Positions 1 through 64,000 of a DNA stretch of 64,000 nt are shown here, one piece after another. Numbering within the stretch: the stretch's first letter is position 1; every line of letters begins with the position of its first letter. The notes beneath the pieces were generated by a model that saw nothing but the letters and a program-made list of their open reading frames with translations, ran no database searches and was not told the origin of the DNA. Source of the stretch: Leisingera daeponensis (lineage in GTDB: Bacteria; Pseudomonadota; Alphaproteobacteria; Rhodobacterales; Rhodobacteraceae); NCBI RefSeq assembly GCF_019801465.1, contig NZ_JAHVJA010000008.1, positions 124,001 to 188,000 on the forward strand, written 5' to 3'. The position numbers were made by a program, and so were the translations under genes.

Positions 1-1
1 C

Positions 2-505
2 TTGATGGCATCTGTTCTGGCCGCACCTGTATTCGCCCAGGGCGCGCCAGAACCGCCGATGACTTATGAACGGCTGGGGCGGATTCTCTTTGCTCTGGAT
101 GACAAGGCGCAGCCGGTCGGGCGTGGGTTTCAGCTGAGTATCTCCGGGGTGCCGATGCTGGTTGTTACTGACCCGGCAGCGGACCGGATGCGGGCGATGG
201 TGCCGCTGCGCCCCGCAGAGGGGCTGACTGCGGAAGAACTGATGCGTATGATGCAGGCCAACTTCGACACCGCGCTGGATGCGCGCTATGCAGTTGCCAA
301 GGGGCAGTTGTGGGCGGTGTTCATTCACCCCCTGTCGCCGCTGCAGAAGGATCAGCTGATTTCCGCGCTGGGCCAGACAGTTAACATCGCGCGCACTTAC
401 GGAACGCTCTACACCGGCGGGGCCCTGCAATTCGGCGGCGGCGACAGCCCGGGGATACAGCGCCAGCTGATTGAGGAATTACTGAAAAAGGGGGAGGAGA
501 TCTGA
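2..505 (+). CDS. Small secreted protein of unknown function, 5' end at window edge
   Basis: I do not recognise this protein. The reading frame is open to the left edge, so the true start may lie outside the window; TTG at 2 or ATG at 5 are the first possible starts. The visible N-terminus looks like the end of a signal peptide, with a plausible cleavage after the VFAQ segment, so the product is probably exported to the periplasm. The rest (about 150 residues) is a mixed alpha/beta globular domain with no cysteines and no obvious catalytic motif. It stops at 505, some 165 bases before the M20 hydrolase, and does not obviously belong to that operon. Coding bias matches the neighbours, so I take it as a real gene. 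Confidence 0.6.
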   Translation: MMASVLAAPVFAQGAPEPPMTYERLGRILFALDDKAQPVGRGFQLSISGVPMLVVTDPAADRMRAMVPLRPAEGLTAEELMRMMQANFDTALDARYAVAKGQLWAVFIHPLSPLQKDQLISALGQTVNIARTYGTLYTGGALQFGGGDSPGIQRQLIEELLKKGEEI

Positions 506-671
506 GGCCATGCCCGGTTTCCTGCGGGCTGCGTCTGCCCCAAAGTCGTCAGTACGATTTTCGCCGGAAATTGGCGAATACAGAATGAATTTCGTCACCT
601 GAAAATCGTAATATTACGAACCAAGTCACGAGCGGCAGCTATTTTCGCCGCACGTAGCTTGGAGAGTGCAT

Positions 672-1826
672 ATGGCAAGCTTTCAGGAGCGCCTGACCGA
701 GATGCGCCGGGATTTTCACCGGCACCCTGAACTTGGCTTTCAGGAAGACCGCACCAAGGCAAAGGTGGCGGAACAGCTTCGCTCACTTGGCCTGGAAGTG
801 CATGAGGGCGCTGGCGTCATCGGGCTGCTGAGCGCTGGGGCGGGCAACCGTGCCATCGGTTTGCGCGCAGACATGGATGCGCTGCCGATCACCGAAACCT
901 CTGTTCATGATTATGTCTCCGAAGCGCCCGGCAAAATGCATGCCTGCGGGCATGACGGTCATATGACGATGCTTCTTGGGGCTGCGGAGCGTCTGGTGCA
1001 GGAGAAGGGGTTTGACGGCACCGTCGTATTCATCTTCCAGCCGAACGAGGAACACGGTCTGGGCGCGCAGGCGATGATCGCGGAAGGGCTGCTGGAACAA
1101 TTTCCGATCGAGGAAGTCTATGCAATCCACAACCTGCCCGGCGCACCAGCGGGGCAGGTCTCGACCCGGCCCGGCCAGATCTGCAACAGCGAAAGCCTCT
1201 TTGAAATCACCGTCAAGGGGCAGGGCGGCCATGCTTCGATGCCGCAGGCGGGGGTGGATGCCATTACCGTCGGAGCCGAGATGGTCCTGGCGCTGCAGAC
1301 CATCGTCGCGCGCAAGCTGGCACCGGGTGCCGGCGCGGTGGTGTCAGTGACCGAATTCGTGACCGACGGCCAGCGCAACGTGCTGCCAGGCCTCGCAGTG
1401 CTGAAAGGCGACGTGCGCGCGAGGGTGCCCGAAGACCGCGAGGCAATCGAGCGCTTTATGCGCCAGATTGCCGCCGGTGTCGCCGCGACCCACGGGGTGG
1501 AAGCCGAGGTGAGCTTTAACACCGAGTTTGTCGAGACCATCAATGCGGCAGAACCTGCTGAGGCCGCCTGCCGGGCGGGTGAGGCCGCAGGCTGCGAAGT
1601 GATCCGCAACCGCCCGCCGATGAGCTTTTCCGAAGATTTCGCCCATTTCACGGCTGCCGTGCCGGGCTGCTTCCTGCTCCTGGGGAATGGCGAGGAGGGG
1701 CCTTACGGCAAACCGCTGCATTCGGCGGATTATGATTTCAACGACGCGCTGCTGCCCATCGGTGCGGAGTTCTGGGTGCAGCTGGTGCGTGACCGGCTGC
1801 CTGCCGAAAAGGCCTGGCCGCGTTGA
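672..1826 (+). CDS. M20 family amidohydrolase (aminoacylase/hippurate hydrolase type)
   Basis: A 384-residue cytoplasmic zinc hydrolase that should cleave an N-acyl or amide bond on an amino acid. Family hallmarks are visible: the N-terminal RRDFHRHPELGF segment (about 12-24), the metal-binding HACGHDGH motif at about 90-97, the QPNEEHG carboxylate pair near 127-128, YAIHNLPG near 150 and the C-terminal LHSADYDFND histidine. The inserted dimerisation domain starts at about 175. GTG at 666 is possible, but ATG 672 has a well spaced GGAG at 661-664 and is preferred. It is followed by M24 hydrolase and maleate-isomerase-family genes on the same strand, which suggests a small catabolic operon for an N-acylated or cyclic amino acid derivative. 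The substrate cannot be told from sequence. Confidence 0.88.
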   Translation: MASFQERLTEMRRDFHRHPELGFQEDRTKAKVAEQLRSLGLEVHEGAGVIGLLSAGAGNRAIGLRADMDALPITETSVHDYVSEAPGKMHACGHDGHMTMLLGAAERLVQEKGFDGTVVFIFQPNEEHGLGAQAMIAEGLLEQFPIEEVYAIHNLPGAPAGQVSTRPGQICNSESLFEITVKGQGGHASMPQAGVDAITVGAEMVLALQTIVARKLAPGAGAVVSVTEFVTDGQRNVLPGLAVLKGDVRARVPEDREAIERFMRQIAAGVAATHGVEAEVSFNTEFVETINAAEPAEAACRAGEAAGCEVIRNRPPMSFSEDFAHFTAAVPGCFLLLGNGEEGPYGKPLHSADYDFNDALLPIGAEFWVQLVRDRLPAEKAWPR

Positions 1827-1950
1827 ACCGGTCTGCTGCCGCAGCTGAAAATGAACTTCGGGGCGCTCAAGGGCGCTCCAGCGCGGCCAGCCGGTTCCGG
1901 AGATTCCTCCGGTCCGGCGGCCATGGCCGCGAACAAGAAAGGAAATGATC

Positions 1951-3117
1951 ATGCCCGAGGCTCCCGCCCGCGGTTTTCCCGAGTCTGAATTTGCCGCCCG
2001 AACAGAAAAAGCGCAGGCGTTAATGGCCGCGCAGGGGCTGGATGGGCTCCTGTTGCTGACCGAACCGGAGGTGCGCTACTTCAGCGGTTTCCACACGCTG
2101 TTCTGGCAAAGCCCGACGCGGCCCTGGTTCCTGTTCGTGCCGCCCGCAGGCAAACCCATAGCTATAATCCCGGAAATTGGTGCAGACCTGATGCGCCGCA
2201 CCTGGATTGAAGACATTCGCACCTGGAGCGCGCCTGCGCCTCAGGATGATGGCATCAGCCTGCTGACGGAGCTGCTGTCGCCGATTGCCGGGCGGGGCGG
2301 CTCCATCGGACTGATGAAAGGTCATGAGACCTCGCTCCGGATGCCGCTGGGCGACTACGAGCGGCTGATGGCGGCGCTGCCTGGGCTGAAAATTGCGGAT
2401 GCGACGCCGCTGGTGCGCGGTCTGCGGATGGTGAAGTCCGCAGCTGAGATTGAAAAACTGCGCCATATCTGCGGCATAGGCTCGCGCACATTCGCGCGGG
2501 TGCCGCAGATCGCCCATGAGGGTCAGCGGTTTGAGGATTTGTTCCGCGCCTTCCGGCGCGAGGCGCTGGCGCAGGGTGCTGACGATGTGCCCTATCTGGT
2601 CGGCGGCGCCGATCAGGGCGGATACAGCGATGTGATCTCGCCGCCGACAGGGCGGCCTTTGCAAACGGGCGACATCGTGATGTTGGACACTGGTTCCAAC
2701 TGGGACGGATACTTCTGCGACTTCGACCGAAATTTTGCCATCGGCCGGGCGGATGAGTTGTCGCGCCGCGCTCACGACGTGCTGTGGCGTGCGACCGAAG
2801 CCGGGATTGCTGCGGCGAAACCCGGTGCCACCTGCCGCGAACTGTTCGAGGCGATGCAGTCCGTGATAGCAGAGATGGACGATCAGGGCGGCGACGTGGG
2901 GCGGCTGGGCCACGGGCTCGGGATGCAGCTGACCGAATGGCCCTCGCATGCGGCCTTTGATGAAACGGTAATCGAGGAAAACATGGTGCTGACCCTGGAA
3001 CCCTCGCTGGGTTACGGCGAAGGCCGCATCATGGTGCATGAGGAAAACATCGTGGTGCGGGCAGATGGCGCGGAACTGCTGACAGAGCGCGCAGCCCCGG
3101 AACTGCCGGTGATCTGA
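1951..3117 (+). CDS. M24 family metallopeptidase (Xaa-Pro peptidase/creatinase-like)
   Basis: A 388-residue pita-bread-fold hydrolase. The N-terminal creatinase-type domain (about 1-150) is followed by the M24 catalytic domain. Metal ligands can be placed in VMLDTGSNWDGYFCDFDRNF-like text (two Asp), GRLGHGLGMQ (His), LTLEPSLGYG (Glu) and MVHEENIVV (Glu). ATG 1945 is possible, but the AAGAAAGGA ribosome site at 1936-1943 favours ATG 1951. In such proteins the same fold serves dipeptides, creatine or ectoine-type compounds, so calling it a proline peptidase would be too strong. It lies between an M20 hydrolase and a maleate-isomerase-family gene, 13 bases ahead of the latter, and is probably co-transcribed with both. 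Confidence 0.87.
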   Translation: MPEAPARGFPESEFAARTEKAQALMAAQGLDGLLLLTEPEVRYFSGFHTLFWQSPTRPWFLFVPPAGKPIAIIPEIGADLMRRTWIEDIRTWSAPAPQDDGISLLTELLSPIAGRGGSIGLMKGHETSLRMPLGDYERLMAALPGLKIADATPLVRGLRMVKSAAEIEKLRHICGIGSRTFARVPQIAHEGQRFEDLFRAFRREALAQGADDVPYLVGGADQGGYSDVISPPTGRPLQTGDIVMLDTGSNWDGYFCDFDRNFAIGRADELSRRAHDVLWRATEAGIAAAKPGATCRELFEAMQSVIAEMDDQGGDVGRLGHGLGMQLTEWPSHAAFDETVIEENMVLTLEPSLGYGEGRIMVHEENIVVRADGAELLTERAAPELPVI

Positions 3118-3130
3118 GGGAGAAGCGGCA

Positions 3131-3886
3131 ATGAGACTCGCTTATGATACGGATGAAGGCGTCGGCACCCGCGCGATCCTGGGTGTGATCGTGCTGGAGA
3201 CCGACGAAACGCTGGAGCCGGAGTTTTCCCGGATGATGGCTCAGGAGGGTGTGGCACTCTACCACAGCCGTATCCCGATGGTCCCAGAGGTCCGCCCGGA
3301 GACGCTGGCGAAAATGCAGGCGGACCTGCCGGCCTCGGCGCGGCTGTTCCCTTCCATGCCGGATTTCGATGTGATCGGCTATGGCTGCACTTCAGCCTCG
3401 ACGGTGATCGGCTCGGCCAAGGTGGCCGAAGCCGTGCAGACTGTTCTTCCTAACACCAAGGTGACCGACCCTCTGGCGGCAATCATCGCGGCTGGCAAGG
3501 CGCTCGGCGCTGTCCGGTTCGGGTTTGTGACCCCGTACCTGCCAGTGGTCTCCGCGCAGATGCGGGCTAAGCTGGAGGAGGCGGGGTTTGAAATTGCGGG
3601 TTTCGGCTCGTTTGAGCAGAAGGATGACCGGGTGGTGGCCAGGATCACCGAGGCGGCAATCGCGGAATCGGCTTATCAGGTGGCCACTCAAGGAGAGTGC
3701 GACGCAATCGTGATTTCCTGCACCAACCTGCGCTGTTTGCGGGTGATCCCTGAAATTGAGGCGCGGACCGGGGTGCCGGTGATTTCCAGCAACCAGGCGC
3801 TGGGCTGGCATATGCTGCGTCTTGCGGGTGTTGAGGACCCTCAGCCGCAGTTCGGTAAGCTGTTCACCCGGGGATTGATTGCCTGA
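3131..3886 (+). CDS. Maleate isomerase / Asp-Glu racemase superfamily enzyme
   Basis: A 251-residue cytoplasmic protein of the superfamily holding maleate cis-trans isomerase, arylmalonate decarboxylase and hydantoin racemase. The two cysteines used by this fold are present: Cys86 in GYGCTSAS and Cys197 in VISCTNLRC. Two-cysteine members usually catalyse isomerisation or racemisation rather than decarboxylation. ATG 3131 has GGGAGAAG just upstream. The gene follows the M24 hydrolase by 13 bases. A pathway in which the M20 and M24 enzymes release a dicarboxylate or amino acid that this enzyme isomerises would fit, but that is inference. Confidence 0.82.
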   Translation: MRLAYDTDEGVGTRAILGVIVLETDETLEPEFSRMMAQEGVALYHSRIPMVPEVRPETLAKMQADLPASARLFPSMPDFDVIGYGCTSASTVIGSAKVAEAVQTVLPNTKVTDPLAAIIAAGKALGAVRFGFVTPYLPVVSAQMRAKLEEAGFEIAGFGSFEQKDDRVVARITEAAIAESAYQVATQGECDAIVISCTNLRCLRVIPEIEARTGVPVISSNQALGWHMLRLAGVEDPQPQFGKLFTRGLIA

Positions 3887-3920
3887 CAGGGGGAATTCAT
3901 CCGGATTCTCCGGAGGCAGC

Positions 3921-3946
3921 ACTGCGGCAGACTGTCCTGCCGCAGT
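3921..3946. terminator. Possible terminator hairpin after the hydrolase operon
   Basis: A perfect 10-bp stem (ACTGCGGCAG pairing with CTGCCGCAGT) with a 6-base loop sits 35 bases past the racemase-family stop codon. There is no T-run after it on the plus strand, so it is a weak candidate for an intrinsic terminator and may only be an RNA-stabilising end structure. Confidence 0.4.
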
Positions 3947-4032
3947 TCACAGTCTGTGCTTGTAATCAGCCTGCCGATCGCAACAGACTGGCTCCCGAAA
4001 CCTGACCCGTGCCCTGCAAAGAGGACACCTGG

Positions 4033-5595
4033 ATGCCCGCTGCCTGCCCCGACGACTGTCCCCAGAACCGCAACGTTCTGTTCATCATCATCGATCAGCT
4101 GCGCGCAGACTGCGTGTTCGGGGCATTGGCGGAGCATGTAAAGCTGCCGAATATCCGCAGCTTCATGCAGGAGGCGGTATCGTTCAAAAGGCATTACTCG
4201 GTGACCAATCCCTGCGGGCCGTCGCGGGCGTCGATTCTGACCGGGCAGTATGCGATGAACCACCGCTCGGTCCGCAACGGCACGCCGCTGCGCCACGACA
4301 CCCCGAACATCGCTACAGAAATGCGCAAGGCAGGCTATCTGCCAATGCTGTTCGGCTATACCGACACCTCACAGGATCCGCGTGCCTATGATGCCAACGA
4401 TCCGGCGCTCAGGACGTATGAATACCCGATGAACGGGTTTCATGAGATGACCGAGATGCGGCTGGAGATGTCCTATCCGTGGCAATCGCATCTGATGAGC
4501 CGCGGCTATAAATTCAAAAATTACTGGGACGTCTACAAGCCGGTTTCACCCTCTGGCAGCGCGCCCAGGCTGAACGATCCTGCGCTGTATTCGGCAGAGG
4601 ACAGTGATACCGCGTTCCTGACCAACTCCTTCCTTGGGAAGATGGCTGCCTATCACAAGGAAAGCTGGTTTGCGCATCTGACCTATATCCGGCCGCACCC
4701 GCCGCTGGTGGCGCCAGAGCCCTACAACAGCATGTATGATCCCGCCGGCCTGCCATTGCCGCAGCGGCTGGCGACACCGCAGGAAGAAAGCGCTCAGCAT
4801 CCGTTCTTTGATCCGCTGCTGCGCAAAAGCACCGCTGCCAGTTTTGTCGAGGGTTTCCCGGACCTTGAGCCGACAGATGAGAACATCCGGACGCTGCGGT
4901 CGGTCTATCTTGGGTTGGCGACCGAAGTCGACCATCATCTCGGGCGGGTGATCCAGTTCCTGAAGGACACGGGCCAGTATGACAGCACAATGGTGGTGAT
5001 CACCGCGGACCACGGCGAGATGCTCGGCGACCGCCACTCCTGGGGCAAGATGACGGTCTATGACGCCGCCTATCACACTCCGCTGATTATCCGGATGCCG
5101 GGTAATGAAAAGAATGCTGGCGCTCGCATCTCCCGGATCACCGAGTCCATCGACGTGACACCGACCATCCTCGAATGGGTTGGGCAGGAAGTGCCGAATT
5201 CCATGGACGGCAGGTCTCTGCTGCCGCTCTTGCATGGAGAAGTGCCGAAGGACTGGCGGCCGTATTCTTTCTCTGAACTGGACTTCTCGGACCCGCTGGA
5301 ACCGACGCTGTGGCAGCAGGAGCTTGGCACCACGGCCAGCGACTCATGCCTGGGCATCCTGCGGGATGAGCGGTTCACACTGGTCGAGTTCGCTGCTGAT
5401 CTGCCGCCGATGCTGTTTGACAGCCAGGGGCGCGGGGAGCTGGAGAATGTGGCGGCTTGGCCCGAATACTCCGAGGACCTCTGCCGGCTGACCCGGCAGA
5501 TGCTGCGCCACCGGATGCGGAATATGGATCATACGCTGTCGCTGACCGCAATCACAGGTGACGGCGCACGCAGCAAGCCCCGGTTCCAGCGGTAA
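4033..5595 (+). CDS. Sulfatase / phosphonate monoester hydrolase family enzyme
   Basis: A 520-residue member of the alkaline-phosphatase-like sulfatase superfamily. The formylglycine signature CGPSR starts at Cys61, and the metal Asp of NVLFIIIDQLRAD is Asp21; the second metal cluster is TADHGEMLGDRHSWGK in the C-terminal half. The YIRPHPPLVAPEPYNSMY segment and the CGPSR (rather than CTPSR) context are closer to phosphonate/phosphodiester monoesterases of the PMH type than to classical arylsulfatases, and it does not resemble choline sulfatase BetC. No signal peptide is visible, so it is probably cytoplasmic. GTG 4009 is in frame, but AAAGAGG at 4018-4024 places the start at ATG 4033. Activity needs a formylglycine-generating enzyme, not seen in this window. 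Confidence 0.87.
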   Translation: MPAACPDDCPQNRNVLFIIIDQLRADCVFGALAEHVKLPNIRSFMQEAVSFKRHYSVTNPCGPSRASILTGQYAMNHRSVRNGTPLRHDTPNIATEMRKAGYLPMLFGYTDTSQDPRAYDANDPALRTYEYPMNGFHEMTEMRLEMSYPWQSHLMSRGYKFKNYWDVYKPVSPSGSAPRLNDPALYSAEDSDTAFLTNSFLGKMAAYHKESWFAHLTYIRPHPPLVAPEPYNSMYDPAGLPLPQRLATPQEESAQHPFFDPLLRKSTAASFVEGFPDLEPTDENIRTLRSVYLGLATEVDHHLGRVIQFLKDTGQYDSTMVVITADHGEMLGDRHSWGKMTVYDAAYHTPLIIRMPGNEKNAGARISRITESIDVTPTILEWVGQEVPNSMDGRSLLPLLHGEVPKDWRPYSFSELDFSDPLEPTLWQQELGTTASDSCLGILRDERFTLVEFAADLPPMLFDSQGRGELENVAAWPEYSEDLCRLTRQMLRHRMRNMDHTLSLTAITGDGARSKPRFQR

Positions 5596-5689
5596 AACGC
5601 CCAACCGGATCCGTTGGTACCAGAGGGAAACGCCTCCGCAGGCTGTCAGGCTCGGGGTGCTGGCGGCGGGCGGCCGGCAGTTCCCGCTT

Positions 5690-5735
5690 TTGCAAGTCAT
5701 TCTCAATTTCATTGACAGTTGAGAATGACTTGCAA
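5690..5735. promoter_or_regulatory. Perfect inverted repeat upstream of sitA: candidate Mur/Fur operator
   Basis: Two perfect 17-base arms (TTGCAAGTCATTCTCAA at 5690-5706 and its reverse complement at 5719-5735) flank a 12-base spacer, 40 bases ahead of the sitA start codon. Each arm contains GAATGA-type half sites of the kind recognised by the Fur family regulators Mur and Fur in alphaproteobacteria. A sit operon is a classical Mur target, so Mn- or Fe-dependent repression is the likely role. The repressor gene is not in the window. Confidence 0.7.
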
Positions 5736-5774
5736 TAACAGTGCATCAAAGACATCTTCAAAACGGAGAATCGG

Positions 5775-6677
5775 ATGTTCCCGAACCTGCTCAAGACAGT
5801 GTCCGCCGCCGCCATCGCGGCCGTCGCCGCCAGTGCCGCCATGGCTGAAGACAAGATGAAGGTTGTCACCACCTTCACCGTGCTGGCCGATATGGCTGCC
5901 AATGTGGCCGGGGATGCGGCTGAGGTGGTCTCGGTCACCAAACCGGGGGCGGAGATCCACGGCTATGAGCCGACACCGCGCGATATCGTACGGGCTTCTG
6001 ACGCCGACCTGATCCTGTGGAATGGCATGAATCTGGAGCTGTGGTTCGAACAGTTCCTGTCGAACTTGGACAATGTGCCCTCCGTGACCTTGACCGACGG
6101 CATCGACCCGATCCCGATCGCGGCCGGCTCTTACGAGGGCAAGCCCAACCCGCATGCTTGGATGGGTCTTGATAACGCGCTGATATATATCGACAATATA
6201 GTCGAGGCCTTTGCCGAGCACGACCCGAAAAACGCCGCGATCTACGTCAAGAACGCCGGGGAATACAAGGACAAGCTGCGTGCCACCATCGAGCCGCTGC
6301 GCCGTGCCATCGCGGAAATCCCTGAAGACAAGCGCTGGCTGGTGACCTGCGAAGGCGCCTTCAGCTACCTGGCCCGCGATTTCGGCATGAAGGAACTGTA
6401 CCTGTGGCCGATGAACGCCGATCAGGTCGGCACCCCGCAGCAGGTGCGTTCGGTGATCGACGGTGTGCGCGCCAACGACATTCCGGTGGTGTTCTGCGAA
6501 AGCACCGTGAACACCGCCCCGGCTGAACAGGTGGCGCGGGAAACCGGTGTGGCCTATGGCGGCGAGCTTTATGTCGACTCCCTCAGCGAGGCAGACGGCC
6601 CGGTGCCGACCTACCTGGACCTGCTCAAGGTCACCTCTCAGACCGTGGCCCGCGGCCTGACCGAAGTGACCAACTAA
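5775..6677 (+). CDS. sitA: Mn/Fe ABC transporter, periplasmic metal-binding protein
   Basis: A 300-residue cluster A-I substrate-binding protein. Residues 1-24 form a signal peptide ending AAMA. The four metal ligands of the Mn-type proteins (PsaA/MntC/SitA) line up as His62, His127, Glu193 and Asp268, with spacing matching the known family. The His-rich loop typical of ZnuA zinc binders is missing, which favours manganese or ferrous iron over zinc. It opens a four-gene operon (binding protein, ATPase, two permeases) and lies 40 bases behind a strong inverted repeat that looks like a Mur/Fur box, so it should be induced on metal shortage. Confidence 0.9.
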   Translation: MFPNLLKTVSAAAIAAVAASAAMAEDKMKVVTTFTVLADMAANVAGDAAEVVSVTKPGAEIHGYEPTPRDIVRASDADLILWNGMNLELWFEQFLSNLDNVPSVTLTDGIDPIPIAAGSYEGKPNPHAWMGLDNALIYIDNIVEAFAEHDPKNAAIYVKNAGEYKDKLRATIEPLRRAIAEIPEDKRWLVTCEGAFSYLARDFGMKELYLWPMNADQVGTPQQVRSVIDGVRANDIPVVFCESTVNTAPAEQVARETGVAYGGELYVDSLSEADGPVPTYLDLLKVTSQTVARGLTEVTN

Positions 6678-6701
6678 AGCCGCCCTTTTTCATATCCAAG
6701 T

Positions 6702-6725
6702 GCCCCGCAGCGGAAGTTGCGGGGC
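6702..6725 (+). terminator. GC hairpin between sitA and sitB
   Basis: GCCCCGCA at 6702-6709 pairs with TGCGGGGC at 6718-6725 in the short gap after sitA. No T-run follows. Such hairpins after a binding-protein gene commonly stabilise the upstream message or partly terminate, giving more binding protein than membrane components. That role is inferred. Confidence 0.5.
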
Positions 6726-6776
6726 GTTCCATTTCACAAAACACAATTTCTGTGTGTAACTCTGCGGGAAAGCCCC

Positions 6777-7694
6777 ATGCTTGATGCCAGCGAGACCCAC
6801 ATCATGAACACCAGCGCCGCACCTGCGGACGGCGGGATTGCCGCACAGAATGTCACCGTCACCTACCGCAACGGCCATACCGCGCTGTGGAATGCCAGCT
6901 TTGGCATTCCCCGCGGCACCGTCACCGCGCTTGTCGGGGTGAACGGCGCGGGCAAGTCGACGCTGTTCAAGGCGATCATGGGGTTTGTTCCGGCTGCGCA
7001 AGGCGAAATCCGCATCCTCGGCATGACGGTCAAAGAGGCGCTGCGCAAGAACCTGGTCGCCTATGTGCCGCAGTCGGAGGAGGTAGACTGGGCCTTTCCG
7101 GTGCTGGTCGAGGATGTGGTGATGATGGGCCGCTATGGCCACATGGGCTTTCTGCGCCGCTCCAAACCCGCCGATCACGAGGCGGTCGATCAGGCGCTGC
7201 GCCGGGTCAACATGCAGGACTTTCGCCACCGCCAGATCGGTGAGCTGTCCGGCGGCCAGCGCAAACGGGTCTTCCTGGCCCGCGCGCTGGCCCAGGACGG
7301 GCAGGTGATCCTGCTGGATGAACCCTTCACCGGTGTCGATGTGAAGACAGAAGAGCAAATCATCGCCCTCCTGCGCGAGTTGCGCGAGGAGGGCCGGGTG
7401 ATGCTGGTTTCCACCCACAACCTCGGCAGCGTGCCGGAATTCTGTGACCGCACCGTGCTGGTCAAGGGCACGGTGCTGGGCTACGGGCCGACCGAGACCA
7501 CCTTTACCCGCGAGAACCTGGAGCATGCCTTCGGCGGCGTTCTGCGCCATTTCACCCTAGGCGGCGACGCGCTGCATGACGATGGCGACACCCGCGAGGT
7601 CACTATCCTGACCGACGACGAGCGCCCCTTTGTTCAGTACGGCGAAAAGACCCAGACCAGCGAAAGCAAGGGCGAGGGCGGAGGGCAGCAGTGA
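6777..7694 (+). CDS. sitB: Mn/Fe ABC transporter, ATP-binding protein
   Basis: A 305-residue ABC ATPase energising uptake of the metal bound by the upstream protein. Walker A (GVNGAGKST), the signature LSGGQRKR, Walker B ([12 protein letters not shown]) and the switch histidine in STHNLG are all intact. The frame is open from 6717, but ATG 6777 (MLDASE...) or 6804 are better starts; 6777 has a GGGAAAG just upstream. The C-terminal tail of about 50 residues past the ATPase core is charged and probably accessory. The stop codon overlaps the start of the next permease (TGATG), which indicates translational coupling. Confidence 0.9.
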
Positions 7695-8572
7695 TGGAAT
7701 ACCTGCTGGAGCCGTTCACCTACGGCTACATGACCAATGCGATGTGGGTGTCGGCGCTGGTCGGCGGCGTTTGCGCCTTCCTGTCCGCCTATCTGATGCT
7801 CAAGGGCTGGTCGCTGATCGGCGACGCGCTCTCGCACTCGGTGGTGCCGGGCGTGGCAGGGGCCTACATCCTGGGCCTGCCCTTTGCGCTGGGCGCCTTC
7901 ATCGCCGGCGGGCTGGCAGCGGGCGCGATGCTGTTCCTGTCGGAACGCTCTGGATTGAAGGTGGATGTGATCATCGGCCTGATCTTCACCTCCTTCTTCG
8001 GCCTTGGCCTGTTTATCGTCTCAATCAGCCCGATGTCGGTCTCGGTGCAGACGATCACCATGGGCAATATCCTGGCGATCACGCCCGAGGATACGCTGCA
8101 GCTGGCGATCATCGGCTTTGTGTCGCTGGCGGTGCTGCTGGCCAAATGGAAGGACCTGATGGTCACTTTCTTTGACGAAAACCACGCCCGCACTATCGGG
8201 CTGCGGCCCGGGCTGCTCAAGGCGGTGTTCTTTGTGCTGCTGTCGGCCTCCGTCGTGGCGGCGATGCAGACCGTAGGGGCGTTCCTGGTGATCGCCATGG
8301 TGGTGACACCCGGCGCCACCGCCTATCTGCTGTGCGACCGTTTCCCGCGGCTGATCATGGTGTCAGTGCTGATCGGCGCGGTCACCAGCTTCCTTGGGGC
8401 ATACGCCAGCTACTTCCTGGACGGCGCCACCGGCGGCATCATCGTGACGCTGCAAACGCTGATCTTCCTGATAGTCTTCATCTTCGCCCCGAAACACGGG
8501 CTGCTGGCGGCCAAGCGCAAGGCGCGCGAGGCGCTGAAACGCGGCCCTGTGGCACAAGAAGGGGCTGCGTGA
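7694..8572 (+). CDS. sitC: Mn/Fe ABC transporter, first permease
   Basis: A 292-residue inner-membrane protein of the ABC-3 (ZnuB/MntB/SitC) family, with about eight hydrophobic segments and the family motifs LKGWSLIGDALSHSVVPG near the N-terminus and AMQTVGAFLVIAMVVTPGA in the second half. It starts by overlapping the ATPase stop codon and in turn overlaps the next permease at 8572. With the adjacent permease it should form the heterodimeric channel. Confidence 0.9.
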   Translation: MEYLLEPFTYGYMTNAMWVSALVGGVCAFLSAYLMLKGWSLIGDALSHSVVPGVAGAYILGLPFALGAFIAGGLAAGAMLFLSERSGLKVDVIIGLIFTSFFGLGLFIVSISPMSVSVQTITMGNILAITPEDTLQLAIIGFVSLAVLLAKWKDLMVTFFDENHARTIGLRPGLLKAVFFVLLSASVVAAMQTVGAFLVIAMVVTPGATAYLLCDRFPRLIMVSVLIGAVTSFLGAYASYFLDGATGGIIVTLQTLIFLIVFIFAPKHGLLAAKRKAREALKRGPVAQEGAA

Positions 8573-9432
8573 TGGACCTCGACATTCTGCTGATGCCGTT
8601 CCAGTTCGCGTTCATGCAGAACGCCTTTTGGATCTCCATGATCGTTTCGGTGCCCACGGCCCTGCTTTCCTGCTTCCTGGTGATGAAGGGCTGGGCGCTG
8701 ATGGGCGACGCGGTCAGCCACGCGGTGCTGCCGGGGATCGTGCTGGCCTATGTGCTGGGCTTCCCGCTGCTGATCGGCGCCTTTGCCGCCGGCATGCTGT
8801 GTGCGGTGGCAACCGGTTTTCTGGCGGGCAACAGCCGGGTCAAGCAGGACACGGTGATGGGGGTGGTGTTCTCCGGCATGTTCGGGCTCGGCATCGTGAT
8901 GTATGTGGGTCTGGAGACCAACGCGCATCTGGACCACATCCTGTTCGGCAACATGCTGGGCGTGGAGCCGGATGAGCTGTGGACGGCGGGCATCATCTCG
9001 CTGGTGGTCGGCGCGGCGCTGGTCTTGAAGTGGAAGGACTTGCTGCTGCACAGCTTCGACCCGGCGCAGGCGCAGGCCTCTGGCCTGCCGGTCACGGTGC
9101 TGCATTACGGGCTGCTGGCGGCGCTGTCGCTGACCATCGTGGCAACGCTCAAGGCGGCCGGGCTGATCCTGGCGATCGGACTGCTGATCGCCCCCGGCGC
9201 CATCGCGTTCCTGGTGGTGCGCAAGTTCAGCACCATGCTGTGGGTCGCTGTGCTGGTCTGCATGTTCTCGATGCTGGCGGGCACCTATGCCAGCTTCTTC
9301 CTCGACAGCGCACCGGCGCCGACCATCGTGCTGATCCTGACAGCGCTGTTCATCCTTGCCTTTGCGCGGCGGCTGTATCTGACGCATCGCAGGTCGATGC
9401 AGCGCGCCAAGGAGGCCTCGGGCACCGCGTGA
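8572..9432 (+). CDS. sitD: Mn/Fe ABC transporter, second permease
   Basis: A 286-residue ABC-3 family membrane protein, paralogous to the preceding gene (LVMKGWALMGDAVSHAVLPG motif shared). ATG 8572 overlaps the stop of the first permease, and the encoded MDLDILLMPFQFAFMQ start matches family N-termini; the longer upstream frame from 8332 is only read-through of the overlapping region. The C-terminal residues GTA are written in a 25-base palindrome that also encodes the C-terminus of the convergent LysR gene. Confidence 0.9.
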   Translation: MDLDILLMPFQFAFMQNAFWISMIVSVPTALLSCFLVMKGWALMGDAVSHAVLPGIVLAYVLGFPLLIGAFAAGMLCAVATGFLAGNSRVKQDTVMGVVFSGMFGLGIVMYVGLETNAHLDHILFGNMLGVEPDELWTAGIISLVVGAALVLKWKDLLLHSFDPAQAQASGLPVTVLHYGLLAALSLTIVATLKAAGLILAIGLLIAPGAIAFLVVRKFSTMLWVAVLVCMFSMLAGTYASFFLDSAPAPTIVLILTALFILAFARRLYLTHRRSMQRAKEASGTA

Positions 9433-9445
9433 CTCACGCGGTGCC
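9421..9445. terminator. Palindrome spanning both convergent stop codons
   Basis: GGCACCGCGTGA (9421-9432) and TCACGCGGTGCC (9434-9445) are perfect reverse complements about a single base. The left arm ends sitD and the right arm ends the convergent lysR gene, so each arm contains a TGA stop in its own orientation. It can fold in either transcript and probably acts as a bidirectional transcript end, though there is no T-run. Confidence 0.6.
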
Positions 9446-10348
9446 GCGCTGCGACATCTCCAGCAGCCACTGCCGCACAAGTTCCGCGTTCGGAACCAGA
9501 TCCTGCGTCTTGGACCACACTAGGTAAAAGCCCGCGCCGGTGGTCCATGACCATTCCTTACGGGCGGCCAGCAGGCCCTGTTTGATCAGCGGCTCGGTCA
9601 CATGCTGCCAGCCAAAGGCAAAGCCCTCGCCCGCAATCGCCGCCTGCAGCACCAGCGCATAGTCGTTGAGGCGCATCCCTGCGGCGGGCGGCCGACCTGT
9701 GACGCCGAAATGTTCAAACCATTGCTGCCACCTTGGGCGCTCTCGGATCGGTTCCTCGAGGTGGATTAGCCTTTCATGCAGCAGGTTCGGAACGGTTGCT
9801 AGATTAACCGCGGAGGCCATCACCCTCGGGCTGGCCACCGGATAGATAACCTCCGGCGCGATCAGGGCGGAGTGGCAGTCCGGCCAGTTGCCGTCACCGC
9901 GCCTCACCGCAAGCGAGATGCCTTCGGTATTGATGTCCGGCTCCCGGTCGGAGCTTTGCAGGCGCAGGTCGATATCGGGGTGCGCCTCATGCAGCTGGGC
10001 CAGCCTTGGCATCACCCAGTAGTATGCAAAAGCGGAGGAGCAGTTGAGCGTCACATGGTCATTGCGCCCGAACTGCCGCACCGCTTTAGCGGAAGACAGA
10101 ATATCCCCCAATGCTTTCGAGACATCCGTGTAAAGCCGCATCCCTGCCCCGGTCAGCTCCACCTTGCGGTGGCCGCGGCGGAACAAAATAACGCCCAAAG
10201 ACGCTTCCATCTGCTTGATCGCGGCACTGACGGCAGGCTGCTGCACGTTCAGTTCTTCCGACGCGCGGGTGAATGAAGCGTGCCTCGCGGCGGCTTCGAA
10301 GACGATCAGGTGGCGGGGGCTGGTGAGGAGCTTCCACAGTTCTTGCAT
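9434..10348 (-). CDS. LysR family regulator (GcvA-like), divergent from mttB-like gene
   Basis: A 304-residue LysR-type regulator. The winged helix-turn-helix occupies about residues 11-70 (FEAAARHASFTRASEELNVQQPAVSAAI) and the LysR substrate domain the rest; the overall look is that of the GcvA subgroup. It is divergent from the MttB-family methyltransferase, with fewer than 100 bases between the two starts, the usual arrangement for a LysR regulator and its target. It therefore probably controls the methyltransferase and FAD-GcvT genes. The effector is unknown; a methylated amine such as glycine betaine is a reasonable guess. Confidence 0.88.
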   Translation of the reverse strand: MQELWKLLTSPRHLIVFEAAARHASFTRASEELNVQQPAVSAAIKQMEASLGVILFRRGHRKVELTGAGMRLYTDVSKALGDILSSAKAVRQFGRNDHVTLNCSSAFAYYWVMPRLAQLHEAHPDIDLRLQSSDREPDINTEGISLAVRRGDGNWPDCHSALIAPEVIYPVASPRVMASAVNLATVPNLLHERLIHLEEPIRERPRWQQWFEHFGVTGRPPAAGMRLNDYALVLQAAIAGEGFAFGWQHVTEPLIKQGLLAARKEWSWTTGAGFYLVWSKTQDLVPNAELVRQWLLEMSQRGTA

Positions 10349-10441
10349 AAATGTGTGTTATCCAAATCATCAGAATTTTCAACCGTCACAACGTCTGCGC
10401 CGGGTTTTATCTTTCCGCAACGCCTGAAGATGGAGAGCCCC

Positions 10442-11962
10442 ATGGCCCGACGCGCCCGCGCATCCCGTGACAGAAACACTGCCCCCGCCGGGGCTCCGGC
10501 CTCGCCCTGGATCCAGCGGACGCTGCCGTACTTTGACGTGCTGGACGAGGAAAAGCTGGTCCGGCTGGAAGCGCAGGTCGACTGGATTTTCGAGGATGTC
10601 GGCATCGCTTTCCGCGACGACCCCGAAGCCTTGCGGATCTGGAAAGAGGCCGGCGCGAAGATTGACGGCGACACCGTTCGCGCCGATGCGCAGTGGATCC
10701 GGTCGCTCTGCGCCAAGGCGCCGCGGGAGTTCACTCAACTGGCTCGCAATCCTGCGCGCTCGGTCACCATTGGCGGCACCAATCAGGTCTTCGCCCCGAT
10801 CTACGGCGCGCCGTTTGTGCGCGACCTGGAGGGCGGGCGCCGCTATGGCGATATGGAGAGCTTCGAGAAGCTGGTGAAGCTCACCTATATGCATCCGAAC
10901 CTGCACCACGGCGGGTTTGTGATTTGCGAGCCTTGCGACGTGCCCGTCAGCAAGCGCCATTTCGACATGCTGTTCGCCCATATGACGCTGAGCGACAAAC
11001 CGCATCTGGGTGCCATCACTGAGATGTCCCGCGCTCAGGACAGTGTGGACATGGCGGAAATCGTTTTTGGCAAGGATGTCATGGACGAGAACTGCGTGAT
11101 CATGGGCAATGTGAACACTAACTCGCCCTTGCTGGTGGACAAGGTGGTGACCGAGGCGGTGCGCACCTATTGCGCCCGCGGGCAGGGAATTATTGTTGTG
11201 CCGTTTATCCTTACAGGCGCGATGGGGCCGGTCTCCACCGCGGCGTCGGTGGCGCAGGCGATGGCGGAGGCGATGATGGTCTGCGCCTTCAGCCAGATCG
11301 TGCGGCCCGGCGCGCCGTTTGTGCTGGGCAACTTCCTCAGCTCCATGTCGCTGAAGTCCGGCGCGCCGACGTTCGGGATGCCGGAGCCGGTGATATCCAA
11401 CTATGCGATCGGCCAGCTGGCCCGCCGCGCCGGGCTGCCCTTGCGCTGCGGCGGCTCTCTGACCGCGTCCAAGATCGAGGATGCGCAGGCCGCCTATGAG
11501 AGCGCCGACTCGATGCATTCCACCATGCTGGCCGGGGCCAACTATGTGCTGCATTCGGCGGGCTGGCTGGAAGGCGGGCTGTGCACCGGGTTCGAGAAGC
11601 TGATCATGGATGCGGACCGGCTGGGCTCCTACCAGAAGGTGCTGAGCCAGGGGCTGGACACCAGCAACGAGGCGATGGCCCGTGATGCTTACGCAGAGGT
11701 GGCGCCGGGCGGGCATTTCCTGGGCTCCGGCCACACCATGCGCAATTACCAGACCGCGTTCTATGAGCCGAAGCTGAGTGACAGCGAGAATGTCGAAAGC
11801 TGGGAGGAAGGCGGATCCAAGGACATGCGCCAGCGCGCCTATGAGCGCTGGAACCAGATGCTGAACGAGTATCAGGCGCCGCCGATGGATGAGGCGGTGA
11901 AAGAGGAACTGGCCGCCTATGTCGCCCGCCGCAAGGAGGAGATCCCGGATGCGTGGTACTGA
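10442..11962 (+). CDS. MttB-family (non-pyrrolysine) corrinoid-linked methyltransferase
   Basis: A 506-residue protein of the trimethylamine methyltransferase family (COG5598). The whole gene is read without an in-frame TAG, so it lacks the pyrrolysine of methanogen trimethylamine methyltransferase and belongs with the larger non-Pyl group, some of which demethylate glycine betaine (MtgB), proline betaine or carnitine. Typical text includes GFVICEPCDVP, NVNTNSPLLVD and VPFILTGAMGPVS in the TIM-barrel core. ATG 10442 follows GGAGAG at 10432-10437; ATG 10430 is also possible. A cognate corrinoid protein and RamA-type activator are not seen nearby. It is followed by the FAD-GcvT gene, with which it is probably co-expressed. 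Confidence 0.85.
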   Translation: MARRARASRDRNTAPAGAPASPWIQRTLPYFDVLDEEKLVRLEAQVDWIFEDVGIAFRDDPEALRIWKEAGAKIDGDTVRADAQWIRSLCAKAPREFTQLARNPARSVTIGGTNQVFAPIYGAPFVRDLEGGRRYGDMESFEKLVKLTYMHPNLHHGGFVICEPCDVPVSKRHFDMLFAHMTLSDKPHLGAITEMSRAQDSVDMAEIVFGKDVMDENCVIMGNVNTNSPLLVDKVVTEAVRTYCARGQGIIVVPFILTGAMGPVSTAASVAQAMAEAMMVCAFSQIVRPGAPFVLGNFLSSMSLKSGAPTFGMPEPVISNYAIGQLARRAGLPLRCGGSLTASKIEDAQAAYESADSMHSTMLAGANYVLHSAGWLEGGLCTGFEKLIMDADRLGSYQKVLSQGLDTSNEAMARDAYAEVAPGGHFLGSGHTMRNYQTAFYEPKLSDSENVESWEEGGSKDMRQRAYERWNQMLNEYQAPPMDEAVKEELAAYVARRKEEIPDAWY

Positions 11963-12021
11963 GTTAACCCTTTCTTCACGCATAAGTTCAGCTGATGCAG
12001 GATGTGCCGGATTGCCCCGGC

Positions 12022-12065
12022 ACCCCCTGTGCACCCCCCGTACACCCCCTGTGCACCCCCTTGGT
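12022..12065 (+). repeat. Four 11-bp tandem repeats before the FAD-GcvT gene
   Basis: Four head-to-tail copies of ACCCCCTGTGC, with the second copy varying as ACCCCCCGTAC and the last as ACCCCCTTGGT, lie 50-93 bases ahead of the FAD-GcvT start. The period matches about one DNA helical turn. No protein explains it, although the dehydrogenase frame happens to stay open through it. Confidence 0.75.
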
Positions 12066-12114
12066 GCCTTTTGCCGCAATTCCCGCGCTTTGCCCCGGAC
12101 CTGAGGACAAACCC

Positions 12115-14589
12115 ATGTCAGACAATTTTGCCCAATCGACGCTCAACATCCACAAGGAGGAGAGCACCGGCGACAAGAAACTGCCCACCCACGCCAAGGC
12201 GGTGATCATCGGCGGCGGTGTGGTTGGCTGCTCGATCCTGTTCCACCTGGCCAAGTTCGGCTGGAAGGACGTGGTGCTATTGGAGCGTGACGAGCTGACC
12301 TCCGGCTCTTCCTGGCACGCGGCGGGTCAGATTCATACGATTTCGTCGGACCCGAACATCTCGCGCCTGCAGTCTTACACCATCGATCTGTATAAGGAGA
12401 TCGAGGAGACCTCCGGCCATTCCGTGGGCCTGCATATTACCGGCGGCTTCTATCTGGCGTCGAACAAGACCTGGTACGACTACCTGAAGCGGGAACGCTC
12501 CAAGGCGCGTTATATGGGGCTGAACCAGGAATTCATCAGCCCCAAGGAAGTGGCTGAACGGCATCCGCTGATCGACCCGAAACACTACCACGCGGCGCTG
12601 TGGGATGATCAGGACGGCGATCTGGACCCGTCGGGCGCGACCTATGCCTTTGCCAAGTCTGCCAAGGTGCACGGAGCGCAGTATTTCACCCATACGCCGG
12701 TGACCGCGACCACCCAGCGCCCGGACGGCAGCTGGGACGTCACCACGCCGCGCGGGGTGATCAATGCCGAGCATATCGTGAACTGCGGCGGCCTGTGGGC
12801 GCGGGAAGTTGGCCATATGCAGGGCATCAACCTGCCGGTGCAGCCGATGGAGCACCATTACCTGATCACCGACAAGATCGACGCGGTGGCCAACCACCCG
12901 ACCCGTCTGCCGGCCGGGATCGACTATGAGGCCAACATCTATTTCCGGCAGGAACGGCAGGGGATGCTGCTGGGCACCTATGAGCCGAAGGGCACGCCCT
13001 GGAAGGTGGGCGGCACGCCCTGGGATTTCGGGCATGAGCTGCTGCAGCCGGATCTGGACCGGATTGCCGACCGTCTGGAGATGTCGTTTGAGCGCATCCC
13101 CGCCATCGGCGAGGCGGGCATCAAGGACATGATCAACGGGCCGTTCACATTTGGCCCCGACGGCAACCCGATGATCGGGCCGGTTCCGGGCATGAAGAAC
13201 TACTGGTGCGCCGTGGGCGTCATGGCGGGCTTCTGCCAGGGCGGCGGTGTGGGCCTGACCATGGCGGAGTGGATGATCGACGGCGAGCCGTCCATCGACG
13301 TCTGGGCGATGGATGTGGCGCGGTTTGGCGAGTTTGCGACGCCCGATTGGGGCACCGTGAAATCGACCGAGAACTATGAGCGCCGGTTTGTGATGACCTT
13401 CCCGAACGAGACGCTGCCGAAGGGGCGGATGCAGAAAACCACCGCGCTTTATGACCGGCTGGTCGCCAAGGGCGCGCGCATGGGCCAGGGCTTTGGCCTG
13501 GAGAACGCGCTGTGGTTTGCCGACGGACCGGAAGACGCCCATGAAGAGCCGACCTTCGAGCGCAACCGTTCGCACGATTACGTGGCGCGTGAGGTCAAGG
13601 CCGTGCGCGAGGCTGTGGGCGGCATCGAAGTTGCCAACTTTGCCAAGCATGAGTTCAAGGGCGCAGGCGCGCGGGCCTATCTGGACCGGGTGCTGGCGGG
13701 ATACGTGCCGAAACCGGGCCGCCTGACGCTGACGCCGATGCTGACCCCCAAGGGCAAGCTGTACGGCGATCTGACCGTGGCGTGCCTGGGAGAGGAGCAT
13801 TTCATGCTGTTCGGCTCCGGCGCGATGCAGGAGGCGCACCGCCGCTGGTTTGAAAAGGACCTGCCCGCCGATGTGACCTATCAGAACGTTTCCGACGACT
13901 GGCACGGCATTGCGCTGTCGGGGCCGAAGTCGCGGGAGCTGCTGCACCGGATCACCCGTGAGGACGTGTCGGGCGAGGCGTTCAAATTCCGCGATCTGCG
14001 CCAGACTTTCGTGGGCGGGGTGCCGGTGATCCTGAACCGGATCAGCTTCTCGGGTGAGCTGGGCTATGAGATCTACTGCAAGCCGCAATATCTGCTGCGT
14101 CTGGCGGAGGCGATCGAAGAGGCGGGTGCTGCTCTGGGCTACCGCTGGTACGGGGCGCGGGCGCTGATGTCGATGCGGCTGGAGAAGGGCTGGGGCGTGT
14201 GGACGCTGGACTTCCGCCCGGACTTCGACGCGGCGGAAAGCGGCATGGATGTTTTCATCAACTGGAAGAAGGATTTTGTCGGCAAGGAGGCCGCGCTGAA
14301 GGCCCGCGAAGCCGGTCCGAGCCGCAAGCTGGTCACCATGACCATCGACGTGGACGGCATTGATGTGTCGAACGACGAGGCGATCCTGAAGGACGGCGAG
14401 GCGGTGGGGTACATTTCCTCCGGCGGCTATGCGCATCACGCGCAGACCTCGATGGCGATGGGCTATGTCTCGGCAGAGCACGCTGAAGTGGGCACCAAAC
14501 TGCAGGTCGAGATCCTGGGCGAGATGTATGACGCCGAGGTGCTGGGCGCGCCGATCTATGACGCCAATGGCGCCAACATGCGCGCGTGA
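12115..14589 (+). CDS. FAD-GcvT dehydrogenase (dimethylglycine/sarcosine dehydrogenase type)
   Basis: An 824-residue two-part enzyme. Residues about 28-400 are a DAO-type FAD domain with the dinucleotide motif GGGVVGCS at 33-40 and the SGSSWHAAGQIH segment typical of covalent-flavin demethylating dehydrogenases; about 440-820 are a GcvT/aminomethyltransferase domain that binds tetrahydrofolate and captures the one-carbon unit. The expected reaction is oxidative N-demethylation of dimethylglycine, sarcosine or a related amine, giving methylene-THF. The frame is open from 11995, but GAGGA near 12103 sets the start at ATG 12115. It sits between an MttB-family gene and a GbdR-like regulator, which supports a role in stepwise betaine demethylation. 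Confidence 0.87.
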   Translation: MSDNFAQSTLNIHKEESTGDKKLPTHAKAVIIGGGVVGCSILFHLAKFGWKDVVLLERDELTSGSSWHAAGQIHTISSDPNISRLQSYTIDLYKEIEETSGHSVGLHITGGFYLASNKTWYDYLKRERSKARYMGLNQEFISPKEVAERHPLIDPKHYHAALWDDQDGDLDPSGATYAFAKSAKVHGAQYFTHTPVTATTQRPDGSWDVTTPRGVINAEHIVNCGGLWAREVGHMQGINLPVQPMEHHYLITDKIDAVANHPTRLPAGIDYEANIYFRQERQGMLLGTYEPKGTPWKVGGTPWDFGHELLQPDLDRIADRLEMSFERIPAIGEAGIKDMINGPFTFGPDGNPMIGPVPGMKNYWCAVGVMAGFCQGGGVGLTMAEWMIDGEPSIDVWAMDVARFGEFATPDWGTVKSTENYERRFVMTFPNETLPKGRMQKTTALYDRLVAKGARMGQGFGLENALWFADGPEDAHEEPTFERNRSHDYVAREVKAVREAVGGIEVANFAKHEFKGAGARAYLDRVLAGYVPKPGRLTLTPMLTPKGKLYGDLTVACLGEEHFMLFGSGAMQEAHRRWFEKDLPADVTYQNVSDDWHGIALSGPKSRELLHRITREDVSGEAFKFRDLRQTFVGGVPVILNRISFSGELGYEIYCKPQYLLRLAEAIEEAGAALGYRWYGARALMSMRLEKGWGVWTLDFRPDFDAAESGMDVFINWKKDFVGKEAALKAREAGPSRKLVTMTIDVDGIDVSNDEAILKDGEAVGYISSGGYAHHAQTSMAMGYVSAEHAEVGTKLQVEILGEMYDAEVLGAPIYDANGANMRA

Positions 14590-14611
14590 TGTAAGCAGGG
14601 GAGCGGAAACC

Positions 14612-15595
14612 ATGACCAAACCCATGCGGAAGCTCCCCGAAGCGGCCGAGGCCGTGCCGGCTTGCCGCTGCATCTTCCTGCTGCTGCCAACCTTCTCACC
14701 GTTGGACCTGTCCAGCGCGGTGGCGGCATTGGAGGCGGCAAACAGCCATGACGGGACCGCGCGCTATGACTGGCGCGTGGTCAGCGAGGAGGGGCTTCCC
14801 GCGACGGCTCCTAACGGGTTAAGGGTCGCGGTGGATGGCGGCCTGCCGGAACTGCCCCGCGGGGGAATGATCTTTGTCTGCGGCGGCTACGGGCAGGAGC
14901 CTGGCATTTCGCTCAAGGTGCTGGGCTGGCTTCGCAAGGCGCAACGCTTGGGGCTGCCGGTGGCGTCCCTGGGTGGCGGCATCATGGCTTTGGCCAGGGC
15001 CGGTCTCTTGTCCGGTCGCCAGGCGTCGGCGCACTGGGCTCAACGCGCCACACTGGCCGAAATGCATCCGGATGTTGAAGTGAAAAGCTCGCTGTTCACC
15101 ATCGACGGCAAGCTGATCACCTGCGCGGGAGGCACTGCGACTGTCGACATGATGCTCAATCTGATTTCAGACCATCATGGTCCGGATGTTGCAACAGCCG
15201 CTGCTGATCTGATGGTGTGCTCCTCGGCCCGGAAAGGCAGCCAGGGGCAGACGGTCTCTGAATTCGGGCGCGCCGGAGTGCGGCATGAGAAACTGGCCGC
15301 GGCGCTCGGTCTGATGCGCAGCAATCTGGAGGAGCCGCTGACCCCGGTCCGCATCGCCGATCTGGTCGGCCTGTCGGTGCGTCAGCTGGAGCGGCTTTTA
15401 TCCAAGTACCTTCAGACCACGCCCAAGGTTTATTACACAAAACTGCGGCTGGACTATGCGCGCAGCCTGCTGTTGCAGACCAATATGCGCATCATTGACG
15501 TGGCACTGGCGTCAGGCTTCAATAGCCAAACCCATTTTGCCAAAGTGTACCGGCGCTATTTCGGCAAGTCCCCGCATCAGGAGCGGCCGTTCTGA
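14612..15595 (+). CDS. GATase1-like AraC family regulator (GbdR-like)
   Basis: A 327-residue regulator with an N-terminal DJ-1/PfpI-like amidotransferase domain (about 20-200; FLLLPTFSPLDLSSAV, FVCGGYG) that has lost catalytic function, and a C-terminal AraC DNA-binding domain with two helix-turn-helix motifs (about 235-325; LTPVRIADLVGLSVRQLERL and RIIDVALASGFNSQTHFAKVY). This architecture is that of GbdR, the activator of glycine betaine/dimethylglycine catabolism in Pseudomonas, and of ArgR/CdhR relatives. Lying directly behind the FAD-GcvT gene and near betI-betAB, a dimethylglycine or betaine sensor is the best guess. The ATG at 14612 is preceded by GGGGAGCGG. Confidence 0.85.
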   Translation: MTKPMRKLPEAAEAVPACRCIFLLLPTFSPLDLSSAVAALEAANSHDGTARYDWRVVSEEGLPATAPNGLRVAVDGGLPELPRGGMIFVCGGYGQEPGISLKVLGWLRKAQRLGLPVASLGGGIMALARAGLLSGRQASAHWAQRATLAEMHPDVEVKSSLFTIDGKLITCAGGTATVDMMLNLISDHHGPDVATAAADLMVCSSARKGSQGQTVSEFGRAGVRHEKLAAALGLMRSNLEEPLTPVRIADLVGLSVRQLERLLSKYLQTTPKVYYTKLRLDYARSLLLQTNMRIIDVALASGFNSQTHFAKVYRRYFGKSPHQERPF

Positions 15596-15650
15596 CGGCT
15601 GCCTGTGTCTTTGCCCTTTGAATGTGAACAAGCATGCAATTTTGACCCCT

Positions 15651-15926
15651 TATTCGCTCACTGATTTCAAGCTGCTGGAGCTCCCGGCATACGAACCGGA
15701 TTGTGAAACCGAGGCCGCATGGGGAGTGAACCCGGACGCGACATTCGACTGCGGCTTTGCGCCCTCGTCGATTTACAAGGTCGCATGGCCGGGCATGAAG
15801 GAAAAATGGCCGGAAGCATACGCGCTGTTGCAGCAGATAAGTATTCCGCTCGACCAGTATCTTGAAATTGCCCGGAAAACCGATGTCGAGGGCATCGCTC
15901 AGGAAGAGGTCGTTGATAGCTGGCTG
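15651..15926 (+). pseudogene. Fragment of a betaine-binding protein gene (copy of 18367-18642)
   Basis: This 276-base block matches the 3' half of the intact ABC substrate-binding gene at 18367-18642 with 6 mismatches and no gaps. It keeps the reading frame (DFKLLELPAYEPDC... to EEVVDSWL) but has no start, no N-terminal half and no native end; similarity stops sharply at both 15651 and 15926. Five of the six differences leave the amino acid unchanged (the sixth is Ser for Asn), suggesting that the two versions diverged while both were under selection. It is therefore better read as a remnant of a paralogous or allelic gene than as a fresh copy. Confidence 0.88.
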
Positions 15927-16262
15927 TCCTGCCTTTGTTATCAAGGCTTTGCTCGGGCACTCGATTTCCACGACAAGTTAGCTTCCATCTGAACGCTTCA
16001 CCACGAAGTCCGGTTTTCGGGAACCGAACAAATTTGGCTCGGGCCACACCTCGACAGCCATAAGGTCTAGGAGTTGGGGGTTGGCCTCAAAAAACTTCTG
16101 AAAGCTTGGCTCATCGTCTGAAAAATCTTCTATCAAGTCTTGATATTCTTGCAGCGTTCGGTCGCCGATAGCGAACCATCTGCTCGCGACCGCCTGCACC
16201 ATGTGCTTCGCGGCGTTCACACCGTCTGTCTTTGCGTAGTGACGCTGACCCGAAGTCTTAGT
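15927..16262 (-). pseudogene. Remnant of a Shedu/DUF4263-like nuclease gene with in-frame stop
   Basis: On the minus strand the frame from about 16262 reads a DUF4263-like N-to-core segment (FQKFFEANPQLLDLMAVEV, then SRKPDFVVKRSDGS), meets TAA at 15978-15980, and continues in the same frame as LVVEIECPSKALITKAG until it is cut at 15927 by the binding-protein fragment. The family normally has an aromatic or similar residue where the stop falls and then the VVEIE..P catalytic strand, so the TAA looks like a point nonsense mutation. The far C-terminus is missing. Shedu-type proteins are nucleases often linked to phage defence; this copy should be dead. Confidence 0.65.
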
Positions 16263-16509
16263 TGGTAGATCGAATGGGGGCGGTGCAAGTCCGCCCCTTT
16301 GCACCGCGAAGCTGTGGTGTCAACGGCGGAGCAATATCCGACCACCGGGCGAAGCAAAAGTCTACCAGTCCGGAAGGTTGCGCCAATTCTGGAACCAAGA
16401 CCCCAAAAAGCGCTGGACAACGCATCCACTCAGCTGCGTTTAGCTGGACTATATCTGCAATCATCCGGTTTTTTTATGCCGGCCCCAAAAAGAAACACCT
16501 GAGGGATGT
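16263..16509. other. Non-coding spacer with no recognisable gene
   Basis: I see no supported gene here. One small hairpin (GGTGCAA pairing with TTGCACC near 16283-16307) is present. Frames that stay open on either strand have no recognisable protein content. It separates the DUF4263 remnant from the fumarase remnant. Confidence 0.5.
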
Positions 16510-16632
16510 GCAGCGGGGGCCTTCGGGCAGATATCCGCCGCACGCATGGAGCGTTACGTGGTCGGTCTACAGGCGCACGGCGCCACGCCGATGATGATTA
16601 CCAAGGGCAACCGCTCCCGCTGTCACTCTTAA
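16510..16632 (+). pseudogene. Fragment of a class I fumarase (mesaconase-like) gene
   Basis: The plus-strand frame encodes AFGQISAARMERYVVGLQ, then MMITKGNRSR, and then a stop. It aligns with the SFGPTTATRMDPYVADLQ ... VMIAKGNRSR part of the intact class I fumarase in this window (about 26815-26915). Only about 35 codons survive, with no Fe-S ligands and no start. The divergence from the intact gene is clear, so this comes from a different fumarase gene, not a recent copy. Confidence 0.7.
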
Positions 16633-16828
16633 ACGAATTCCCGTCGTTTCGGCGCGAGTTCTCACCGAGATCTACAAATTGAGCGTCCAGAGAGCGCCTT
16701 GCTTAAGCTCAAGATTGTGCGAAGCCCTTGCAGGCAGGAAGAGATGGGGTTTAGGTGCCGCCCGCACTCCTGGAGAATCCGAACTTGATACGGCCCCGCC
16801 TTCCTGGCCGGGGTCTCGGTTGATCAAT

Positions 16829-17410
16829 CTATCTGTTCAGCATCGCCCTTACAAAATACTCAACTTCTCCAGCAACGTTCTCGGTGAGAATGGGCTGATT
16901 GTTCAGCCCATACCGCAGCCACAACCCATCGATGAGAGCTGCGACCGCTTCTCCTTGGCGCTTCGCAAGCTTGCGGTCGCTTGTCCACGCTCGGCAGATG
17001 TAGGTAAAGTTGCTTGCAAGACGCCGATGATACAGCCGGATTAGGCGGTTCGTCCCCTCGTACTTACGCGCCTGCACGTAAAAAACCAGCCAAGCAGAGA
17101 CAACTTTCGGCTGAACCACCTTTTCTGAAAAGTTAGCTGAAATAAGAGCGCGCAGGCGCTCGTCAGGATCCTGAATGCCTTTTGTCGCTGCAACCACCTC
17201 GGTCCGCAGCAGTTCAAGCAGGCTGCGAATTGCCGCCTCCAGAAGCTTCTCTTTGCTTGGGAAGTAATGATGTGCAAGCCCCGGAGAAATGCCGGCCTCC
17301 TTGGCGATGGCACGTAATGTGGTTCCGTCAAAGCTCTTTTCATGAATCACGTTAATTACTGCGGCAATCAGGGCGTCTTCCCTGACTTTCCTCATTCCGA
17401 CTTTGGGCAT
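16829..17410 (-). CDS. betI: TetR family choline-responsive repressor BetI
   Basis: A 193-residue TetR regulator, matching the length of BetI. The N-terminus MPKVGMRKVREDALIAAVI and the HTH segment GTTLRAIAKEAGISPGLAHHYFPSKEKLLEAA (about 30-62) follow the BetI pattern, and the C-terminal domain holds VVSAWLVFYVQAR, a conserved BetI stretch. The frame runs further upstream to 17494, but the MPKVG start at 17410 matches the family. BetI represses bet genes and is released by choline. Here it is divergent from the betaine/choline ABC transporter-betAB cluster, with about 330 bases between, which contain a candidate operator. Confidence 0.87.
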   Translation of the reverse strand: MPKVGMRKVREDALIAAVINVIHEKSFDGTTLRAIAKEAGISPGLAHHYFPSKEKLLEAAIRSLLELLRTEVVAATKGIQDPDERLRALISANFSEKVVQPKVVSAWLVFYVQARKYEGTNRLIRLYHRRLASNFTYICRAWTSDRKLAKRQGEAVAALIDGLWLRYGLNNQPILTENVAGEVEYFVRAMLNR

Positions 17411-17634
17411 GGCAATACCTTCTTTTCCTGGGACTTGCCCGTAAACGAATACGCTGCGCGGTTGTGCCCCCGCCTCAGCTCCGCCACGTAGCACAGTTTG
17501 ACTGCCCGACGCGATAGTTTGCGGGGCTGCCGTTCCTTCGCTGCTGCCGGATGGCGTCTTGTCATCTCACAGCGTTCCGCTTCCTGCCGGGCAGCATGGT
17601 TAGGGATGTGGCTGTTACTCGCATTTTATAGTTT

Positions 17635-17648
17635 GTCGGTCAACCGAC
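17635..17648. promoter_or_regulatory. Candidate BetI operator (inverted repeat GTCGGT-CA-ACCGAC)
   Basis: GTCGGT and ACCGAC flank a 2-base centre, extended outward by TTT and CAAA. It lies about 90 bases ahead of the transporter start and 225 bases ahead of betI, in the right place for a TetR-type repressor controlling both directions. The link to BetI is positional; the sequence differs from the E. coli BetI site. Confidence 0.5.
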
Positions 17649-17657
17649 CAAAAAAAC

Positions 17658-17671
17658 TTGCCGCGCGGCAA
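17658..17671. promoter_or_regulatory. Perfect 14-bp palindrome TTGCCGCGCGGCAA
   Basis: A gapless palindrome lies 10 bases beyond the candidate BetI operator in the same divergent promoter region. It may be a second regulator site. Nothing else in the sequence explains it. Confidence 0.45.
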
Positions 17672-17739
17672 CGATTCATGTCATTCCGAAAAAAAAGACT
17701 CAGATCAGGCGATCGGGCGATCAAACAGGAGGAAATGCG

Positions 17740-18696
17740 ATGAGATGTTTTTTTCAGGCAGCGATGGTTACGATGGGAATGGCGGCCGCGCTGCCGGTAT
17801 CAGCGGAAGATTCGGCTGATCCGATACGGCTTGCGCTGAACGAGTGGTCGACCCAGCAGGTTATCACGCAAATCACCGGGAGACTGCTGCAGGAGATTGG
17901 CCGGGACGTAGAGCTCGTAACTGCCGGGTACTATCCGCAGATGAGCGCGCTGGAAACCGGCGAGCTGACCGCGACGGTCGAGATCTGGACCGACAACGTG
18001 CCGGAAGGTTTTTCCAATCAGGTGGACAGCGGCGCTCTCAAAATTGTCAGCAGCATTGGTGTGACCGGGCAGGTCGGATGGTGGTATCCGGCCTCGTTCG
18101 AAGCAACTTGCCCCGGGCTTCCGGACTACAAAGCGCTGAAAGGCTGCTTGGACCAGCTGGTCAGCGAAGACACCTATCCGAAGCCGCGCTTTGTCGAATA
18201 CCCGGCTGACTGGGGCAATACGTTCAACGCTGAACGCTTTGCTGCGCTGGGTTTCGATTTCGCTGCTGTCCGGGCCGGATCCGAGGGAGCCCTGGTGGCT
18301 GAAATGAAGGCCGCCCATAAAAGCGGCGATCCGCTTCTGATCATGATGTATTCGCCCCACGTCGTGTATTCGCTCACCGATTTCAAGCTGCTGGAGCTCC
18401 CGGCATACGAACCGGATTGTGAAACCGAGGCCGCATGGGGAGTGAACCCGGACGCGACATTCGACTGCGGCTTTGCGCCCTCGTCGATCTACAAGGTCGC
18501 ATGGCCGGGCATGAAGGAAAAATGGCCGGAAGCCTATGCGCTGTTGCAGCAGATTAATATTCCGCTCGACCAGTATCTTGAAATTGCCCGGAAAACCGAT
18601 GTCGAGGGCATCGCTCAGGAAGAGGTCGTTGATAGCTGGCTGGCTGAAAACACGGCGACGTGGAAAGCCTGGGTCGCGGCGGCCCGCGGGGCTTAG
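17740..18696 (+). CDS. Choline/betaine ABC transporter, substrate-binding protein
   Basis: A 318-residue periplasmic binding protein of the OpuAC/ProX type. A signal peptide covers about residues 1-23 (ending VSAE). Conserved family text includes LALNEWSTQQVITQ, VEIWTDNVPE, a tryptophan pair in GQVGWWYP and YSPHVVYS; such Trp/Tyr residues form the aromatic cage for quaternary ammonium groups. The ribosome site AGGAGG lies just before ATG 17740. It opens the transporter-betA-betB operon divergent from betI. The second half (18367-18642) has a near-identical partial copy at 15651-15926. Confidence 0.88.
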   Translation: MRCFFQAAMVTMGMAAALPVSAEDSADPIRLALNEWSTQQVITQITGRLLQEIGRDVELVTAGYYPQMSALETGELTATVEIWTDNVPEGFSNQVDSGALKIVSSIGVTGQVGWWYPASFEATCPGLPDYKALKGCLDQLVSEDTYPKPRFVEYPADWGNTFNAERFAALGFDFAAVRAGSEGALVAEMKAAHKSGDPLLIMMYSPHVVYSLTDFKLLELPAYEPDCETEAAWGVNPDATFDCGFAPSSIYKVAWPGMKEKWPEAYALLQQINIPLDQYLEIARKTDVEGIAQEEVVDSWLAENTATWKAWVAAARGA

Positions 18697-18774
18697 CGGA
18701 ATCTCTTTCCTGCCCATGTCCCGAACATGGGCAGGACTGAACGTTGTAAATACCCGGAAAATCGGAGTGATGTC

Positions 18775-19800
18775 ATGTCGACAACGGGTCTTTCTTGCAA
18801 AAATGTCTGGAAAGTCTACGGTGCCAGTGCTGAGCGTGAATACGCACGGCTTTCCAGCCAGTATGATGATCCAGCTGCTTTGAGCAGCGCTTTGCGGCAA
18901 GCCGGGCAGATTGTCGCTGTCGGTGGCGTCAGTTTTAATGTCGCTCCGGGTGAGATGTTCGTGATTATGGGGCTTTCCGGTTCGGGCAAGTCTACGGTCG
19001 TTCGCTGCCTGACGCGGCTGATTGAGCCTTCCGACGGCGAAGTGTCGCTGGACGGCGCCAATTTGCTGGCGATGTCAAATTCGGACCTGATGGAAGTCCG
19101 CCGCAAGAGGTTCGGAATGGTGTTCCAGCATTTCGGCCTGATGCCCCATCTGAGCGTCCTGGACAATATTTGCCTGCCGATGCGGATCCAGGGCGCGGAC
19201 CCGGCCAGGACCGTCGAACGCGCGCGCGAAGTCATCGATCTGGTCGGTCTCAACGGCCGTGAAAACAATTACCCGCGCCAGCTGTCCGGCGGACAGCAGC
19301 AGCGGGTCGGCATTGCGCGGTCCCTGGCAATCGATCCGCAGGTTTGGTTCCTGGATGAACCGTTTTCGGCGCTGGACCCATTGATCCGCCGGCAAATGCA
19401 GGACGAATTCCTGCGGCTGCAACGCACTCTGAAAAAGACCATCGTCTTTATCACCCATGACTTTCTCGAAGCGCTGAAGCTGGCCGACCGGGTAGCGATC
19501 ATGAAGGATGGAGAGGTGGTTCAAATCGGAACACCTGCCGATCTCGTGCTGCGCCCGGTCAACGGCTATGTGCGCGAGTTTACGGAGGACGTGCCACGGG
19601 CCAAGGTTTTGACGGCGGGGGATATCGCCGAGCCCGGCAAAGCCGGAAACGGCATGACAGTGCAGGCAAATGACTGCCTTGATGATGTCATGCATGCGTT
19701 CGAGAACGGTGCAGACGGCGCGAATGTCGTGGCGCCGGATGGCACGATGGTCGGGCGCCTTACCGCGCGAAACATTATCCACGCGCTGTCGGAGCACTGA
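18775..19800 (+). CDS. Choline/betaine ABC transporter, ATP-binding protein
   Basis: A 341-residue ATPase of the ProV/OpuAA type. Walker A GLSGSGKST is at 66-74, the signature LSGGQQQR at 170-177 and Walker B VWFLDEP at about 190-196. The extended N-terminus before the ATPase core (about 1-45) and the C-terminal single CBS-like segment (about 290-341; MTVQANDCLDDVMHAF to RLTARNIIHAL) are typical of osmolyte importers, though full OpuA proteins have two CBS repeats and this one appears to have only one. ATG 18775 follows a CGGAG ribosome site. The gene ends one base before the permease start. Confidence 0.9.
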   Translation: MSTTGLSCKNVWKVYGASAEREYARLSSQYDDPAALSSALRQAGQIVAVGGVSFNVAPGEMFVIMGLSGSGKSTVVRCLTRLIEPSDGEVSLDGANLLAMSNSDLMEVRRKRFGMVFQHFGLMPHLSVLDNICLPMRIQGADPARTVERAREVIDLVGLNGRENNYPRQLSGGQQQRVGIARSLAIDPQVWFLDEPFSALDPLIRRQMQDEFLRLQRTLKKTIVFITHDFLEALKLADRVAIMKDGEVVQIGTPADLVLRPVNGYVREFTEDVPRAKVLTAGDIAEPGKAGNGMTVQANDCLDDVMHAFENGADGANVVAPDGTMVGRLTARNIIHALSEH

Positions 19801-19801
19801 G

Positions 19802-21874
19802 ATGCGGGCCTCTAACTCTGAATTTCCGCTCCGCAACAAGCTTTTGATCGGCGGCTTTTCAATGTCCCTGATCGTTCTGGCCGCGGCCTTTCAAATTTCA
19901 TGGCTGCGTACATTTCCTGCGGCTTTGACAGTCCCGCTGACCGACTGGCTGGGCGCTTTCTTTGCCGCATTGGCTGAGTTCAAGGCCCCATTTCGGGCCT
20001 TGGCGGCGGCGGCAAAGTTCATGATGGAAGCGGTGCGGGACGTGCTTGCTGCCATTCCCTGGCCAGTTCATGTGATTGCCGCCGTCCTGGCCGCCCACCG
20101 GGCGTCAGGGCGCAGGCTGGCAGTCTTTGCGGTTCTCACCTACGCCTATACGCTGGGCACTGGGAAGTGGGACGCCACACTGAACACTTTGGCGCTGGTG
20201 ATCGTCGCCGTTCCATTCGCATTGATGGTTGGCTTCATCATGGGCACCCTGGCGGCAAAGTCGGATCGTGCCCGCGCTATCGTCGAGCCGTTCCTTGACC
20301 TGATGCAGACGGTCCCAGCCTTCGCCTACCTGGTTCCTGCGATGCTTTTGCTGGGGTTTGGCCCGCAAGTGGGTCTCGTAGTGAGCGTGATTTATGCTGC
20401 GCCTCCGATGGCGCGGAACGTGATGCTGGGCCTGCGGCGGGTGCCCTCCGAACAGATCGAAGCTTCCCTCATGATGGGGATGACGCCGCGCCAGAGGTTC
20501 TTCCAGGTAGAGATGCCCGCGTCGATTTCGCAGCTGGCCGTGGGCATTAACCAATGCGTGATGGCGACCTTTGCCATGGTCATCATTGCCTCGGTCATCG
20601 GTGGCTTCAATGATATCGGCTGGGAAGTGTCTGGAAACTACCGGCGGCAGGTTCTCGGCGCAAGTTTCGAGGCCGGAATAGTGGTCACCTTGTTTGCCAT
20701 CCTGATCGACCGGACCGGGAACGGCTTCACCAGGCTTGCACTGCTGTCTGAAGCCGGAAAGGGCAAGCCGGGCAGCACCGCGCATCTGAAAGCCGGCGCC
20801 ATCCTGATAATCGCTGCACTCCTCCTGTCTGTCTGGGTGGAAGCCTTCCGGGTATTTCCTGAAACCATTCGCTTCGGTGTCGCCGAGATGATCAATGCCC
20901 TGATGGATCAGGTGCTGCATAGCTTTGGCCCAACACTGAAGGCGATCAAATCAAAGTTCGTAATCTTTTTCATGAAGCCGCTGGAGGCCGGGCTGGTGAC
21001 TGCGGTCACCCCGATGTTCTGGGGATTTGCCCTGACGCCTCCGGTTATCGCCGGGTATTTCATCAGCGCCAGTGCTGCTGCCGTCTTGTTCATGCGCCGC
21101 GGCAGGACCGGGGCCGCAATTGGTATCCTCTCAATCGCAGTGCTGGTTTTCTTTGGCATGAACGGGGTGCCATGGCCGGTCTGGTTCATCATGGCGGCAC
21201 TGGCAGCGGAACGGCTGGCAGGGCGCCGAACTGCCTGTTTTGTTGTCTTTACACTGGCATTCATCCTGTTGAACGGCCTGTGGGACAAAGCAATCTTTTC
21301 AATGTCTCTGGTTACTTCGGCAATCTTCGTGTCCGTCGCCATCGGCTTGCCGGTCGGCGTGCTGGCCTCGATGAACCGGCCCTTTGCGATAGTGGTGCGC
21401 TCAGTCAATGACTTCCTGCAAAGCGTGCCGGTCTATGTCCTCCTGATCCCGCCGCTCTGGCTGTTCAGGACGTCGGAGTTTGCCTCGATGCTGGCTATTG
21501 TGGCCTACGCCATCGTGCCGTGCATCCGCTACACCTACGAAGGCCTGCTGAACACCCCGGACAACACGCTGGAAGCGGCCAGATCCATGGGAATGACGCG
21601 CTGGCAGATCCTGTTACGGGTCAAAATCCCCATGGCTGTCCCGGCTATCATGCTGGGCGTCAACCAGACCATCCTATTCAGCCTGGCGATGCTGGTGATT
21701 GCGGCGCTCATCACAACCCGCGGCTTGGGGCAGCAAATCTATACCGCGCTTGGCCAGCAGGATCCCGGCCTTGGCATTGTTGCAGGACTTTGCATAGCGC
21801 TCATCGCCATGTCGATGGACCGCATACTGCAAGGCTGGGCAGCGGAAAAGAAGCAAGCATTGGGGCAGGAATGA
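19802..21874 (+). CDS. Choline/betaine ABC transporter, double-domain permease
   Basis: A 690-residue membrane protein containing two BPD_transp_1 permease units in one chain. The first unit (about 100-320) carries an EAA loop near EASLMMGMTPRQRFFQVEMP; the second (about 480-690) carries EAARSMGMTRWQILLRVKIP. Both therefore look competent to contact the ATPase. Ordinary ProW/OpuAB permeases are 280-350 residues with one unit and act as homodimers, so this gene is an internal fusion of two divergent units. It starts one base after the ATPase stop and overlaps betA by an ATGA. Confidence 0.88.
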   Translation: MRASNSEFPLRNKLLIGGFSMSLIVLAAAFQISWLRTFPAALTVPLTDWLGAFFAALAEFKAPFRALAAAAKFMMEAVRDVLAAIPWPVHVIAAVLAAHRASGRRLAVFAVLTYAYTLGTGKWDATLNTLALVIVAVPFALMVGFIMGTLAAKSDRARAIVEPFLDLMQTVPAFAYLVPAMLLLGFGPQVGLVVSVIYAAPPMARNVMLGLRRVPSEQIEASLMMGMTPRQRFFQVEMPASISQLAVGINQCVMATFAMVIIASVIGGFNDIGWEVSGNYRRQVLGASFEAGIVVTLFAILIDRTGNGFTRLALLSEAGKGKPGSTAHLKAGAILIIAALLLSVWVEAFRVFPETIRFGVAEMINALMDQVLHSFGPTLKAIKSKFVIFFMKPLEAGLVTAVTPMFWGFALTPPVIAGYFISASAAAVLFMRRGRTGAAIGILSIAVLVFFGMNGVPWPVWFIMAALAAERLAGRRTACFVVFTLAFILLNGLWDKAIFSMSLVTSAIFVSVAIGLPVGVLASMNRPFAIVVRSVNDFLQSVPVYVLLIPPLWLFRTSEFASMLAIVAYAIVPCIRYTYEGLLNTPDNTLEAARSMGMTRWQILLRVKIPMAVPAIMLGVNQTILFSLAMLVIAALITTRGLGQQIYTALGQQDPGLGIVAGLCIALIAMSMDRILQGWAAEKKQALGQE

Positions 21875-23490
21875 AACCCGCAATTTATGACTACATCATC
21901 GTGGGCGGCGGCTCGGCGGGCTCGGTCCTGGCCAGCCGCCTGTCGGAAAACCCGTCCTGCCGCGTTCTGTTGCTGGAAGCGGGCGGTCGGAACAGCAGTT
22001 TTTTCACTCAGATGCCCATGGCTCTTGGCATGGCGCTTCGGCGTCGGCGGTTCAATTGGATGTACGAGACCGATCCCGAACCGCATCTGAACAACCGCCG
22101 CTTGGACTGCCCGCGCGGGCGGGGGCTCGGGGGCTCGTCGGCGGTCAACGGCATGGTCTATTTGCGTGGTCAGCCCGAGGATTTTGAAGCCTGGCAAAAG
22201 ATCGCAGGTGACAGCTGGTCCTGGGATTCTGTTGCCGGGTATTTCAGGAAGGCCGAAAACTACTCGGACCGCTCGGCGCCGGGTATGGGACAATCCGGCC
22301 CGCTGCACGTGACCAAGCCCAATGGGCTTGATCCGCTTTCGAATGCGTTTCTTGAGGCAGGGGCACAGGCCGGCCATGCCGTTCACGACACCTTTAACAG
22401 GGGCTCCAGTATCGGAGTAGGCCGTTTCGACGCTACGATCCACAAGGGCTATCGCTGGAGCACTGCCCGCGCCTATTTGACGAAGGAGGTGCGCCGCCGC
22501 CCGAATTTGACCATCCGGCTGAACGCCCAGGCAGACCGGATCGAGCTCGACAAGGGGCGGGCCTCTGCAGTGCACCTGGCCGGGGGCGAAAGGATCGCCG
22601 CCGCACGGGAAATCATCCTTTCCGCGGGCGCGATCAGCAGTCCCAAGCTCCTGTTGCAGTCCGGCATTGGCCCAGCCGGGCAGCTGCGCTCTGTTGGCAT
22701 AGAGCCGCAACATGACCTTTCGCAAGTCGGGCAGAACCTGACCGACCACGTTGATGTCTACGTGCAGTATTCCTGCCACCAGCCGGTTTCTCTTTATCCT
22801 GCGTCGACGCCGCTGGGAATGTTGCGCGCCGGGGCCGAGTGGTTCCTGTTCAAATCCGGGATCTGTGCATCGAACAATTGGTCGGTGGGTGCGTTTCTGC
22901 GAAGTTCGGACAAGGACGCTGCCCCAGAAATCGAAATGGAGTTCTTCCCGATGGCGGTGTCATTCGATGGCGCCTCGAGGATCAAGGGGCATGGTTTCCA
23001 GGTTGCAGTCGGGCCGTGCCGGAGCAGGTCGCGGGGGAGCGTCACGCTGGCGTCCGCGGACCCGCGGGAACCGCCAAGGATTGCCTTCAACTACATGAGC
23101 GACCCGGAAGATTGGCGCAAGGTCAGGGCTGGCGTGCGGCTTGCGCGGGAAATCTTCGCCCAGCCGGCATTTGACCGGTTCCGGGGAGAGGAGCTTTCAC
23201 CCGGGGCGCATGTTCAAACAGATGATGAGATCGATTGCTTCGCGGCGGATGAGATCAATTCTGTCTATCACCCGTGCGGCACCTGCCAGATGACGGCCAA
23301 TGGTACCGGCGTAGTTGATCCGCGGTTGCGGGTCGAGGGACTGCACGGTCTGCGTGTTGCCGATGCCTCGGTGTTCCCGGAAATCACCCGCGCCAATATC
23401 AACGCACCGGTCATCATGGTGGCAGAGCGCGCTGCAGATTTCATTCAGCAGGACAACTTGCCGGCCTCGGCCGCGCCCGCCAAACAATAG
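21871..23490 (+). CDS. betA: Choline dehydrogenase-type GMC oxidoreductase
   Basis: A 539-residue GMC-family flavoprotein. The FAD-binding motif GGGSAG is at 12-17 and the second GMC signature [15 protein letters not shown] is in mid-protein; the catalytic histidine lies in YHPCGTCQM near residue 470, and the C-terminal [16 protein letters not shown] is typical of BetA. It should oxidise choline to betaine aldehyde using the respiratory chain. ATG 21871 overlaps the permease stop. It is followed 11 bases later by the betaine aldehyde dehydrogenase gene, so import and both oxidation steps are in one operon. Other primary alcohols remain possible substrates. Confidence 0.87.
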
Positions 23491-23501
23491 GAGTATTCAG
23501 C

Positions 23502-24965
23502 ATGCCAATTCAGCCTCAAGCCAGCCACTACATCGGCGGCCGGTATATCGAAAATGAAACCGGGGAGCCGATCGACAGCCGTTTTCCGGCCACTGGGGAA
23601 GTGATTGCTACCGTGCGCGCCGCCGATGCCGCCATCGTTGACCAGGCGGTTGCCGCTGCCAGGAAGGGCTATGAGGAATGGTCAGCCATGTCGGGTGCCG
23701 ACCGGGGCCGTGTGCTGTGCGCGGCGGCGCGCATTTTGCGTGACCGGAACGAAGAACTGGCAATGCTTGAGACCATGGACACAGGGCGGCCTCTTCAGGA
23801 AACGCGTGTGGCCGATGCCGCTTCGGCGGCGGACTGCCTGGAGTTTTTTGGCGGCATGGCGGATAAGATCCGCGGCGAACAGATCAGTGGAGAAGAGGGT
23901 TTTATCTATACCCGCCGCGAACCTTTCGGTATCTGCGCAGGGATCGGAGCCTGGAACTACCCGATCCAGAACGCGGGCTGGAAGGCTGCTCCGGCGCTTG
24001 CGTGCGGCAACGCCATGATTTTCAAACCCTCCGAGACAACACCGCTCTCAACTCTGAAACTCGCCGAGATTCTGACTGAGGCAGGCGCGCCTGACGGTGT
24101 TTTCAACGTCATTCAGGGACGCGGTAAGACGGGCCAGCTGCTGGCTGAGCATCCGGGCGTGGAAAAAGTGTCATTCACCGGTTCGGTGCCGACCGGCCTG
24201 AAAGTGAATGCCTCCGCCGCTTCGCAGTTGAAGCACACGACAATGGAATTGGGCGGCAAGTCCCCGCTAATCGTCTATGACGATGCGGATATTGAAAGCG
24301 CCGTTATCGGAGCCTTGCTGGGGAACTTCTACTCAACCGGGCAGGTCTGCACCAATTGCACTCGTGTCTATGTGCATGAAACGGTGATGGACCAGTTCCT
24401 GGCGCAGCTTTCAGAAATGACACGCCGCATCAGAATCGGTGATCCCCGCGATCCGGAAACCCAGATGGGGCCTCTGGTATCAGATACGCAGCTTGCGGCA
24501 GTCATGTCCTATATCGAAGCTGGCAAGGCGGAGGGCGCTCACCTGTTCCTGGGTGGCGGGCGTCCGGCCTTGCCGGGACTGGAGGATGGCAGTTTCATTG
24601 AGCCCACGATTTTCACCGGCGTGCGCGATGAAATGCGTATCGCGCGGGAAGAGATCTTCGGCCCGGTTATGTGCGTCATGTCCTTTGCCGGCGACGAAGA
24701 AGTCATAGAGCGCGCCAACAACACGGCATTCGGGCTTGCGGCCGGTGTGTTCACCAAGGATCTGCGCCGCGCCCACCGGACGGCAGACCGTCTTCAGGCG
24801 GGTATCTGCTGGATCAACAACTTCAATGTCTACACAGTGCAACCCCCTTTCGGAGGCTTCAAAAAGTCGGGTATCGGACGGGAAAACGGCTTCGCCGCGA
24901 TTGAGTATTACTCCCAGGTCAAAACTGTTTTCGTGCATTTGGAGCCGCTCGCCCCGGCGTATTGA
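23502..24965 (+). CDS. betB: Betaine aldehyde dehydrogenase
   Basis: A 487-residue NAD(P)-dependent aldehyde dehydrogenase, length as in BetB. Asn152 (AWNYPIQN), catalytic Glu249 (TMELGGKSP) and nucleophile Cys283 ([10 protein letters not shown]) are all present. The extra cysteine three residues after the nucleophile, where many BetB proteins have glycine, may affect redox sensitivity. It converts betaine aldehyde to glycine betaine. It closes the transporter-betA-betB operon, and its product would feed the demethylation genes at 10.4-14.6 kb. Confidence 0.9.
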
Positions 24966-24981
24966 CTGCCCGGGTGTCTTT

Positions 24982-25002
24982 GGCTGTGATCGGATCACAG
25001 CC
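24982..25002. promoter_or_regulatory. Palindrome after betB
   Basis: GGCTGTGATC and GATCACAGCC are perfect arms about one base, 17 bases past the betB stop. It has no T-run, so it could be a transcript end or a protein-binding site. Confidence 0.5.
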
Positions 25003-25029
25003 TGTAAGATCGCGCGAGTGTTTGCGAGG

Positions 25030-25065
25030 GCTTAGTCGTCAATCGGGAACTTTTGACGACTAAGC
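25030..25065. repeat. 13-bp perfect inverted repeat, 10-base loop
   Basis: GCTTAGTCGTCAA (25030-25042) and its exact reverse complement (25053-25065) flank a 10-base loop. It lies 65 bases past the betB stop. A terminator without a T-run, a regulator site, or the end of a lost mobile element are all possible. Confidence 0.6.
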
Positions 25066-25542
25066 GTCACCTCTGTGGATTGGACGACGAAGACCAGGCA
25101 AAAGCTCTCGGACCCGCGGCACCCCACCATACTACTATTAGCCAACACGGAGGAAAATTGCGGGGATGCGTCGCTTAACGCTGCGATTCTCCCCTACTGG
25201 ATCAATAGGTCGAACGGACTACCTACCCGAACGCACCTCTTGCTGCAAAGAAAGAGGACGAAGAGAGAACGTCGAGAGCCTCCCGAAACCTGTAATAATA
25301 GAGATGCCGATCTGGCGGTACCGCTTGTTTATGATCATATCATGTAGGTTTGCAGTTCCTTGCACATACGCATGCGGAGGCTTGAGCACACCGCTTTTCG
25401 AACGAAAAACCCAGTGGTCGGCAGGGGGGCACCCTTGGAGAAGAAAGTTGATGGTCAACATAAAGAACAGAAAAATTGATGTGATAAAGTATTTCAGCAA
25501 TAAGTATTGACTAATATAAGCTATCAAATATTGGGTCAACAC

Positions 25543-27132
25543 ATGCAGACCCTTACCACCAACCCGCCGCAGGCCCGGTACCGCAAACTCGATTTTGCTG
25601 GCCTGTCCACTGTTTCACTGGAGGGCGAGCACTTCCTGCGTGTCAGCAGCGAGCTGCTCCGCCAGCTGACAGAAGAGGCGTTTGCGGACGTTTCGCACCT
25701 GCTGCGCACATCCCATCTGGCCCAGTTGAGGGCGATCCTTGAAGATCCGGACGCATCGGACAATGATCGCTACGTGGCGCTGGAGCTGCTCAAAAACGCG
25801 GTGATTTCGGCGGAACGGGAATTTCCCAGCTGCCAGGACACCGGCACGGCGATTGTTGCCGGCAAGAAGGGCCAGAACGTTCTGGTCAGCGGTGACGCGC
25901 GGGCCGCCGTCGAGCAGGGCATTGCCCGGACGTGGAGCAAGCGCAACCTGCGGTTCTCGCAGATGGCGCCGCTGGATATGTTCACGGAACAGAATACCGG
26001 GACCAACCTGCCGGCACAGATCGACATCGAAGCGGTATCCGGCGACACTATGGAATTGCTTTTCATGGCCAAGGGCGGCGGGTCGGCCAACAAAACTTTC
26101 CTGTTCCAGGAAACCCGGCGCCTGCTGGAGCCGGAGCGGCTGCGCGCCTTTTTCGACGAGAAGATCCGCACCCTCGGCACCACTGCCTGCCCGCCGTATC
26201 ACCTGGCCTTCGTCATCGGCGGGCTGTCCGCCGAGCATTGCCTGAAAACCGTCAAGATGGCTTCCGCCCGCATGCTCGACGATCTGCCGACCAGCGGCAG
26301 TCCGGACGGCCGCGCCTTCCGCGATCTGGACGCGGAGGAGATGATCCTCGCCCTGACCCGCGATCTGGGCCTCGGGGCGCAGTTTGGCGGCAAGTATTTC
26401 TGCCATGACGTTCGGGTGATCCGGCTGCCGCGCCATGGCGGCAGCCTGCCGGTGGGCATGGGGGTCAGCTGTTCGGCCGACCGGCAAATCCGGGCGCGGA
26501 TTGACCGCGAAGGCGCCTGGCTGGAAGAGCTGGAGCGCGATCCGGCCCGGTTCCTGCCCGAGGGAGAGTTCGCCTCGGCGGCGGCGGTCCATATCGACTT
26601 GGACCAGCCGATGGGGGCGATCTGTGCCGCGCTGTCGGATATCCCAGTCTCGTCACCGGTACTACTGTCGGGAACTATGATCGTGGCGCGGGACCTGGTT
26701 CATGCCGAGCTTGCGCGACGGATCGCTGACGGCAAGCAGCTGCCGGACTACGTTCTGAACCACCCGGTCTATTATGCCGGTCCGGCAAAAACACCCGAGG
26801 GCCATGCATCCGGATCCTTCGGCCCGACAACTGCCACTCGCATGGACCCTTACGTGGCGGACCTGCAGGCGCGCGGTGCCAGCCGGGTGATGATCGCCAA
26901 GGGCAACCGCTCCCGGCAGGTGATCGACAGCTGCAAGGCAAACGGCGGTTTCTACCTGGGGTCAGTGGGCGGCGCTGCAGCGGTGCTGGGGCGTGACGTT
27001 ATCAAGCAGATCGAGGTGATCGACTTTCCCGAATTCGGCATGGAGGCGGTGCATCGCATTCGGGTTGAAAACTTTCCAGCCTTTGTGATTATTGACGACA
27101 AAGGCGGCGACTTCTTCACGCGCCGGCCGTAA
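25543..27132 (+). CDS. Class I (4Fe-4S) fumarate hydratase family, probable mesaconase
   Basis: A 529-residue class I fumarase. The three cluster cysteines of E. coli FumA (105, 224, 318) align with Cys97, Cys216 and Cys310, all offset by eight, so the Fe-S cluster should form. The C-terminal beta domain with the KGNRS motif is intact. Class I fumarases also hydrate mesaconate to (S)-citramalate, and mesaconate-using proteobacteria keep such a gene beside CaiB- and CitE-type genes. Here it is grouped with methylaspartate ammonia-lyase, which makes mesaconate, so a mesaconase role is strongly suggested; ordinary fumarase activity cannot be excluded. TTG 25507 is an alternative start; no clear ribosome site marks ATG 25543. 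Confidence 0.85.
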   Translation: MQTLTTNPPQARYRKLDFAGLSTVSLEGEHFLRVSSELLRQLTEEAFADVSHLLRTSHLAQLRAILEDPDASDNDRYVALELLKNAVISAEREFPSCQDTGTAIVAGKKGQNVLVSGDARAAVEQGIARTWSKRNLRFSQMAPLDMFTEQNTGTNLPAQIDIEAVSGDTMELLFMAKGGGSANKTFLFQETRRLLEPERLRAFFDEKIRTLGTTACPPYHLAFVIGGLSAEHCLKTVKMASARMLDDLPTSGSPDGRAFRDLDAEEMILALTRDLGLGAQFGGKYFCHDVRVIRLPRHGGSLPVGMGVSCSADRQIRARIDREGAWLEELERDPARFLPEGEFASAAAVHIDLDQPMGAICAALSDIPVSSPVLLSGTMIVARDLVHAELARRIADGKQLPDYVLNHPVYYAGPAKTPEGHASGSFGPTTATRMDPYVADLQARGASRVMIAKGNRSRQVIDSCKANGGFYLGSVGGAAAVLGRDVIKQIEVIDFPEFGMEAVHRIRVENFPAFVIIDDKGGDFFTRRP

Positions 27133-27145
27133 TTTGAGAGGCGGC

Positions 27146-28090
27146 ATGGGGCGTGACGAAACCAAAATCACACTGCGGCAACTGGAGATCTTCCTTGCTG
27201 CGGTAGAGCATCGCAGCTTTGCCAAGGCCGCACGGCAGTTGGGGCTGACCGCCTCGGCGGTTTCGATGCAGATGCAGAACCTGGGCAGCGAACTGGGGGT
27301 GCCCTTGTTCGAGAAAGACGGCCGCTCGATACGGCCAACGGCCATCGCGACTGCCGTCCTGCCCTACGCCGAACGCATGACCGCAACCCTGAATGAAGCA
27401 GTTGAAGTGGTTCGCGGACTGCAGGGAGAGATGGACAACCGGGTGCGCGTCGCCATGGTGTCCACCGCGCGCAACTTCGGGCCGCATTTGGTACAGGCCT
27501 TCCAACAGACCCACCCGGATACCGAGGTGCATGTCTCTATCCACAACCGGCGCGGCGTCATTGCGGCCCTGGAAAACCGGCAGATCGACATCGCGCTCAT
27601 GGGGCGCACACCTCGGCGGGTGGAAGTCGAGGCCCACCGCTTTGCTGCGCACCCTTATGTGCTCGTTGCGTCCCCGAAACATCCGCTCACCCGGTTCCGG
27701 AAGATCCACCGCAGTGATCTTGTGGCCCACAAGTTTCTTGTCCGCGAGCCCGGATCAGGAACGCGCATGGTGCATGAGCATTTCTTCCAGAGTGCGGAGC
27801 TGCCTCTGCCACCCGCACAGGAAATGGACAGCAACGCCAATATCAAACAGGCGGTCATGGCCAACATGGGTCTGGCGTTTATTTCGGCGCACACCATCGC
27901 TCTGGAACTGGCGGCCGGGAAGCTCTGCTTGCTGGATGTGAAGGGCATGCCGGAACTGCGTGACTGGTACGTGCTGCACCCTAAGGGAGCAGTGCTGGGC
28001 CGGGCCGCGCAGATGTTCCGCGATTTTGTCAGTCAGGAAGGACCTGGCTTCATGCAGGAATTTTTTGAAGCCTTGCCGCTTCCAACATAG
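27146..28090 (+). CDS. LysR family regulator of the methylaspartate/mesaconate cluster
   Basis: A 314-residue LysR regulator of CbbR-like appearance. The helix-turn-helix is in about residues 7-65 (LRQLEIFLAAVEHRSFAKAARQLGLTASAVSMQMQNL), followed by the periplasmic-binding-like effector domain. It begins 13 bases after the fumarase/mesaconase stop and converges on the CitE-type gene, overlapping its 3' end by 41 bases. This position between the two halves of the pathway makes it the likely pathway regulator, with mesaconate, citramalate or a CoA ester as possible effector. Confidence 0.87.
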   Translation: MGRDETKITLRQLEIFLAAVEHRSFAKAARQLGLTASAVSMQMQNLGSELGVPLFEKDGRSIRPTAIATAVLPYAERMTATLNEAVEVVRGLQGEMDNRVRVAMVSTARNFGPHLVQAFQQTHPDTEVHVSIHNRRGVIAALENRQIDIALMGRTPRRVEVEAHRFAAHPYVLVASPKHPLTRFRKIHRSDLVAHKFLVREPGSGTRMVHEHFFQSAELPLPPAQEMDSNANIKQAVMANMGLAFISAHTIALELAAGKLCLLDVKGMPELRDWYVLHPKGAVLGRAAQMFRDFVSQEGPGFMQEFFEALPLPT

Positions 28091-28907
28091 CCCGGGCGCG
28101 CTGCGCGACGGGTGGGTCCACCATTTCACCGTCCACCATCACGGCACCGCGCCCTGCAGCCTCAAAAGCAGAAAGAATCCGCCGGGCATGGGCCAATTCC
28201 GCCTCATCCGGCTGGAAGGCCTTATTGGCCAGCGCGACTTGCACGGGATGGATGCAAAGGATCCCGTTCATTCCGAGCGCGCGGGCGCGGGTGGCAGCAG
28301 CCTCAAAGCGAGCCCGGTCCTGAACATGGCCGATGCTGTCAGGCAGACCGACAGCCTCCAGTCCGGCGGAGCGGGCCGCCCAGACCAGTTGCTGGCAGGG
28401 CGCTGTCAGCGACTCGGGCGTGGGGTCATGTCCGCAGGCGTTGCTGAAGTCCTCGGTACCAAGGGCAAGCGCCCTCATGCGTGGCGTTGCCTTGGCAATC
28501 GCGGGCAGGGCCTGAAGCGCAAAGGCGGATTCGACCAAGGCAATCAGCCCGATCCCGCGCAGAGGCAAATTCACTTGCGCTTCCAGCGCCAGAAGATAAT
28601 CGTCAATCCAGACCATCTGCCCCGGGCTTGCGGCCTTTGGTACTATCAGTGCCGAAACTCCCGGCAGAGCGGCGGCTTCCAAATCCCTTGAGCAGGCTCC
28701 GAGTCCGGAGTTGACGCGGACAACAATCTGCAAACCAAACTGTGCAAGATGCGCAACTGCCCCCGGCAAGGCCTCTCGCGCAGCCTGCTTTTCTGCTTCG
28801 GGCACGCTGTCTTCGAGGTCCAGAATAACCGCATCCGCGCCACGCTCCTGCGCGCGCAGCACGAATTTCTCCTGATGTGCAGGGACGAAAAGCATAGATC
28901 GGGTCAA
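28050..28907 (-). CDS. CitE-type lyase, probable citramalyl-CoA lyase
   Basis: A 285-residue HpcH/HpaI-CitE family TIM-barrel protein. The N-terminus MTRSMLFVPAHQEKF, the metal-binding segment AVILDLEDSVPEAEK and ALALGTEDFSNACG are typical of stand-alone CitE-like lyases that cleave CoA esters. With a class I fumarase and CaiB-type transferase at hand, (S)-citramalyl-CoA to acetyl-CoA plus pyruvate is the expected reaction; beta-methylmalyl-CoA or malyl-CoA are alternatives. No other citrate lyase subunits (CitD, CitF) are present, which argues against citrate lyase. It overlaps the preceding CaiB-type gene by 4 bases and the convergent lysR by 41. Confidence 0.84.
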   Translation of the reverse strand: MTRSMLFVPAHQEKFVLRAQERGADAVILDLEDSVPEAEKQAAREALPGAVAHLAQFGLQIVVRVNSGLGACSRDLEAAALPGVSALIVPKAASPGQMVWIDDYLLALEAQVNLPLRGIGLIALVESAFALQALPAIAKATPRMRALALGTEDFSNACGHDPTPESLTAPCQQLVWAARSAGLEAVGLPDSIGHVQDRARFEAAATRARALGMNGILCIHPVQVALANKAFQPDEAELAHARRILSAFEAAGRGAVMVDGEMVDPPVAQRARAMLEAARLQKIPA

Positions 28908-30064
28908 GCCGGCACCGCCTCTGCCGCAAATTCCGCGCGGATCATTTCGCTGTGCTCACCCAGCCTTGGCACGGCGCCAAACCGCGGATTTGCAGGCGCA
29001 AAACTATGGCGCACGGGGGCCGCGACCAGTTCGACCTCTTCGCCGCTTTCCAAAGTCACGGGTGTCCGCCGCAATTGCGGATGCCGGGAGAAATCCTCGA
29101 CTGAGTTTACCCCTCCATAGGCAATCGTTGCCTGGTGCAACAACCGCTCCAGTTCTGCACGGCCGTGGCGCGCAAAATGCGCGGTGACCCAGGCGTCAAG
29201 CGTCGGCCGGTTGGCCACGCGGGCGGCAGCATCGCAGAACCTTGGATCAGTGGCCATCTCAGCTTCGCCGAAGACATCGGCGCAGAGCCGCACCCATTCC
29301 CGCTCGTTCTGGATTGAGATGGCCAGCATCTGCCCGTCGGCGGTGCGGAACCCGCCATAGGGTGCAATGGAGGGGTGATGCATGCCGACCGGTTCGGGCG
29401 CCTTGCCCCCATAGACCGCATGCATGAGCGGCACGGTCATCCAGTCGGCCGCAGTGTCGAAAAGCGAAATCTTCACCGAGCTGCCTTCGTCCGTCTGCGC
29501 GCGGGCAATCAATGCCTGCTGGATACCGATGACCGCATTCATGCCGGCCCCGATATCGCAGACCGACACACCGATCCGCCCCGGATGGCCCGGCGCGCCG
29601 TTGACGGAAACCAGCCCGCTCTCGCACTGCACGAGGAAGTCATAGGCCTTCATCTCGGAATAGGCGCCCTCTTCTCCATAACCCGAAATATCGCATGTGA
29701 TGAGCCGCGGATTGCGCGCGCGCAGCACCCCCGCATCAAAGCCCGCGCGGGCAATTGCACCGGGGGCAAGGTTCTGGATAAAGACATCGGCGCGGTCGAG
29801 GATCCGGTGCAGCAGCGCCGCGTCATCGGCATCCTTGATGTCCAGGCACAGGCTTTCCTTGCCGTGGTTGGCCCAGACGAAATAGGACGCCTCGCCCTTG
29901 ACCGCCTTGTCGTATTCCCGGGCGAAGTCCCCGCTGTCGCGTTCGATCTTGATGACCCGCGCGCCCCCTTCGGCAAAGTGGCACGAGGCCAGCGGCGCCG
30001 CGACAGCCTGTTCCAGGGACACGACCAGCAGGCCCTCATATGGCTTGCAAGTGCGCTGTGTCAT
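28904..30064 (-). CDS. Family III CoA-transferase (CaiB/BaiF), probable citramalate CoA-transferase
   Basis: A 386-residue CaiB/BaiF protein. The catalytic aspartate of the family is Asp170 in GVSVCDIGAGMNAVIG, and the start VVSLEQAVAAPLASCHFAEGGARVIKIE is the family's CoA-binding N-terminus. Such enzymes move CoA between carboxylates, often from succinyl-CoA. Between methylaspartate ammonia-lyase/mesaconase and a CitE lyase, activation of (S)-citramalate to citramalyl-CoA is the most coherent role. Activation of mesaconate itself, as in the methylaspartate cycle of haloarchaea, is the main alternative. Its start overlaps the ammonia-lyase end by 29 bases. Confidence 0.84.
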   Translation of the reverse strand: MTQRTCKPYEGLLVVSLEQAVAAPLASCHFAEGGARVIKIERDSGDFAREYDKAVKGEASYFVWANHGKESLCLDIKDADDAALLHRILDRADVFIQNLAPGAIARAGFDAGVLRARNPRLITCDISGYGEEGAYSEMKAYDFLVQCESGLVSVNGAPGHPGRIGVSVCDIGAGMNAVIGIQQALIARAQTDEGSSVKISLFDTAADWMTVPLMHAVYGGKAPEPVGMHHPSIAPYGGFRTADGQMLAISIQNEREWVRLCADVFGEAEMATDPRFCDAAARVANRPTLDAWVTAHFARHGRAELERLLHQATIAYGGVNSVEDFSRHPQLRRTPVTLESGEEVELVAAPVRHSFAPANPRFGAVPRLGEHSEMIRAEFAAEAVPA

Positions 30065-31310
30065 TCCGGGCCTCCTTTGCCTTGGAAATTGTCAGAATCC
30101 GGCTCATTTCATTGGCAACGATCGTCATGCCCTCGTCGAACCCCATGCCGGGCTTCACCAGCACCCTGTCGGGGCGGGTCGCAAAGGCGGCATGCAAGCA
30201 GGCGCGGGCCGAGCCGTCGGTCTCGTTGCAGGTGCCGCCCTGGTAGGCATCCACGCCGGTGCCCTTGCAATAGAGCACCGCGTCAACGGTATTGTGGAGC
30301 GAGCCCAGGTCCGGTGTCTTGATCTGCACCATGTCGCAACACTCCGCATCGACAAAATCGACCACATCGGCAACGGTGTTGCACCATTCGTCGGCCACGA
30401 TCTTCACGGTGCTGCCCCGCGCCTGCAGCGCGGCGCGCAGCTGCCCGAGCAGGTCCATCTGGCCTTGTTTCGACCCGGCGTCGCAGGGGCCCTCGATATA
30501 GAGATCGAAGGGGGCTGCCCGCGCTTCGAGCAGGCACAGGTAATCCGCCATCTGCTGCGGATCGTTGCCGAAAATCTGGCCAATGGTTCCGTAGACGTCG
30601 ATATGGATCTTCGGACGATAGGCGGTGTCGGCGCGCAGGGCCTCGATCCGCTGGGCCAGCCAGGTCACATATTCGGCGAGCTTGCCGCCGCTCTGCCCCA
30701 GTTTCTGCGGGACATTATTGATCAGCCCGTGCGGCAGGGCCGCAACCTGCCGCAGCACCATCTTGTCAACGCTGCTGTAACGGTCATCGCCGCTCTGGCC
30801 GAACAGGGGCAGCGGCTGCAGGACGCGCGGCAACTGCCATTCGTCGCAGATCACCTCGTATTTCTGCCGCCCGGTGGCAAGGGCTGTGGCCTCCAGCAGG
30901 GCCTGGCTGACGCCGTAGCGGATTGCCGTGTGCAGCCGGGCGCCCTCCGCCTCCAGCGCATCGAACCGCTGCACCGTCTCGCGGAACCGGGTAACGTCGC
31001 AGCCGGTCAGCAAAGGCGCCAGATGTTCCTGCATCAGGGGAATGAAACGGGCGGCCGTGAACAGCGGGTCGCGCCCGCCCGCGCCTGAGTACTGCACCGC
31101 CGCGCAATCGCCCTGCGCCCAAAGCCCGTTTTCCAGCTCCAGCAGAACGGAAACCGCCTCGCCCCGCTGGCGGATACTGTCAAAGCCGCCGGTCCGCGCC
31201 GCGCCGCGGTAGACGAACCCGTCCTGCTGCGCACCGTCCTTGATGGCCGCCTGGTCGTCGAAGTAATACGCCGCGTGGCCAGGGGCGAAATGAACACTTT
31301 TGATCTTCAT
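30036..31310 (-). CDS. Methylaspartate ammonia-lyase
   Basis: A 424-residue enolase-superfamily enzyme converting L-threo-3-methylaspartate to mesaconate plus ammonia. Active-site residues known from the clostridial enzyme fall at the same numbers here: His194, Asp238, Glu273, Asp307 and the base Lys331. Family text KIHIDVYGTIG and YIEGPCDAGSKQGQMDLL leaves little doubt. The frame extends to 31478 without family similarity; the ATG at 31310 (MKIKSVHFAPG) with AGGACC upstream is the start. It lies 16 bases after glutamate mutase subunit E and overlaps the CoA-transferase gene. Confidence 0.95.
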   Translation of the reverse strand: MKIKSVHFAPGHAAYYFDDQAAIKDGAQQDGFVYRGAARTGGFDSIRQRGEAVSVLLELENGLWAQGDCAAVQYSGAGGRDPLFTAARFIPLMQEHLAPLLTGCDVTRFRETVQRFDALEAEGARLHTAIRYGVSQALLEATALATGRQKYEVICDEWQLPRVLQPLPLFGQSGDDRYSSVDKMVLRQVAALPHGLINNVPQKLGQSGGKLAEYVTWLAQRIEALRADTAYRPKIHIDVYGTIGQIFGNDPQQMADYLCLLEARAAPFDLYIEGPCDAGSKQGQMDLLGQLRAALQARGSTVKIVADEWCNTVADVVDFVDAECCDMVQIKTPDLGSLHNTVDAVLYCKGTGVDAYQGGTCNETDGSARACLHAAFATRPDRVLVKPGMGFDEGMTIVANEMSRILTISKAKEARNDTAHLQAI

Positions 31311-31326
31311 GGGTAGGTCCTTGGAA

Positions 31327-32781
31327 TCATGCAGCCGGGCGGCCGATAAGCTTGCTGGCGGAAATGGCGCGGACGTCATCCACGACCATGTCAAAGGAGG
31401 CTTCACGCCCTTCCGACGCGGCACGTTCGCCGATCTTGTCGCGGTGGAACGCAAGCACGTCCTTAGGTAGCGGAACATTGCCCGGATCGAAGATGCGCAC
31501 CGCGCCGCGGTTGTCCCGCACCGGGATCAGGCTGCCCGCATTGGCCTGTGCCGGCGCAAAGGGCACATCCATGACCCCCTGTTCGAACGCCAGCACGATG
31601 CCTTGCGCCACGTCGCCCCGGCCCAGCCGGTAGATGCGCCGCATCACGGCATGGACCTCGGCTTCGATGATTTCCGCCTCTTCGGCGATATCAGCAGAGT
31701 CGGGGCGGGCCTGGTCAGCGATCATGTTGACCATCTGCCGGGTCGCCCGGAGACCGGCGATATTGGCCTCAAGCGTCGGCACGCCGCTGGCTTCGTGCGG
31801 TGTCTTCACGATGATCTTGGTGACCCGCGCCTGCCGCGCCGCCAGGGCACCCAGGCAGATCACCGCGGTGGCCTGCGCCTCATCCTCGGGAAAGCCGCCC
31901 ATCCACTGATGGAACACGGTGGACAGCGCGTAATCGTCGTAACCGGCGTCCTGGAAATAGTGATGCGCCAGCTTGCGCAAGGACCGCATGGCGGCAATGT
32001 CCTGAACCATGTTCCCGGCCTGGCCGTAGCCCAGCGTAAGGCAGCGAACCCCCTGCTCCAGCGCCAGCAGCCCCTCGACGATGGCTACTACATGGCTGAC
32101 AAAGGGCGGCACAAGCGTGCCGGTCAGCGGGCCGAACGGCTCCCGGTTGATGCGGATGCCATGTTCTTCGTAGCGGCCGACCAGCCGGTCGCAGTATTGC
32201 CAGTGACGGATCGAGTCCTGCAGGGGCACAGTTTTGGCATAAGGAATGTTGTAGGAAATCCCGCCGCCTTCGTAGCTGGAGAAACCGGCTGACAAGGTGA
32301 TCTCGGCCAGCAGCCGCGCATCCGGGGTGCCGTGGCGCACCTGAATAGGTTTGTCGACGGCATCGACAAGCGTTGCGCAGCCGTCGACGCCATGGTTGAC
32401 GGCGGGAAACCCGTTCAGCAGCGATGTGCCGACAGCGCGCGAGCGGTCAATCCCGGTCTGCGCATCCTCGTACCGGTTCAGGCGCGTATAGGCGTCCACC
32501 GTGGTGGGCAGCAGATCGCAATGCGGGCTGAGCCCATTCATCAGCGCAGTATGTTCGCGCAGCAGGGCAACGCCGGCCCGGGGCTGCAGCAGCGTGCGGC
32601 CCTCGGCGTGCGCCTGCGCCAGGGCCGCCGAGAACCGTTTGCTTTCGGGCAGACTCTGCTGCCGGGCAACACCGGCGCCGAAATCCACGGCTGCGCCAGT
32701 CGGCCAGCTTTGCAGAACGCCGCGGCGTTCTGCGGCAAACGCATCATCGGAAAGACGCGTGTTGGCAATTTCTGGGGTCAC
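31327..32781 (-). CDS. Glutamate mutase (methylaspartate mutase) epsilon subunit
   Basis: A 484-residue TIM-barrel catalytic subunit of adenosylcobalamin-dependent glutamate mutase, which converts L-glutamate to 3-methylaspartate by radical carbon-skeleton rearrangement. Length and text (RQQSLPESKRF, QPRAGVALLREHTALM, VRHGTPDARLLAEI, GGGISYNIPYAKTVPL, TLGYGQAGNMVQDIAA) match GlmE/MutE. It follows the small B12-binding subunit by 15 bases and precedes the ammonia-lyase, giving the pathway order mutase then lyase. Function needs a supply of adenosylcobalamin. Confidence 0.95.
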   Translation of the reverse strand: MTPEIANTRLSDDAFAAERRGVLQSWPTGAAVDFGAGVARQQSLPESKRFSAALAQAHAEGRTLLQPRAGVALLREHTALMNGLSPHCDLLPTTVDAYTRLNRYEDAQTGIDRSRAVGTSLLNGFPAVNHGVDGCATLVDAVDKPIQVRHGTPDARLLAEITLSAGFSSYEGGGISYNIPYAKTVPLQDSIRHWQYCDRLVGRYEEHGIRINREPFGPLTGTLVPPFVSHVVAIVEGLLALEQGVRCLTLGYGQAGNMVQDIAAMRSLRKLAHHYFQDAGYDDYALSTVFHQWMGGFPEDEAQATAVICLGALAARQARVTKIIVKTPHEASGVPTLEANIAGLRATRQMVNMIADQARPDSADIAEEAEIIEAEVHAVMRRIYRLGRGDVAQGIVLAFEQGVMDVPFAPAQANAGSLIPVRDNRGAVRIFDPGNVPLPKDVLAFHRDKIGERAASEGREASFDMVVDDVRAISASKLIGRPAA

Positions 32782-32796
32782 TGTTCCGGTCCTTGC

Positions 32797-33279
32797 CTAA
32801 CGAGCATCCAGGAAAGGCGCGCCGGTATCGAAAGCCGCCGAGTTATGCCCCAGCTGCGGCACCCGGCGCAGGTCGATGTCCCGGCGCAGCCCGGCGATCA
32901 TCTCGGCCAGATTGACGCTTGGCCGGAACACCCGGTCATAGCCCATGTCCAGGAACAGCGCCTCGACCTCCTTCCAGTCCTTCTTGCCGATCACCAGATT
33001 GCCGCCGGCATAGAGCACGATGTCGCCGGCGCCGCGTTCCTCGCAGCGTTCGCGCATCCCGGCGCAGTCGATCTCGCCGTGGCCGTAGATCGAAGACACA
33101 AGGATGGCATCGGCGCCTTCGCCAACCGCCGCGGTGACGAATTCCTCCTGGCTGACCATCACCCCGAGGTTGACCACCTTGATCCCGGCATCACTCAGGG
33201 CCCTGTCCAGAATGCGGTTGCCGACCACATGGCAATCCGAACCGATAACCCCGAGGATCACCTTGTACCCCTGTTCCAT
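32797..33279 (-). CDS. Glutamate mutase sigma (B12-binding) subunit
   Basis: A 160-residue cobalamin-binding subunit. The base-off/His-on motif DxHxxG is Asp15-Cys-His17-Val-Val-Gly20, followed further on by the GG of YAGGNLVIG that contacts the nucleotide loop. The upstream frame (to 33348) lacks similarity, so the ATG at 33279 with GGGAGC ahead is chosen. It is the first gene of the minus-strand operon mutS-mutE-ammonia-lyase-CoA-transferase-lyase. No MutL-type reactivating protein follows, unlike in clostridial operons. Confidence 0.93.
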   Translation of the reverse strand: MEQGYKVILGVIGSDCHVVGNRILDRALSDAGIKVVNLGVMVSQEEFVTAAVGEGADAILVSSIYGHGEIDCAGMRERCEERGAGDIVLYAGGNLVIGKKDWKEVEALFLDMGYDRVFRPSVNLAEMIAGLRRDIDLRRVPQLGHNSAAFDTGAPFLDAR

Positions 33280-33694
33280 CTGCGTTGCTCCCGAGTCGTT
33301 CGCGCAATGATGGCAACAGCTAAAGCGCAGGCAGAGATATTGCGTCAACTCATCTTGATGATGTCTGGCAACTCATCAGTTTTGCTTTACATTATGAGTG
33401 CCAATGGACGCTGCTGAGGAAATCGAACATGAGATTGGATTTGCCCATTCAATCGGTTGGGGTGCCTGGTGCCTCGCTCCATGCGTTGAGGCGCCCGAGC
33501 CTAAAGCAACATGATGTGACACTGCATGCATGCTTGAAATCCAGTTATCAATTTCCGCTTCGGTGAAATCCGCTGCGACGCAATAATCCAGTTGCCGCAG
33601 GCGCAAGATTCAGATTGAGCTTTCTGCACGTGCATCCTTTGCCAGCGCATAAGTTCGGTATTGTCCAGCGTTGAATGAATCCGCCACCACTGAG

Positions 33695-33777
33695 ATTTCG
33701 CGGGTGCAGCGGAAGTCCGGAATGACGGGCCGCACCGCGGCGGTGGAGGGTGATGATCAACGGCGACTCTGGGCCGA
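33695..33777 (+). repeat. Dispersed repeat, copy A
   Basis: This 83-base block matches 43514-43596 with 7 mismatches and no gaps, and its later part also resembles 35721-35813. All copies are in non-coding DNA beside damaged or accessory genes. Translated similarity between small frames over the copies reflects the DNA repeat, not a protein. Confidence 0.75.
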
Positions 33778-34002
33778 TCGCGCCGCCCCGGTCTGACGGG
33801 CGGTTTGCTGCCATTTTCCGCAGGTACAAACCGATCAGGAGGCTTCGGCGAGAGCGGCCATACTGGCGATCATTAAAGCCCAGTTTTCTCTGCACTACGG
33901 CAAGTCGGCTCGGAGCCCAAGTTGCCGTTACTTATTTTGGAGCTCTTCGCTAAAGCAGCATGCTGCTTGGGAGCCTCCCGCAGACATCTGTGCTACACGT
34001 TC

Positions 34003-34058
34003 CTGACGCTAATGCGGCCCTTCACGTAGTCGGCAAGGAAGGGCCGCATTAACGTCAG
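34003..34058 (-). terminator. 21-bp inverted repeat downstream of the amidohydrolase
   Basis: Arms at 34003-34023 and 34038-34058 (21 bases, one mismatch) flank a 14-base loop, 36 bases past the amidohydrolase stop on the minus strand. The stem is very strong, but there is no T-run; it is likely the transcript end for this gene or a small palindromic element inserted there. Confidence 0.6.
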
Positions 34059-34093
34059 ATGTTAATTGGTCCGTGGAGAGATAGAACGGCCTG

Positions 34094-35431
34094 TTACTCC
34101 ATGCTGTTCTTGAAAATCTTGCCGTCCTTCATGATCAGGTCGAAGTTTTCGTGCGGATCGGCAACCAGGCTGATGTCTGCCAGCGGGTTGCCGTCGACCA
34201 GGATCAGGTCCGCATAAGCCCCCTTTTCAATCACCCCCAGCGCGCCGGCCTGATAGGGGTGCCGGGGCCCTGCAAGCTCCAGCAGCTCTGCGTTGACCGA
34301 GGTGGCCATTTTCATCACTTCATAAGGCGTGAACCAGCGTTGCAGTTTCGCCAGGAAGGCCCCTTGCCGTTCCGCCAGGGCAGGGTCAAACAGGATGTCT
34401 GTGCCGAAAGCGATCTTCACGCCAGCTTCCTTGGCCTTGGTGTAGATCGTGTCGGTGCCATCCGTCACAGCGATCCATTTCTGCTGGCTGCCCGGATCGT
34501 CGAAGGAAAACCCGTCCTCGTCGTCAAGCAGCGGCTGAATGCTGAGCCAGACATCGTGCTCCTTCATCATCTGAAGGGTTTCTTCGGTCATCAGGAAGCC
34601 GTGTTCGATGGACTTCACACCGGCTTTGATTGCCAGCTGCGCGGCCTCGTCAGTGAAAATATGCGAGGCGACATAGGTGTTGTACGTGTCAGCCACCTCA
34701 ACAAAGGCTTCCAGCTCCTCCATGGTGTACTGGCGCACGTCCAGCGGGTCATAGACCGAGGATACACCGCCCCCGCCCGAGATCTTGATCTGCGAGGCGC
34801 CCATGCGCATGACTTCCCGGGTGCGCTTGATGACTTCATCCACACCGTCGGCCATGGCCATCAGACCGGTACTATACCAGTACCATTGAGAATCTGCCGG
34901 GTTTGTCGGCACTGCCTGGTAGGGGCGGTAGTCAAAATGCCCGCCGGTTTGGCCAATAGGCGGGCCGGACGGCAGAATCCGTGGGCCGGGAATTTCGCCC
35001 GCGTCGATCATCTTTTTTGTGGCGAAGGGGTTGCCGCCTACGTCGCGCACGGTTGTGAAGCCGCGCATCAGGGTTGCCTCGGACCCGAGAGCGCCGCGGA
35101 TGGCCACTTCCAGAATATCGCCAGTGACCACTGTGCTTTGCGCGGCGCAGCAATAGGAGGTATGCCAGTGCGCGTCGATAAGGCCAGGGATCATGGTGCG
35201 CCCGCCGCCATCGATGACATGTCCGCCGGCCACAGCAAGCGGTTCAGTGGAAATCTCGGTAATCAGGTTACCCGTCACCACCACATTGGCGTTTTCGATC
35301 AGCGTTTCATTGACGCCGTCAAAGACGTTCACATTGGTGAAAAGGGTGGGTGCGCCGTCCTGCGACAGGGCGGGCGAAGACGCCAAAGCCAGAGTTAACG
35401 CGCATACAGACGCGCGTATTTGAAGTGACAT
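34094..35431 (-). CDS. Exported amidohydrolase family enzyme
   Basis: A 445-residue metal-dependent amidohydrolase with a signal peptide at about 1-23 (ending PALSQ), so it should act in the periplasm. The metal ligands typical of the imidazolonepropionase/prolidase-like branch are visible: HWH in GLIDAHWHTSY, Lys in QIKISGGGG, His in YVASHIF and in SIEHGFL, and Asp in AFGTDILFD. Related secreted enzymes cleave Xaa-Pro or Xaa-Arg dipeptides, organophosphates or cyclic amides. The upstream in-frame extension to 35494 lacks signal character. It stands alone between repeats and is not obviously in an operon. Confidence 0.85.
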   Translation of the reverse strand: MSLQIRASVCALTLALASSPALSQDGAPTLFTNVNVFDGVNETLIENANVVVTGNLITEISTEPLAVAGGHVIDGGGRTMIPGLIDAHWHTSYCCAAQSTVVTGDILEVAIRGALGSEATLMRGFTTVRDVGGNPFATKKMIDAGEIPGPRILPSGPPIGQTGGHFDYRPYQAVPTNPADSQWYWYSTGLMAMADGVDEVIKRTREVMRMGASQIKISGGGGVSSVYDPLDVRQYTMEELEAFVEVADTYNTYVASHIFTDEAAQLAIKAGVKSIEHGFLMTEETLQMMKEHDVWLSIQPLLDDEDGFSFDDPGSQQKWIAVTDGTDTIYTKAKEAGVKIAFGTDILFDPALAERQGAFLAKLQRWFTPYEVMKMATSVNAELLELAGPRHPYQAGALGVIEKGAYADLILVDGNPLADISLVADPHENFDLIMKDGKIFKNSME

Positions 35432-35865
35432 TTCAAAAAGTCCCAAAGAATTGTTGAACACCTTCAGCATCGCAGAGGGTATGCAGCCAATCAACTCAGT
35501 TGGTTTGATTGCAGCTTGTCAAATGCGTTAAAACCACTACTCAGGTCAGTCCGCTTAACGGCCGCTTTTAGTTCTGCGGCCACTCGTTGCGACGTCCGCA
35601 TTTCTGTTCAAAGCAAACGGGCAGGATCGTCTTGGCTGCGCCTGCAGAAAAAGTCCGGAAAGTCCCGCACTGTGCGAGTGCACCGGCTCCAGGACCTCGC
35701 GGTCGCGGCTAACGGCAGAAACGGCGGGCTGCACCGCAGCATCAGGATGCTGTTACCAAGGTCAGGAATGGGCCGATCGCGCCACCCTGGCAGGAAGGGC
35801 GGTTTGCGGACCTTCTCGGCGGGTGCGAGATCTCGTGCTGCCATCTGAGAAAGCTGACATTCCGG
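35432..35865. other. Non-coding spacer with repeat copy C
   Basis: Contains the amidohydrolase promoter on the minus strand and a degenerate copy of the dispersed repeat (35653-35813). No gene is supported. The sterol-desaturase remnant begins immediately after it. Confidence 0.55.
35721..35813 (+). repeat. Dispersed repeat, degenerate copy C
   Basis: Shares CGGGC-GCACCGC, then GGGCCGATCGCGCC and GGGCGGTTTGC in the same order and near-equal spacing with copy A. An upstream part (near 35653-35680) resembles the sequence before copy B. It lies just before the break point of the truncated desaturase gene. Confidence 0.6.
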
Positions 35866-36459
35866 CGTTCATTTAGGCTGTGGGTTGTTCACAAGGTGCA
35901 TCATTCAGCCACCACGCTGACCCCTGTAACAGTCTACCGTGTGCATCCGCTGGAGGGAGTGCTGCACACGCTTCGCGGGGTCCTGGCGCAGGGCAGTGTA
36001 ATCCCGGTGTTCTACTACCTGTTCGGGGATGCTGTCAGCCTCTACACCGTGGTCGGCGTCAATGTGCTGGTGTTCCTTTTCCATGTCACCGGGTCGAACC
36101 TGCGCCATTCCCATATCCGCATCAGCTATTGGCCCTGGCTTGAGCACTTCCTGATTTCCCCGGCCCAGCACCAGCTGCACCACTCGGTGGCGGAGCGGCA
36201 TTTCGACAAGAATTTCGGCGCAGCACTGGCCATCTGGGACTGGATGTTCAATTCACTGCACCTGTCGCATGGGGAAGAGGATCTGCAATTCGGGCTGGAT
36301 GCTTCTGAACACAGTGCAGCGGCAAGTTTGCAGGTCCTGTATCTGCAGCCGCTGCTGGACATTAGCCGGATTCTCCGCAAGCATTTTCGCAATGGGGTGG
36401 ACACCACCCGGCGTGTGCTGGCATGGGCGAGACGGGCAAAAACGGGAGGCTGGGAGTAA
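35866..36459 (+). pseudogene. 5'-truncated sterol desaturase/fatty acid hydroxylase family gene
   Basis: The frame reads RLWVVHKVHHSATTLTPVT before the first usable ATG at 35896, which is family sequence, so the gene once extended further left. The surviving part has histidine boxes HKVHHS and HQLHHS, two membrane segments (about VIPVFYYLFGDAVSLYTVV and VNVLVFLFHVTG) and a native C-terminus. The first His box and the N-terminal membrane segments expected of the 300-400-residue family are missing, and similarity ends near repeat C. The di-iron site cannot be complete, so I treat it as a pseudogene. Confidence 0.75.
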
Positions 36460-36690
36460 ATGATGAGTGATCCGACTGAAGGTCCTAGGGAAAAGAGTGA
36501 AACCTCCTCATCGCTTGAGCTGGAATTCAGCAACCGGGTTGCGGGCAACCTGGAAAACAAGAGCGGACTACTGGCGGCGATTTTCGGCGACGACGAGGAA
36601 ACCAGTCCTGACGGCCTGGCAGGGAGGCGTCCGGAACAGATGGGCACCGATCCCAAGGTCGTTGCTTTTCCTTTGAAGCGGGACAAGTAA
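36460..36690 (+). CDS. Small acidic/polar hypothetical protein
   Basis: A 76-residue frame that starts directly after the desaturase stop (TAA then ATGATG), with GGGAG just ahead. It is rich in Glu, Ser and Asp, with no membrane segment or known motif, and ends VVAFPLKRDK. I do not recognise it. The tight spacing suggests it was translationally coupled to the desaturase gene; whether it is still expressed after truncation of that gene is uncertain. Confidence 0.45.
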   Translation: MMSDPTEGPREKSETSSSLELEFSNRVAGNLENKSGLLAAIFGDDEETSPDGLAGRRPEQMGTDPKVVAFPLKRDK

Positions 36691-37070
36691 GCCGCGGGGA
36701 CGCGGAGAGCGCCCAGCCATAAACGACAGTCGCACCGCTACCGAGGGCCACGAAATCGCGCGGTCGCACTTAGGTTCGGTTGCAGCCAGATAGATAAGGC
36801 GCGCATAGCGCGCCAATGTACTGCCGTCGCTGGATCGCGTTAACAGTGATGGCACTGTAAGAATGGCAACCTCCAGCATGTTTGCCGCGTCATCACCTTC
36901 TGGAACAGGCTGCTGAAGACCAAGAGTTCCGCAAGTTGATTTCCGGAACTGTTCCCCGTCGGGGAACATGAGGTTGGGACCGATCAATAGGTGCCGGCCA
37001 GGCGCGGCTTCCACGAACAATGGGAAAGTGGCGGCCTGACCGGAGATGGTGTTTTTTTCTGGAGCGCTGA
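36691..37070. other. Intergenic region, nothing recognised
   Basis: About 380 bases between a small hypothetical gene and the end of the TonB receptor gene. Several frames stay open on both strands, but none shows recognisable protein content or a ribosome site that convinces. No T-run terminator was found after the receptor gene. Confidence 0.5.
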
Positions 37071-39206
37071 TTAGAAGTCAGCTTGAACGGCAACAACAAA
37101 GCTGCGACCAGGCTGAGCAACCCGGCCGATGGGGCTCACATCAACACCGCGGGTGTAATAATCCTCATCAAAGAGGTTGTTGATCGCTGCGGTAAGGCGG
37201 ACATTCCGGTTGGATATGCCGAGTTCCTTGGATGCCTGCAGGTTCCACACCCACGCAGACGGCAGAGGGCCTGCTGAGCCATCGGCCGTTTCAACCTGCG
37301 TATTGGCGGCGTCACTGAAAGCAGCACTGCGGTAGTGGCCATTGAGGCCGAAGGCCCAGCTGTCCAGCTCGTACTCAGCCGCCACATTGAACTGATGGTC
37401 CGAGGCGTAGGGCACTTCATTGCCCGCAAATTGCCCCGAAAGCTGCTCGGTATCGGTCAACGTGTAATTCGCCTTAAGCGACAAGCCCGGCACGGTATAG
37501 GGCTGCCACGCGGCGGTCAGTTCAACGCCCTGGTGGCGAGTCTCGCCCAGGTTCTGGAACTGCAGGCTGGAGCGGTCAAACTCGATCTGGTCGGAGAAAT
37601 CGATCCGGAACAGCGCAGCACTGAGGCTGATGTCCGAGGTTGGCTCATAGCGCATCCCCAGTTCGTAATTCCACGCCAGTTCGTTGCTGACCGGCGCGCC
37701 GCGGGTCACCTGCGCAACCTGCGGAACGCGCAGGGACTTGTTGGCATTGGCGAACAGGAAAACGCTGTCCGAGGCCTGAAAGCCAACCGCCAGGCCAGGC
37801 AGGAGCTCGGTGGTGCGGTTGCCCGACGCAGTATTGTTGATGCGGTCGCTGAAATCGGTTTCGACGGATTCGTAGCGCAGGCCGGGGGTGATCTCCAGCC
37901 GGTCATTCATCAGCGAAACCGTGTCGCTAATGTAAGCAGCATAGGCGTCGGTTTTGAAGTACCAGTCCCGTGCGGCCGTGGTGGAGCCGGTGGCGAGATT
38001 GGTGCGGTCGACGGCGAAATCGACCTCTTCGCGCACGTATCGCGCCCCGACCACCAGCTTGTGCGAAGCATTGCCGGTGTGGAACAGATGCGTGTAGCGC
38101 GGTTCGGTGCCGTACACTGTGAATTCGCGCGGGCTGCTGGCCACGTCGGTTGCCGGGGTGTCCGGGTCGAACGGCTGGCCGAAATCGAAGGTCCGGTCCG
38201 ATTTATGCGCGAAGTTTACCCAATGAAATTCCCCGTTGCTTCCGATCTGGCGGTCATAGGTCAGCGAGGCGCGCAGGGTTTTTGCATCGAAGGCATCATG
38301 CGGGCGCGTTGATTGGCTCGGATCCTGTTCGTAGGCCTGTGGCGACAGTGCCCCGGGCAGTTCCGCGTCCACATCGTAATACTGCAGGCGGCCCTTCAGG
38401 CTGCTCTGGTCATCAATCAGCCACTCACCATCAACCATGACGTTCAGGACATCGGTTCCGGAATGCTCCCGGCCGCCGTTGCCAGTCACGGCGTTGACCT
38501 GCGCCTGAAGACCGAAATCGGGAGACACGAAGCCGCCCCACCGGAAGTAGGTGTCGCTCAGCAGATTGCCGGTGCGTTCATCCACGATGAATTTCTGCTT
38601 GGCGGTGCCGGAGAGCTCTTGCGGGATCGGCTTGCTGATCAGATCGATCACACCGCTCACATTGTTCGGGCCGAAACGGACAGCGCCGCCGCCGCGGACG
38701 ATGTCGGCCCGGGCGATCGTTTCCAGGCTGGCCGGAAACAGCGAGAGCCCGGTCCCGGTGTAAGGCGCCAGCGCCAGCGGGATACCGTCCAGCAGCATCA
38801 TGACCCGCTCGCTGCGCAGCGGGTTGAGGCCGCGGATCCCGATGTTGGGCAGTACGCCGGTGCCGGTCTCGTCTTCGACACGGACGCTGGGAACCTTGCG
38901 CAGCGCATCGTCCAGCGTCCGGTTGCCCTGCTGGTGGAGGTCCTTTTCAGACAGGATATCACGTGCGCCCGGGTAACGCTTGACCTCTACTTCCGTGGAA
39001 TCGCCGAGCCAGCTGCCGTCGACAGTTATGGCTTCCAGTTCCAGGACTTCGGCGTCCGTCTGATTGGCTGATTGCGCATGCAGAGCCGCCGGCATCCCCA
39101 GGCTTGCGGCTGAAAGCATTAGAAGTCCCAAGGTGCTGACTGGTGAGCCAAGAGACCGCTCTGGCCGTATGTAAGTATTTCCTGCGTGAGTGGTTCGCAT
39201 TTTCAT
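37071..39206 (-). CDS. TonB-dependent ferric-siderophore/citrate receptor (FecA-like)
   Basis: A 711-residue outer-membrane receptor. A signal peptide (about 1-45, long n-region, ending ALHAQS) is followed by the plug domain (about 65-180; NRTLDDALRKVPSVRVEDETG, NIGIRGLNPLRSERVMMLLDGIPLALAPY) and a 22-strand barrel ending in Phe (SFVVAVQADF). The plug text is closest in style to FecA. ATG 39206 sits close behind GAGGA; ATG 39200 is an alternative. It is divergent from a FecBCDE-type ABC importer, forming a complete outer-to-inner-membrane uptake path for a ferric chelate. No FecI/FecR signalling genes are present and no N-terminal signalling domain is seen. Confidence 0.9.
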   Translation of the reverse strand: MKMRTTHAGNTYIRPERSLGSPVSTLGLLMLSAASLGMPAALHAQSANQTDAEVLELEAITVDGSWLGDSTEVEVKRYPGARDILSEKDLHQQGNRTLDDALRKVPSVRVEDETGTGVLPNIGIRGLNPLRSERVMMLLDGIPLALAPYTGTGLSLFPASLETIARADIVRGGGAVRFGPNNVSGVIDLISKPIPQELSGTAKQKFIVDERTGNLLSDTYFRWGGFVSPDFGLQAQVNAVTGNGGREHSGTDVLNVMVDGEWLIDDQSSLKGRLQYYDVDAELPGALSPQAYEQDPSQSTRPHDAFDAKTLRASLTYDRQIGSNGEFHWVNFAHKSDRTFDFGQPFDPDTPATDVASSPREFTVYGTEPRYTHLFHTGNASHKLVVGARYVREEVDFAVDRTNLATGSTTAARDWYFKTDAYAAYISDTVSLMNDRLEITPGLRYESVETDFSDRINNTASGNRTTELLPGLAVGFQASDSVFLFANANKSLRVPQVAQVTRGAPVSNELAWNYELGMRYEPTSDISLSAALFRIDFSDQIEFDRSSLQFQNLGETRHQGVELTAAWQPYTVPGLSLKANYTLTDTEQLSGQFAGNEVPYASDHQFNVAAEYELDSWAFGLNGHYRSAAFSDAANTQVETADGSAGPLPSAWVWNLQASKELGISNRNVRLTAAINNLFDEDYYTRGVDVSPIGRVAQPGRSFVVAVQADF

Positions 39207-39585
39207 GTTCCTCGTTCCGATCGAAATTCGCATCCGGAAGAACTGCTTGCAGGAGTTAGTCAGCGCATTCTTTGCGTCGGCCGGCACCCGTGAGCATGGG
39301 GCGGCCGGCAGGTCTCTCTGTCTTTTGCTTGGCTGTATTCGCCGCGGTTCACATGGTCCTGATGCAACCGGGCTTGACGGGCTGCCGCTTGGCTGGGTCC
39401 CGGCTCTCATAGGTGGCAGCCCCCGCGCCGTCAATCCTGACAAAAAAACTTTTTTACAGGCTGCTAATGGCCGTGCGCGCCCGCGGATATTCTGCACAAC
39501 AGCATTTCCGACAAAAAGACTTTGACGGCGGATGGCCTTGCCTGTAACTGCAGCAGCCATCAGCCAGCCCCCCGGCGAGCCAGAT
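39207..39585. promoter_or_regulatory. Divergent promoter region of receptor and ferric ABC genes
   Basis: About 380 bases between the divergent receptor and binding-protein genes, including an unusual A7-C-T6 tract at 39442-39455. An iron regulator site is expected here, but I could not identify a clear Fur, Irr or RirA motif by eye. Confidence 0.5.
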
Positions 39586-40524
39586 ATGCAAACGAGCTAT
39601 GGACCCGGTTACATGCGCTGTTTCATTCTTGCCATCGTTCTTGGTCTCGCCACTGCTGCCGCTCAGGCGCGCGAAGTGGTTCATGCGCTTGGCACGGCAC
39701 ATGTACCGGATGCGCCTGAAAGGGTCATTGTGCTGGAATTCTCCTTTCTCGATGCCTTGGCCGCGGCCGGGTTGAAGCCGGTGGGCGTCGCGGATGACAA
39801 CAAGCCGGAGCGCATCCAGCCTGTGCTGCGGGAACTGACCGGGGACAGCTGGATCAGCGTCGGCACCCGCAAGACCCCGAGCCTGGAAGTGATCGCCGCG
39901 CTGCAGCCTGATCTGATCATTGCAGACACCGCCCGGCACGGGGCTATCCGCAGCACGCTGGAACAGATTGCTCCGGTAATCTTCTATGACAGCCTGACTG
40001 GCGGATACGAAGATGTGCTGTCTCAGGCTGCCCGTATCGGCGCAGCGGTGGGCCGGGCTGAGGAAATGGCTGCATTTCAGGCCGGTCACGCTGTGCGGAT
40101 GAGCGCGATACGTGAGCAAATCGCGGCCGCAGCCAATGGCCGTCCCGCGCAATTCGGGGTCGCCAGCAGCCGAGGACTCTGGCTGCACAGCCCGCAATCC
40201 TATGCTGGCACATTGCTGGCTGCTCTCGGCTTCGGGGCAGCCGGGCCAGAGACGGAAGGCAGCTCCTACGGCGCTCTCTACCAGCCTGTGACGCTTGAGC
40301 AGTTATCGGAAGCCGATCCCGCGATTCTGATCCTGGGCAAACCTGCCGAGGGGGATACGATTGATCAGGCCTGGGCGTCCGAAGCACTTTGGCAGCAGCT
40401 TGAAGCGGTCCGGAATGGAAATGTCTTTGAAGTTTCCTCCGATCTCTGGTCCCGGTCGCGGGGCATGCTGACCGCCGAACAGTCCGCAGCAGATCTTCTG
40501 GCCATCGCAAAGTCGCTCCAGTGA
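39586..40524 (+). CDS. Ferric-chelate ABC transporter, substrate-binding protein (FecB-like)
   Basis: A 312-residue cluster A-II (FecB/BtuF) periplasmic protein. The signal peptide is in MRCFILAIVLGLATAAAQA; ATG 39586 or ATG 39613 could be the start, the latter giving a shorter signal. Family segments: PERVIVLEFSFLDALAAAGLKPVGVADD (FecB-like), LEVIAALQPDLIIAD, and a C-terminal lobe ending in QSAADLLAIAKSLQ. Together with the receptor it would bind ferric dicitrate or a hydroxamate/carboxylate siderophore; the ligand is not decidable here. The stop overlaps the next gene's GTG start. Confidence 0.87.
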   Translation: MQTSYGPGYMRCFILAIVLGLATAAAQAREVVHALGTAHVPDAPERVIVLEFSFLDALAAAGLKPVGVADDNKPERIQPVLRELTGDSWISVGTRKTPSLEVIAALQPDLIIADTARHGAIRSTLEQIAPVIFYDSLTGGYEDVLSQAARIGAAVGRAEEMAAFQAGHAVRMSAIREQIAAAANGRPAQFGVASSRGLWLHSPQSYAGTLLAALGFGAAGPETEGSSYGALYQPVTLEQLSEADPAILILGKPAEGDTIDQAWASEALWQQLEAVRNGNVFEVSSDLWSRSRGMLTAEQSAADLLAIAKSLQ

Positions 40525-41567
40525 ACGGGGCCCGCAGTGTGATCCAGGCCGGCGAAAGGCATACGTTGCGCTGGGACCGGGTATTCTGGGTGCTGGCCGG
40601 ATGTGCAGCCATAGCGGGAGGCACCGGGCTTTCGCTGGCCACAGGCGGGCGCAGTGATGTCGGACTTGCCGATCTGTCAGGTTTGTTCCGGGGCGCTGAG
40701 GCGACACTGGCCGAACAGACCATGCGCGATATTCGAGTGCCGCGCACCCTGTCGGCGGTGCTGCTGGGCGCCAATCTTGGGGTGGCCGGGCTGCTCCTGC
40801 AAGCGGTGACACGCAACAACCTGGCTTCGCCGGGCCTGCTTGGAATCAACCAGGGGGCGGCGCTGGGGATTGTGCTGGGGGTGGCGGCGCCCGGGTTTGC
40901 AGCAGTGCCATTGCCGCTGCTGGCGACGTTCTGCGCCCTTGCCGCGGCAGCTCTGACCTTTTCTATTTCGGGGGCATTTTCCGGGCGTATCGATGCGATG
41001 CGCCTGATTTTGGGCGGGATTGCCGTGGGCGCGCTTGGGTTTGCCGCAGTGCGTCTCGGCTATACGCTGGAGGACGACGTGTCGCGCCAGATCGTGCGCT
41101 GGACAGTCGGCGATGTTGCCGGGGTGCGGATGGATGCCGTAGTGCGGCTGGCTCTGGTCGCGGTGGCAGGCGTCGGCGCGGCCCTTGCCCTGGCGCACCG
41201 GCTCAATCTGATGTCATTGGGACAGGCCGCCAGTCACGGGCTGGGCGCGGACCCGCGCCGAACGCTGGCCGCCGGCACGGGTTTAGCAGCCATTCTGACC
41301 GGGGTCAGCGTGTCCGTGGCGGGCCCCATCGCGTTTGCCGGACTTGTGGTGCCCCATCTTGCGAAAAGCCTGGCAGGCCCGGATTACCGGCGGCTGGTGC
41401 CGCTGGCCGCGCTTCTGGGAGCTGGACTAATGGCCTGGGCCGATGCGCTCTCGAAATTGTGGCCGGGCATGGCGGAGATTCCGGTAGGCGTGGTTGTGGC
41501 CCTGATCGGCGCGCCTTGGCTTCTGGCGGCAGCTCTCAGCGGCAAAGGAGCAGGCAATGCGCGCTGA
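40521..41567 (+). CDS. Ferric-chelate ABC transporter permease 1 (FecC-like)
   Basis: A 348-residue FecCD family permease with about nine to ten membrane segments. Typical segments: RVPRTLSAVLLGANLGVAGLLLQAVTRNNLASPGLLGINQGAALG and VSVAGPIAFAGLVVPHLAKSLAGPDYRRLVP. GTG at 40521 overlaps the binding-protein stop. It pairs with the next gene, which also belongs to FecCD. Confidence 0.88.
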   Translation: MNGARSVIQAGERHTLRWDRVFWVLAGCAAIAGGTGLSLATGGRSDVGLADLSGLFRGAEATLAEQTMRDIRVPRTLSAVLLGANLGVAGLLLQAVTRNNLASPGLLGINQGAALGIVLGVAAPGFAAVPLPLLATFCALAAAALTFSISGAFSGRIDAMRLILGGIAVGALGFAAVRLGYTLEDDVSRQIVRWTVGDVAGVRMDAVVRLALVAVAGVGAALALAHRLNLMSLGQAASHGLGADPRRTLAAGTGLAAILTGVSVSVAGPIAFAGLVVPHLAKSLAGPDYRRLVPLAALLGAGLMAWADALSKLWPGMAEIPVGVVVALIGAPWLLAAALSGKGAGNAR

Positions 41568-42591
41568 TCCTTTACCCTATCACCGTTTCGGCGGCCGCCG
41601 CACTTCCTGCACCCTGATCTGTCTCTCGATTATTCTGACTGCTGTCCTGCTGTTCGGTCTGACCAGCGGAGCAGTTCCCATCCCTGCCAGCGTCCTATGG
41701 AACACGCTGTTTGGCATTGAGGGGCCCCGTCAGAATTTCATAATCTTCAACCTGCGCTTGCCCCGCACCCTTCTGGCCGCCCTCACCGGTGCCTCGCTCG
41801 CTGTCTCCGGGGCGGTGATCCAGTCGCTGCTGCGCAATCCGCTGGCAAGCCCGAAAATCGCCGGCATCAATTCCGGCGCCGCCTTCGCGGTTCTCAGTTG
41901 CACATTAATCCTGCCCGCGCACGCCAACGGTTTGGCCCCCTATGCGGCAGCAGTGGGTGGACTTGCGGCTGGCGGTCTGGTCTGGATCATGGCCAGCCGG
42001 GGACAGGCGGATGCCGCCCGGTTGACCCTGATCGGCGTTGCAACCGGGTTTGCGCTGGATGCTGCGGTTGAATTCCTGCTGGTCACCCAGACCGGGCCTG
42101 AATTTTCAGCGCCGATGATCTGGCTGACAGGCAGCCTTTGGGGCCGCGGCTGGACGCATTTTACCGCTGCCGCGCCGGTACTCTCCGCGCTGATCTTACT
42201 GGCCTTCCTTCTCAGCTTCCGGCTGGATCTGCAATACCTCGGCCCCGCCCGTGCGGCGGCGCTTGGGGCGCGCAACCGGCTGGAGCGCGGCGCGGCCTTT
42301 CTCGTGGCAGTCCTTCTGGCCGCCATGTCCGTCAGCGTTGTCGGGGTCATCGGCTTTGTCGGCCTGATGGCGCCGCATATCGCCATGCGCCTGGTCGGCG
42401 GCCGCCATTGGCCGCTGCTGCCTGCCGCGGCGCTGACCGGCGCGATCTTCTGCGCGGGGGCTGATGCCGTCGGCCGCGCCATTGCGCCGCCGGTCGAGAT
42501 TTCAGCCGGTATCATCACGGCGCTTCTGGGCGCGCCGTTTTTCATTTGGCTTCTTGTAACAGAGAGCCGTAGTCAGAGAGGCACCGGATGA
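41557..42591 (+). CDS. Ferric-chelate ABC transporter permease 2 (FecD-like)
   Basis: A 344-residue FecCD permease paralogous to the preceding one (RLPRTLLAALTGASLAVSGAVIQSLLRNPLASPKIAGINSGAAF). The start overlaps the first permease by 11 bases and the end overlaps the ATPase by 4, so the four genes are translationally coupled. Confidence 0.88.
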   Translation: MRADPLPYHRFGGRRTSCTLICLSIILTAVLLFGLTSGAVPIPASVLWNTLFGIEGPRQNFIIFNLRLPRTLLAALTGASLAVSGAVIQSLLRNPLASPKIAGINSGAAFAVLSCTLILPAHANGLAPYAAAVGGLAAGGLVWIMASRGQADAARLTLIGVATGFALDAAVEFLLVTQTGPEFSAPMIWLTGSLWGRGWTHFTAAAPVLSALILLAFLLSFRLDLQYLGPARAAALGARNRLERGAAFLVAVLLAAMSVSVVGVIGFVGLMAPHIAMRLVGGRHWPLLPAAALTGAIFCAGADAVGRAIAPPVEISAGIITALLGAPFFIWLLVTESRSQRGTG

Positions 42592-43358
42592 TCGAGCTTG
42601 AAAACCTCGTGGCAGGCTACCGGTCTTTCCGCCTCCACCCCGCAAGTTTACGCTTTGACGCTGGCAAGCTGACCGCGCTGATCGGCCCGAACGGCTGCGG
42701 CAAGTCTACCCTTTTCAAGGCGGTATCCGGGCAGCTCAGGGCGGAGAGCGGGCGGATCCGCGTTGGCGGTGAAGACATTGCGCGCCTGTCCCCCCGCGCA
42801 CTGGCCCGGCGGCTCGCCCTGTTAGCGCAGGACAATGAAGTGCCGCCCGGGGTCACCGTGGCTGATCTGGTAGGCTATGGCCGCGCCCCGCATCAGAACC
42901 TGCTGGGCATCGGTGATGCCGCCGACCGGGTTCTTGTGGACCGTTCCATTACCCGGATGGGGCTGGAGGATCTTGCCGGACGCAAGCTGGCGGCCCTGTC
43001 CGGCGGTCAGCGTCAGCGGGCCTTCATTGCTATGGTTCTGGCCCAAGACACCCCTGCGATGCTGTTTGACGAGCCGACCAGTTGGCTGGACATCCGCCAC
43101 CAGGTTGAGGTGCTGAGACTGATGCGCAGCCTGGCCCGCGAAGGGCGGAGCTGCATCACGGTGCTGCACGATATCCCGCAGGCGGCCCGCTATGCCGATG
43201 AAATCGTGGTCATGAATGCGGGCCGCGTGGTAGCGCATGGCACGCCGCAACAGGTGTTGACCGGGGAGCTGATCGAACGGGTCTATGGCCTGCCTGTCGA
43301 AATCCATCCCGACCCGCTAACCGGCACACCGGTCCCGGTGCCGCTGGAGACGGTCTGA
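42588..43358 (+). CDS. Ferric-chelate ABC transporter ATP-binding protein (FecE-like)
   Basis: A 256-residue ATPase. Walker A GPNGCGKST is at 33-41, signature LSGGQRQR near 140, Walker B AMLFDEPTSWLD near 160 and the switch His in VLHDIPQA. It closes the importer operon. Beyond it lies non-coding DNA and decayed mobile elements. Confidence 0.9.
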   Translation: MIELENLVAGYRSFRLHPASLRFDAGKLTALIGPNGCGKSTLFKAVSGQLRAESGRIRVGGEDIARLSPRALARRLALLAQDNEVPPGVTVADLVGYGRAPHQNLLGIGDAADRVLVDRSITRMGLEDLAGRKLAALSGGQRQRAFIAMVLAQDTPAMLFDEPTSWLDIRHQVEVLRLMRSLAREGRSCITVLHDIPQAARYADEIVVMNAGRVVAHGTPQQVLTGELIERVYGLPVEIHPDPLTGTPVPVPLETV

Positions 43359-43989
43359 TCGGGTCAGCAGTTCAGTGTGCTGCAAAGATTTGTCTGCCAG
43401 GCAGAGGCCGAATAAGTCCAGTTGCCCTTGGCGATGAACAAGGGGTTTGGTGCAACCTGCTGCGCAGGCGAATGTCCGGAACTCCCGCAGACTGTGAATT
43501 CGCTACCTCTGAAATTTCGCGGGTGCAGCGAAAGTCTGGATTGGCGGGCCGCACCGCAGCGGTGGAGGGTGATGATCAACGGCGGCTCAGGGCCGACTGT
43601 GCCTTCAATCCTGCCTTGGGTGAGCCTGATGCCGCACTGCATCTGAGGTCGGCTCCGAGCCCGTTGTGCCCACCGAGCAGATGCAGCATTCTGCGCGCGC
43701 AGCGACAATACGTACAAAAGGACGACAGAGGTTGTTAACTAATCGCACCTCGTATTGCAAGCCTTTTGTCTGGTGGCAGGCCGTCACCATTGCCGGGGGC
43801 AGTGTTGTCTTCGCGGTCGGCATCGGCCGCCGCATGATGGGGCTTCGCGGTTGAGCCTTCCAATGTGTGAAACGCACGCTTCGGACCAGGTGGCCAGCAG
43901 GTGCAACAGCCTCAGCGGAATGGCTCTCCCCACGTCCCGGCGGAGACGTCTCGTGTTGCTTCAGCGCGGTCAGAGTCGCCGATCTCTTT
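43359..43989. other. Non-coding region with repeat copy B
   Basis: About 630 bases between the importer operon and the IS110 remnant. It contains one copy of the dispersed repeat. Small open frames on both strands have no recognisable content and follow the repeat rather than a protein. Confidence 0.6.
43514..43596 (+). repeat. Dispersed repeat, copy B
   Basis: An 83-base match to copy A at 33695-33777 (7 mismatches, no gaps), same orientation. Sequence a little further left (near 43470-43500) resembles the start of copy C, so the original element was longer than the best-conserved core. Confidence 0.75.
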
Positions 43990-44872
43990 TCATGTCGGAG
44001 CGACAGCCGCCCGTTGGAAGGGCTCGCCAGATTTCAGCATCGCGTGCATGATGACGGCCAGTTTGCGGGCCACTGCGACGGCAGCGCGCTTGAAACCGAT
44101 GGTTTCCCGTAGACGTAGTCCCAATGACGCAGATCGCTGTCGACGCGGGTTCGCGTCAGGACCACGGTTGCGGCCTCGTAGAGCAGACCTCTCAAATGGG
44201 CGTCGCCGCGCCGGGAGATGTGACCGCCGTAGTCGCCTTCGCCGGACTGGTAACGGCGGGTCGTCAAGCCCAGCCAGGCCTCGACCGAACGCGACTTTCG
44301 GAAATTCTCCGGTTCCTCGATAGCTGTCACGAATGCGGACGCTGTAATTGCGCCGATGCCAGGAATCGACATCAGCAATCGGCAGGCATCGCTCTGCCGG
44401 GCTGTGGCCAGAACTTGCCGCGTGAGTTCCGCGGCCCGGGTGCGGACGCTACGCCAAGCCTCCAGGACCGGCATAAAGATACTGGCGAGGTCTTCCTGGT
44501 CGGAGAGCAGACGGCGGACCTCTTCCTCAAACCGACCACCCTTTCTGCGCGGGACAACCAGCCCGAAGGTATTCATCAGACCCCGGATCTGGTTGGAGAG
44601 CTCGGTCGCAATCCGGACCAGCCGGGTGCGTGCCGCCACCAGTGTTCGCGTCAGCATGCTGTCGAAACCCTTCACCCGCACTTCGCGGTAGAACCCGACC
44701 TCGGCCAATTGCGCGAGGCCGTTGGCGTCGTTCGCGTCGGTCTTGTTCGGGGCCATGTCGAGCGCGGCCTTTGCATGGCGCGCATCGATGCAGATGGCTG
44801 GGAGTCCTTCCTTGCTCAAAGCGTGAAAGAACCAGACAGATAGCGGGCCTGTCTCGAAGCCATCAAACGCCT
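43990..44872 (-). pseudogene. IS110 family transposase remnant (N-truncated, frameshifted)
   Basis: The minus strand encodes most of an IS110/IS1328 transposase from FETGPLSVWFFHALSKEG through SIPGIGAITASAFVTAIEEP, RSVEAWLGLTTRRYQSG and GDAHLRGLLYEAA. The N-terminal end with the first catalytic Asp is missing; the open frame upstream of 44872 is unrelated DNA. Near 44120-44122 one base has been lost from a run of C on the plus strand: restoring it would turn DYVYGKPSVSS into GLRLRETIGFKRAAVAVARK and then a normal family C-terminus ending at 43990. It is therefore inactive by two independent lesions. No terminal repeats were recognised. Confidence 0.82.
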
Positions 44873-44875
44873 CTC

Positions 44876-46475
44876 TGACTTCTTTGCGAAGCCGCTCAAC
44901 GAATTGCCGGCTTCCGTCGAATGGTTCGACGAACTGTTTGCCCTGGCCAAGTCCCATAGGCAGGTGCCTGGTCAGGACCGGAATTTCTGGAAAAGCCTTT
45001 CGGCCTTTAACAAATGGCGCAACAAGGTTCGCAGGCGCATCGAATATACCCTCGGTGATGTGGAGAAGGAGAAGGAACGAAAGGCGCGTCACGACGGGTG
45101 GCTTCCGTTGCTCGAACTGATGACGGCATTGTCGAAAGGTGGCGGCCCAATCCATACTGGCGAGGTTGGCGCGATCGCGGCCTTTGCGGACCGGGCTCGA
45201 GAGTTGAATATCGAGCCCCTGCACCTCGAACTCCGGAATATCGAACTGCTCTTGGACCGGGCCGCCAGTGAACCTCTTCGGAGCAAGAACATCCGGGCAT
45301 TGCAGGTGCTAAAGCGGTACCATTGCATTCAAAGTATCCCGCCATTGATGCGCTGAACCTTGATGTGTTGCGCGCGCTGGGCGGTTTTTTTGACCATATC
45401 GGTCATTTCGGACTGACGCAGCCTGCCTATGAGGATTTCCTGGCCTGGGCCGACCTCGCCGGGGGAGCGGATGACTTGCGGAGACTCAGCGCCGGACTGT
45501 CCGTATTCGATCCAGAAGATCCGAACCTCGCCCTGGTCGAAGCTGCGCTGCCTATCGCCGAGGCAAAGGAAACGTTTCGTGGAACCGACAGCAAAGGACG
45601 GCCATCATACGAGCGAACGGTGTCCGTTCCGCCGGAGGAATTGCCCGAAAACTGGCGCGGCTTTTTGGAACAGTTGAGAAACCGGCGCATTGGCGGCGAT
45701 CCGAGCGCGCCCTCATTGGATATCCTGAAGAGGATGATCCAAAAGCTCGGCCAGTACATTTTCGTTTTGCGCCGGGATGGACTGGCCGAGGAGCTTCACC
45801 AGGAGGGCCTCACCGCTTTCTATGGCGACATTTCGACCCGGATCAGCGAACGCACGGGAGCGCTGCTCCGCCCGGCTACCCTGCGAGCGACATGGGAGGA
45901 ACTGGAACGCTCTGCCCGCCTCCTTGGCACCTACCTGGAAGAACTGTGCGCGGCGCTGAAAAAGACGCTGGCAACATTGCGAGATGAGGAACTTGCTGTG
46001 ACCCAGCTGAAATACGAGAGAATGCATGGGCTTGGCGGGCCTCCTGACGTTATTCGGGAGGCGTTTGCATTGTTGGACAAGGCTGGGAATTCCCACAGTC
46101 CCGGGAAGCGTCACATATTGCGCAATCGTGCTGCGGCACTTGGTCTTCCGGCCATCCTTCCATTGCGCCGGGACTGGGATCGCATTGCCTTTGGCAATAC
46201 ACTGTTCTGGGAGCGTGATCGGTACAGATTCCGCCACTTCAAGCCCGGAAAGACCGCGCTTCTGGATGGTCGATGCTCCTTTCCGGCTTCGATCCCGCCT
46301 CGGATGTCGTGTTTCATCGATGCGCTCATCCTGCAGGACAACGACCCGAAGTACCTCGATGCCCTCCGGAACAAGGCCGAACAGGAACAAAGGCCGCTCT
46401 TCGTCCAGCCAAACAGAAAACCAGCCGCAAAATCCTATGTCAGCCGCGTCTGGTCGGAAATCGCCGGAACGGGCG
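44876..46475 (+). pseudogene. Decayed integrase-like (tyrosine-recombinase-related) gene
   Basis: Two overlapping plus-strand frames form one interrupted protein. The first (to 45356) starts inside family sequence without a start codon, the left end being cut by the IS110 remnant; the second takes over at about 45331-45345 (...RYHCIQ / KYPAIDALNLDVLRALG), showing a frameshift. The second frame runs through HILRNRAAALGLPAILPLRRDWDRI, FVQPNRKPAAKSYVSRVWSEIAGTGAT, resembling large island-type integrases of Rhodobacterales, and is then joined to serine-recombinase sequence near 46470. The C-terminal catalytic end is absent. The assignment to the integrase group is moderate; decay is clear. Confidence 0.6.
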
Positions 46476-46857
46476 CGACTAGCCGACATCGAACGAGGGC
46501 GAGGTGGGCTACTTGAGCTTCTCGAATCTGGCGTAGAACCTAAAGTGATTCGTGACAGGTTGCTCGCGCTTGATAGACAGGAGCGCGAATGTAAGGCCGA
46601 GCTCGCCATTCTCCCAAAGCAAGAGTTCGTTGACCCAAAGGTGTCGGCACCTGAGTACAAGAAGTTGTTGCAACGGGCCATTAATGAGTTTGGCAAATTG
46701 GACGGCATATTGGCACGCAAAGAGGTGCAGACCGCCATACGCAGCTTGATAGACGCTGTTATAGTCTATCCGAAAGACGACCCCACAAAGCGCGACGTAA
46801 AACTAGTAGGAGATATTGAGTATCTTATCGCTCCAAACGGCATTGGTATGAAAGCGA
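46470..46857 (+). pseudogene. C-terminal fragment of a serine site-specific recombinase
   Basis: In a different frame from the integrase remnant, the plus strand reads RARLADIERGRGGLLELLE, KVIRDRLLALDRQERECKAELA, ...RKEVQTAIRSLIDAVIVYPKDDP, LVGDIEYLIAPNG. This is the coiled-coil and tail of large serine recombinases of the Zn-ribbon type. The catalytic N-terminal domain is missing. The frame runs straight into the 3' end of tRNA-Phe at 46858, so the fragment marks the end of an element that used or came to rest at this tRNA. Confidence 0.75.
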
Positions 46858-46932
46858 TGGTGCCCGGGGGCGGAATCGAACCACCGACACGAGGATTTTC
46901 AATCCACTGCTCTACCCCTGAGCTACCCGGGC
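46858..46932 (-). tRNA. tRNA-Phe (GAA)
   Basis: On the minus strand a full cloverleaf can be drawn: acceptor GCCCGGG/CCCGGGC, D arm GCTC/GAGC, anticodon loop TTGAAAA giving GAA, T loop TTCGATT with stem GGTGG/CCGCC, discriminator A and encoded CCA (46858-46860). The anticodon stem has one T-T mismatch. Its 3' end faces the decayed recombinase region, the usual orientation for an island target. Confidence 0.93.
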
Positions 46933-47013
46933 ACGGGAAGGCTGATCGCCTTGGGTGGGGGCCTTCTATGCTCTGGGCGCGGCGGTGTCCAGAGGGTTTT
47001 TTAAAGAAAATCG

Positions 47014-47217
47014 CTAATGACGGGTTTGGTGCGTTTTTTCTTCCGGGGCTTGAGCGCGTTCCGCTTCTTCCAAAGCGTTTTCAATGTCTTCCGGGTCCTG
47101 GCTGGGCACCGAATAGGCGCCGGTCAGCCATTTCCCGAGGTCGATATCGGCACAGCGCTTGGAACAGAAGGGCCGGTAGGTCTTCTGCGATTCCCCGCCG
47201 CAGATCGGACAGCTCAT
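47014..47217 (-). CDS. yacG: DNA gyrase inhibitor YacG-type zinc protein
   Basis: A 67-residue protein with the YacG zinc site: CPICGG (Cys3, Cys6) and PFCSKRCADIDLGKWL (Cys pair near 18 and 22). YacG binds zinc and in E. coli inhibits DNA gyrase. The C-terminal third is acidic and disordered. The start overlaps the end of the RNase gene by 4 bases. Confidence 0.88.
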   Translation of the reverse strand: MSCPICGGESQKTYRPFCSKRCADIDLGKWLTGAYSVPSQDPEDIENALEEAERAQAPEEKTHQTRH

Positions 47218-48236
47218 TTCAGCACCTCCTGCAGCAGCGGGCGGCCGCGTTTGCGCTGCAATTCGTAGTGGCCGAGGGTGGTCCAGCCGGCCAGAACGGT
47301 TTCCTCGGAGTCGGCCTTAAAGGCCGCCCGCAGCGCGGTTTCAAATCCGCGCCGGTCCTTCTTCGGCATCGGTGCCAGGTCCAGAACGATCTGGCCGCCC
47401 AGGCCGCGCACCCGCAAGGCGCGGGGCAGGGCCCTGGCGGCGGCCATATTGGCTTTGACACCTGCCGCCAGCGATACGTCCGACCCGGTGTTCACATCCA
47501 CCGCCACCAGGGCGCGGGTCGGCTCGATGAACAGAAAGCCGCCGCCGGGGAGCGGCTCGCGGATGCCCTGCGCCATGTCCAGCGCGTCCAGCACGCCTAG
47601 GCGCTCGAACCCGCCGGGGTCGCGCTCCACATCCGCAGGCTCCACCCAATCGCGCCAGGCCAGCAGATGCGGGGTGTCGCCTTCGGCCAGGACCTCAGCC
47701 CCGGAACCGTCATCCTGCATCACTTGCGCTGCCATTGCCGCCATGGCGGCTACATCCTCGGCGATGTCCCCGCTGTCCGCACCAGCACAGGCCGAGCGCA
47801 GGATCAGGCCATAGCCCGACCCGTCCATCTCTTCATGCGCAATTTCCAGCAGCCGGTCGCGCTCGTCCTCGTCGCGGATGCTGCGCGAGATGTTCAGCCC
47901 CGGCGCCTCGGGCGTGACAATGGCATAGCGGCTCTTGAACAGCAGCTTCTGAGTCACCGGAATAGCCTTGCCCGGTTCGGCGTAGCCGGAAACCTGCACC
48001 AGGATCATCTGTCCCGGTGCCAGCCCCTTGACCTGGCGCAGGAAGGCGGGCCCGTCCGGGGTGGTCAGGAACATGCCGCCCTGGCCCTTGACCGGCCGGT
48101 CGGCGCGGGCGCGGTAGATGGTGCCGGGGGCAGGGGCGTCGCTTTCGATCAGGAAATCCTCCAGCTTGCCGTCCACCATCAGCGCAGCGGCTTCGCGGTC
48201 CTGGATGTGGTCGAGAATGATGGTGCGGCCCTTCAT
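47214..48236 (-). CDS. rng: Ribonuclease E/G family protein
   Basis: A 340-residue RNase E/G catalytic-type protein, shorter than E. coli RNase G (489), as is common for the second family member in alphaproteobacteria. The segment [22 protein letters not shown] carries the metal-binding Asp of the catalytic site, and [19 protein letters not shown] the second one. There is no clear C-terminal Zn-link or degradosome scaffold. It overlaps maf upstream and yacG downstream by 4 bases each, forming a maf-rng-yacG operon widely conserved in the group. Confidence 0.87.
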
Positions 48237-48814
48237 GCGGCGGCCTCCTGATAGAGCGGCAGCCCGGCGGCGCGCAGCAGGTTTGCAGTTTCAGACAGCG
48301 GCAGCCCGACGATGCCGGTGAAGGAACCGCTGATCCATGGAATGAAGGCGCCCGCCGGTCCCTGGATGGCATAGGCGCCGGCCTTGCCCTCCCAGTCGCC
48401 GGTGGCGAGATAGGCGTTCAGTTCCTCGTCGGAGAGGTTTTTCATCTTCACCTGGCTGACCACGTCCTTTTCCCAGACCCGGTCCCCGCGGCGCACGGCA
48501 ACGGCGGTGATCACCCGGTGGCGGCGGCCGGACAAGGCCAGCAGGAACTCCGCCGCCTCGCCCGCGTCCCGGGGTTTGCCCAGGATGCGGCGGCCAAGGG
48601 CGACGGTGGTGTCCGCGCAGAGCACAAGATCCTCCGGCCCGGCAGAAACAGCCTGGGTTTTCTCCCGCGTTACCCTGGTGCAATAGGCGCGCGGCAGTTC
48701 GCCCTTCTGCGGCGTCTCGTCAATCTCCGGCGGGCGCACCTCGTCCGGATGCGCGCCCAGCTGCGCCAGCAACTGCAGCCGCCGGGGGCTGCCAGATCCA
48801 AGGATAAATGCCAT
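48233..48814 (-). CDS. maf: Maf family nucleotide pyrophosphatase
   Basis: A 193-residue Maf/HAM1-like protein. The N-terminal [18 protein letters not shown] motif and the catalytic [19 protein letters not shown] segment are intact. Maf proteins hydrolyse non-canonical or methylated nucleoside triphosphates (often dTTP/UTP or m7GTP) to monophosphates and are linked to division arrest. It lies between infA and rng on the minus strand. Confidence 0.9.
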
Positions 48815-48938
48815 GCCAAAGCCCTCTTACCGGTTTGCGCCTGTAATACGGCGAAAACTGGCAGCGTGAAAAGAGCGCTGCGCCCTTTCATCTTTCCAGA
48901 AATATTCCCGCCGGAGGCAGCGGCCTCCAGGCCGCCTC

Positions 48939-48966
48939 AAAACAAAAGCCCGGCGGAGCGCCGGGC
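48939..48966 (-). terminator. Intrinsic terminator after infA
   Basis: On the minus strand GCCCGGCG-CTC-CGCCGGGC is followed by TTTTGTTTT, 27 bases past the infA stop. This is a textbook rho-independent terminator. Confidence 0.85.
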
Positions 48967-48992
48967 CTTGGTATTTCTTCCAGATCAACCGC

Positions 48993-49211
48993 TTACTTGA
49001 AGCGGTAGTTGATCCGGCCCTTGGTAAGGTCATAGGGGGTCATTTCCACCTGAACCTTGTCGCCAGCCAGAACACGGATGCGGTTCTTGCGCATCTTGCC
49101 TGCCGTATGCGCGATGATCTCATGGCCGTTCTCAAGCTCGACCCGAAACGTCGCGTTAGGCAGGAGTTCCTTCACGACACCGGGAAATTCGAGCGTATCT
49201 TCCTTGGCCAT
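48993..49211 (-). CDS. infA: Translation initiation factor IF-1
   Basis: A 72-residue OB-fold protein with the standard IF-1 sequence: [13 protein letters not shown], the basic [14 protein letters not shown] loop and the [13 protein letters not shown] end. It binds the ribosomal A site during initiation. It lies upstream of maf but is separated from it by a terminator, so it is probably transcribed on its own. Confidence 0.97.
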
Positions 49212-49293
49212 GTTGTCTCCATCATTGGGTTAACCCGCAAACTGCGGGACGTGCGCTTAAATGGGGTCATTTTTCCAATATTTCAAGGCTCAA

Positions 49294-50172
49294 TCAGTAA
49301 AGATCCGCCTTTGCGACCGATTTTACCCGCGGCAATTGCTCCTCCCAATGCAGCCGGTTCAGCACCCCGCCATCGGCCCGCACATGGTCGATGGCCTCCA
49401 GGTCGGCCTCGGCATAGGTCCAGCCGGGCTGGTTCAGCGTGCCTTCCGCCAGCACGCCGGTGCCGGGGAAGCCCTTGTCCGGCGGGCCGAAAATGCCGCC
49501 TGTGCCGGTGTTCATGTCGACCGCTTCGGACCATTCGTTGGCCCCGGTTATAGAGGCCATGGCGGTCACGCATTGGTTTTCGAGCGCCCGCGACATCGCG
49601 CCGATGCGCACCCGCCAGTATCCGGCCAGCGCCTCGGTGCAGGAGGGCACCAGAATCACGTCCGCCTCCGCCAGCGCGCGGCCCAGAAGCGGGAACTCGC
49701 TGTCATAACAGATCAGCACCCCGATTCTGCCCAGTGCGGTGTCGAAGATCTTGAGCGGGCCGCCGCCCGTGATGCCCCAGTCCTCGCGCTCGAACCGGGT
49801 CATGATCTGCTTGTCCTGATGGTCCCGCTTGCCCGCCGGCGTGTATAGCTCCGCCCGGTTCACCGGCCTGTCGAACCCGCTGTTCACCGGCGCAGAGGCG
49901 CCCAGGATATGCACCCCATGTTCGGCGGCCAGTTTCAGGTGCAGCGCAGCCGCGTCCTCCATCTTCTCTGACACCGAATGGATCGACTGTTCCAGATCGC
50001 CGGCCACCGTAGCCCCGTCCAGTGTCGACAGCTCCATCGCGCCGTATTCCGGGAACACCAGCAACTGGGCACCGTTTCCGGCTGCTTCCGCCACCCAGGC
50101 GGCCAGCTTGTCCTCATACTGTGCCCAGTTGTCGAGCCAGTCGAGCGGATAGGCGGCGGTGGCGATTTTCAT
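49294..50172 (-). CDS. Carbon-nitrogen hydrolase (nitrilase superfamily)
   Basis: A 292-residue nitrilase-superfamily enzyme. The catalytic triad is Glu42 (VFPEYGAMELS), Lys121 (DKQIMTRF) and Cys155 (LICYDSEFP). The reaction is hydrolysis of an amide or carbamoyl group; omega-amidase or N-carbamoyl amidase types are possible. The frame extends to 50373, but ATG 50172 with GGAGAAACC ahead and MKIATAAYPLDWL text is the start. Not part of the usual infA neighbourhood, so probably an accessory insertion. Confidence 0.87.
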   Translation of the reverse strand: MKIATAAYPLDWLDNWAQYEDKLAAWVAEAAGNGAQLLVFPEYGAMELSTLDGATVAGDLEQSIHSVSEKMEDAAALHLKLAAEHGVHILGASAPVNSGFDRPVNRAELYTPAGKRDHQDKQIMTRFEREDWGITGGGPLKIFDTALGRIGVLICYDSEFPLLGRALAEADVILVPSCTEALAGYWRVRIGAMSRALENQCVTAMASITGANEWSEAVDMNTGTGGIFGPPDKGFPGTGVLAEGTLNQPGWTYAEADLEAIDHVRADGGVLNRLHWEEQLPRVKSVAKADLY

Positions 50173-50427
50173 TCGGTTTCTCCGGCAGTCAGCAGCCGCA
50201 TCCCTGTGCGGCCCACCGGCAGAATTGCCCTGCATCTGGTCCTGGCGCAAGTTCCTGAGGTGCCCCGATTGCGGCCGGTGCCGCCCAAGACGGTGAAAAC
50301 CTCCGGCAGGGATGCGCATTTTTGCAACGGAAACGGCCGAGACCTGCGATGCATCTTGGTGATGCGCGGCCATTTGGCCATTCTCTGGCGCAGCTCATCG
50401 ATTTATTCTTTGAAAGAGGACCCCCCC

Positions 50428-51348
50428 TTGGCAACCAAGCTTGATGACAAGAGCCTGAAAGGCGTTATCGCCGATATTCCTAAGAAAGGTTTCCGCACCA
50501 AATTCTGGCGAGAGTACCGCGCCGGGGCCTGTAAGGGCAGCGGTGTTGGCAAGCATATGGATCTGCTGGAGAAATTGGGCGTGCCCCCGTCGGGTGATCC
50601 GGCCAAGGCGGATCTGGACAACATGCCGGAGATTGTTCAGGCCTTCAGCATGCTGGCCAACGCAATGCTGAAAGCGCGCGGCAAATGCGGCAAGCTGCAG
50701 TCCCATAGCAAGGACCTGTGCCTGGCCTATGCAAAGCAGATCGAAAAACGCGAGAACGCGGCGGCAGAGCTGGCCCGCAATGCAGACAAGATCAAACAGC
50801 AGCAGATGAAAAAGCAGCTGAAGCGCGAAAAGGCTAATGAGGAAACCGACAAGCATCTGGCCAAGCTCAAGAAAGAGCACGAAGAAACCCGCAAGCTGAT
50901 CCTCAAGGAAATCAAGGCGGCTGAGGTGCGCGGCAAGAAGATCGAAGCCGCCTGCCTGGACATTTCTAAGGATGTGAACGCCGCGCTGAACAAGCTGGAA
51001 GCGATCAAGAAGGCTTGGAAATCCGCCTACCACAAGGAGGGCGCGGACCGCTCCAAGATCGAAGCCCAGGCAGACAAGGGCATCCGCGACCTGACCAAGG
51101 CCTTCAAGATCGACGCCCACGCAAAGAACGTGAAAGGCGCTCTGCCCAAACTGTTCAAGGAGCTGGCTGAGAACTACAAGCAGTTCAAGCAGGAAGATTA
51201 CAACAAGAAGGAGTATGTTGCTGCCGGCAGGGCGGTGACGGCAGCCAAGCGCACCTTCGATGATGCCCGCGATTCCGTAAAGCTTTATGCCGCCCAGCAG
51301 AAAATCGCGCTGGAGGAACTCCAGGCCGCGCGCCCCGAAGGCGTGTGA
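50428..51348 (+). CDS. Lysine-rich coiled-coil protein of unknown function
   Basis: I do not recognise this 306-residue protein. It begins at TTG 50428, placed by AAGAGG nine bases ahead; the open frame upstream belongs to the opposite strand. After a globular N-terminal part (about 1-95, with three Cys) comes a highly charged Lys/Glu/Ala coiled coil (about 100-190; KQIEKRENAAAELARNADK, KHLAKLKKEHEETRKLILKE) and a second helical part (about 190-306). No signal peptide, membrane segment or known domain. It stands alone on the plus strand between minus-strand genes, with its own terminator. A structural or nucleoid/cytoskeletal-type role is possible, but that is a guess. Confidence 0.75.
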   Translation: MATKLDDKSLKGVIADIPKKGFRTKFWREYRAGACKGSGVGKHMDLLEKLGVPPSGDPAKADLDNMPEIVQAFSMLANAMLKARGKCGKLQSHSKDLCLAYAKQIEKRENAAAELARNADKIKQQQMKKQLKREKANEETDKHLAKLKKEHEETRKLILKEIKAAEVRGKKIEAACLDISKDVNAALNKLEAIKKAWKSAYHKEGADRSKIEAQADKGIRDLTKAFKIDAHAKNVKGALPKLFKELAENYKQFKQEDYNKKEYVAAGRAVTAAKRTFDDARDSVKLYAAQQKIALEELQAARPEGV

Positions 51349-51358
51349 TAAAACAAGA

Positions 51359-51385
51359 CAGGCGCCCGCTTAGGCGCCTGCTTTT
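51359..51385 (+). terminator. Intrinsic terminator after the coiled-coil gene
   Basis: CAGGCGCC and GGCGCCTG form a perfect 8-bp stem with a 6-base loop, followed by CTTTTT, 10 bases past the stop codon. The stem sits against the 3' end of the convergent GNAT gene and may act both ways. Confidence 0.85.
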
Positions 51386-51973
51386 TCACAGATCCCGGAT
51401 CCAGAACTGCAGCGGTTTGCGGGTCTCTTCCGCCTGATCCACGTCCTTCCAGGAAAAATGCGCGATGGCACCTTCCAGCGGGGCATAGCCGCGCTTGCGC
51501 CAGAACGGATCCAGCGGCGCGTAGTCCGCGGGCCGCAGCGGGTGGTCCGCCGGGCGCTGCACGCCGCAAAATGCGGTCTTGCTGAACCCGTGCTTGCGGG
51601 CATGGGCTTCGCGCGCGTCAAAGAACCCGTGGCCGACGCCATGCCCGCGGTACTCCGGCAGCAGCACGGATTCGGCGCAGTAGAAGACATCGTTCAGATC
51701 AACGCCGGTGCCCTCAAAGGCAGCGGCGAAGTCATCGGCGTGATCAGCCAGCGGCGCGCCGGTGGAGGCGCCGACCAGGGTACCGCCGTCAAAGGCGCCG
51801 ACCACCACCGCCCGTTCGCTGTCGCGGTAGCTTTGCAGATAATCCCGCTCATACCCCGGATCGCCGTCATAGAGATACGGCCAGGCGCGGAACACCTTGA
51901 TCCGCAGGCCCGCCACATCGTCCAGCGCGGCCTCCAGCGCCGCGCCGGTCATCGCTTCGACCCGGATGGTCAT
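51386..51973 (-). CDS. GNAT family N-acetyltransferase
   Basis: A 195-residue GNAT protein. The acetyl-CoA motif A region is visible as ESVLLPEYRGHGVGHGFFDAREAHAR (R/Q-x-x-G-x-G/A type), preceded by the beta-strand VFYCAESVLL. The substrate is unknown. Its start overlaps the NTF2-like gene by 4 bases, and that gene overlaps the phosphatase-like gene in turn, so the three form a coupled operon. Confidence 0.83.
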   Translation of the reverse strand: MTIRVEAMTGAALEAALDDVAGLRIKVFRAWPYLYDGDPGYERDYLQSYRDSERAVVVGAFDGGTLVGASTGAPLADHADDFAAAFEGTGVDLNDVFYCAESVLLPEYRGHGVGHGFFDAREAHARKHGFSKTAFCGVQRPADHPLRPADYAPLDPFWRKRGYAPLEGAIAHFSWKDVDQAEETRKPLQFWIRDL

Positions 51974-52368
51974 CCGGCGGAAACCTGGGCGATCCAGTCC
52001 GCCAGATTGTAATAGGTGGTAACGCGGGAAATCTTGCCGTCCTTCAGCTCAAAGAACGACCCGCCCGGCAGGCGGTAGGTCTGGCCCTTGGCTTCCGGCA
52101 GGCCTTCGTCGGTCACCAGGTAGGTGCCGTTGACGATGAACTCCGCCGCGGCGCGGGTGCCGTCCTCGCTGGAAAAGATCACCATATCGGTCAGCTCTTC
52201 CTTGTAGCAGCGGCTCATATGGGCGCAGAATTCCGCGAATTTTTCCTTGCCGACGCGGATTTTGCCCTCATTGACGTGATGGGCAATCTGCTCGTCCAGG
52301 CAGTCCAGCATGGTGTCCGTGTCGCCGGCGTTGAAGGCTGTGAAATAGCGCGCGATGGTGTCGGTCAT
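51970..52368 (-). CDS. NTF2-like/SnoaL-type protein
   Basis: A 132-residue small alpha+beta cone-fold protein (MTDTIARYFTAFNAGDTDTMLDCLDEQIAHHVNEG; GGSFFELKDGKISRVTTYYNLADW). Such ketosteroid-isomerase-like proteins are small enzymes or binding proteins of varied function. It is translationally coupled to its neighbours (4-base overlaps on both sides). Confidence 0.8.
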   Translation of the reverse strand: MTDTIARYFTAFNAGDTDTMLDCLDEQIAHHVNEGKIRVGKEKFAEFCAHMSRCYKEELTDMVIFSSEDGTRAAAEFIVNGTYLVTDEGLPEAKGQTYRLPGGSFFELKDGKISRVTTYYNLADWIAQVSAG

Positions 52369-52823
52369 GTTCTCTCCGTCGGTTCACCCCAGCGGTTCTT
52401 CAGGTGCTGGATGATTTGGTCCCGTGTTTGCCGGTAAACGTCTAGCTTGGCTTCCCGCGTCTCGCCGAGCCCGGTAGGGTCCATAATCGGCCAATATTCG
52501 ACATCAAGGTGAAAAAAGCGGGTGAGCTCCAGCGCCCGGCGCTGGCTGGCAGGCGATAGCGCCACCACCAGATCGAATGACGACAGGTCATCGCCCCAGC
52601 GCTCCATCTCGTCGAATGAGCGCGAGCGGTGACGCGACAGCTCAACGTCAATTTCCTGGCAGACCGCGATAGAGAAGCCGTCAATCTCCATGTCGTTCTT
52701 GACACCGGCGGACTGCACATATGTGCCGGTGCCGTAGAATTTCTTCATGATGCCCTCCGCCATCGGAGAGCGGACCGAATTGTGGTCGCAACAGAACAGA
52801 ACGGACTGCGGCAGCTCCTCCAC
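52365..52823 (-). CDS. Low-molecular-weight phosphatase/arsenate reductase-like protein
   Basis: A 152-residue LMW-PTP fold protein. The phosphate-binding loop C-x5-R is Cys12 to Arg18 in CDHNSVRSPMAEG, and the general acid Asp is in IMDPTGLGETREAK. The loop resembles protein tyrosine phosphatase/ArsC relatives found next to UPF0262 and hisD in Rhodobacterales. It starts 3 bases past the UPF0262 stop. Arsenate reduction is possible but the typical extra cysteines are not clear. Confidence 0.85.
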   Translation of the reverse strand: MEELPQSVLFCCDHNSVRSPMAEGIMKKFYGTGTYVQSAGVKNDMEIDGFSIAVCQEIDVELSRHRSRSFDEMERWGDDLSSFDLVVALSPASQRRALELTRFFHLDVEYWPIMDPTGLGETREAKLDVYRQTRDQIIQHLKNRWGEPTERT

Positions 52824-52826
52824 GCG

Positions 52827-53306
52827 TCAGCCTCCGAAATGCAGGACGCAGATCAGGGTGAACAGGCGCCGGGCGGTGTCGGTGTCGACCTCGGCCTTGC
52901 CTTCCAATCGTTCCTGCAGCACCCGGCTGCCTTCGTTGTGGATACCGCGGCGCGCCATATCGATGGTCTCGATCTGGCTGGGCGGCAGGGTTTTCACCGC
53001 GGTGAAGTAGCTCTCGCAGATCTGGTAGTAGTCCTTGACCACCTGCCGGAAGGGCGACAGCGACAGGTGGAACTCGGCAGCCTTCTCACCGGCTTCGGTA
53101 TTGATGTCAAAGACCAGCCGCTTGTCGCGGATCGCCAGCCCCAGGTGGTAGGGGCCGGCCGGGATATCGCGGTCCTCCCGCTGCGGCAGGGCAAAGCTGT
53201 TGTCTTCGATCAGGTCATAGATCGCCACCTTGCGCTCCTGCTCGATCTCGGGTGTCGGGGGCGGCAGGTTGCGGTCGTCCAGTTCGATATGGCTGATGCG
53301 GCTCAT
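52827..53306 (-). CDS. UPF0262 family protein
   Basis: A 159-residue protein of the alphaproteobacterial UPF0262 family (MSRISHIELDDRNLPPPTPEIEQERKVAIYDLIEDN-type start; FHLSLSPFRQVVKDYYQICESY core). The function is not known. It is conserved next to hisD in the order. ATG 53306 is used; the longer open frame to 53345 lacks similarity. Here hisD and UPF0262 are separated by a plus-strand SDR gene. Confidence 0.88.
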   Translation of the reverse strand: MSRISHIELDDRNLPPPTPEIEQERKVAIYDLIEDNSFALPQREDRDIPAGPYHLGLAIRDKRLVFDINTEAGEKAAEFHLSLSPFRQVVKDYYQICESYFTAVKTLPPSQIETIDMARRGIHNEGSRVLQERLEGKAEVDTDTARRLFTLICVLHFGG

Positions 53307-53467
53307 GGGTCTTTGTCTCTGATATGCGCAGGGGCGTCCGGCCATGAGTATCGCACCGCCGTGCCTGGGGCAATGCAGCAGCGGGCGTCAATATCCTGGC
53401 CGTTTGCGGCAGTGCTTGACAGGCCGCGCCCGCCCGCCCCAGGCTGCCGCCGGCAGGAGGCAGAGAA

Positions 53468-54226
53468 ATGACAGGTCTTGAACAGTTTTCCCTCACCGGC
53501 CGGCGCGCGCTGGTGACCGGCTCCACGGCCGGACTGGGCTTCGCTGCCGCCCGCCTGCTGGCAGAGGCGGGGGCCGAGGTCTGGGTCAATGGCCGCAGCC
53601 GGGAGCGGGTCGATGCCGCGCTCGCCCGGATGCCCGGCACCGCCCGGCCTCTGGTGCTGGACATCGCGGATGAAAATGCCGTCACCGGGTCGATGGCACA
53701 GATCGCGGCAGCAGGCGGGCTGGATATCCTGGTCAACAATGTCGGCCAGCGCGACCGGCGCAGCCTGCCGGAGTTTACCCGAACCGATCTGCAAACGCTG
53801 TGGGAGGTCGACCTCGTTTCGCCGTTCCGCCTGTCTCAGATGGCTGCCGCGCAAATGGCGCCCAAGGGCTGGGGGCGGATCATCAACATCTCTTCGATTG
53901 CGGGCCTCATCGCGCAATCCGGCGATGCGGCCTATACGACCGCCAAGGCTGGAATCAACGGCATGACACGGGCGCTGGCGGCAGAGCTGGGCCCCAAAGG
54001 GATCACCGTGAACGCCATCGCCCCGGGCTTCTTCAAGACCGCGCCCAACATGGCCGCTGCCGCGGATCCGGCGATTTCAGAGAAGCTCAGGAACGCAACC
54101 GCGCTGGGCCGCTGGGGCGAGCCGGAGGAACTGGCCCCAGCCATCCTGTTCCTGGCGTCGCCGGCCGCGTCCTACATCACAGGGCAGGTGCTGGCCGTGG
54201 ACGGGGGCTATACCGCCCACTACTGA
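53468..54226 (+). CDS. Short-chain dehydrogenase/reductase
   Basis: A 252-residue classical SDR. The cofactor motif TGSTAGLG is at 17-24, the NNVG strand near 90 and the catalytic Ser (about 142-143), Tyr156 and Lys160 (YTTAK) are in place. The pattern resembles gluconate 5-dehydrogenase or 3-oxoacyl reductase relatives; the substrate is undetermined. It interrupts the hisD-UPF0262 pair in the opposite orientation, so it is likely an insertion. Confidence 0.87.
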
Positions 54227-54307
54227 CCTGCTGACCGCGTCTTTCTGGTCCGGAATGCCCCGGGAAGAATGCGTGGCGTGTGCAGAGGGGCAGCGCCCCT
54301 CCGCTGT

Positions 54308-55609
54308 TTAGCCGTTCAGCGCATCCAGCCGCGCGGTGACGGACAGCCCGTGCGCCTCCAGGCTTTCGCTTTTCGCCAGCACCTCGGCCGCGGGGCCGAT
54401 TGCGCGCAGCGAGTCCGGGGTCAACTGGCTCAGCGTTGTGCGCTTGAGGAAATCCATCACCGACAGGCCGGAGGAGAACCGGGCCGAGCGCGCTGTCGGC
54501 AGCACGTGGTTCGGGCCGCCGACGTAATCTCCGATGGCTTCAGGCGTGTACTGGCCCAGGAAGATGGCGCCGGCATGGATGGTTTTCCCGCTCAGGGCCA
54601 CCGGGTCCGTGACACACAGTTCCAGGTGCTCCGGCGCGATGCGGTTCGACAGCGCTGCCGCCTCATCCAGATCCCGCACGGTGATCACCGCGCCGAATTC
54701 GCGCCACGAGGCGCCGGCAATGGCGCGGCGCTCCAGCGTTTCCAGGCGCTTGTCCACCGCCTCCGCCACTGCGCGGCCAAAGCTCTCGTCATCAGTGATC
54801 AGGATCGACTGGGCGCTTTCGTCGTGTTCGGCCTGGCTCATCAGGTCCAATGCGATCCAGTCCGGGTTGTTGTCCTTGTCCGCGATCACCAGGATTTCCG
54901 ACGGGCCAGCGATCATGTCGATGCCGACCTTGCCGAACACCCGCCGCTTGGCGGCTGCGACAAAGGCGTTGCCGGGGCCGGTGATCTTGTCGACCGGCGC
55001 GATGCTCTCGGTGCCATAGGCAAGGGCCGCCACTGCCTGTGCCCCGCCGACGCGGTAAATCTCATCCACACCCGAGATCCGAGCTGCCAGCAGCACCAGC
55101 GGGTTGATCTGCCCGTCCGGGGCCGGCACAGTTACTGCCAGCCGCGAAACCCCCGCCACCTTGGCCGGGATCGCATTCATCAGCACCGAGGACGGGTAGG
55201 AGGCCAGCCCGCCCGGCACATAAAGCCCGGCAGCCGAAACCGCCGACCATCGCCAGCCCAGCGTTGCGCCGCTGCCGTCCGTCCACTGCGCATCCTCGGG
55301 CATCTGGCGGCCGTGATAGGCACGGATGCGCTCTGCTGCCAGCTCCAGTGCGGTGCGTTCTTCCGCCGGGACATCGGCAATGGCTGCATCCACTTCTGCG
55401 TCAGAGATCCGCAGCTGCGCCGGTTCCAGCTCCAGCCGGTCGAATTTCGCCGTCAGCTCCACCAGCGCCGCATCGCCGCGGGCGCGGACGTCGGCAATGA
55501 TCCCGGCCACGATGGCGTCCACATCCGGGCTGTCCTCGCGCTTGGCGCCCAGCAGTGCGGTGAAGGACTGTTCAAAACCTGCATCGGCGGTGTTCAGAAA
55601 CTGCGGCAT
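54308..55609 (-). CDS. hisD: Histidinol dehydrogenase
   Basis: A 433-residue HisD that oxidises L-histidinol to histidine in two NAD-dependent steps. Typical segments: YVPGGLASYPSSVLMNAIPAKVAG, the VDKITGPGNAFVAAAKRRVFG signature, GPSEILVIAD, SQAEHDESAQS (zinc ligands) and IAPEHLELC (catalytic His). ATG 55609 follows AGGAGATCCCG. It lies in the conserved murA-DUF2948-hisD-UPF0262 block. Confidence 0.96.
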   Translation of the reverse strand: MPQFLNTADAGFEQSFTALLGAKREDSPDVDAIVAGIIADVRARGDAALVELTAKFDRLELEPAQLRISDAEVDAAIADVPAEERTALELAAERIRAYHGRQMPEDAQWTDGSGATLGWRWSAVSAAGLYVPGGLASYPSSVLMNAIPAKVAGVSRLAVTVPAPDGQINPLVLLAARISGVDEIYRVGGAQAVAALAYGTESIAPVDKITGPGNAFVAAAKRRVFGKVGIDMIAGPSEILVIADKDNNPDWIALDLMSQAEHDESAQSILITDDESFGRAVAEAVDKRLETLERRAIAGASWREFGAVITVRDLDEAAALSNRIAPEHLELCVTDPVALSGKTIHAGAIFLGQYTPEAIGDYVGGPNHVLPTARSARFSSGLSVMDFLKRTTLSQLTPDSLRAIGPAAEVLAKSESLEAHGLSVTARLDALNG

Positions 55610-55731
55610 CGGGATCTCCTTTGGCCCCCGCATAGCCCCATGGCGGCGCGGCCTCAAGAATTATGCGCAAGCCGGTGCAATTGGACGCAATTGAAGCGCG
55701 CCGTCAGCGGCCCCTGATGCTAGCGCAGGCC

Positions 55732-56244
55732 TCAGCTCAGGCGCTTGCGCATTGCAATGCAGGGCGTGCCGCAGCATCCGCCGCCGGCCCCGGCCTCCTG
55801 CCAGCCGTGTTTGCGGTAGAATCCCAGCGCCGTTCGGGTGGCGTTCAGGCGGCCTTCGCTGTGGCCGCTCCGCAGCAGCTCCGCTTCCAAATGGGCAAGC
55901 AGGGCGGCACCGGCGCCCTGACCCGCCGCAGCAGGCGCAGCATACAGCAGCGAAATGGTGCCATCCGGGTCCAGGCCGCCCACAGCTGCGGCCTCGCTGC
56001 CGCGTTCCGCCAGCCAGTAGCGCCCCGGCCCGCCGATCCAGCTGCGGATCTGCTCCGGTGTCTTGTTGGCAGTCCACTCCGCGATCCGGACGTCATCGCC
56101 GCCGTGGTCGGCCTGGCACAGATCGCGGATCGAGGCGAGGAGAACCCTGCTCATGGCAAAGACGTCAAACACCGTGGCGGGGCGGATTTCCAGCGCAGCC
56201 GCCGGGGCGGCAAAGGCCTGGGAAATGCCGCGCTTGTTCTGCAT
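55732..56244 (-). CDS. GNAT family N-acetyltransferase
   Basis: A 170-residue GNAT with the acetyl-CoA segment LYAAPAAAGQGAGAALLAHLEAEL and the C-terminal ALGFYRKHGWQEAG strand-helix typical of the family. The Cys-rich stretch GGGCCGTPCIAM near the end is unusual. Substrate unknown. It starts 3 bases after DUF2948 and is probably co-transcribed with murA and DUF2948. Confidence 0.84.
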   Translation of the reverse strand: MQNKRGISQAFAAPAAALEIRPATVFDVFAMSRVLLASIRDLCQADHGGDDVRIAEWTANKTPEQIRSWIGGPGRYWLAERGSEAAAVGGLDPDGTISLLYAAPAAAGQGAGAALLAHLEAELLRSGHSEGRLNATRTALGFYRKHGWQEAGAGGGCCGTPCIAMRKRLS

Positions 56245-56247
56245 GGC

Positions 56248-56723
56248 TCAGGCGCCATGGTCCGGCGCCTGGCCGGAGGGTGCCCGGTAGGGCCGTGTGA
56301 CATCACGCAGGGACACTTCCAGCGCCTCCACTGACAGGCGCACCGCACCATCGCCGGCGAGGGTCAGCAAGACATGGCCCGCACCGTCCTCCCCCGGTTC
56401 GAAAGTGACAGAGAGCAGCGACAGAATCAGGTCCTTGTCCTTGCGGTCGACGCCCTGCGAAGAAACCCCCAGGACGTTGTCGATCACCAGCAGCGACTGC
56501 ACCCGCTCGTAAGCCCGGCCGCGGCGCTCCGCCGCGTCGCGGTCCTCCCAGCGGAACCGGTTCACCAGCAGCGCAAAGCGGCGCTCGGCGGAGCGCCAGC
56601 TCATTTCGGTCACCGGAAACACCGCATCCTGCAGCAGCGAGGACAGCACCTTGAGGTCCTCTTCCTCCAATGCGCCCAGGTTCAGCGGCGCCTCGCGGCC
56701 GTCCTCGAAACTTGCATCCGCCA

Positions 56724-56724
<1 letters not shown>
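56248..56724 (-). CDS. DUF2948 family protein
   Basis: A 158-residue protein of the alphaproteobacterial DUF2948 family (LNLGALEEEDLKVLSSLLQDAV; MSWRSAERRFALLVNRFRWED). Function unknown. Its ATG overlaps the murA stop (TGATG), so it is translationally coupled to murA, and this pairing is conserved in the order. Confidence 0.87.
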
Positions 56725-57992
<1,268 letters not shown>

Positions 57993-57998
57993 CTGAAA

Positions 57999-58154
57999 TT
58001 ACTCTCCGCTCTTGCCCGTGTCCTGGTCCTGCTTTTCCGCCCGCGCCTTGGCCTGTGCCTTGCGCCGGGCCATGTTTGCCTTGAGCGCCGCCTTCAGCCG
58101 GTCTTCGCGCGATGCCGCCGAACCGTCGTTTTTAGGTGATTTCTTCTCTGCCAT
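57999..58154 (-). CDS. Small basic protein upstream of murA
   Basis: A 51-residue highly charged protein (SREDRLKAALKANMARRKAQAKARAEK) that begins at ATG 58154 and ends 6 bases before murA. The spacing suggests co-transcription. I know no function; such short Lys/Arg/Ala helices are common ahead of murA in this group. The frame continues upstream to 58235 without matching character. Confidence 0.65.
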   Translation of the reverse strand: MAEKKSPKNDGSAASREDRLKAALKANMARRKAQAKARAEKQDQDTGKSGE

Positions 58155-58239
58155 AAGACTTCTGTAACTTAGTGCGAAAAAACCGTCCAGAATGCTCTTG
58201 CACCCCCCCGCGTTTATGCCTAAAAGCCCCCTCACCGGC

Positions 58240-58314
<75 letters not shown>

Positions 58315-58501
58315 GATTTCCCCAAGTAAGACACTGAAAGTAAACGGTTTTCGTGCCGTGCGGCACTTGCACACTGGGCAAACCTTTTAAGGTTCACTGC
58401 ATACCTTTAATGTTTAGTCCCGTTTGCTCCCCACTTATTCCGGGCAAAATCCGGGAAGTGTGTTCGCGTGACGTTCCGCCAGAAAAAAGCGATTCGCACA
58501 C

Positions 58502-59152
58502 CTAACCGTGGCGCGCGAAGGCATCCGCCAAAATCAGCCGATTCTCTATCTCGCTTGTGAGCCTCTCCACCTCGCCCGCAAGCGCCGCCTCAGGCCCATT
58601 GTTATCGACGATCCAATCCGCATCCTTGACGGTCAGCTCCATAGATCCAGGCGGCTCAGGCGGCAGGCGATCCGACGCATCAACCCAAACCACCAGATCG
58701 AACAGATGCCGCGACCGCTCAAATTCATCACGGCGCCGCATTCCGGTGTAAATATCGTGATGTTCAAGGATCTGCTCTGCCAGCATCGGACCAGGGCGGA
58801 GATTGTAAGCCGCGATGGCATGAAACCACAGCTCTCGGTGATTTGCCCGATCCTCGAAACAGGCCCGCCAATCCGGGTAAACATCCCGCATCAGGGGGAA
58901 TACAGCCTTTCGAGCGGCAAATTCCGAGCTGGATACAGAGCGCATCCCGTATTTTTCAGAAAGCAGCCCACCGACGCCATCCTTTCCGTGACGACCATGA
59001 CCGATGATCAACAGGCGAGCTGATCCGCACAGATCCAGCTCAAAGGGCGATACACCTGACCCATCACAAACGCTGCAGTGATCAATCCCAAGGAAGGCCC
59101 AATCATGGCACCCGTGGCCGCCGCAATTGCGGCACTTAGGTAAAACACTCAT
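58502..59152 (-). CDS. Phage deoxynucleoside monophosphate kinase-like protein with zinc ribbon
   Basis: A 216-residue phage protein. Residues 7-29 carry a DnaJ-like zinc motif (Cys7, Cys10, Cys26, Cys29), followed by a P-loop kinase domain with GHGRHGKD at 51-58 and the SSSEFAARKAVFPLMRDVYPDWRACFEDRANHR region seen in dNMP kinases of T5-like phages. It should phosphorylate deoxynucleotides for phage DNA synthesis. ATG 59152 overlaps the stop of the upstream A1-like gene (ATGA). Last gene before tRNA-Thr. The assignment to dNMP kinases is moderate; the P-loop is clear. Confidence 0.68.
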   Translation of the reverse strand: MSVLPKCRNCGGHGCHDWAFLGIDHCSVCDGSGVSPFELDLCGSARLLIIGHGRHGKDGVGGLLSEKYGMRSVSSSEFAARKAVFPLMRDVYPDWRACFEDRANHRELWFHAIAAYNLRPGPMLAEQILEHHDIYTGMRRRDEFERSRHLFDLVVWVDASDRLPPEPPGSMELTVKDADWIVDNNGPEAALAGEVERLTSEIENRLILADAFARHG

Positions 59153-60831
59153 GCCCGCCACCTCGCATCCGGCGCCTGATTGATCAGCGCGCGCTTGCCA
59201 TTGGCGTAGGTGATCACATGAGCGCGCTGCCAGCTCGACGGGCCATTATTGTAGCCCTGATCAAGATCCCCGGTCATGCCAGCGATAAAGACGCCATCCA
59301 TGATCTGCGGGCTGTGCTTGTCGGCAATCGTGAGACGCGTGCCCATCTTTGCCAACCCCTGCGCCGTGCCGCGCGAACCATTCGGCCCCTGATGGCCGTG
59401 CATCCCGCATTCTATGCCGCCGCTATCCTGGCAGATCACGAAAGATCCGCCCATCGGCACAAAGTCGATCCCCTCAAGCTGGCGGGGATCCTCATTCTTG
59501 AGCGCCCAACGGCAGAGGTTAAAGCCTTCCCGTTCTTCGCGGATCGCCCGCAGCAGCTCAAGATTGCACTCATGCCAATATTCGGCGTTACCCGTGTCCA
59601 TCCGGTCAACATCCTTGCGCGCCCACTGCATCAGGCGATCATCATGGTTGCTTTCGATCATGACCGTGCGGCAGGTTTCCCGCTCGATCTGACGCAGAAA
59701 CCGCGCGCCCTCGCGCACCTGCCAGCGAATACCGGAATGGCCGGCGGCCTGCATCCTGGCGCGATGGATCGGGTCGCCATCAACATGACGGGACGCCATT
59801 TCAAATGACATGAGGTCATGAATGAACTGGTATTCCGGGCGCAGCGCGTCGATCAGGCTGGCACCATGCCGCCCCCAAAGCGCTTGAAAAACGTCCTCAG
59901 CAAGGCTTGGGATGTGAATATCCCCAAAGGTCACAGCCTTGATGCGGTTGCCGGTGCTGATCCGCCCGCTCCGCACGATCACGTCAAGATCCTGAAACGC
60001 ACCGTCAGAGGTTGCGCTGATCTGGCGGCACCAAGCGTTCCCGCGATCATCAGCCTCAACCAACGTGGCGCCGAGGACATGGTGAAACTCAGCCTTGAGG
60101 CCCGCCTTTTTCTTAACGTAGTTCGGCACCGTGCAGGCGCCGGTAGTCATGACCGATGGAACGAATTTTCCGGGCATGGCCGGAACGCTTTCAAAGGCAA
60201 GCTTGGCGTGCGGGAAAATCGCCGTGCGGCCCTGCGCGTAAGTGGTCAAGCCGCTCAGCGGGCGCACCGCAGTCGGCAGGGTGTTCATTTCCGCGCAGAA
60301 AAGCACCGGGCCGCAGTCATAGGGATCAAACCGGATATACGGCTCAACCTCGCGCGCAAACTGCGCGTTGCGGGTCTGGTGATCGGAAAACAGCGCGTGA
60401 TTGTAGGTAAAGCCCCCAACCACCACCTCAGCCCCGATGTGGCGGGCGTATGCCTGCAGGTTGGACCAAAAGCGCAGATGCACATCCGTATCGTCCTGCG
60501 CCGATGTCAGAAGCCAGCGGCGCACCTCACCCTTGCGGAATGCCGCCGCAGGCGCCCCAGGCTTTGCGAACAGATCCCAATCCGGCAGGAAATGCTCATC
60601 GCCGCGGGCCTCAGCCGCGGCCTGAACCTGCAGGAATGAACGAACCATCCGCTCGCTTGTCTTATAGCCCCGCTCTGTGAGCCTGCGGGCAGCCTCAGCG
60701 ACAGAGGACCCCTTGCCGCCGCGCGGGTCCCGGAACGGGTCAAAACCATCCCTCAGCGCCGCCTCAAGCGCGTCCTTGATGCGCTGCGCGCGGGCAGGAT
60801 CCTTTGCGCCGGTTTTGCGTTTACTACTCAT
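59149..60831 (-). CDS. Phage metallophosphatase, T5 A1-like
   Basis: A 560-residue phage protein. A helical, helix-turn-helix-like N-terminus (about 40-75; VAEAARRLTERGYKTSERMVRSFL) precedes a large domain ending in a calcineurin-type metallophosphatase with GDIH at 303-306, ESNHDD at 393-398 and HGH at 478-480. This order and size resemble the pre-early A1 protein of phage T5, which is tied to host DNA destruction and second-step DNA transfer. The sequence link is from recognition of motifs and overall layout, not alignment. It overlaps the o-spanin gene by 8 bases and the kinase by 4. Confidence 0.65.
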   Translation of the reverse strand: MSSKRKTGAKDPARAQRIKDALEAALRDGFDPFRDPRGGKGSSVAEAARRLTERGYKTSERMVRSFLQVQAAAEARGDEHFLPDWDLFAKPGAPAAAFRKGEVRRWLLTSAQDDTDVHLRFWSNLQAYARHIGAEVVVGGFTYNHALFSDHQTRNAQFAREVEPYIRFDPYDCGPVLFCAEMNTLPTAVRPLSGLTTYAQGRTAIFPHAKLAFESVPAMPGKFVPSVMTTGACTVPNYVKKKAGLKAEFHHVLGATLVEADDRGNAWCRQISATSDGAFQDLDVIVRSGRISTGNRIKAVTFGDIHIPSLAEDVFQALWGRHGASLIDALRPEYQFIHDLMSFEMASRHVDGDPIHRARMQAAGHSGIRWQVREGARFLRQIERETCRTVMIESNHDDRLMQWARKDVDRMDTGNAEYWHECNLELLRAIREEREGFNLCRWALKNEDPRQLEGIDFVPMGGSFVICQDSGGIECGMHGHQGPNGSRGTAQGLAKMGTRLTIADKHSPQIMDGVFIAGMTGDLDQGYNNGPSSWQRAHVITYANGKRALINQAPDARWRA

Positions 60832-61090
60832 TTCGGGGTTTCCCCTTTTTCCCCTTCAAGCGTCGGATGCGGTCATAATGCTGTGAGGCATCAACGAGCG
60901 CTTGAATGATCAGATCATTGCGCGGCGCGGCCTCAATCTCAGCCGCCAGATCGCGCTTGAATTTTGCCGTGTATTTCGGCGGCTCCGGCACCGCCGAAGC
61001 GTCAAAGACAGCCCGGCGCGCCCCGGCGCAGGCAGTCAAGAAACTCAGCGCCAGCAGGGCGAGGCCCAGGCGCAGCCCGTTTGATCGCAT
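60824..61090 (-). CDS. Phage outer-membrane spanin (Rz1-like lipoprotein)
   Basis: An 88-residue lipoprotein: signal peptide with lipobox LTAC, acylated Cys21, then a Pro-containing stretch and a basic C-terminus. Its 5' part lies inside the i-spanin gene in another frame (61002-61090), the classic nested Rz/Rz1 arrangement. The pair would bridge inner and outer membranes and fuse them at lysis. It is longer than lambda Rz1 and not notably proline-rich, so the call rests on lipobox, size and position. Confidence 0.65.
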   Translation of the reverse strand: MRSNGLRLGLALLALSFLTACAGARRAVFDASAVPEPPKYTAKFKRDLAAEIEAAPRNDLIIQALVDASQHYDRIRRLKGKKGKPRNE

Positions 61091-61271
61091 TTTTTACCTC
61101 TTGAGCTTGCTGCACATCCAGATCACGGCGGACATCAGCCGCCGCATCTGCCCGCAGGCGCTCCACAGCGCTCCACAGGAGGGCGGACAGGACCAGAGCG
61201 CCCGTCACCGTCAAAAGCGCCGCCCTGACCGCAGGGCGTGCGCTGAGGGCAGCCCTGACCGCCCGGATCAT
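61002..61271 (-). CDS. Phage inner-membrane spanin (Rz-like)
   Basis: An 89-residue protein with one N-terminal membrane segment (about 17-37; RAALLTVTGALVLSALLW) and a periplasmic helix (ERLRADAAADVRRDLDVQQAQEVKNAIKR). ATG 61271 overlaps the lysozyme stop codon (ATGA), so lysis genes are coupled. It partly overlaps the o-spanin gene in another frame. Function as i-spanin is inferred from topology and position after the lysozyme. Confidence 0.65.
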   Translation of the reverse strand: MIRAVRAALSARPAVRAALLTVTGALVLSALLWSAVERLRADAAADVRRDLDVQQAQEVKNAIKRAAPGPRPAGAEFLDCLRRGAPGCL

Positions 61272-62026
61272 GAAAACAACGCCCGCCACGGGCGCAGCGG
61301 CTCAAGAGATTGCAAACAAAGGCTGTGTTCGGCCTCGCGCCGGTTGGTGAGGCCACGGATCCGCTGCAGTTCGCCGTTGATCCGCCCCTTGTCCCAACGC
61401 AGCAGCTCATCGCAGGCACCGCGCAGATCCCCGGCATTGGCTTTGCGCACCAGAGTTGAGCTGCAGGCCGCCCCGGTGCCGACATTGTAAGACCAGCTCA
61501 GGAAGGCAACAGCCGCCCCCTCAGGCAATCGCACCTTCAGGCAGCGGCCCAGATTTGCCGCAAACTGCTGCAGCTCCACCCTCAACAGCTCCTTGCATTC
61601 CGCCGGGGTGTAGGTATCACCCAGCTTTACGCCGCGGGTGTGACCGTAACAGACTGTCTCCACGCCTACCGCATCAATATAGGCGGTAGTGCGCAACCCC
61701 TCCCAAGGGGCAACGAAAGCAGCCGCACCACCTATGGAAGCGGTAGCCATAGTTATCATTACCCCGCGACGCACAGCGCCGGAGGCGTCACGCCGGAAGC
61801 GGCTCAGCAGCTCGCGGATAGTCACCTGCTGGACGATCCGGGCAACAACCCCCAGCGCCGACGCGACCGATGCCAGCACCGCAAAGAACACAGGATCCAG
61901 CCCCAGGGCCTTTGCATCCACCAGCCCCAAAAAGACCGCCGCCATGGAAAGCAGCGACGAGATCACCAGAGCATAGATTGACCACGCGCCCGCAAGGACA
62001 CCTTTCCAATTTTCCACAAGTTTCAT
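61268..62026 (-). CDS. Membrane-anchored phage lysozyme (holin-like N-terminus + GH24)
   Basis: A 252-residue endolysin in which residues 1-107 form three probable membrane segments (about 12-34, 46-64 and 88-106) and 108-252 a GH24 lysozyme. The T4-type triad is Glu109, Asp118 and Thr124, with exactly T4 spacing (9 and 6). The third hydrophobic segment directly before the lysozyme is like a signal-anchor-release domain. The two earlier segments resemble a small holin. Holin and endolysin functions may thus be fused in one chain; no separate holin gene is seen nearby. GAGGA just before ATG 62026 is the ribosome site, right after a terminator T-run. Confidence 0.8.
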   Translation of the reverse strand: MKLVENWKGVLAGAWSIYALVISSLLSMAAVFLGLVDAKALGLDPVFFAVLASVASALGVVARIVQQVTIRELLSRFRRDASGAVRRGVMITMATASIGGAAAFVAPWEGLRTTAYIDAVGVETVCYGHTRGVKLGDTYTPAECKELLRVELQQFAANLGRCLKVRLPEGAAVAFLSWSYNVGTGAACSSTLVRKANAGDLRGACDELLRWDKGRINGELQRIRGLTNRREAEHSLCLQSLEPLRPWRALFS

Positions 62027-62039
62027 GATTTCATTTCCT

Positions 62040-62067
62040 CAAAAAAAAGACCCGCCAAAAGCGGGTC
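62040..62067 (-). terminator. Strong terminator just upstream of the lysis genes
   Basis: On the minus strand GACCCGC, a 5-base loop and GCGGGTC are followed by nine T. The T-run ends 13 bases before the lysozyme ATG, leaving room only for the ribosome site. It ends tail/GNAT transcription, or holds back the lysis genes until read-through. Confidence 0.88.
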
Positions 62068-62137
62068 AGGGTGAGTGCGCGGCAAGCCGCGCAGTATTTG
62101 GATTGGAGCACCCCCTTGGGCGCTGTTGCAGGGCCTC

Positions 62138-62632
62138 TTAGACTAGCGGCAGGAAATAGACGGGATCCCCCGCCGCATCCTCGATCCCCGCAGAGATTTT
62201 GTCAGGACGGCGCTCAAACCAAGCCAGGATCTCGCGGGACGCATACAGCAGGGCAACCGAATGCGTGAAACCCGCCACCCGCGCAAGCTCAGCGGCGCGG
62301 GCCTCCATTGCCACGCTAACGCCGCGCCCGCGATAGGCCGGATCAACAAAGATATTGGTGAGACACAGCACCGCCCCAGGTGCTATTCCGGCCCGCTCAA
62401 CAGCAGACTTGAGGCCCGGAGTTGCTGCAATCCCACCCATTTTTAAAGCGGGCATGAACATTGCCGATCCGGCGAGGCGCAGCCCGTCGCGGGCAGTCAC
62501 GGCACGCCCCCCGAGATCCGCAAGGCCGCGCAGCACCATCATGTATTGATCCTCCGGCCAAAGGGACTGCAGCCGGGCAAGCGGGCGGAACTGCGCCCGC
62601 AGCGCCCGCAGATCATGGCAGAAATACTGCAT
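62138..62632 (-). CDS. Phage-encoded GNAT acetyltransferase
   Basis: A 164-residue GNAT. Acetyl-CoA motif A is CLTNIFVDPAYRGRGVSVAMEARAAELA, and ILAWFERRPDK matches the C-terminal family pattern. ATG 62632 overlaps the stop of the preceding gene (TGATG). Located between tail-associated genes and the lysis cassette, it may be a moron or modify a structural or host protein; target unknown. Confidence 0.75.
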   Translation of the reverse strand: MQYFCHDLRALRAQFRPLARLQSLWPEDQYMMVLRGLADLGGRAVTARDGLRLAGSAMFMPALKMGGIAATPGLKSAVERAGIAPGAVLCLTNIFVDPAYRGRGVSVAMEARAAELARVAGFTHSVALLYASREILAWFERRPDKISAGIEDAAGDPVYFLPLV

Positions 62633-63054
62633 CACAGCTCCCAGATTGCTTGCCTGAAGTCAGCCAGCACCTCATCAAGCTCAGCCGCCGTTTGCGCCTT
62701 TCCGGCGGCATCACCGAACCCCACCCGCAACGCTTCAATCCGCGGGCCGACCTCACGCCACTCTGCCGCCTTGAACAGCACAATCTGCGCGAGCTGATAA
62801 ACATCCAACCCCAGGGCCGCCGCCTCGGCATCCAGAAACGGAAAGGCTGACAGATCGGCAGGCTCAGGATCGGCGGCCAGATAGGCCGCCGCCTCCCGCT
62901 CTTTTTCCCAGTAAACCATTTCCTGCCCAGCAATGGACGTGATATAGCGCCGCCGAACCTCATCGGTTGCCGCCGCGATGGATGCCACCGCGAAAGCACG
63001 CAGACCGGCCAGCTCAGCGGCCTTTGACGCCGCCGACCGCTTCAAAGTGATCAT
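62632..63054 (-). CDS. Prophage tail-associated protein of unknown function
   Basis: A 140-residue, Ala/Glu-rich, mostly helical protein (ITLKRSAASKAAELAGLRAF; RRRYITSIAGQEMVYWEKEREAAAYL). The position after the tail-tip gene and small size suggest a tail fibre assembly or chaperone-type role, but I do not recognise a domain. Its ATG overlaps the previous stop (ATGA). Confidence 0.6.
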   Translation of the reverse strand: MITLKRSAASKAAELAGLRAFAVASIAAATDEVRRRYITSIAGQEMVYWEKEREAAAYLAADPEPADLSAFPFLDAEAAALGLDVYQLAQIVLFKAAEWREVGPRIEALRVGFGDAAGKAQTAAELDEVLADFRQAIWEL

Positions 63055-63446
63055 TCCGCCACCTCATGATTTGTGACGCTGCCGAGATAGGGAAACGGCG
63101 GCGTGACCTCGACTTGATAAAGCCCCGGATCAGGCAGAGAAAAGGCCGCACCCTGCGCGGCCTCATCGGTGACGATCTCCGCCAGGACCTCGCCGCCCAA
63201 GACATCATGCACCATGATCGCGGTACCCGGCGGGCAACCCGTGATCTCAATGCCCGCCGCCGTTTGGACCGGCGGCGGGACCTCAGGCCGGGGCATCAGA
63301 GCGCCCCCGGCAACATAGCTGCGCAGCACCCGCGCAAGGTCAAAGCTGGCGGGCAGCTCAATCACCGCCCCCTCAGGGGCAGAGACCGACGAAACCACCG
63401 CCTCGACAGAAAGGCCATCCTCAGCCAGCACCGCAAATTTTTTCAT
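63051..63446 (-). CDS. Prophage protein of unknown function, beta-rich
   Basis: A 131-residue protein starting MKKFAVLAEDGLSVEAVV, with a Pro-rich linker (MPRPEVPPPVQ) and a beta-rich second half (IEITGCPPGTAIMVHDVLGG; LYQVEVTPPFPYLG). This layout is common in small proteins behind tail-fibre genes. Coupled to both neighbours by 4-base overlaps. Function not known. Confidence 0.6.
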   Translation of the reverse strand: MKKFAVLAEDGLSVEAVVSSVSAPEGAVIELPASFDLARVLRSYVAGGALMPRPEVPPPVQTAAGIEITGCPPGTAIMVHDVLGGEVLAEIVTDEAAQGAAFSLPDPGLYQVEVTPPFPYLGSVTNHEVAE

Positions 63447-64000
63447 CTAACCAAAGCCCTTGCCACATAAGAGGTCTCTTGCACATTTGTGTAAGTCGCA
63501 TCCGTTGCGCCGCTGCCGGTTGTGTGCTGGCTGATAATGCTGATCACAATGCGGATTTGCACATCATCAAAAACCCCCTGCTTTGACACAACAACCGACT
63601 CATCAAGCCAGCTTGTCGTTGTTGCCTGAGGGAAGTTGTAAAGCGTGATCCAAGTGCCCCAAGAGCCGCCGGATTTGATGCGCCACTGCAAGCGGGGCAG
63701 CGTGAAATTGTTTATGTGCGCATAAATCGGATCACCCTTTTGGGGATAGCTAGTCGCATCCTGCACAGAGTGCTTCCTGTACTTCAGCCGCGCCGCAATC
63801 TGCCAAAACTCAGTTTGCTCAAACTTCCCTAGAGTGAGCGCGCCAAGCCCGTTGTTGTGGTTTTTCGTGACCGGGCTAGGCTGCGCGGTCAGCACGCCGC
63901 CCTTGCTGGCCGCGCCATCAACAAGGCTTTGCCGCACAATAAGCTGATTGAACTCTGCCGCACCCCCTTTCGTGATCCGCCAGCCGGAAGCCCCGGATTG
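63443..64000 (-). CDS. Tail-tip/host-specificity protein, C-terminal part (runs off the edge)
   Basis: The minus-strand frame is open to the right edge of the window, so only the C-terminal part is visible. Before the first internal start it reads GWRITKGGAAEFNQLIVRQSL, the motif that ends the central region of lambda J-like tail-tip proteins. The visible C-terminal part is beta-rich (YAHINNFTLPRLQWRIKSG; VQIRIVISIISQHTTG). It would contact the host receptor. The GTG at 63937 is not the true start. Confidence 0.75.
   Translation of the reverse strand, partial: QSGASGWRITKGGAAEFNQLIVRQSLVDGAASKGGVLTAQPSPVTKNHNNGLGALTLGKFEQTEFWQIAARLKYRKHSVQDATSYPQKGDPIYAHINNFTLPRLQWRIKSGGSWGTWITLYNFPQATTTSWLDESVVVSKQGVFDDVQIRIVISIISQHTTGSGATDATYTNVQETSYVARALVR

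Follow-up and report, generated by a model that had tools for sequence, protein, structure and literature searches.

Seven neighbouring ORFs, all of them open, lie at positions 25543-33279 of the window, that is, the whole stretch of 64,000 nucleotides of Leisingera daeponensis DNA that was analysed. Their families were assigned with Pfam and NCBIfam models. All seven ORFs were confirmed, in agreement with an earlier note that had described both glutamate mutase subunits, a methylaspartate ammonia-lyase (MAL), a class I fumarase, a CaiB-type CoA-transferase, and a CitE-type lyase as contiguous with one LysR gene. The region is delimited by the ATG codons of the fumarase gene (25543) and of glmS (33279), and contains the following genes:

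25543..27132, + strand: single-chain class I (Fe-S) fumarase of the FumA type, proposed mesaconase (Fumerase and Fumerase_C domains; Fe-S Cys motifs)
27092..28090, + strand: LysR-type regulator, proposed for the cluster (LysR HTH and substrate domain; start uncertain, TTG listed)
28050..28907, - strand: stand-alone CitE/HpcH-HpaI lyase, proposed (S)-citramalyl-CoA lyase (HpcH_HpaI; residue alignment), starting at a TTG at 28907 that overlaps the CaiB stop
28904..30064, - strand: CaiB-type CoA-transferase (CoA_transf_3; residue alignment)
30036..31310, - strand: methylaspartate ammonia-lyase (MAAL_N/C, TIGR01502, alignment)
31327..32781, - strand: glutamate mutase epsilon subunit GlmE, GTG start (MutE, TIGR01503)
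32797..33279, - strand: glutamate mutase sigma subunit GlmS, B12-binding (TIGR01501)

NCBIfam equivalog cut-offs were exceeded by GlmS (TIGR01501, 194 bits, cut-off 136), GlmE (TIGR01503, 699 bits, cut-off 390), and MAL (TIGR01502, 547 bits, cut-off 286), and active-site motifs are kept in all three proteins, with the DxHxxG motif kept in GlmS. A gap-free alignment of MAL with the clostridial methylaspartase 1kcz placed Q172, H194, D238, E273, D307, and K331, which we take to be the active-site residues, at the clostridial numbers; the earlier note had claimed this for five active-site residues. Because these three proteins pass their family models at curated cut-offs, the first two steps of a pathway can be proposed, in which an AdoCbl-dependent glutamate mutase (GlmSE) would convert glutamate into 3-methylaspartate, and MAL would convert the latter into mesaconate and ammonia.

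No equivalog cut-off was reached by CaiB or CitE. CaiB is a family III match that scored 234 bits with the succinate-glutarate CoA-transferase model (cut-off 750), and its Asp is kept in all nine aligned clusters. For CitE, the best NCBIfam match was NF038242 (RipC; 148 bits, cut-off 375), and the CitE model gave 143 bits (cut-off 443). CitE is the least conserved member of the cluster (38-52% identity to the window copy), and its Arg, Glu, and Asp positions are kept in 11 of 11 aligned clusters; we presume functional roles for these residues and for the CaiB Asp. The citramalate lyase complex (CitDEF, CXG) is absent from the cluster, whose seven genes are otherwise assigned. The class I fumarase would add water to mesaconate, forming (S)-citramalate, onto which the CaiB-type enzyme would transfer CoA from succinyl-CoA to give citramalyl-CoA, and the CitE-type lyase would cleave citramalyl-CoA into acetyl-CoA and pyruvate, with the LysR protein as the putative regulator of the route. 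We infer these last three steps, from mesaconate to acetyl-CoA and pyruvate, from the protein families, the residues conserved in them, synteny, and the repeated use of class I fumarases.

The three Cys motifs of the fumarase (Fe-S ligands) are kept, as the earlier note had reported, and so is a Thr that is Ala in one solved Leishmania enzyme variant. The accompanying claim that class I fumarases can be mesaconases agrees with the hydration of mesaconate by FumA, FumB, and FumD given in the consulted part of PMC4682846. FumC was over the cut-off in five of five genomes searched, each with one class I fumarase, the window fumarase being the only class I copy of its own genome; Gemmobacter lanyuensis likewise has one class I fumarase. 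Since FumC is present and the class I fumarase is single in all five, the cluster enzyme is probably a dedicated mesaconase. A survey of 390 genomes of the order gave class I fumarases of 249-254 bits in five, namely the window's own and others 74-79% identical to it; these are also the genomes with a GlmE of 658-682 bits, and the same five in which FumC and the single class I fumarase were recorded. A tree without FumA and FumB had placed the Rhodobacterales fumarases next to FumD. When E. coli FumA and FumB were included, FumD grouped with FumA/B and the Rhodobacterales enzymes formed a separate clade, with a Pelagibius fumarase as neighbour (junction 86/85), and membership of the window fumarase in the FumD clade was rejected. 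Its identity is 56% to E. coli FumA versus 50-54% to six enteric FumD-type copies.

The earlier note had named a lack of co-occurrence in related genomes as a refutation, and the comparison showed the opposite: the seven genes recur with unchanged order in five further genomes of the Rhodobacterales, namely Ruegeria sp. R13_0 (G076), an uncultured Rhodobacteraceae (G331), Cochlodiniinecator (G348), Gemmobacter fulvus (G255), and Gemmobacter lanyuensis. The gene set is therefore not a chance assembly. Six of the genes, with no adjacent fumarase, are found in three Gammaproteobacteria (a Marinobacter antarcticus MAG, IMCC1989, and Pseudomaricurvus), and on plasmids of Rhizobium sullae and Ensifer the set GlmS-MutL-GlmE-MAL-CaiB-CitE-LysR is accompanied by a class I fumarase. 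Pelagibius has GlmS-GlmE-MAL-LysR, with CaiB, CitE, and fumarase not nearby; a class I fumarase is encoded elsewhere in the genome of Pelagibius and of all three Gammaproteobacteria (4/4). GlmE was found in none of three other genomes of the window's genus, and the overall distribution is sporadic and partly plasmid-borne. Across eleven clusters, gene distances correlate in every one of the 15 pairs of genes, with r of 0.49-0.94, a value reached in 0-4 of 2000 permutations. The rhizobial fumarase is 28-29% identical to that of the window and belongs to a different class I subfamily, so that two subfamilies stand beside the same enzymes in the Rhodobacterales and rhizobial clusters. This rhizobial subfamily is also present in 25 of the Rhodobacterales loci compared (57-62% identity), and its placement beside the rhizobial cluster may thus be less special.

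The proposal that a clostridial upper part is joined to a CoA-dependent lower part is well supported by comparison, in that the genes recur and diverge together and a class I fumarase of another kind accompanies the same enzymes in the rhizobial clusters. The description of the route as complete has to be qualified: glutamate mutase and MAL pass their family models, but the reactivase MutL is missing, a point that the earlier note had not raised. No MutL/GlmL gene was found in the cluster, nor between GlmS and GlmE, and no MutL was over the cut-off in the window's own genome, where the single match (23 bits, below the cut-off) is a hydantoinase A and was rejected as a hidden MutL. The MutL model had no match at the cut-off in the six Rhodobacterales genomes searched; sub-cut-off matches also occur in the Ruegeria and Cochlodiniinecator genomes. 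MutL is present in 72 of 80 related loci, with no Rhodobacterales cluster among the carriers, and in the enteric loci compared; in the R. sullae and Ensifer plasmid clusters, it lies between GlmS and GlmE. The Rhodobacterales mutase would work without a recognisable MutL reactivase and, given this absence, may go unreactivated, be served by another protein, or be reactivated via cofactor exchange. We tentatively suggest, as a possibility slightly short of an even chance, that Alpha- and Gammaproteobacteria possess a full methylaspartate pathway of the CoA-dependent kind, partly plasmid-borne, and that its mutase is MutL-independent in the Rhodobacterales, in Pelagibius, and in one or more gammaproteobacterial lines. 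The change would be marked in GlmS, which has lost a conserved threonine (position 54 in the window copy) and, in its alphaproteobacterial versions, carries a GHNS tail; these features may point to a MutL contact and to a replacement mechanism.

On the Gemmobacter fulvus plasmid, hutU, hutG, hutH, and hutI of the histidine-utilisation (hut) pathway, which yields glutamate, are located near glmS with two genes between, and Glu/Leu/Phe/Val dehydrogenase genes are near both rhizobial clusters. Upstream of the window's cluster are genes for a choline dehydrogenase, a betaine-aldehyde dehydrogenase, and a betaine-type ABC transporter. The suggestion that betaine-type nutrients supply amino groups, which came from this neighbourhood alone, was not upheld: among the matches listed for window part 15001-48000 against nine other loci, the betaine genes were matched at only 31-39% in two loci (aldehyde dehydrogenase, 37-39% in L033 and L037; transporter ATPase, 31% in L037), and we take these matches as paralogues. 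Sarcosine-oxidase-like genes occur not only in the window but also close to the clusters of Ruegeria and Cochlodiniinecator, which may be chance. A role in vitamin B12 uptake was rejected for the TonB/ABC genes at 37071-43358, the best matches of which were Fec iron-citrate models, below their own cut-offs. An Rfam scan of the window for riboswitches gave two tRNAs and no other match.

Judging from sequence comparison, it is likely that the cluster encodes a catabolic methylaspartate route from glutamate to acetyl-CoA and pyruvate, the physiology of which we infer. CaiB and Mct belong to the same family, and crotonyl-CoA carboxylase/reductase (Ccr) of the ethylmalonyl-CoA pathway was over the cut-off in seven of ten genomes (six Rhodobacterales and Pelagibius), as would suit an assimilation resembling the haloarchaeal methylaspartate cycle, in which CaiB would make mesaconyl-C1-CoA from mesaconate rather than act on citramalate, and the ethylmalonyl-CoA pathway would lead to glyoxylate and propionyl-CoA. 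However, CaiB reached 149 bits with the succinyl-CoA:mesaconate CoA-transferase model (NF041294) against a cut-off of 700, there is no mesaconyl-CoA hydratase among the seven genes, a class I fumarase would be pointless in such a scheme, and the three Gammaproteobacteria have CaiB and CitE with Ccr not over the cut-off, making this assimilation unlikely.

There is also little probability that external mesaconate, methylaspartate, or citramalate is the main substrate, with the mutase only feeding or draining the pool, even if the genes scanned included no recognisable glutamate transporter and the Burkholderia xenovorans mesaconate route is drawn as a class I fumarase, a CoA-transferase, and a lyase (PMC4682846, Fig 2 legend). 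The presence of GlmS, GlmE, and MAL in Pelagibius without CaiB, CitE, or an adjacent fumarase argues against this, as do the hut genes of G. fulvus and the dehydrogenase genes of the rhizobial clusters. A reversed route, from acetyl-CoA, pyruvate, and ammonia to glutamate, appears highly improbable, since the sporadic, partly plasmid-borne distribution fits accessory catabolism and the G. fulvus hut genes already make glutamate beside the cluster.

The catabolic route from glutamate would constitute a candidate module that converts glutamate or histidine into acetyl-CoA and pyruvate, bypassing 2-oxoglutarate dehydrogenase. Natural glutamate mutases seemingly without their former reactivase partner would also make it possible to examine directly why such a partner is needed by a B12 radical enzyme exposed to oxygen.

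With the clostridial methylaspartate pathway of glutamate fermentation (Clostridium tetanomorphum, C. tetani), the cluster shares glutamate mutase, MAL, and the mesaconase step. Clostridial clusters contain MutL, a two-gene mesaconase, and the citramalate lyase complex CitDEF/CXG, according to the consulted part of PMC4682846, whereas the window cluster has no MutL, a single-chain fumarase, and a CoA-transferase with a stand-alone lyase. The FumD-glutamate mutase-MAL cluster of Enterobacteriaceae (E. coli O157:H7 and others) likewise has GlmSE, MAL, and a class I fumarase of FumA type (50-54% identity to the window's in six copies), but the loci compared include MutL, and their flank, as far as examined, matched neither CaiB nor CitE. 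The fate of citramalate in the enteric cluster is treated as an open question in that part of PMC4682846, and the route proposed here is a testable answer, in other proteobacteria, for citramalate derived from glutamate. The class I fumarase, succinyl-CoA:citramalate CoA-transferase, and citramalyl-CoA lyase are shared with mesaconate utilisation in B. xenovorans, which starts at mesaconate, with no mutase part described in the same portion of PMC4682846. The haloarchaeal methylaspartate cycle also has GlmSE and MAL, with a CoA-transferase that depends on succinyl-CoA as the next enzyme, but proceeds, in the part of PMC5592240 consulted, through mesaconyl-CoA hydratase and methylmalyl-CoA to glyoxylate and propionyl-CoA. 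Thus, the methylaspartate pathway itself is known, and what would be new is a variant with the known fermentation start and a coenzyme-A finish, operating without MutL in Rhodobacterales.

The seven genes that the earlier note had placed together, as a route from glutamate through methylaspartate, mesaconate and citramalate to acetyl-CoA and pyruvate, were all recovered, and the family models concurred.

25543-33279: seven-gene cluster, with fumarase and LysR on the plus strand, and CitE, CaiB, MAL, GlmE and GlmS on the minus strand (family models)
32797-33279, minus strand: GlmS gene (NCBIfam equivalog)

The curated NCBIfam equivalog cut-offs were exceeded by methylaspartate ammonia-lyase (MAL) and by both glutamate mutase subunits (GlmE and GlmS). 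The fumarase, the proposed citramalate CoA-transferase CaiB and the proposed citramalyl-CoA lyase CitE were unmistakable family members, each below every equivalog cut-off; the fumarase exceeded the cut-offs of two general subfamily-domain models. Because the CaiB and CitE genes overlap by four bases and MAL and CaiB also overlap, the five minus-strand genes (CitE, CaiB, MAL, GlmE, and GlmS) look like a single operon.

Alignment bore out the residues claimed for two of the enzymes. MAL retains, under identical numbering, the clostridial residues that we take to be its active site, and the fumarase retains all three cysteine motifs of the solved class I fumarases (5l2r, named fumarate hydratase 2, presumably from Leishmania). 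An Asp of CaiB is conserved in 9/9 aligned clusters (two rhizobial clusters lie outside this alignment), and Arg, Glu, and two Asp positions of CitE in 11/11; we assume all of these to be catalytic.

Within the order, six of 390 genomes, one of them the window's own, had GlmE above the cut-off (658-682 bits in five and 420 bits in the sixth, G090); none of three other genomes of the genus did. The corresponding counts were 5/385 for the class and 6/398 for the phylum, two overlapping samples that both include the own genome. The seven window proteins were then compared with the best 80 of at least 582 relatives from a named-genome scan, i.e., those nearest to the window's GlmE. The recurrence in other Rhodobacterales that the note had asked about was found: the complete gene order was present in four of these 80 loci (Ruegeria sp. 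R13_0, an uncultured Rhodobacteraceae, Gemmobacter lanyuensis, and Cochlodiniinecator piscidefendens) and, outside the 80, on plasmid p2 of Gemmobacter fulvus (genome G255). CaiB and CitE without an adjacent fumarase were found in three of the 80 (a Marinobacter antarcticus MAG, IMCC1989, and Pseudomaricurvus), and the Pelagibius locus held only GlmS, GlmE, MAL, and LysR. Neither CaiB nor CitE was detected at E 1e-10 in the 72 remaining loci of the best 80, some of whose flanks are shortened by contig ends. A second GlmE-like type, 36-43% identical, was seen in other Pseudomonadota (loci L025, L026, L027, and L030), in longer frames and with no nearby MAL match.

Across eleven clusters, every one of the 15 pairings of GlmE, GlmS, MAL, CaiB, CitE, and LysR showed correlated pairwise distances (r 0.49 to 0.94; 0 to 4 of 2000 permutations equally high), a result to which species relatedness also contributes. 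In a GlmE tree built from 82 rows thinned to 34, with the rhizobial clusters outside it, the Rhodobacterales, Pelagibius, Marinobacter, IMCC1989, and Pseudomaricurvus formed one group (support 99/99). Pelagibius was nested within the Rhodobacterales group, a placement that speaks for probable horizontal transfer.

The cluster fumarase was the single class I fumarase in all five Rhodobacterales genomes searched, each of which also encodes a class II fumarase (FumC) above the cut-off, and likewise the only class I copy in G. lanyuensis. The class I domain occurs in 89 of the 390 genomes of the order; only five proteins reached 249-254 bits, exactly those of the five cluster genomes (one the own copy, the four others 74-79% identical to it). 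Among the others, 25 fetched loci encode enzymes 28-32% identical to the window's, and the hits left over, at 167-230 bits, are separated by score alone. Linkage of the fumarase gene to the cluster makes this coincidence largely a repeat of the synteny evidence. In the passages of Kronen and Berg that bear on the substrate (PMC4682846), FumA, FumB, and FumD hydrate mesaconate and FumD prefers it. The window fumarase shares 56% identity with E. coli FumA and 50-54% with six copies from enteric clusters. Orthology to FumD was considered and rejected, as the Rhodobacterales copies formed a separate clade once FumA and FumB were included in the tree; a preference for mesaconate is therefore not readable from kinship.

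In plasmid DNA, the top three of 256 records were G. fulvus, Rhizobium sullae (typed conjugative), and Ensifer adhaerens, and CaiB and CitE were present on all three when their annotation was inspected. A protein search with GlmE gave 12 records at E <=1e-60; both searches covered plasmids only, and the frequency of chromosomal clusters is not deducible from them. In the rhizobial clusters, the gene for the mutase reactivase MutL sits between glmS and glmE, and a class I fumarase with only 28-29% identity to the window's adjoins LysR. Two class I subfamilies thus stand beside the same mutase, MAL, CaiB, CitE, and LysR, which we read as repeated recruitment of a putative mesaconase. The second subfamily may instead be a common local fumarase. 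It is 62-64% identical to class I fumarases elsewhere in three gammaproteobacterial genomes and 57-62% to the 25 from other Rhodobacterales.

With Citrobacter sedlakii MutL as query, a match was found in 72 of the same 80 loci (best 80 of at least 582), three of them broken by a contig end. No match was found in eight: four Rhodobacterales, Pelagibius, IMCC1989, Pseudomaricurvus, and L085, a locus uninformative on this point as its GlmE starts 331 bases from the contig end. Genome-wide, nothing reached the cut-off in five Rhodobacterales genomes, nor was MutL found in G. lanyuensis, Pelagibius, or IMCC1989. Pseudomaricurvus (L189) encodes a distant relative above the cut-off (75 bits), away from the mutase cluster, and the Marinobacter genome a true MutL. 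A weak match in the own genome was discarded as hydantoinase A (118 and 106 bits with hydantoinase models); the fragment alone scored 31.3 bits with the MutL model, four above the cut-off of 27, over 55 residues common to such ATPases. As MutL is present in some clusters and absent in others, the predicted module is one that occurs both with and without it. In the GlmE tree, MutL-bearing Marinobacter branched closer to the Rhodobacterales group (89/96), and IMCC1989 and Pseudomaricurvus farther from it in an unsettled order; the simpler reading, at a node that is not firm, would be that MutL was lost two or more times.

A post hoc search of all GlmS columns, leaving out L085 and short rows, found Thr at position 54 in 67/71 MutL-bearing versus 0/9 MutL-free rows, seven of the nine being close kin. 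Residue 54 could possibly contact MutL. The seven alphaproteobacterial MutL-free proteins carry NS within a short C-terminal tail (GHNS in six), which the same search did not find in the two gammaproteobacterial ones. Both marks of MutL-free forms are leads only.

The neighbourhoods offer substrate clues, each a single case without a count. On G. fulvus plasmid p2 (locus L190, 15191-23081), glmS is followed by two formaldehyde-handling genes and then by hutU, hutG, hutH, and hutI; the hut pathway ends in glutamate. A Glu/Leu/Phe/Val dehydrogenase gene lies close to each of two rhizobial clusters. On one side the window cluster has choline/betaine genes as neighbours, and on the other an amidohydrolase gene and a Fec-like iron system:

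11995-14589 and 18727-24965: DAO/GCV_T oxidoreductase, betaine-type ABC transporter, choline dehydrogenase, betaine-aldehyde dehydrogenase
37071-43358: TonB receptor, binding protein, two permeases, ATPase, resembling the Fec iron-citrate system
44034-45224: IS110-family transposase gene, a possible mark of mobility

Sarcosine-oxidase-like genes are also close to the Ruegeria (L033) and Cochlodiniinecator (L037) clusters.

Among the matches listed from open-access literature, with subscription journals mostly outside, we found neither this combination described for proteobacteria nor any account of a MutL-free glutamate mutase. In a gene table for Neorhizobium galegae, a "putative 3-methylaspartate ammonia-lyase, glutamate mutase" stands close to a fumarate hydratase entry (PMC4417242); pieces had therefore already been listed, in that table without comment. 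The clostridial pathway, the enteric FumD clusters, mesaconate use in Burkholderia, and the haloarchaeal cycle are already known; the seven-gene cluster we regard as a methylaspartate pathway variant that is new beside them.
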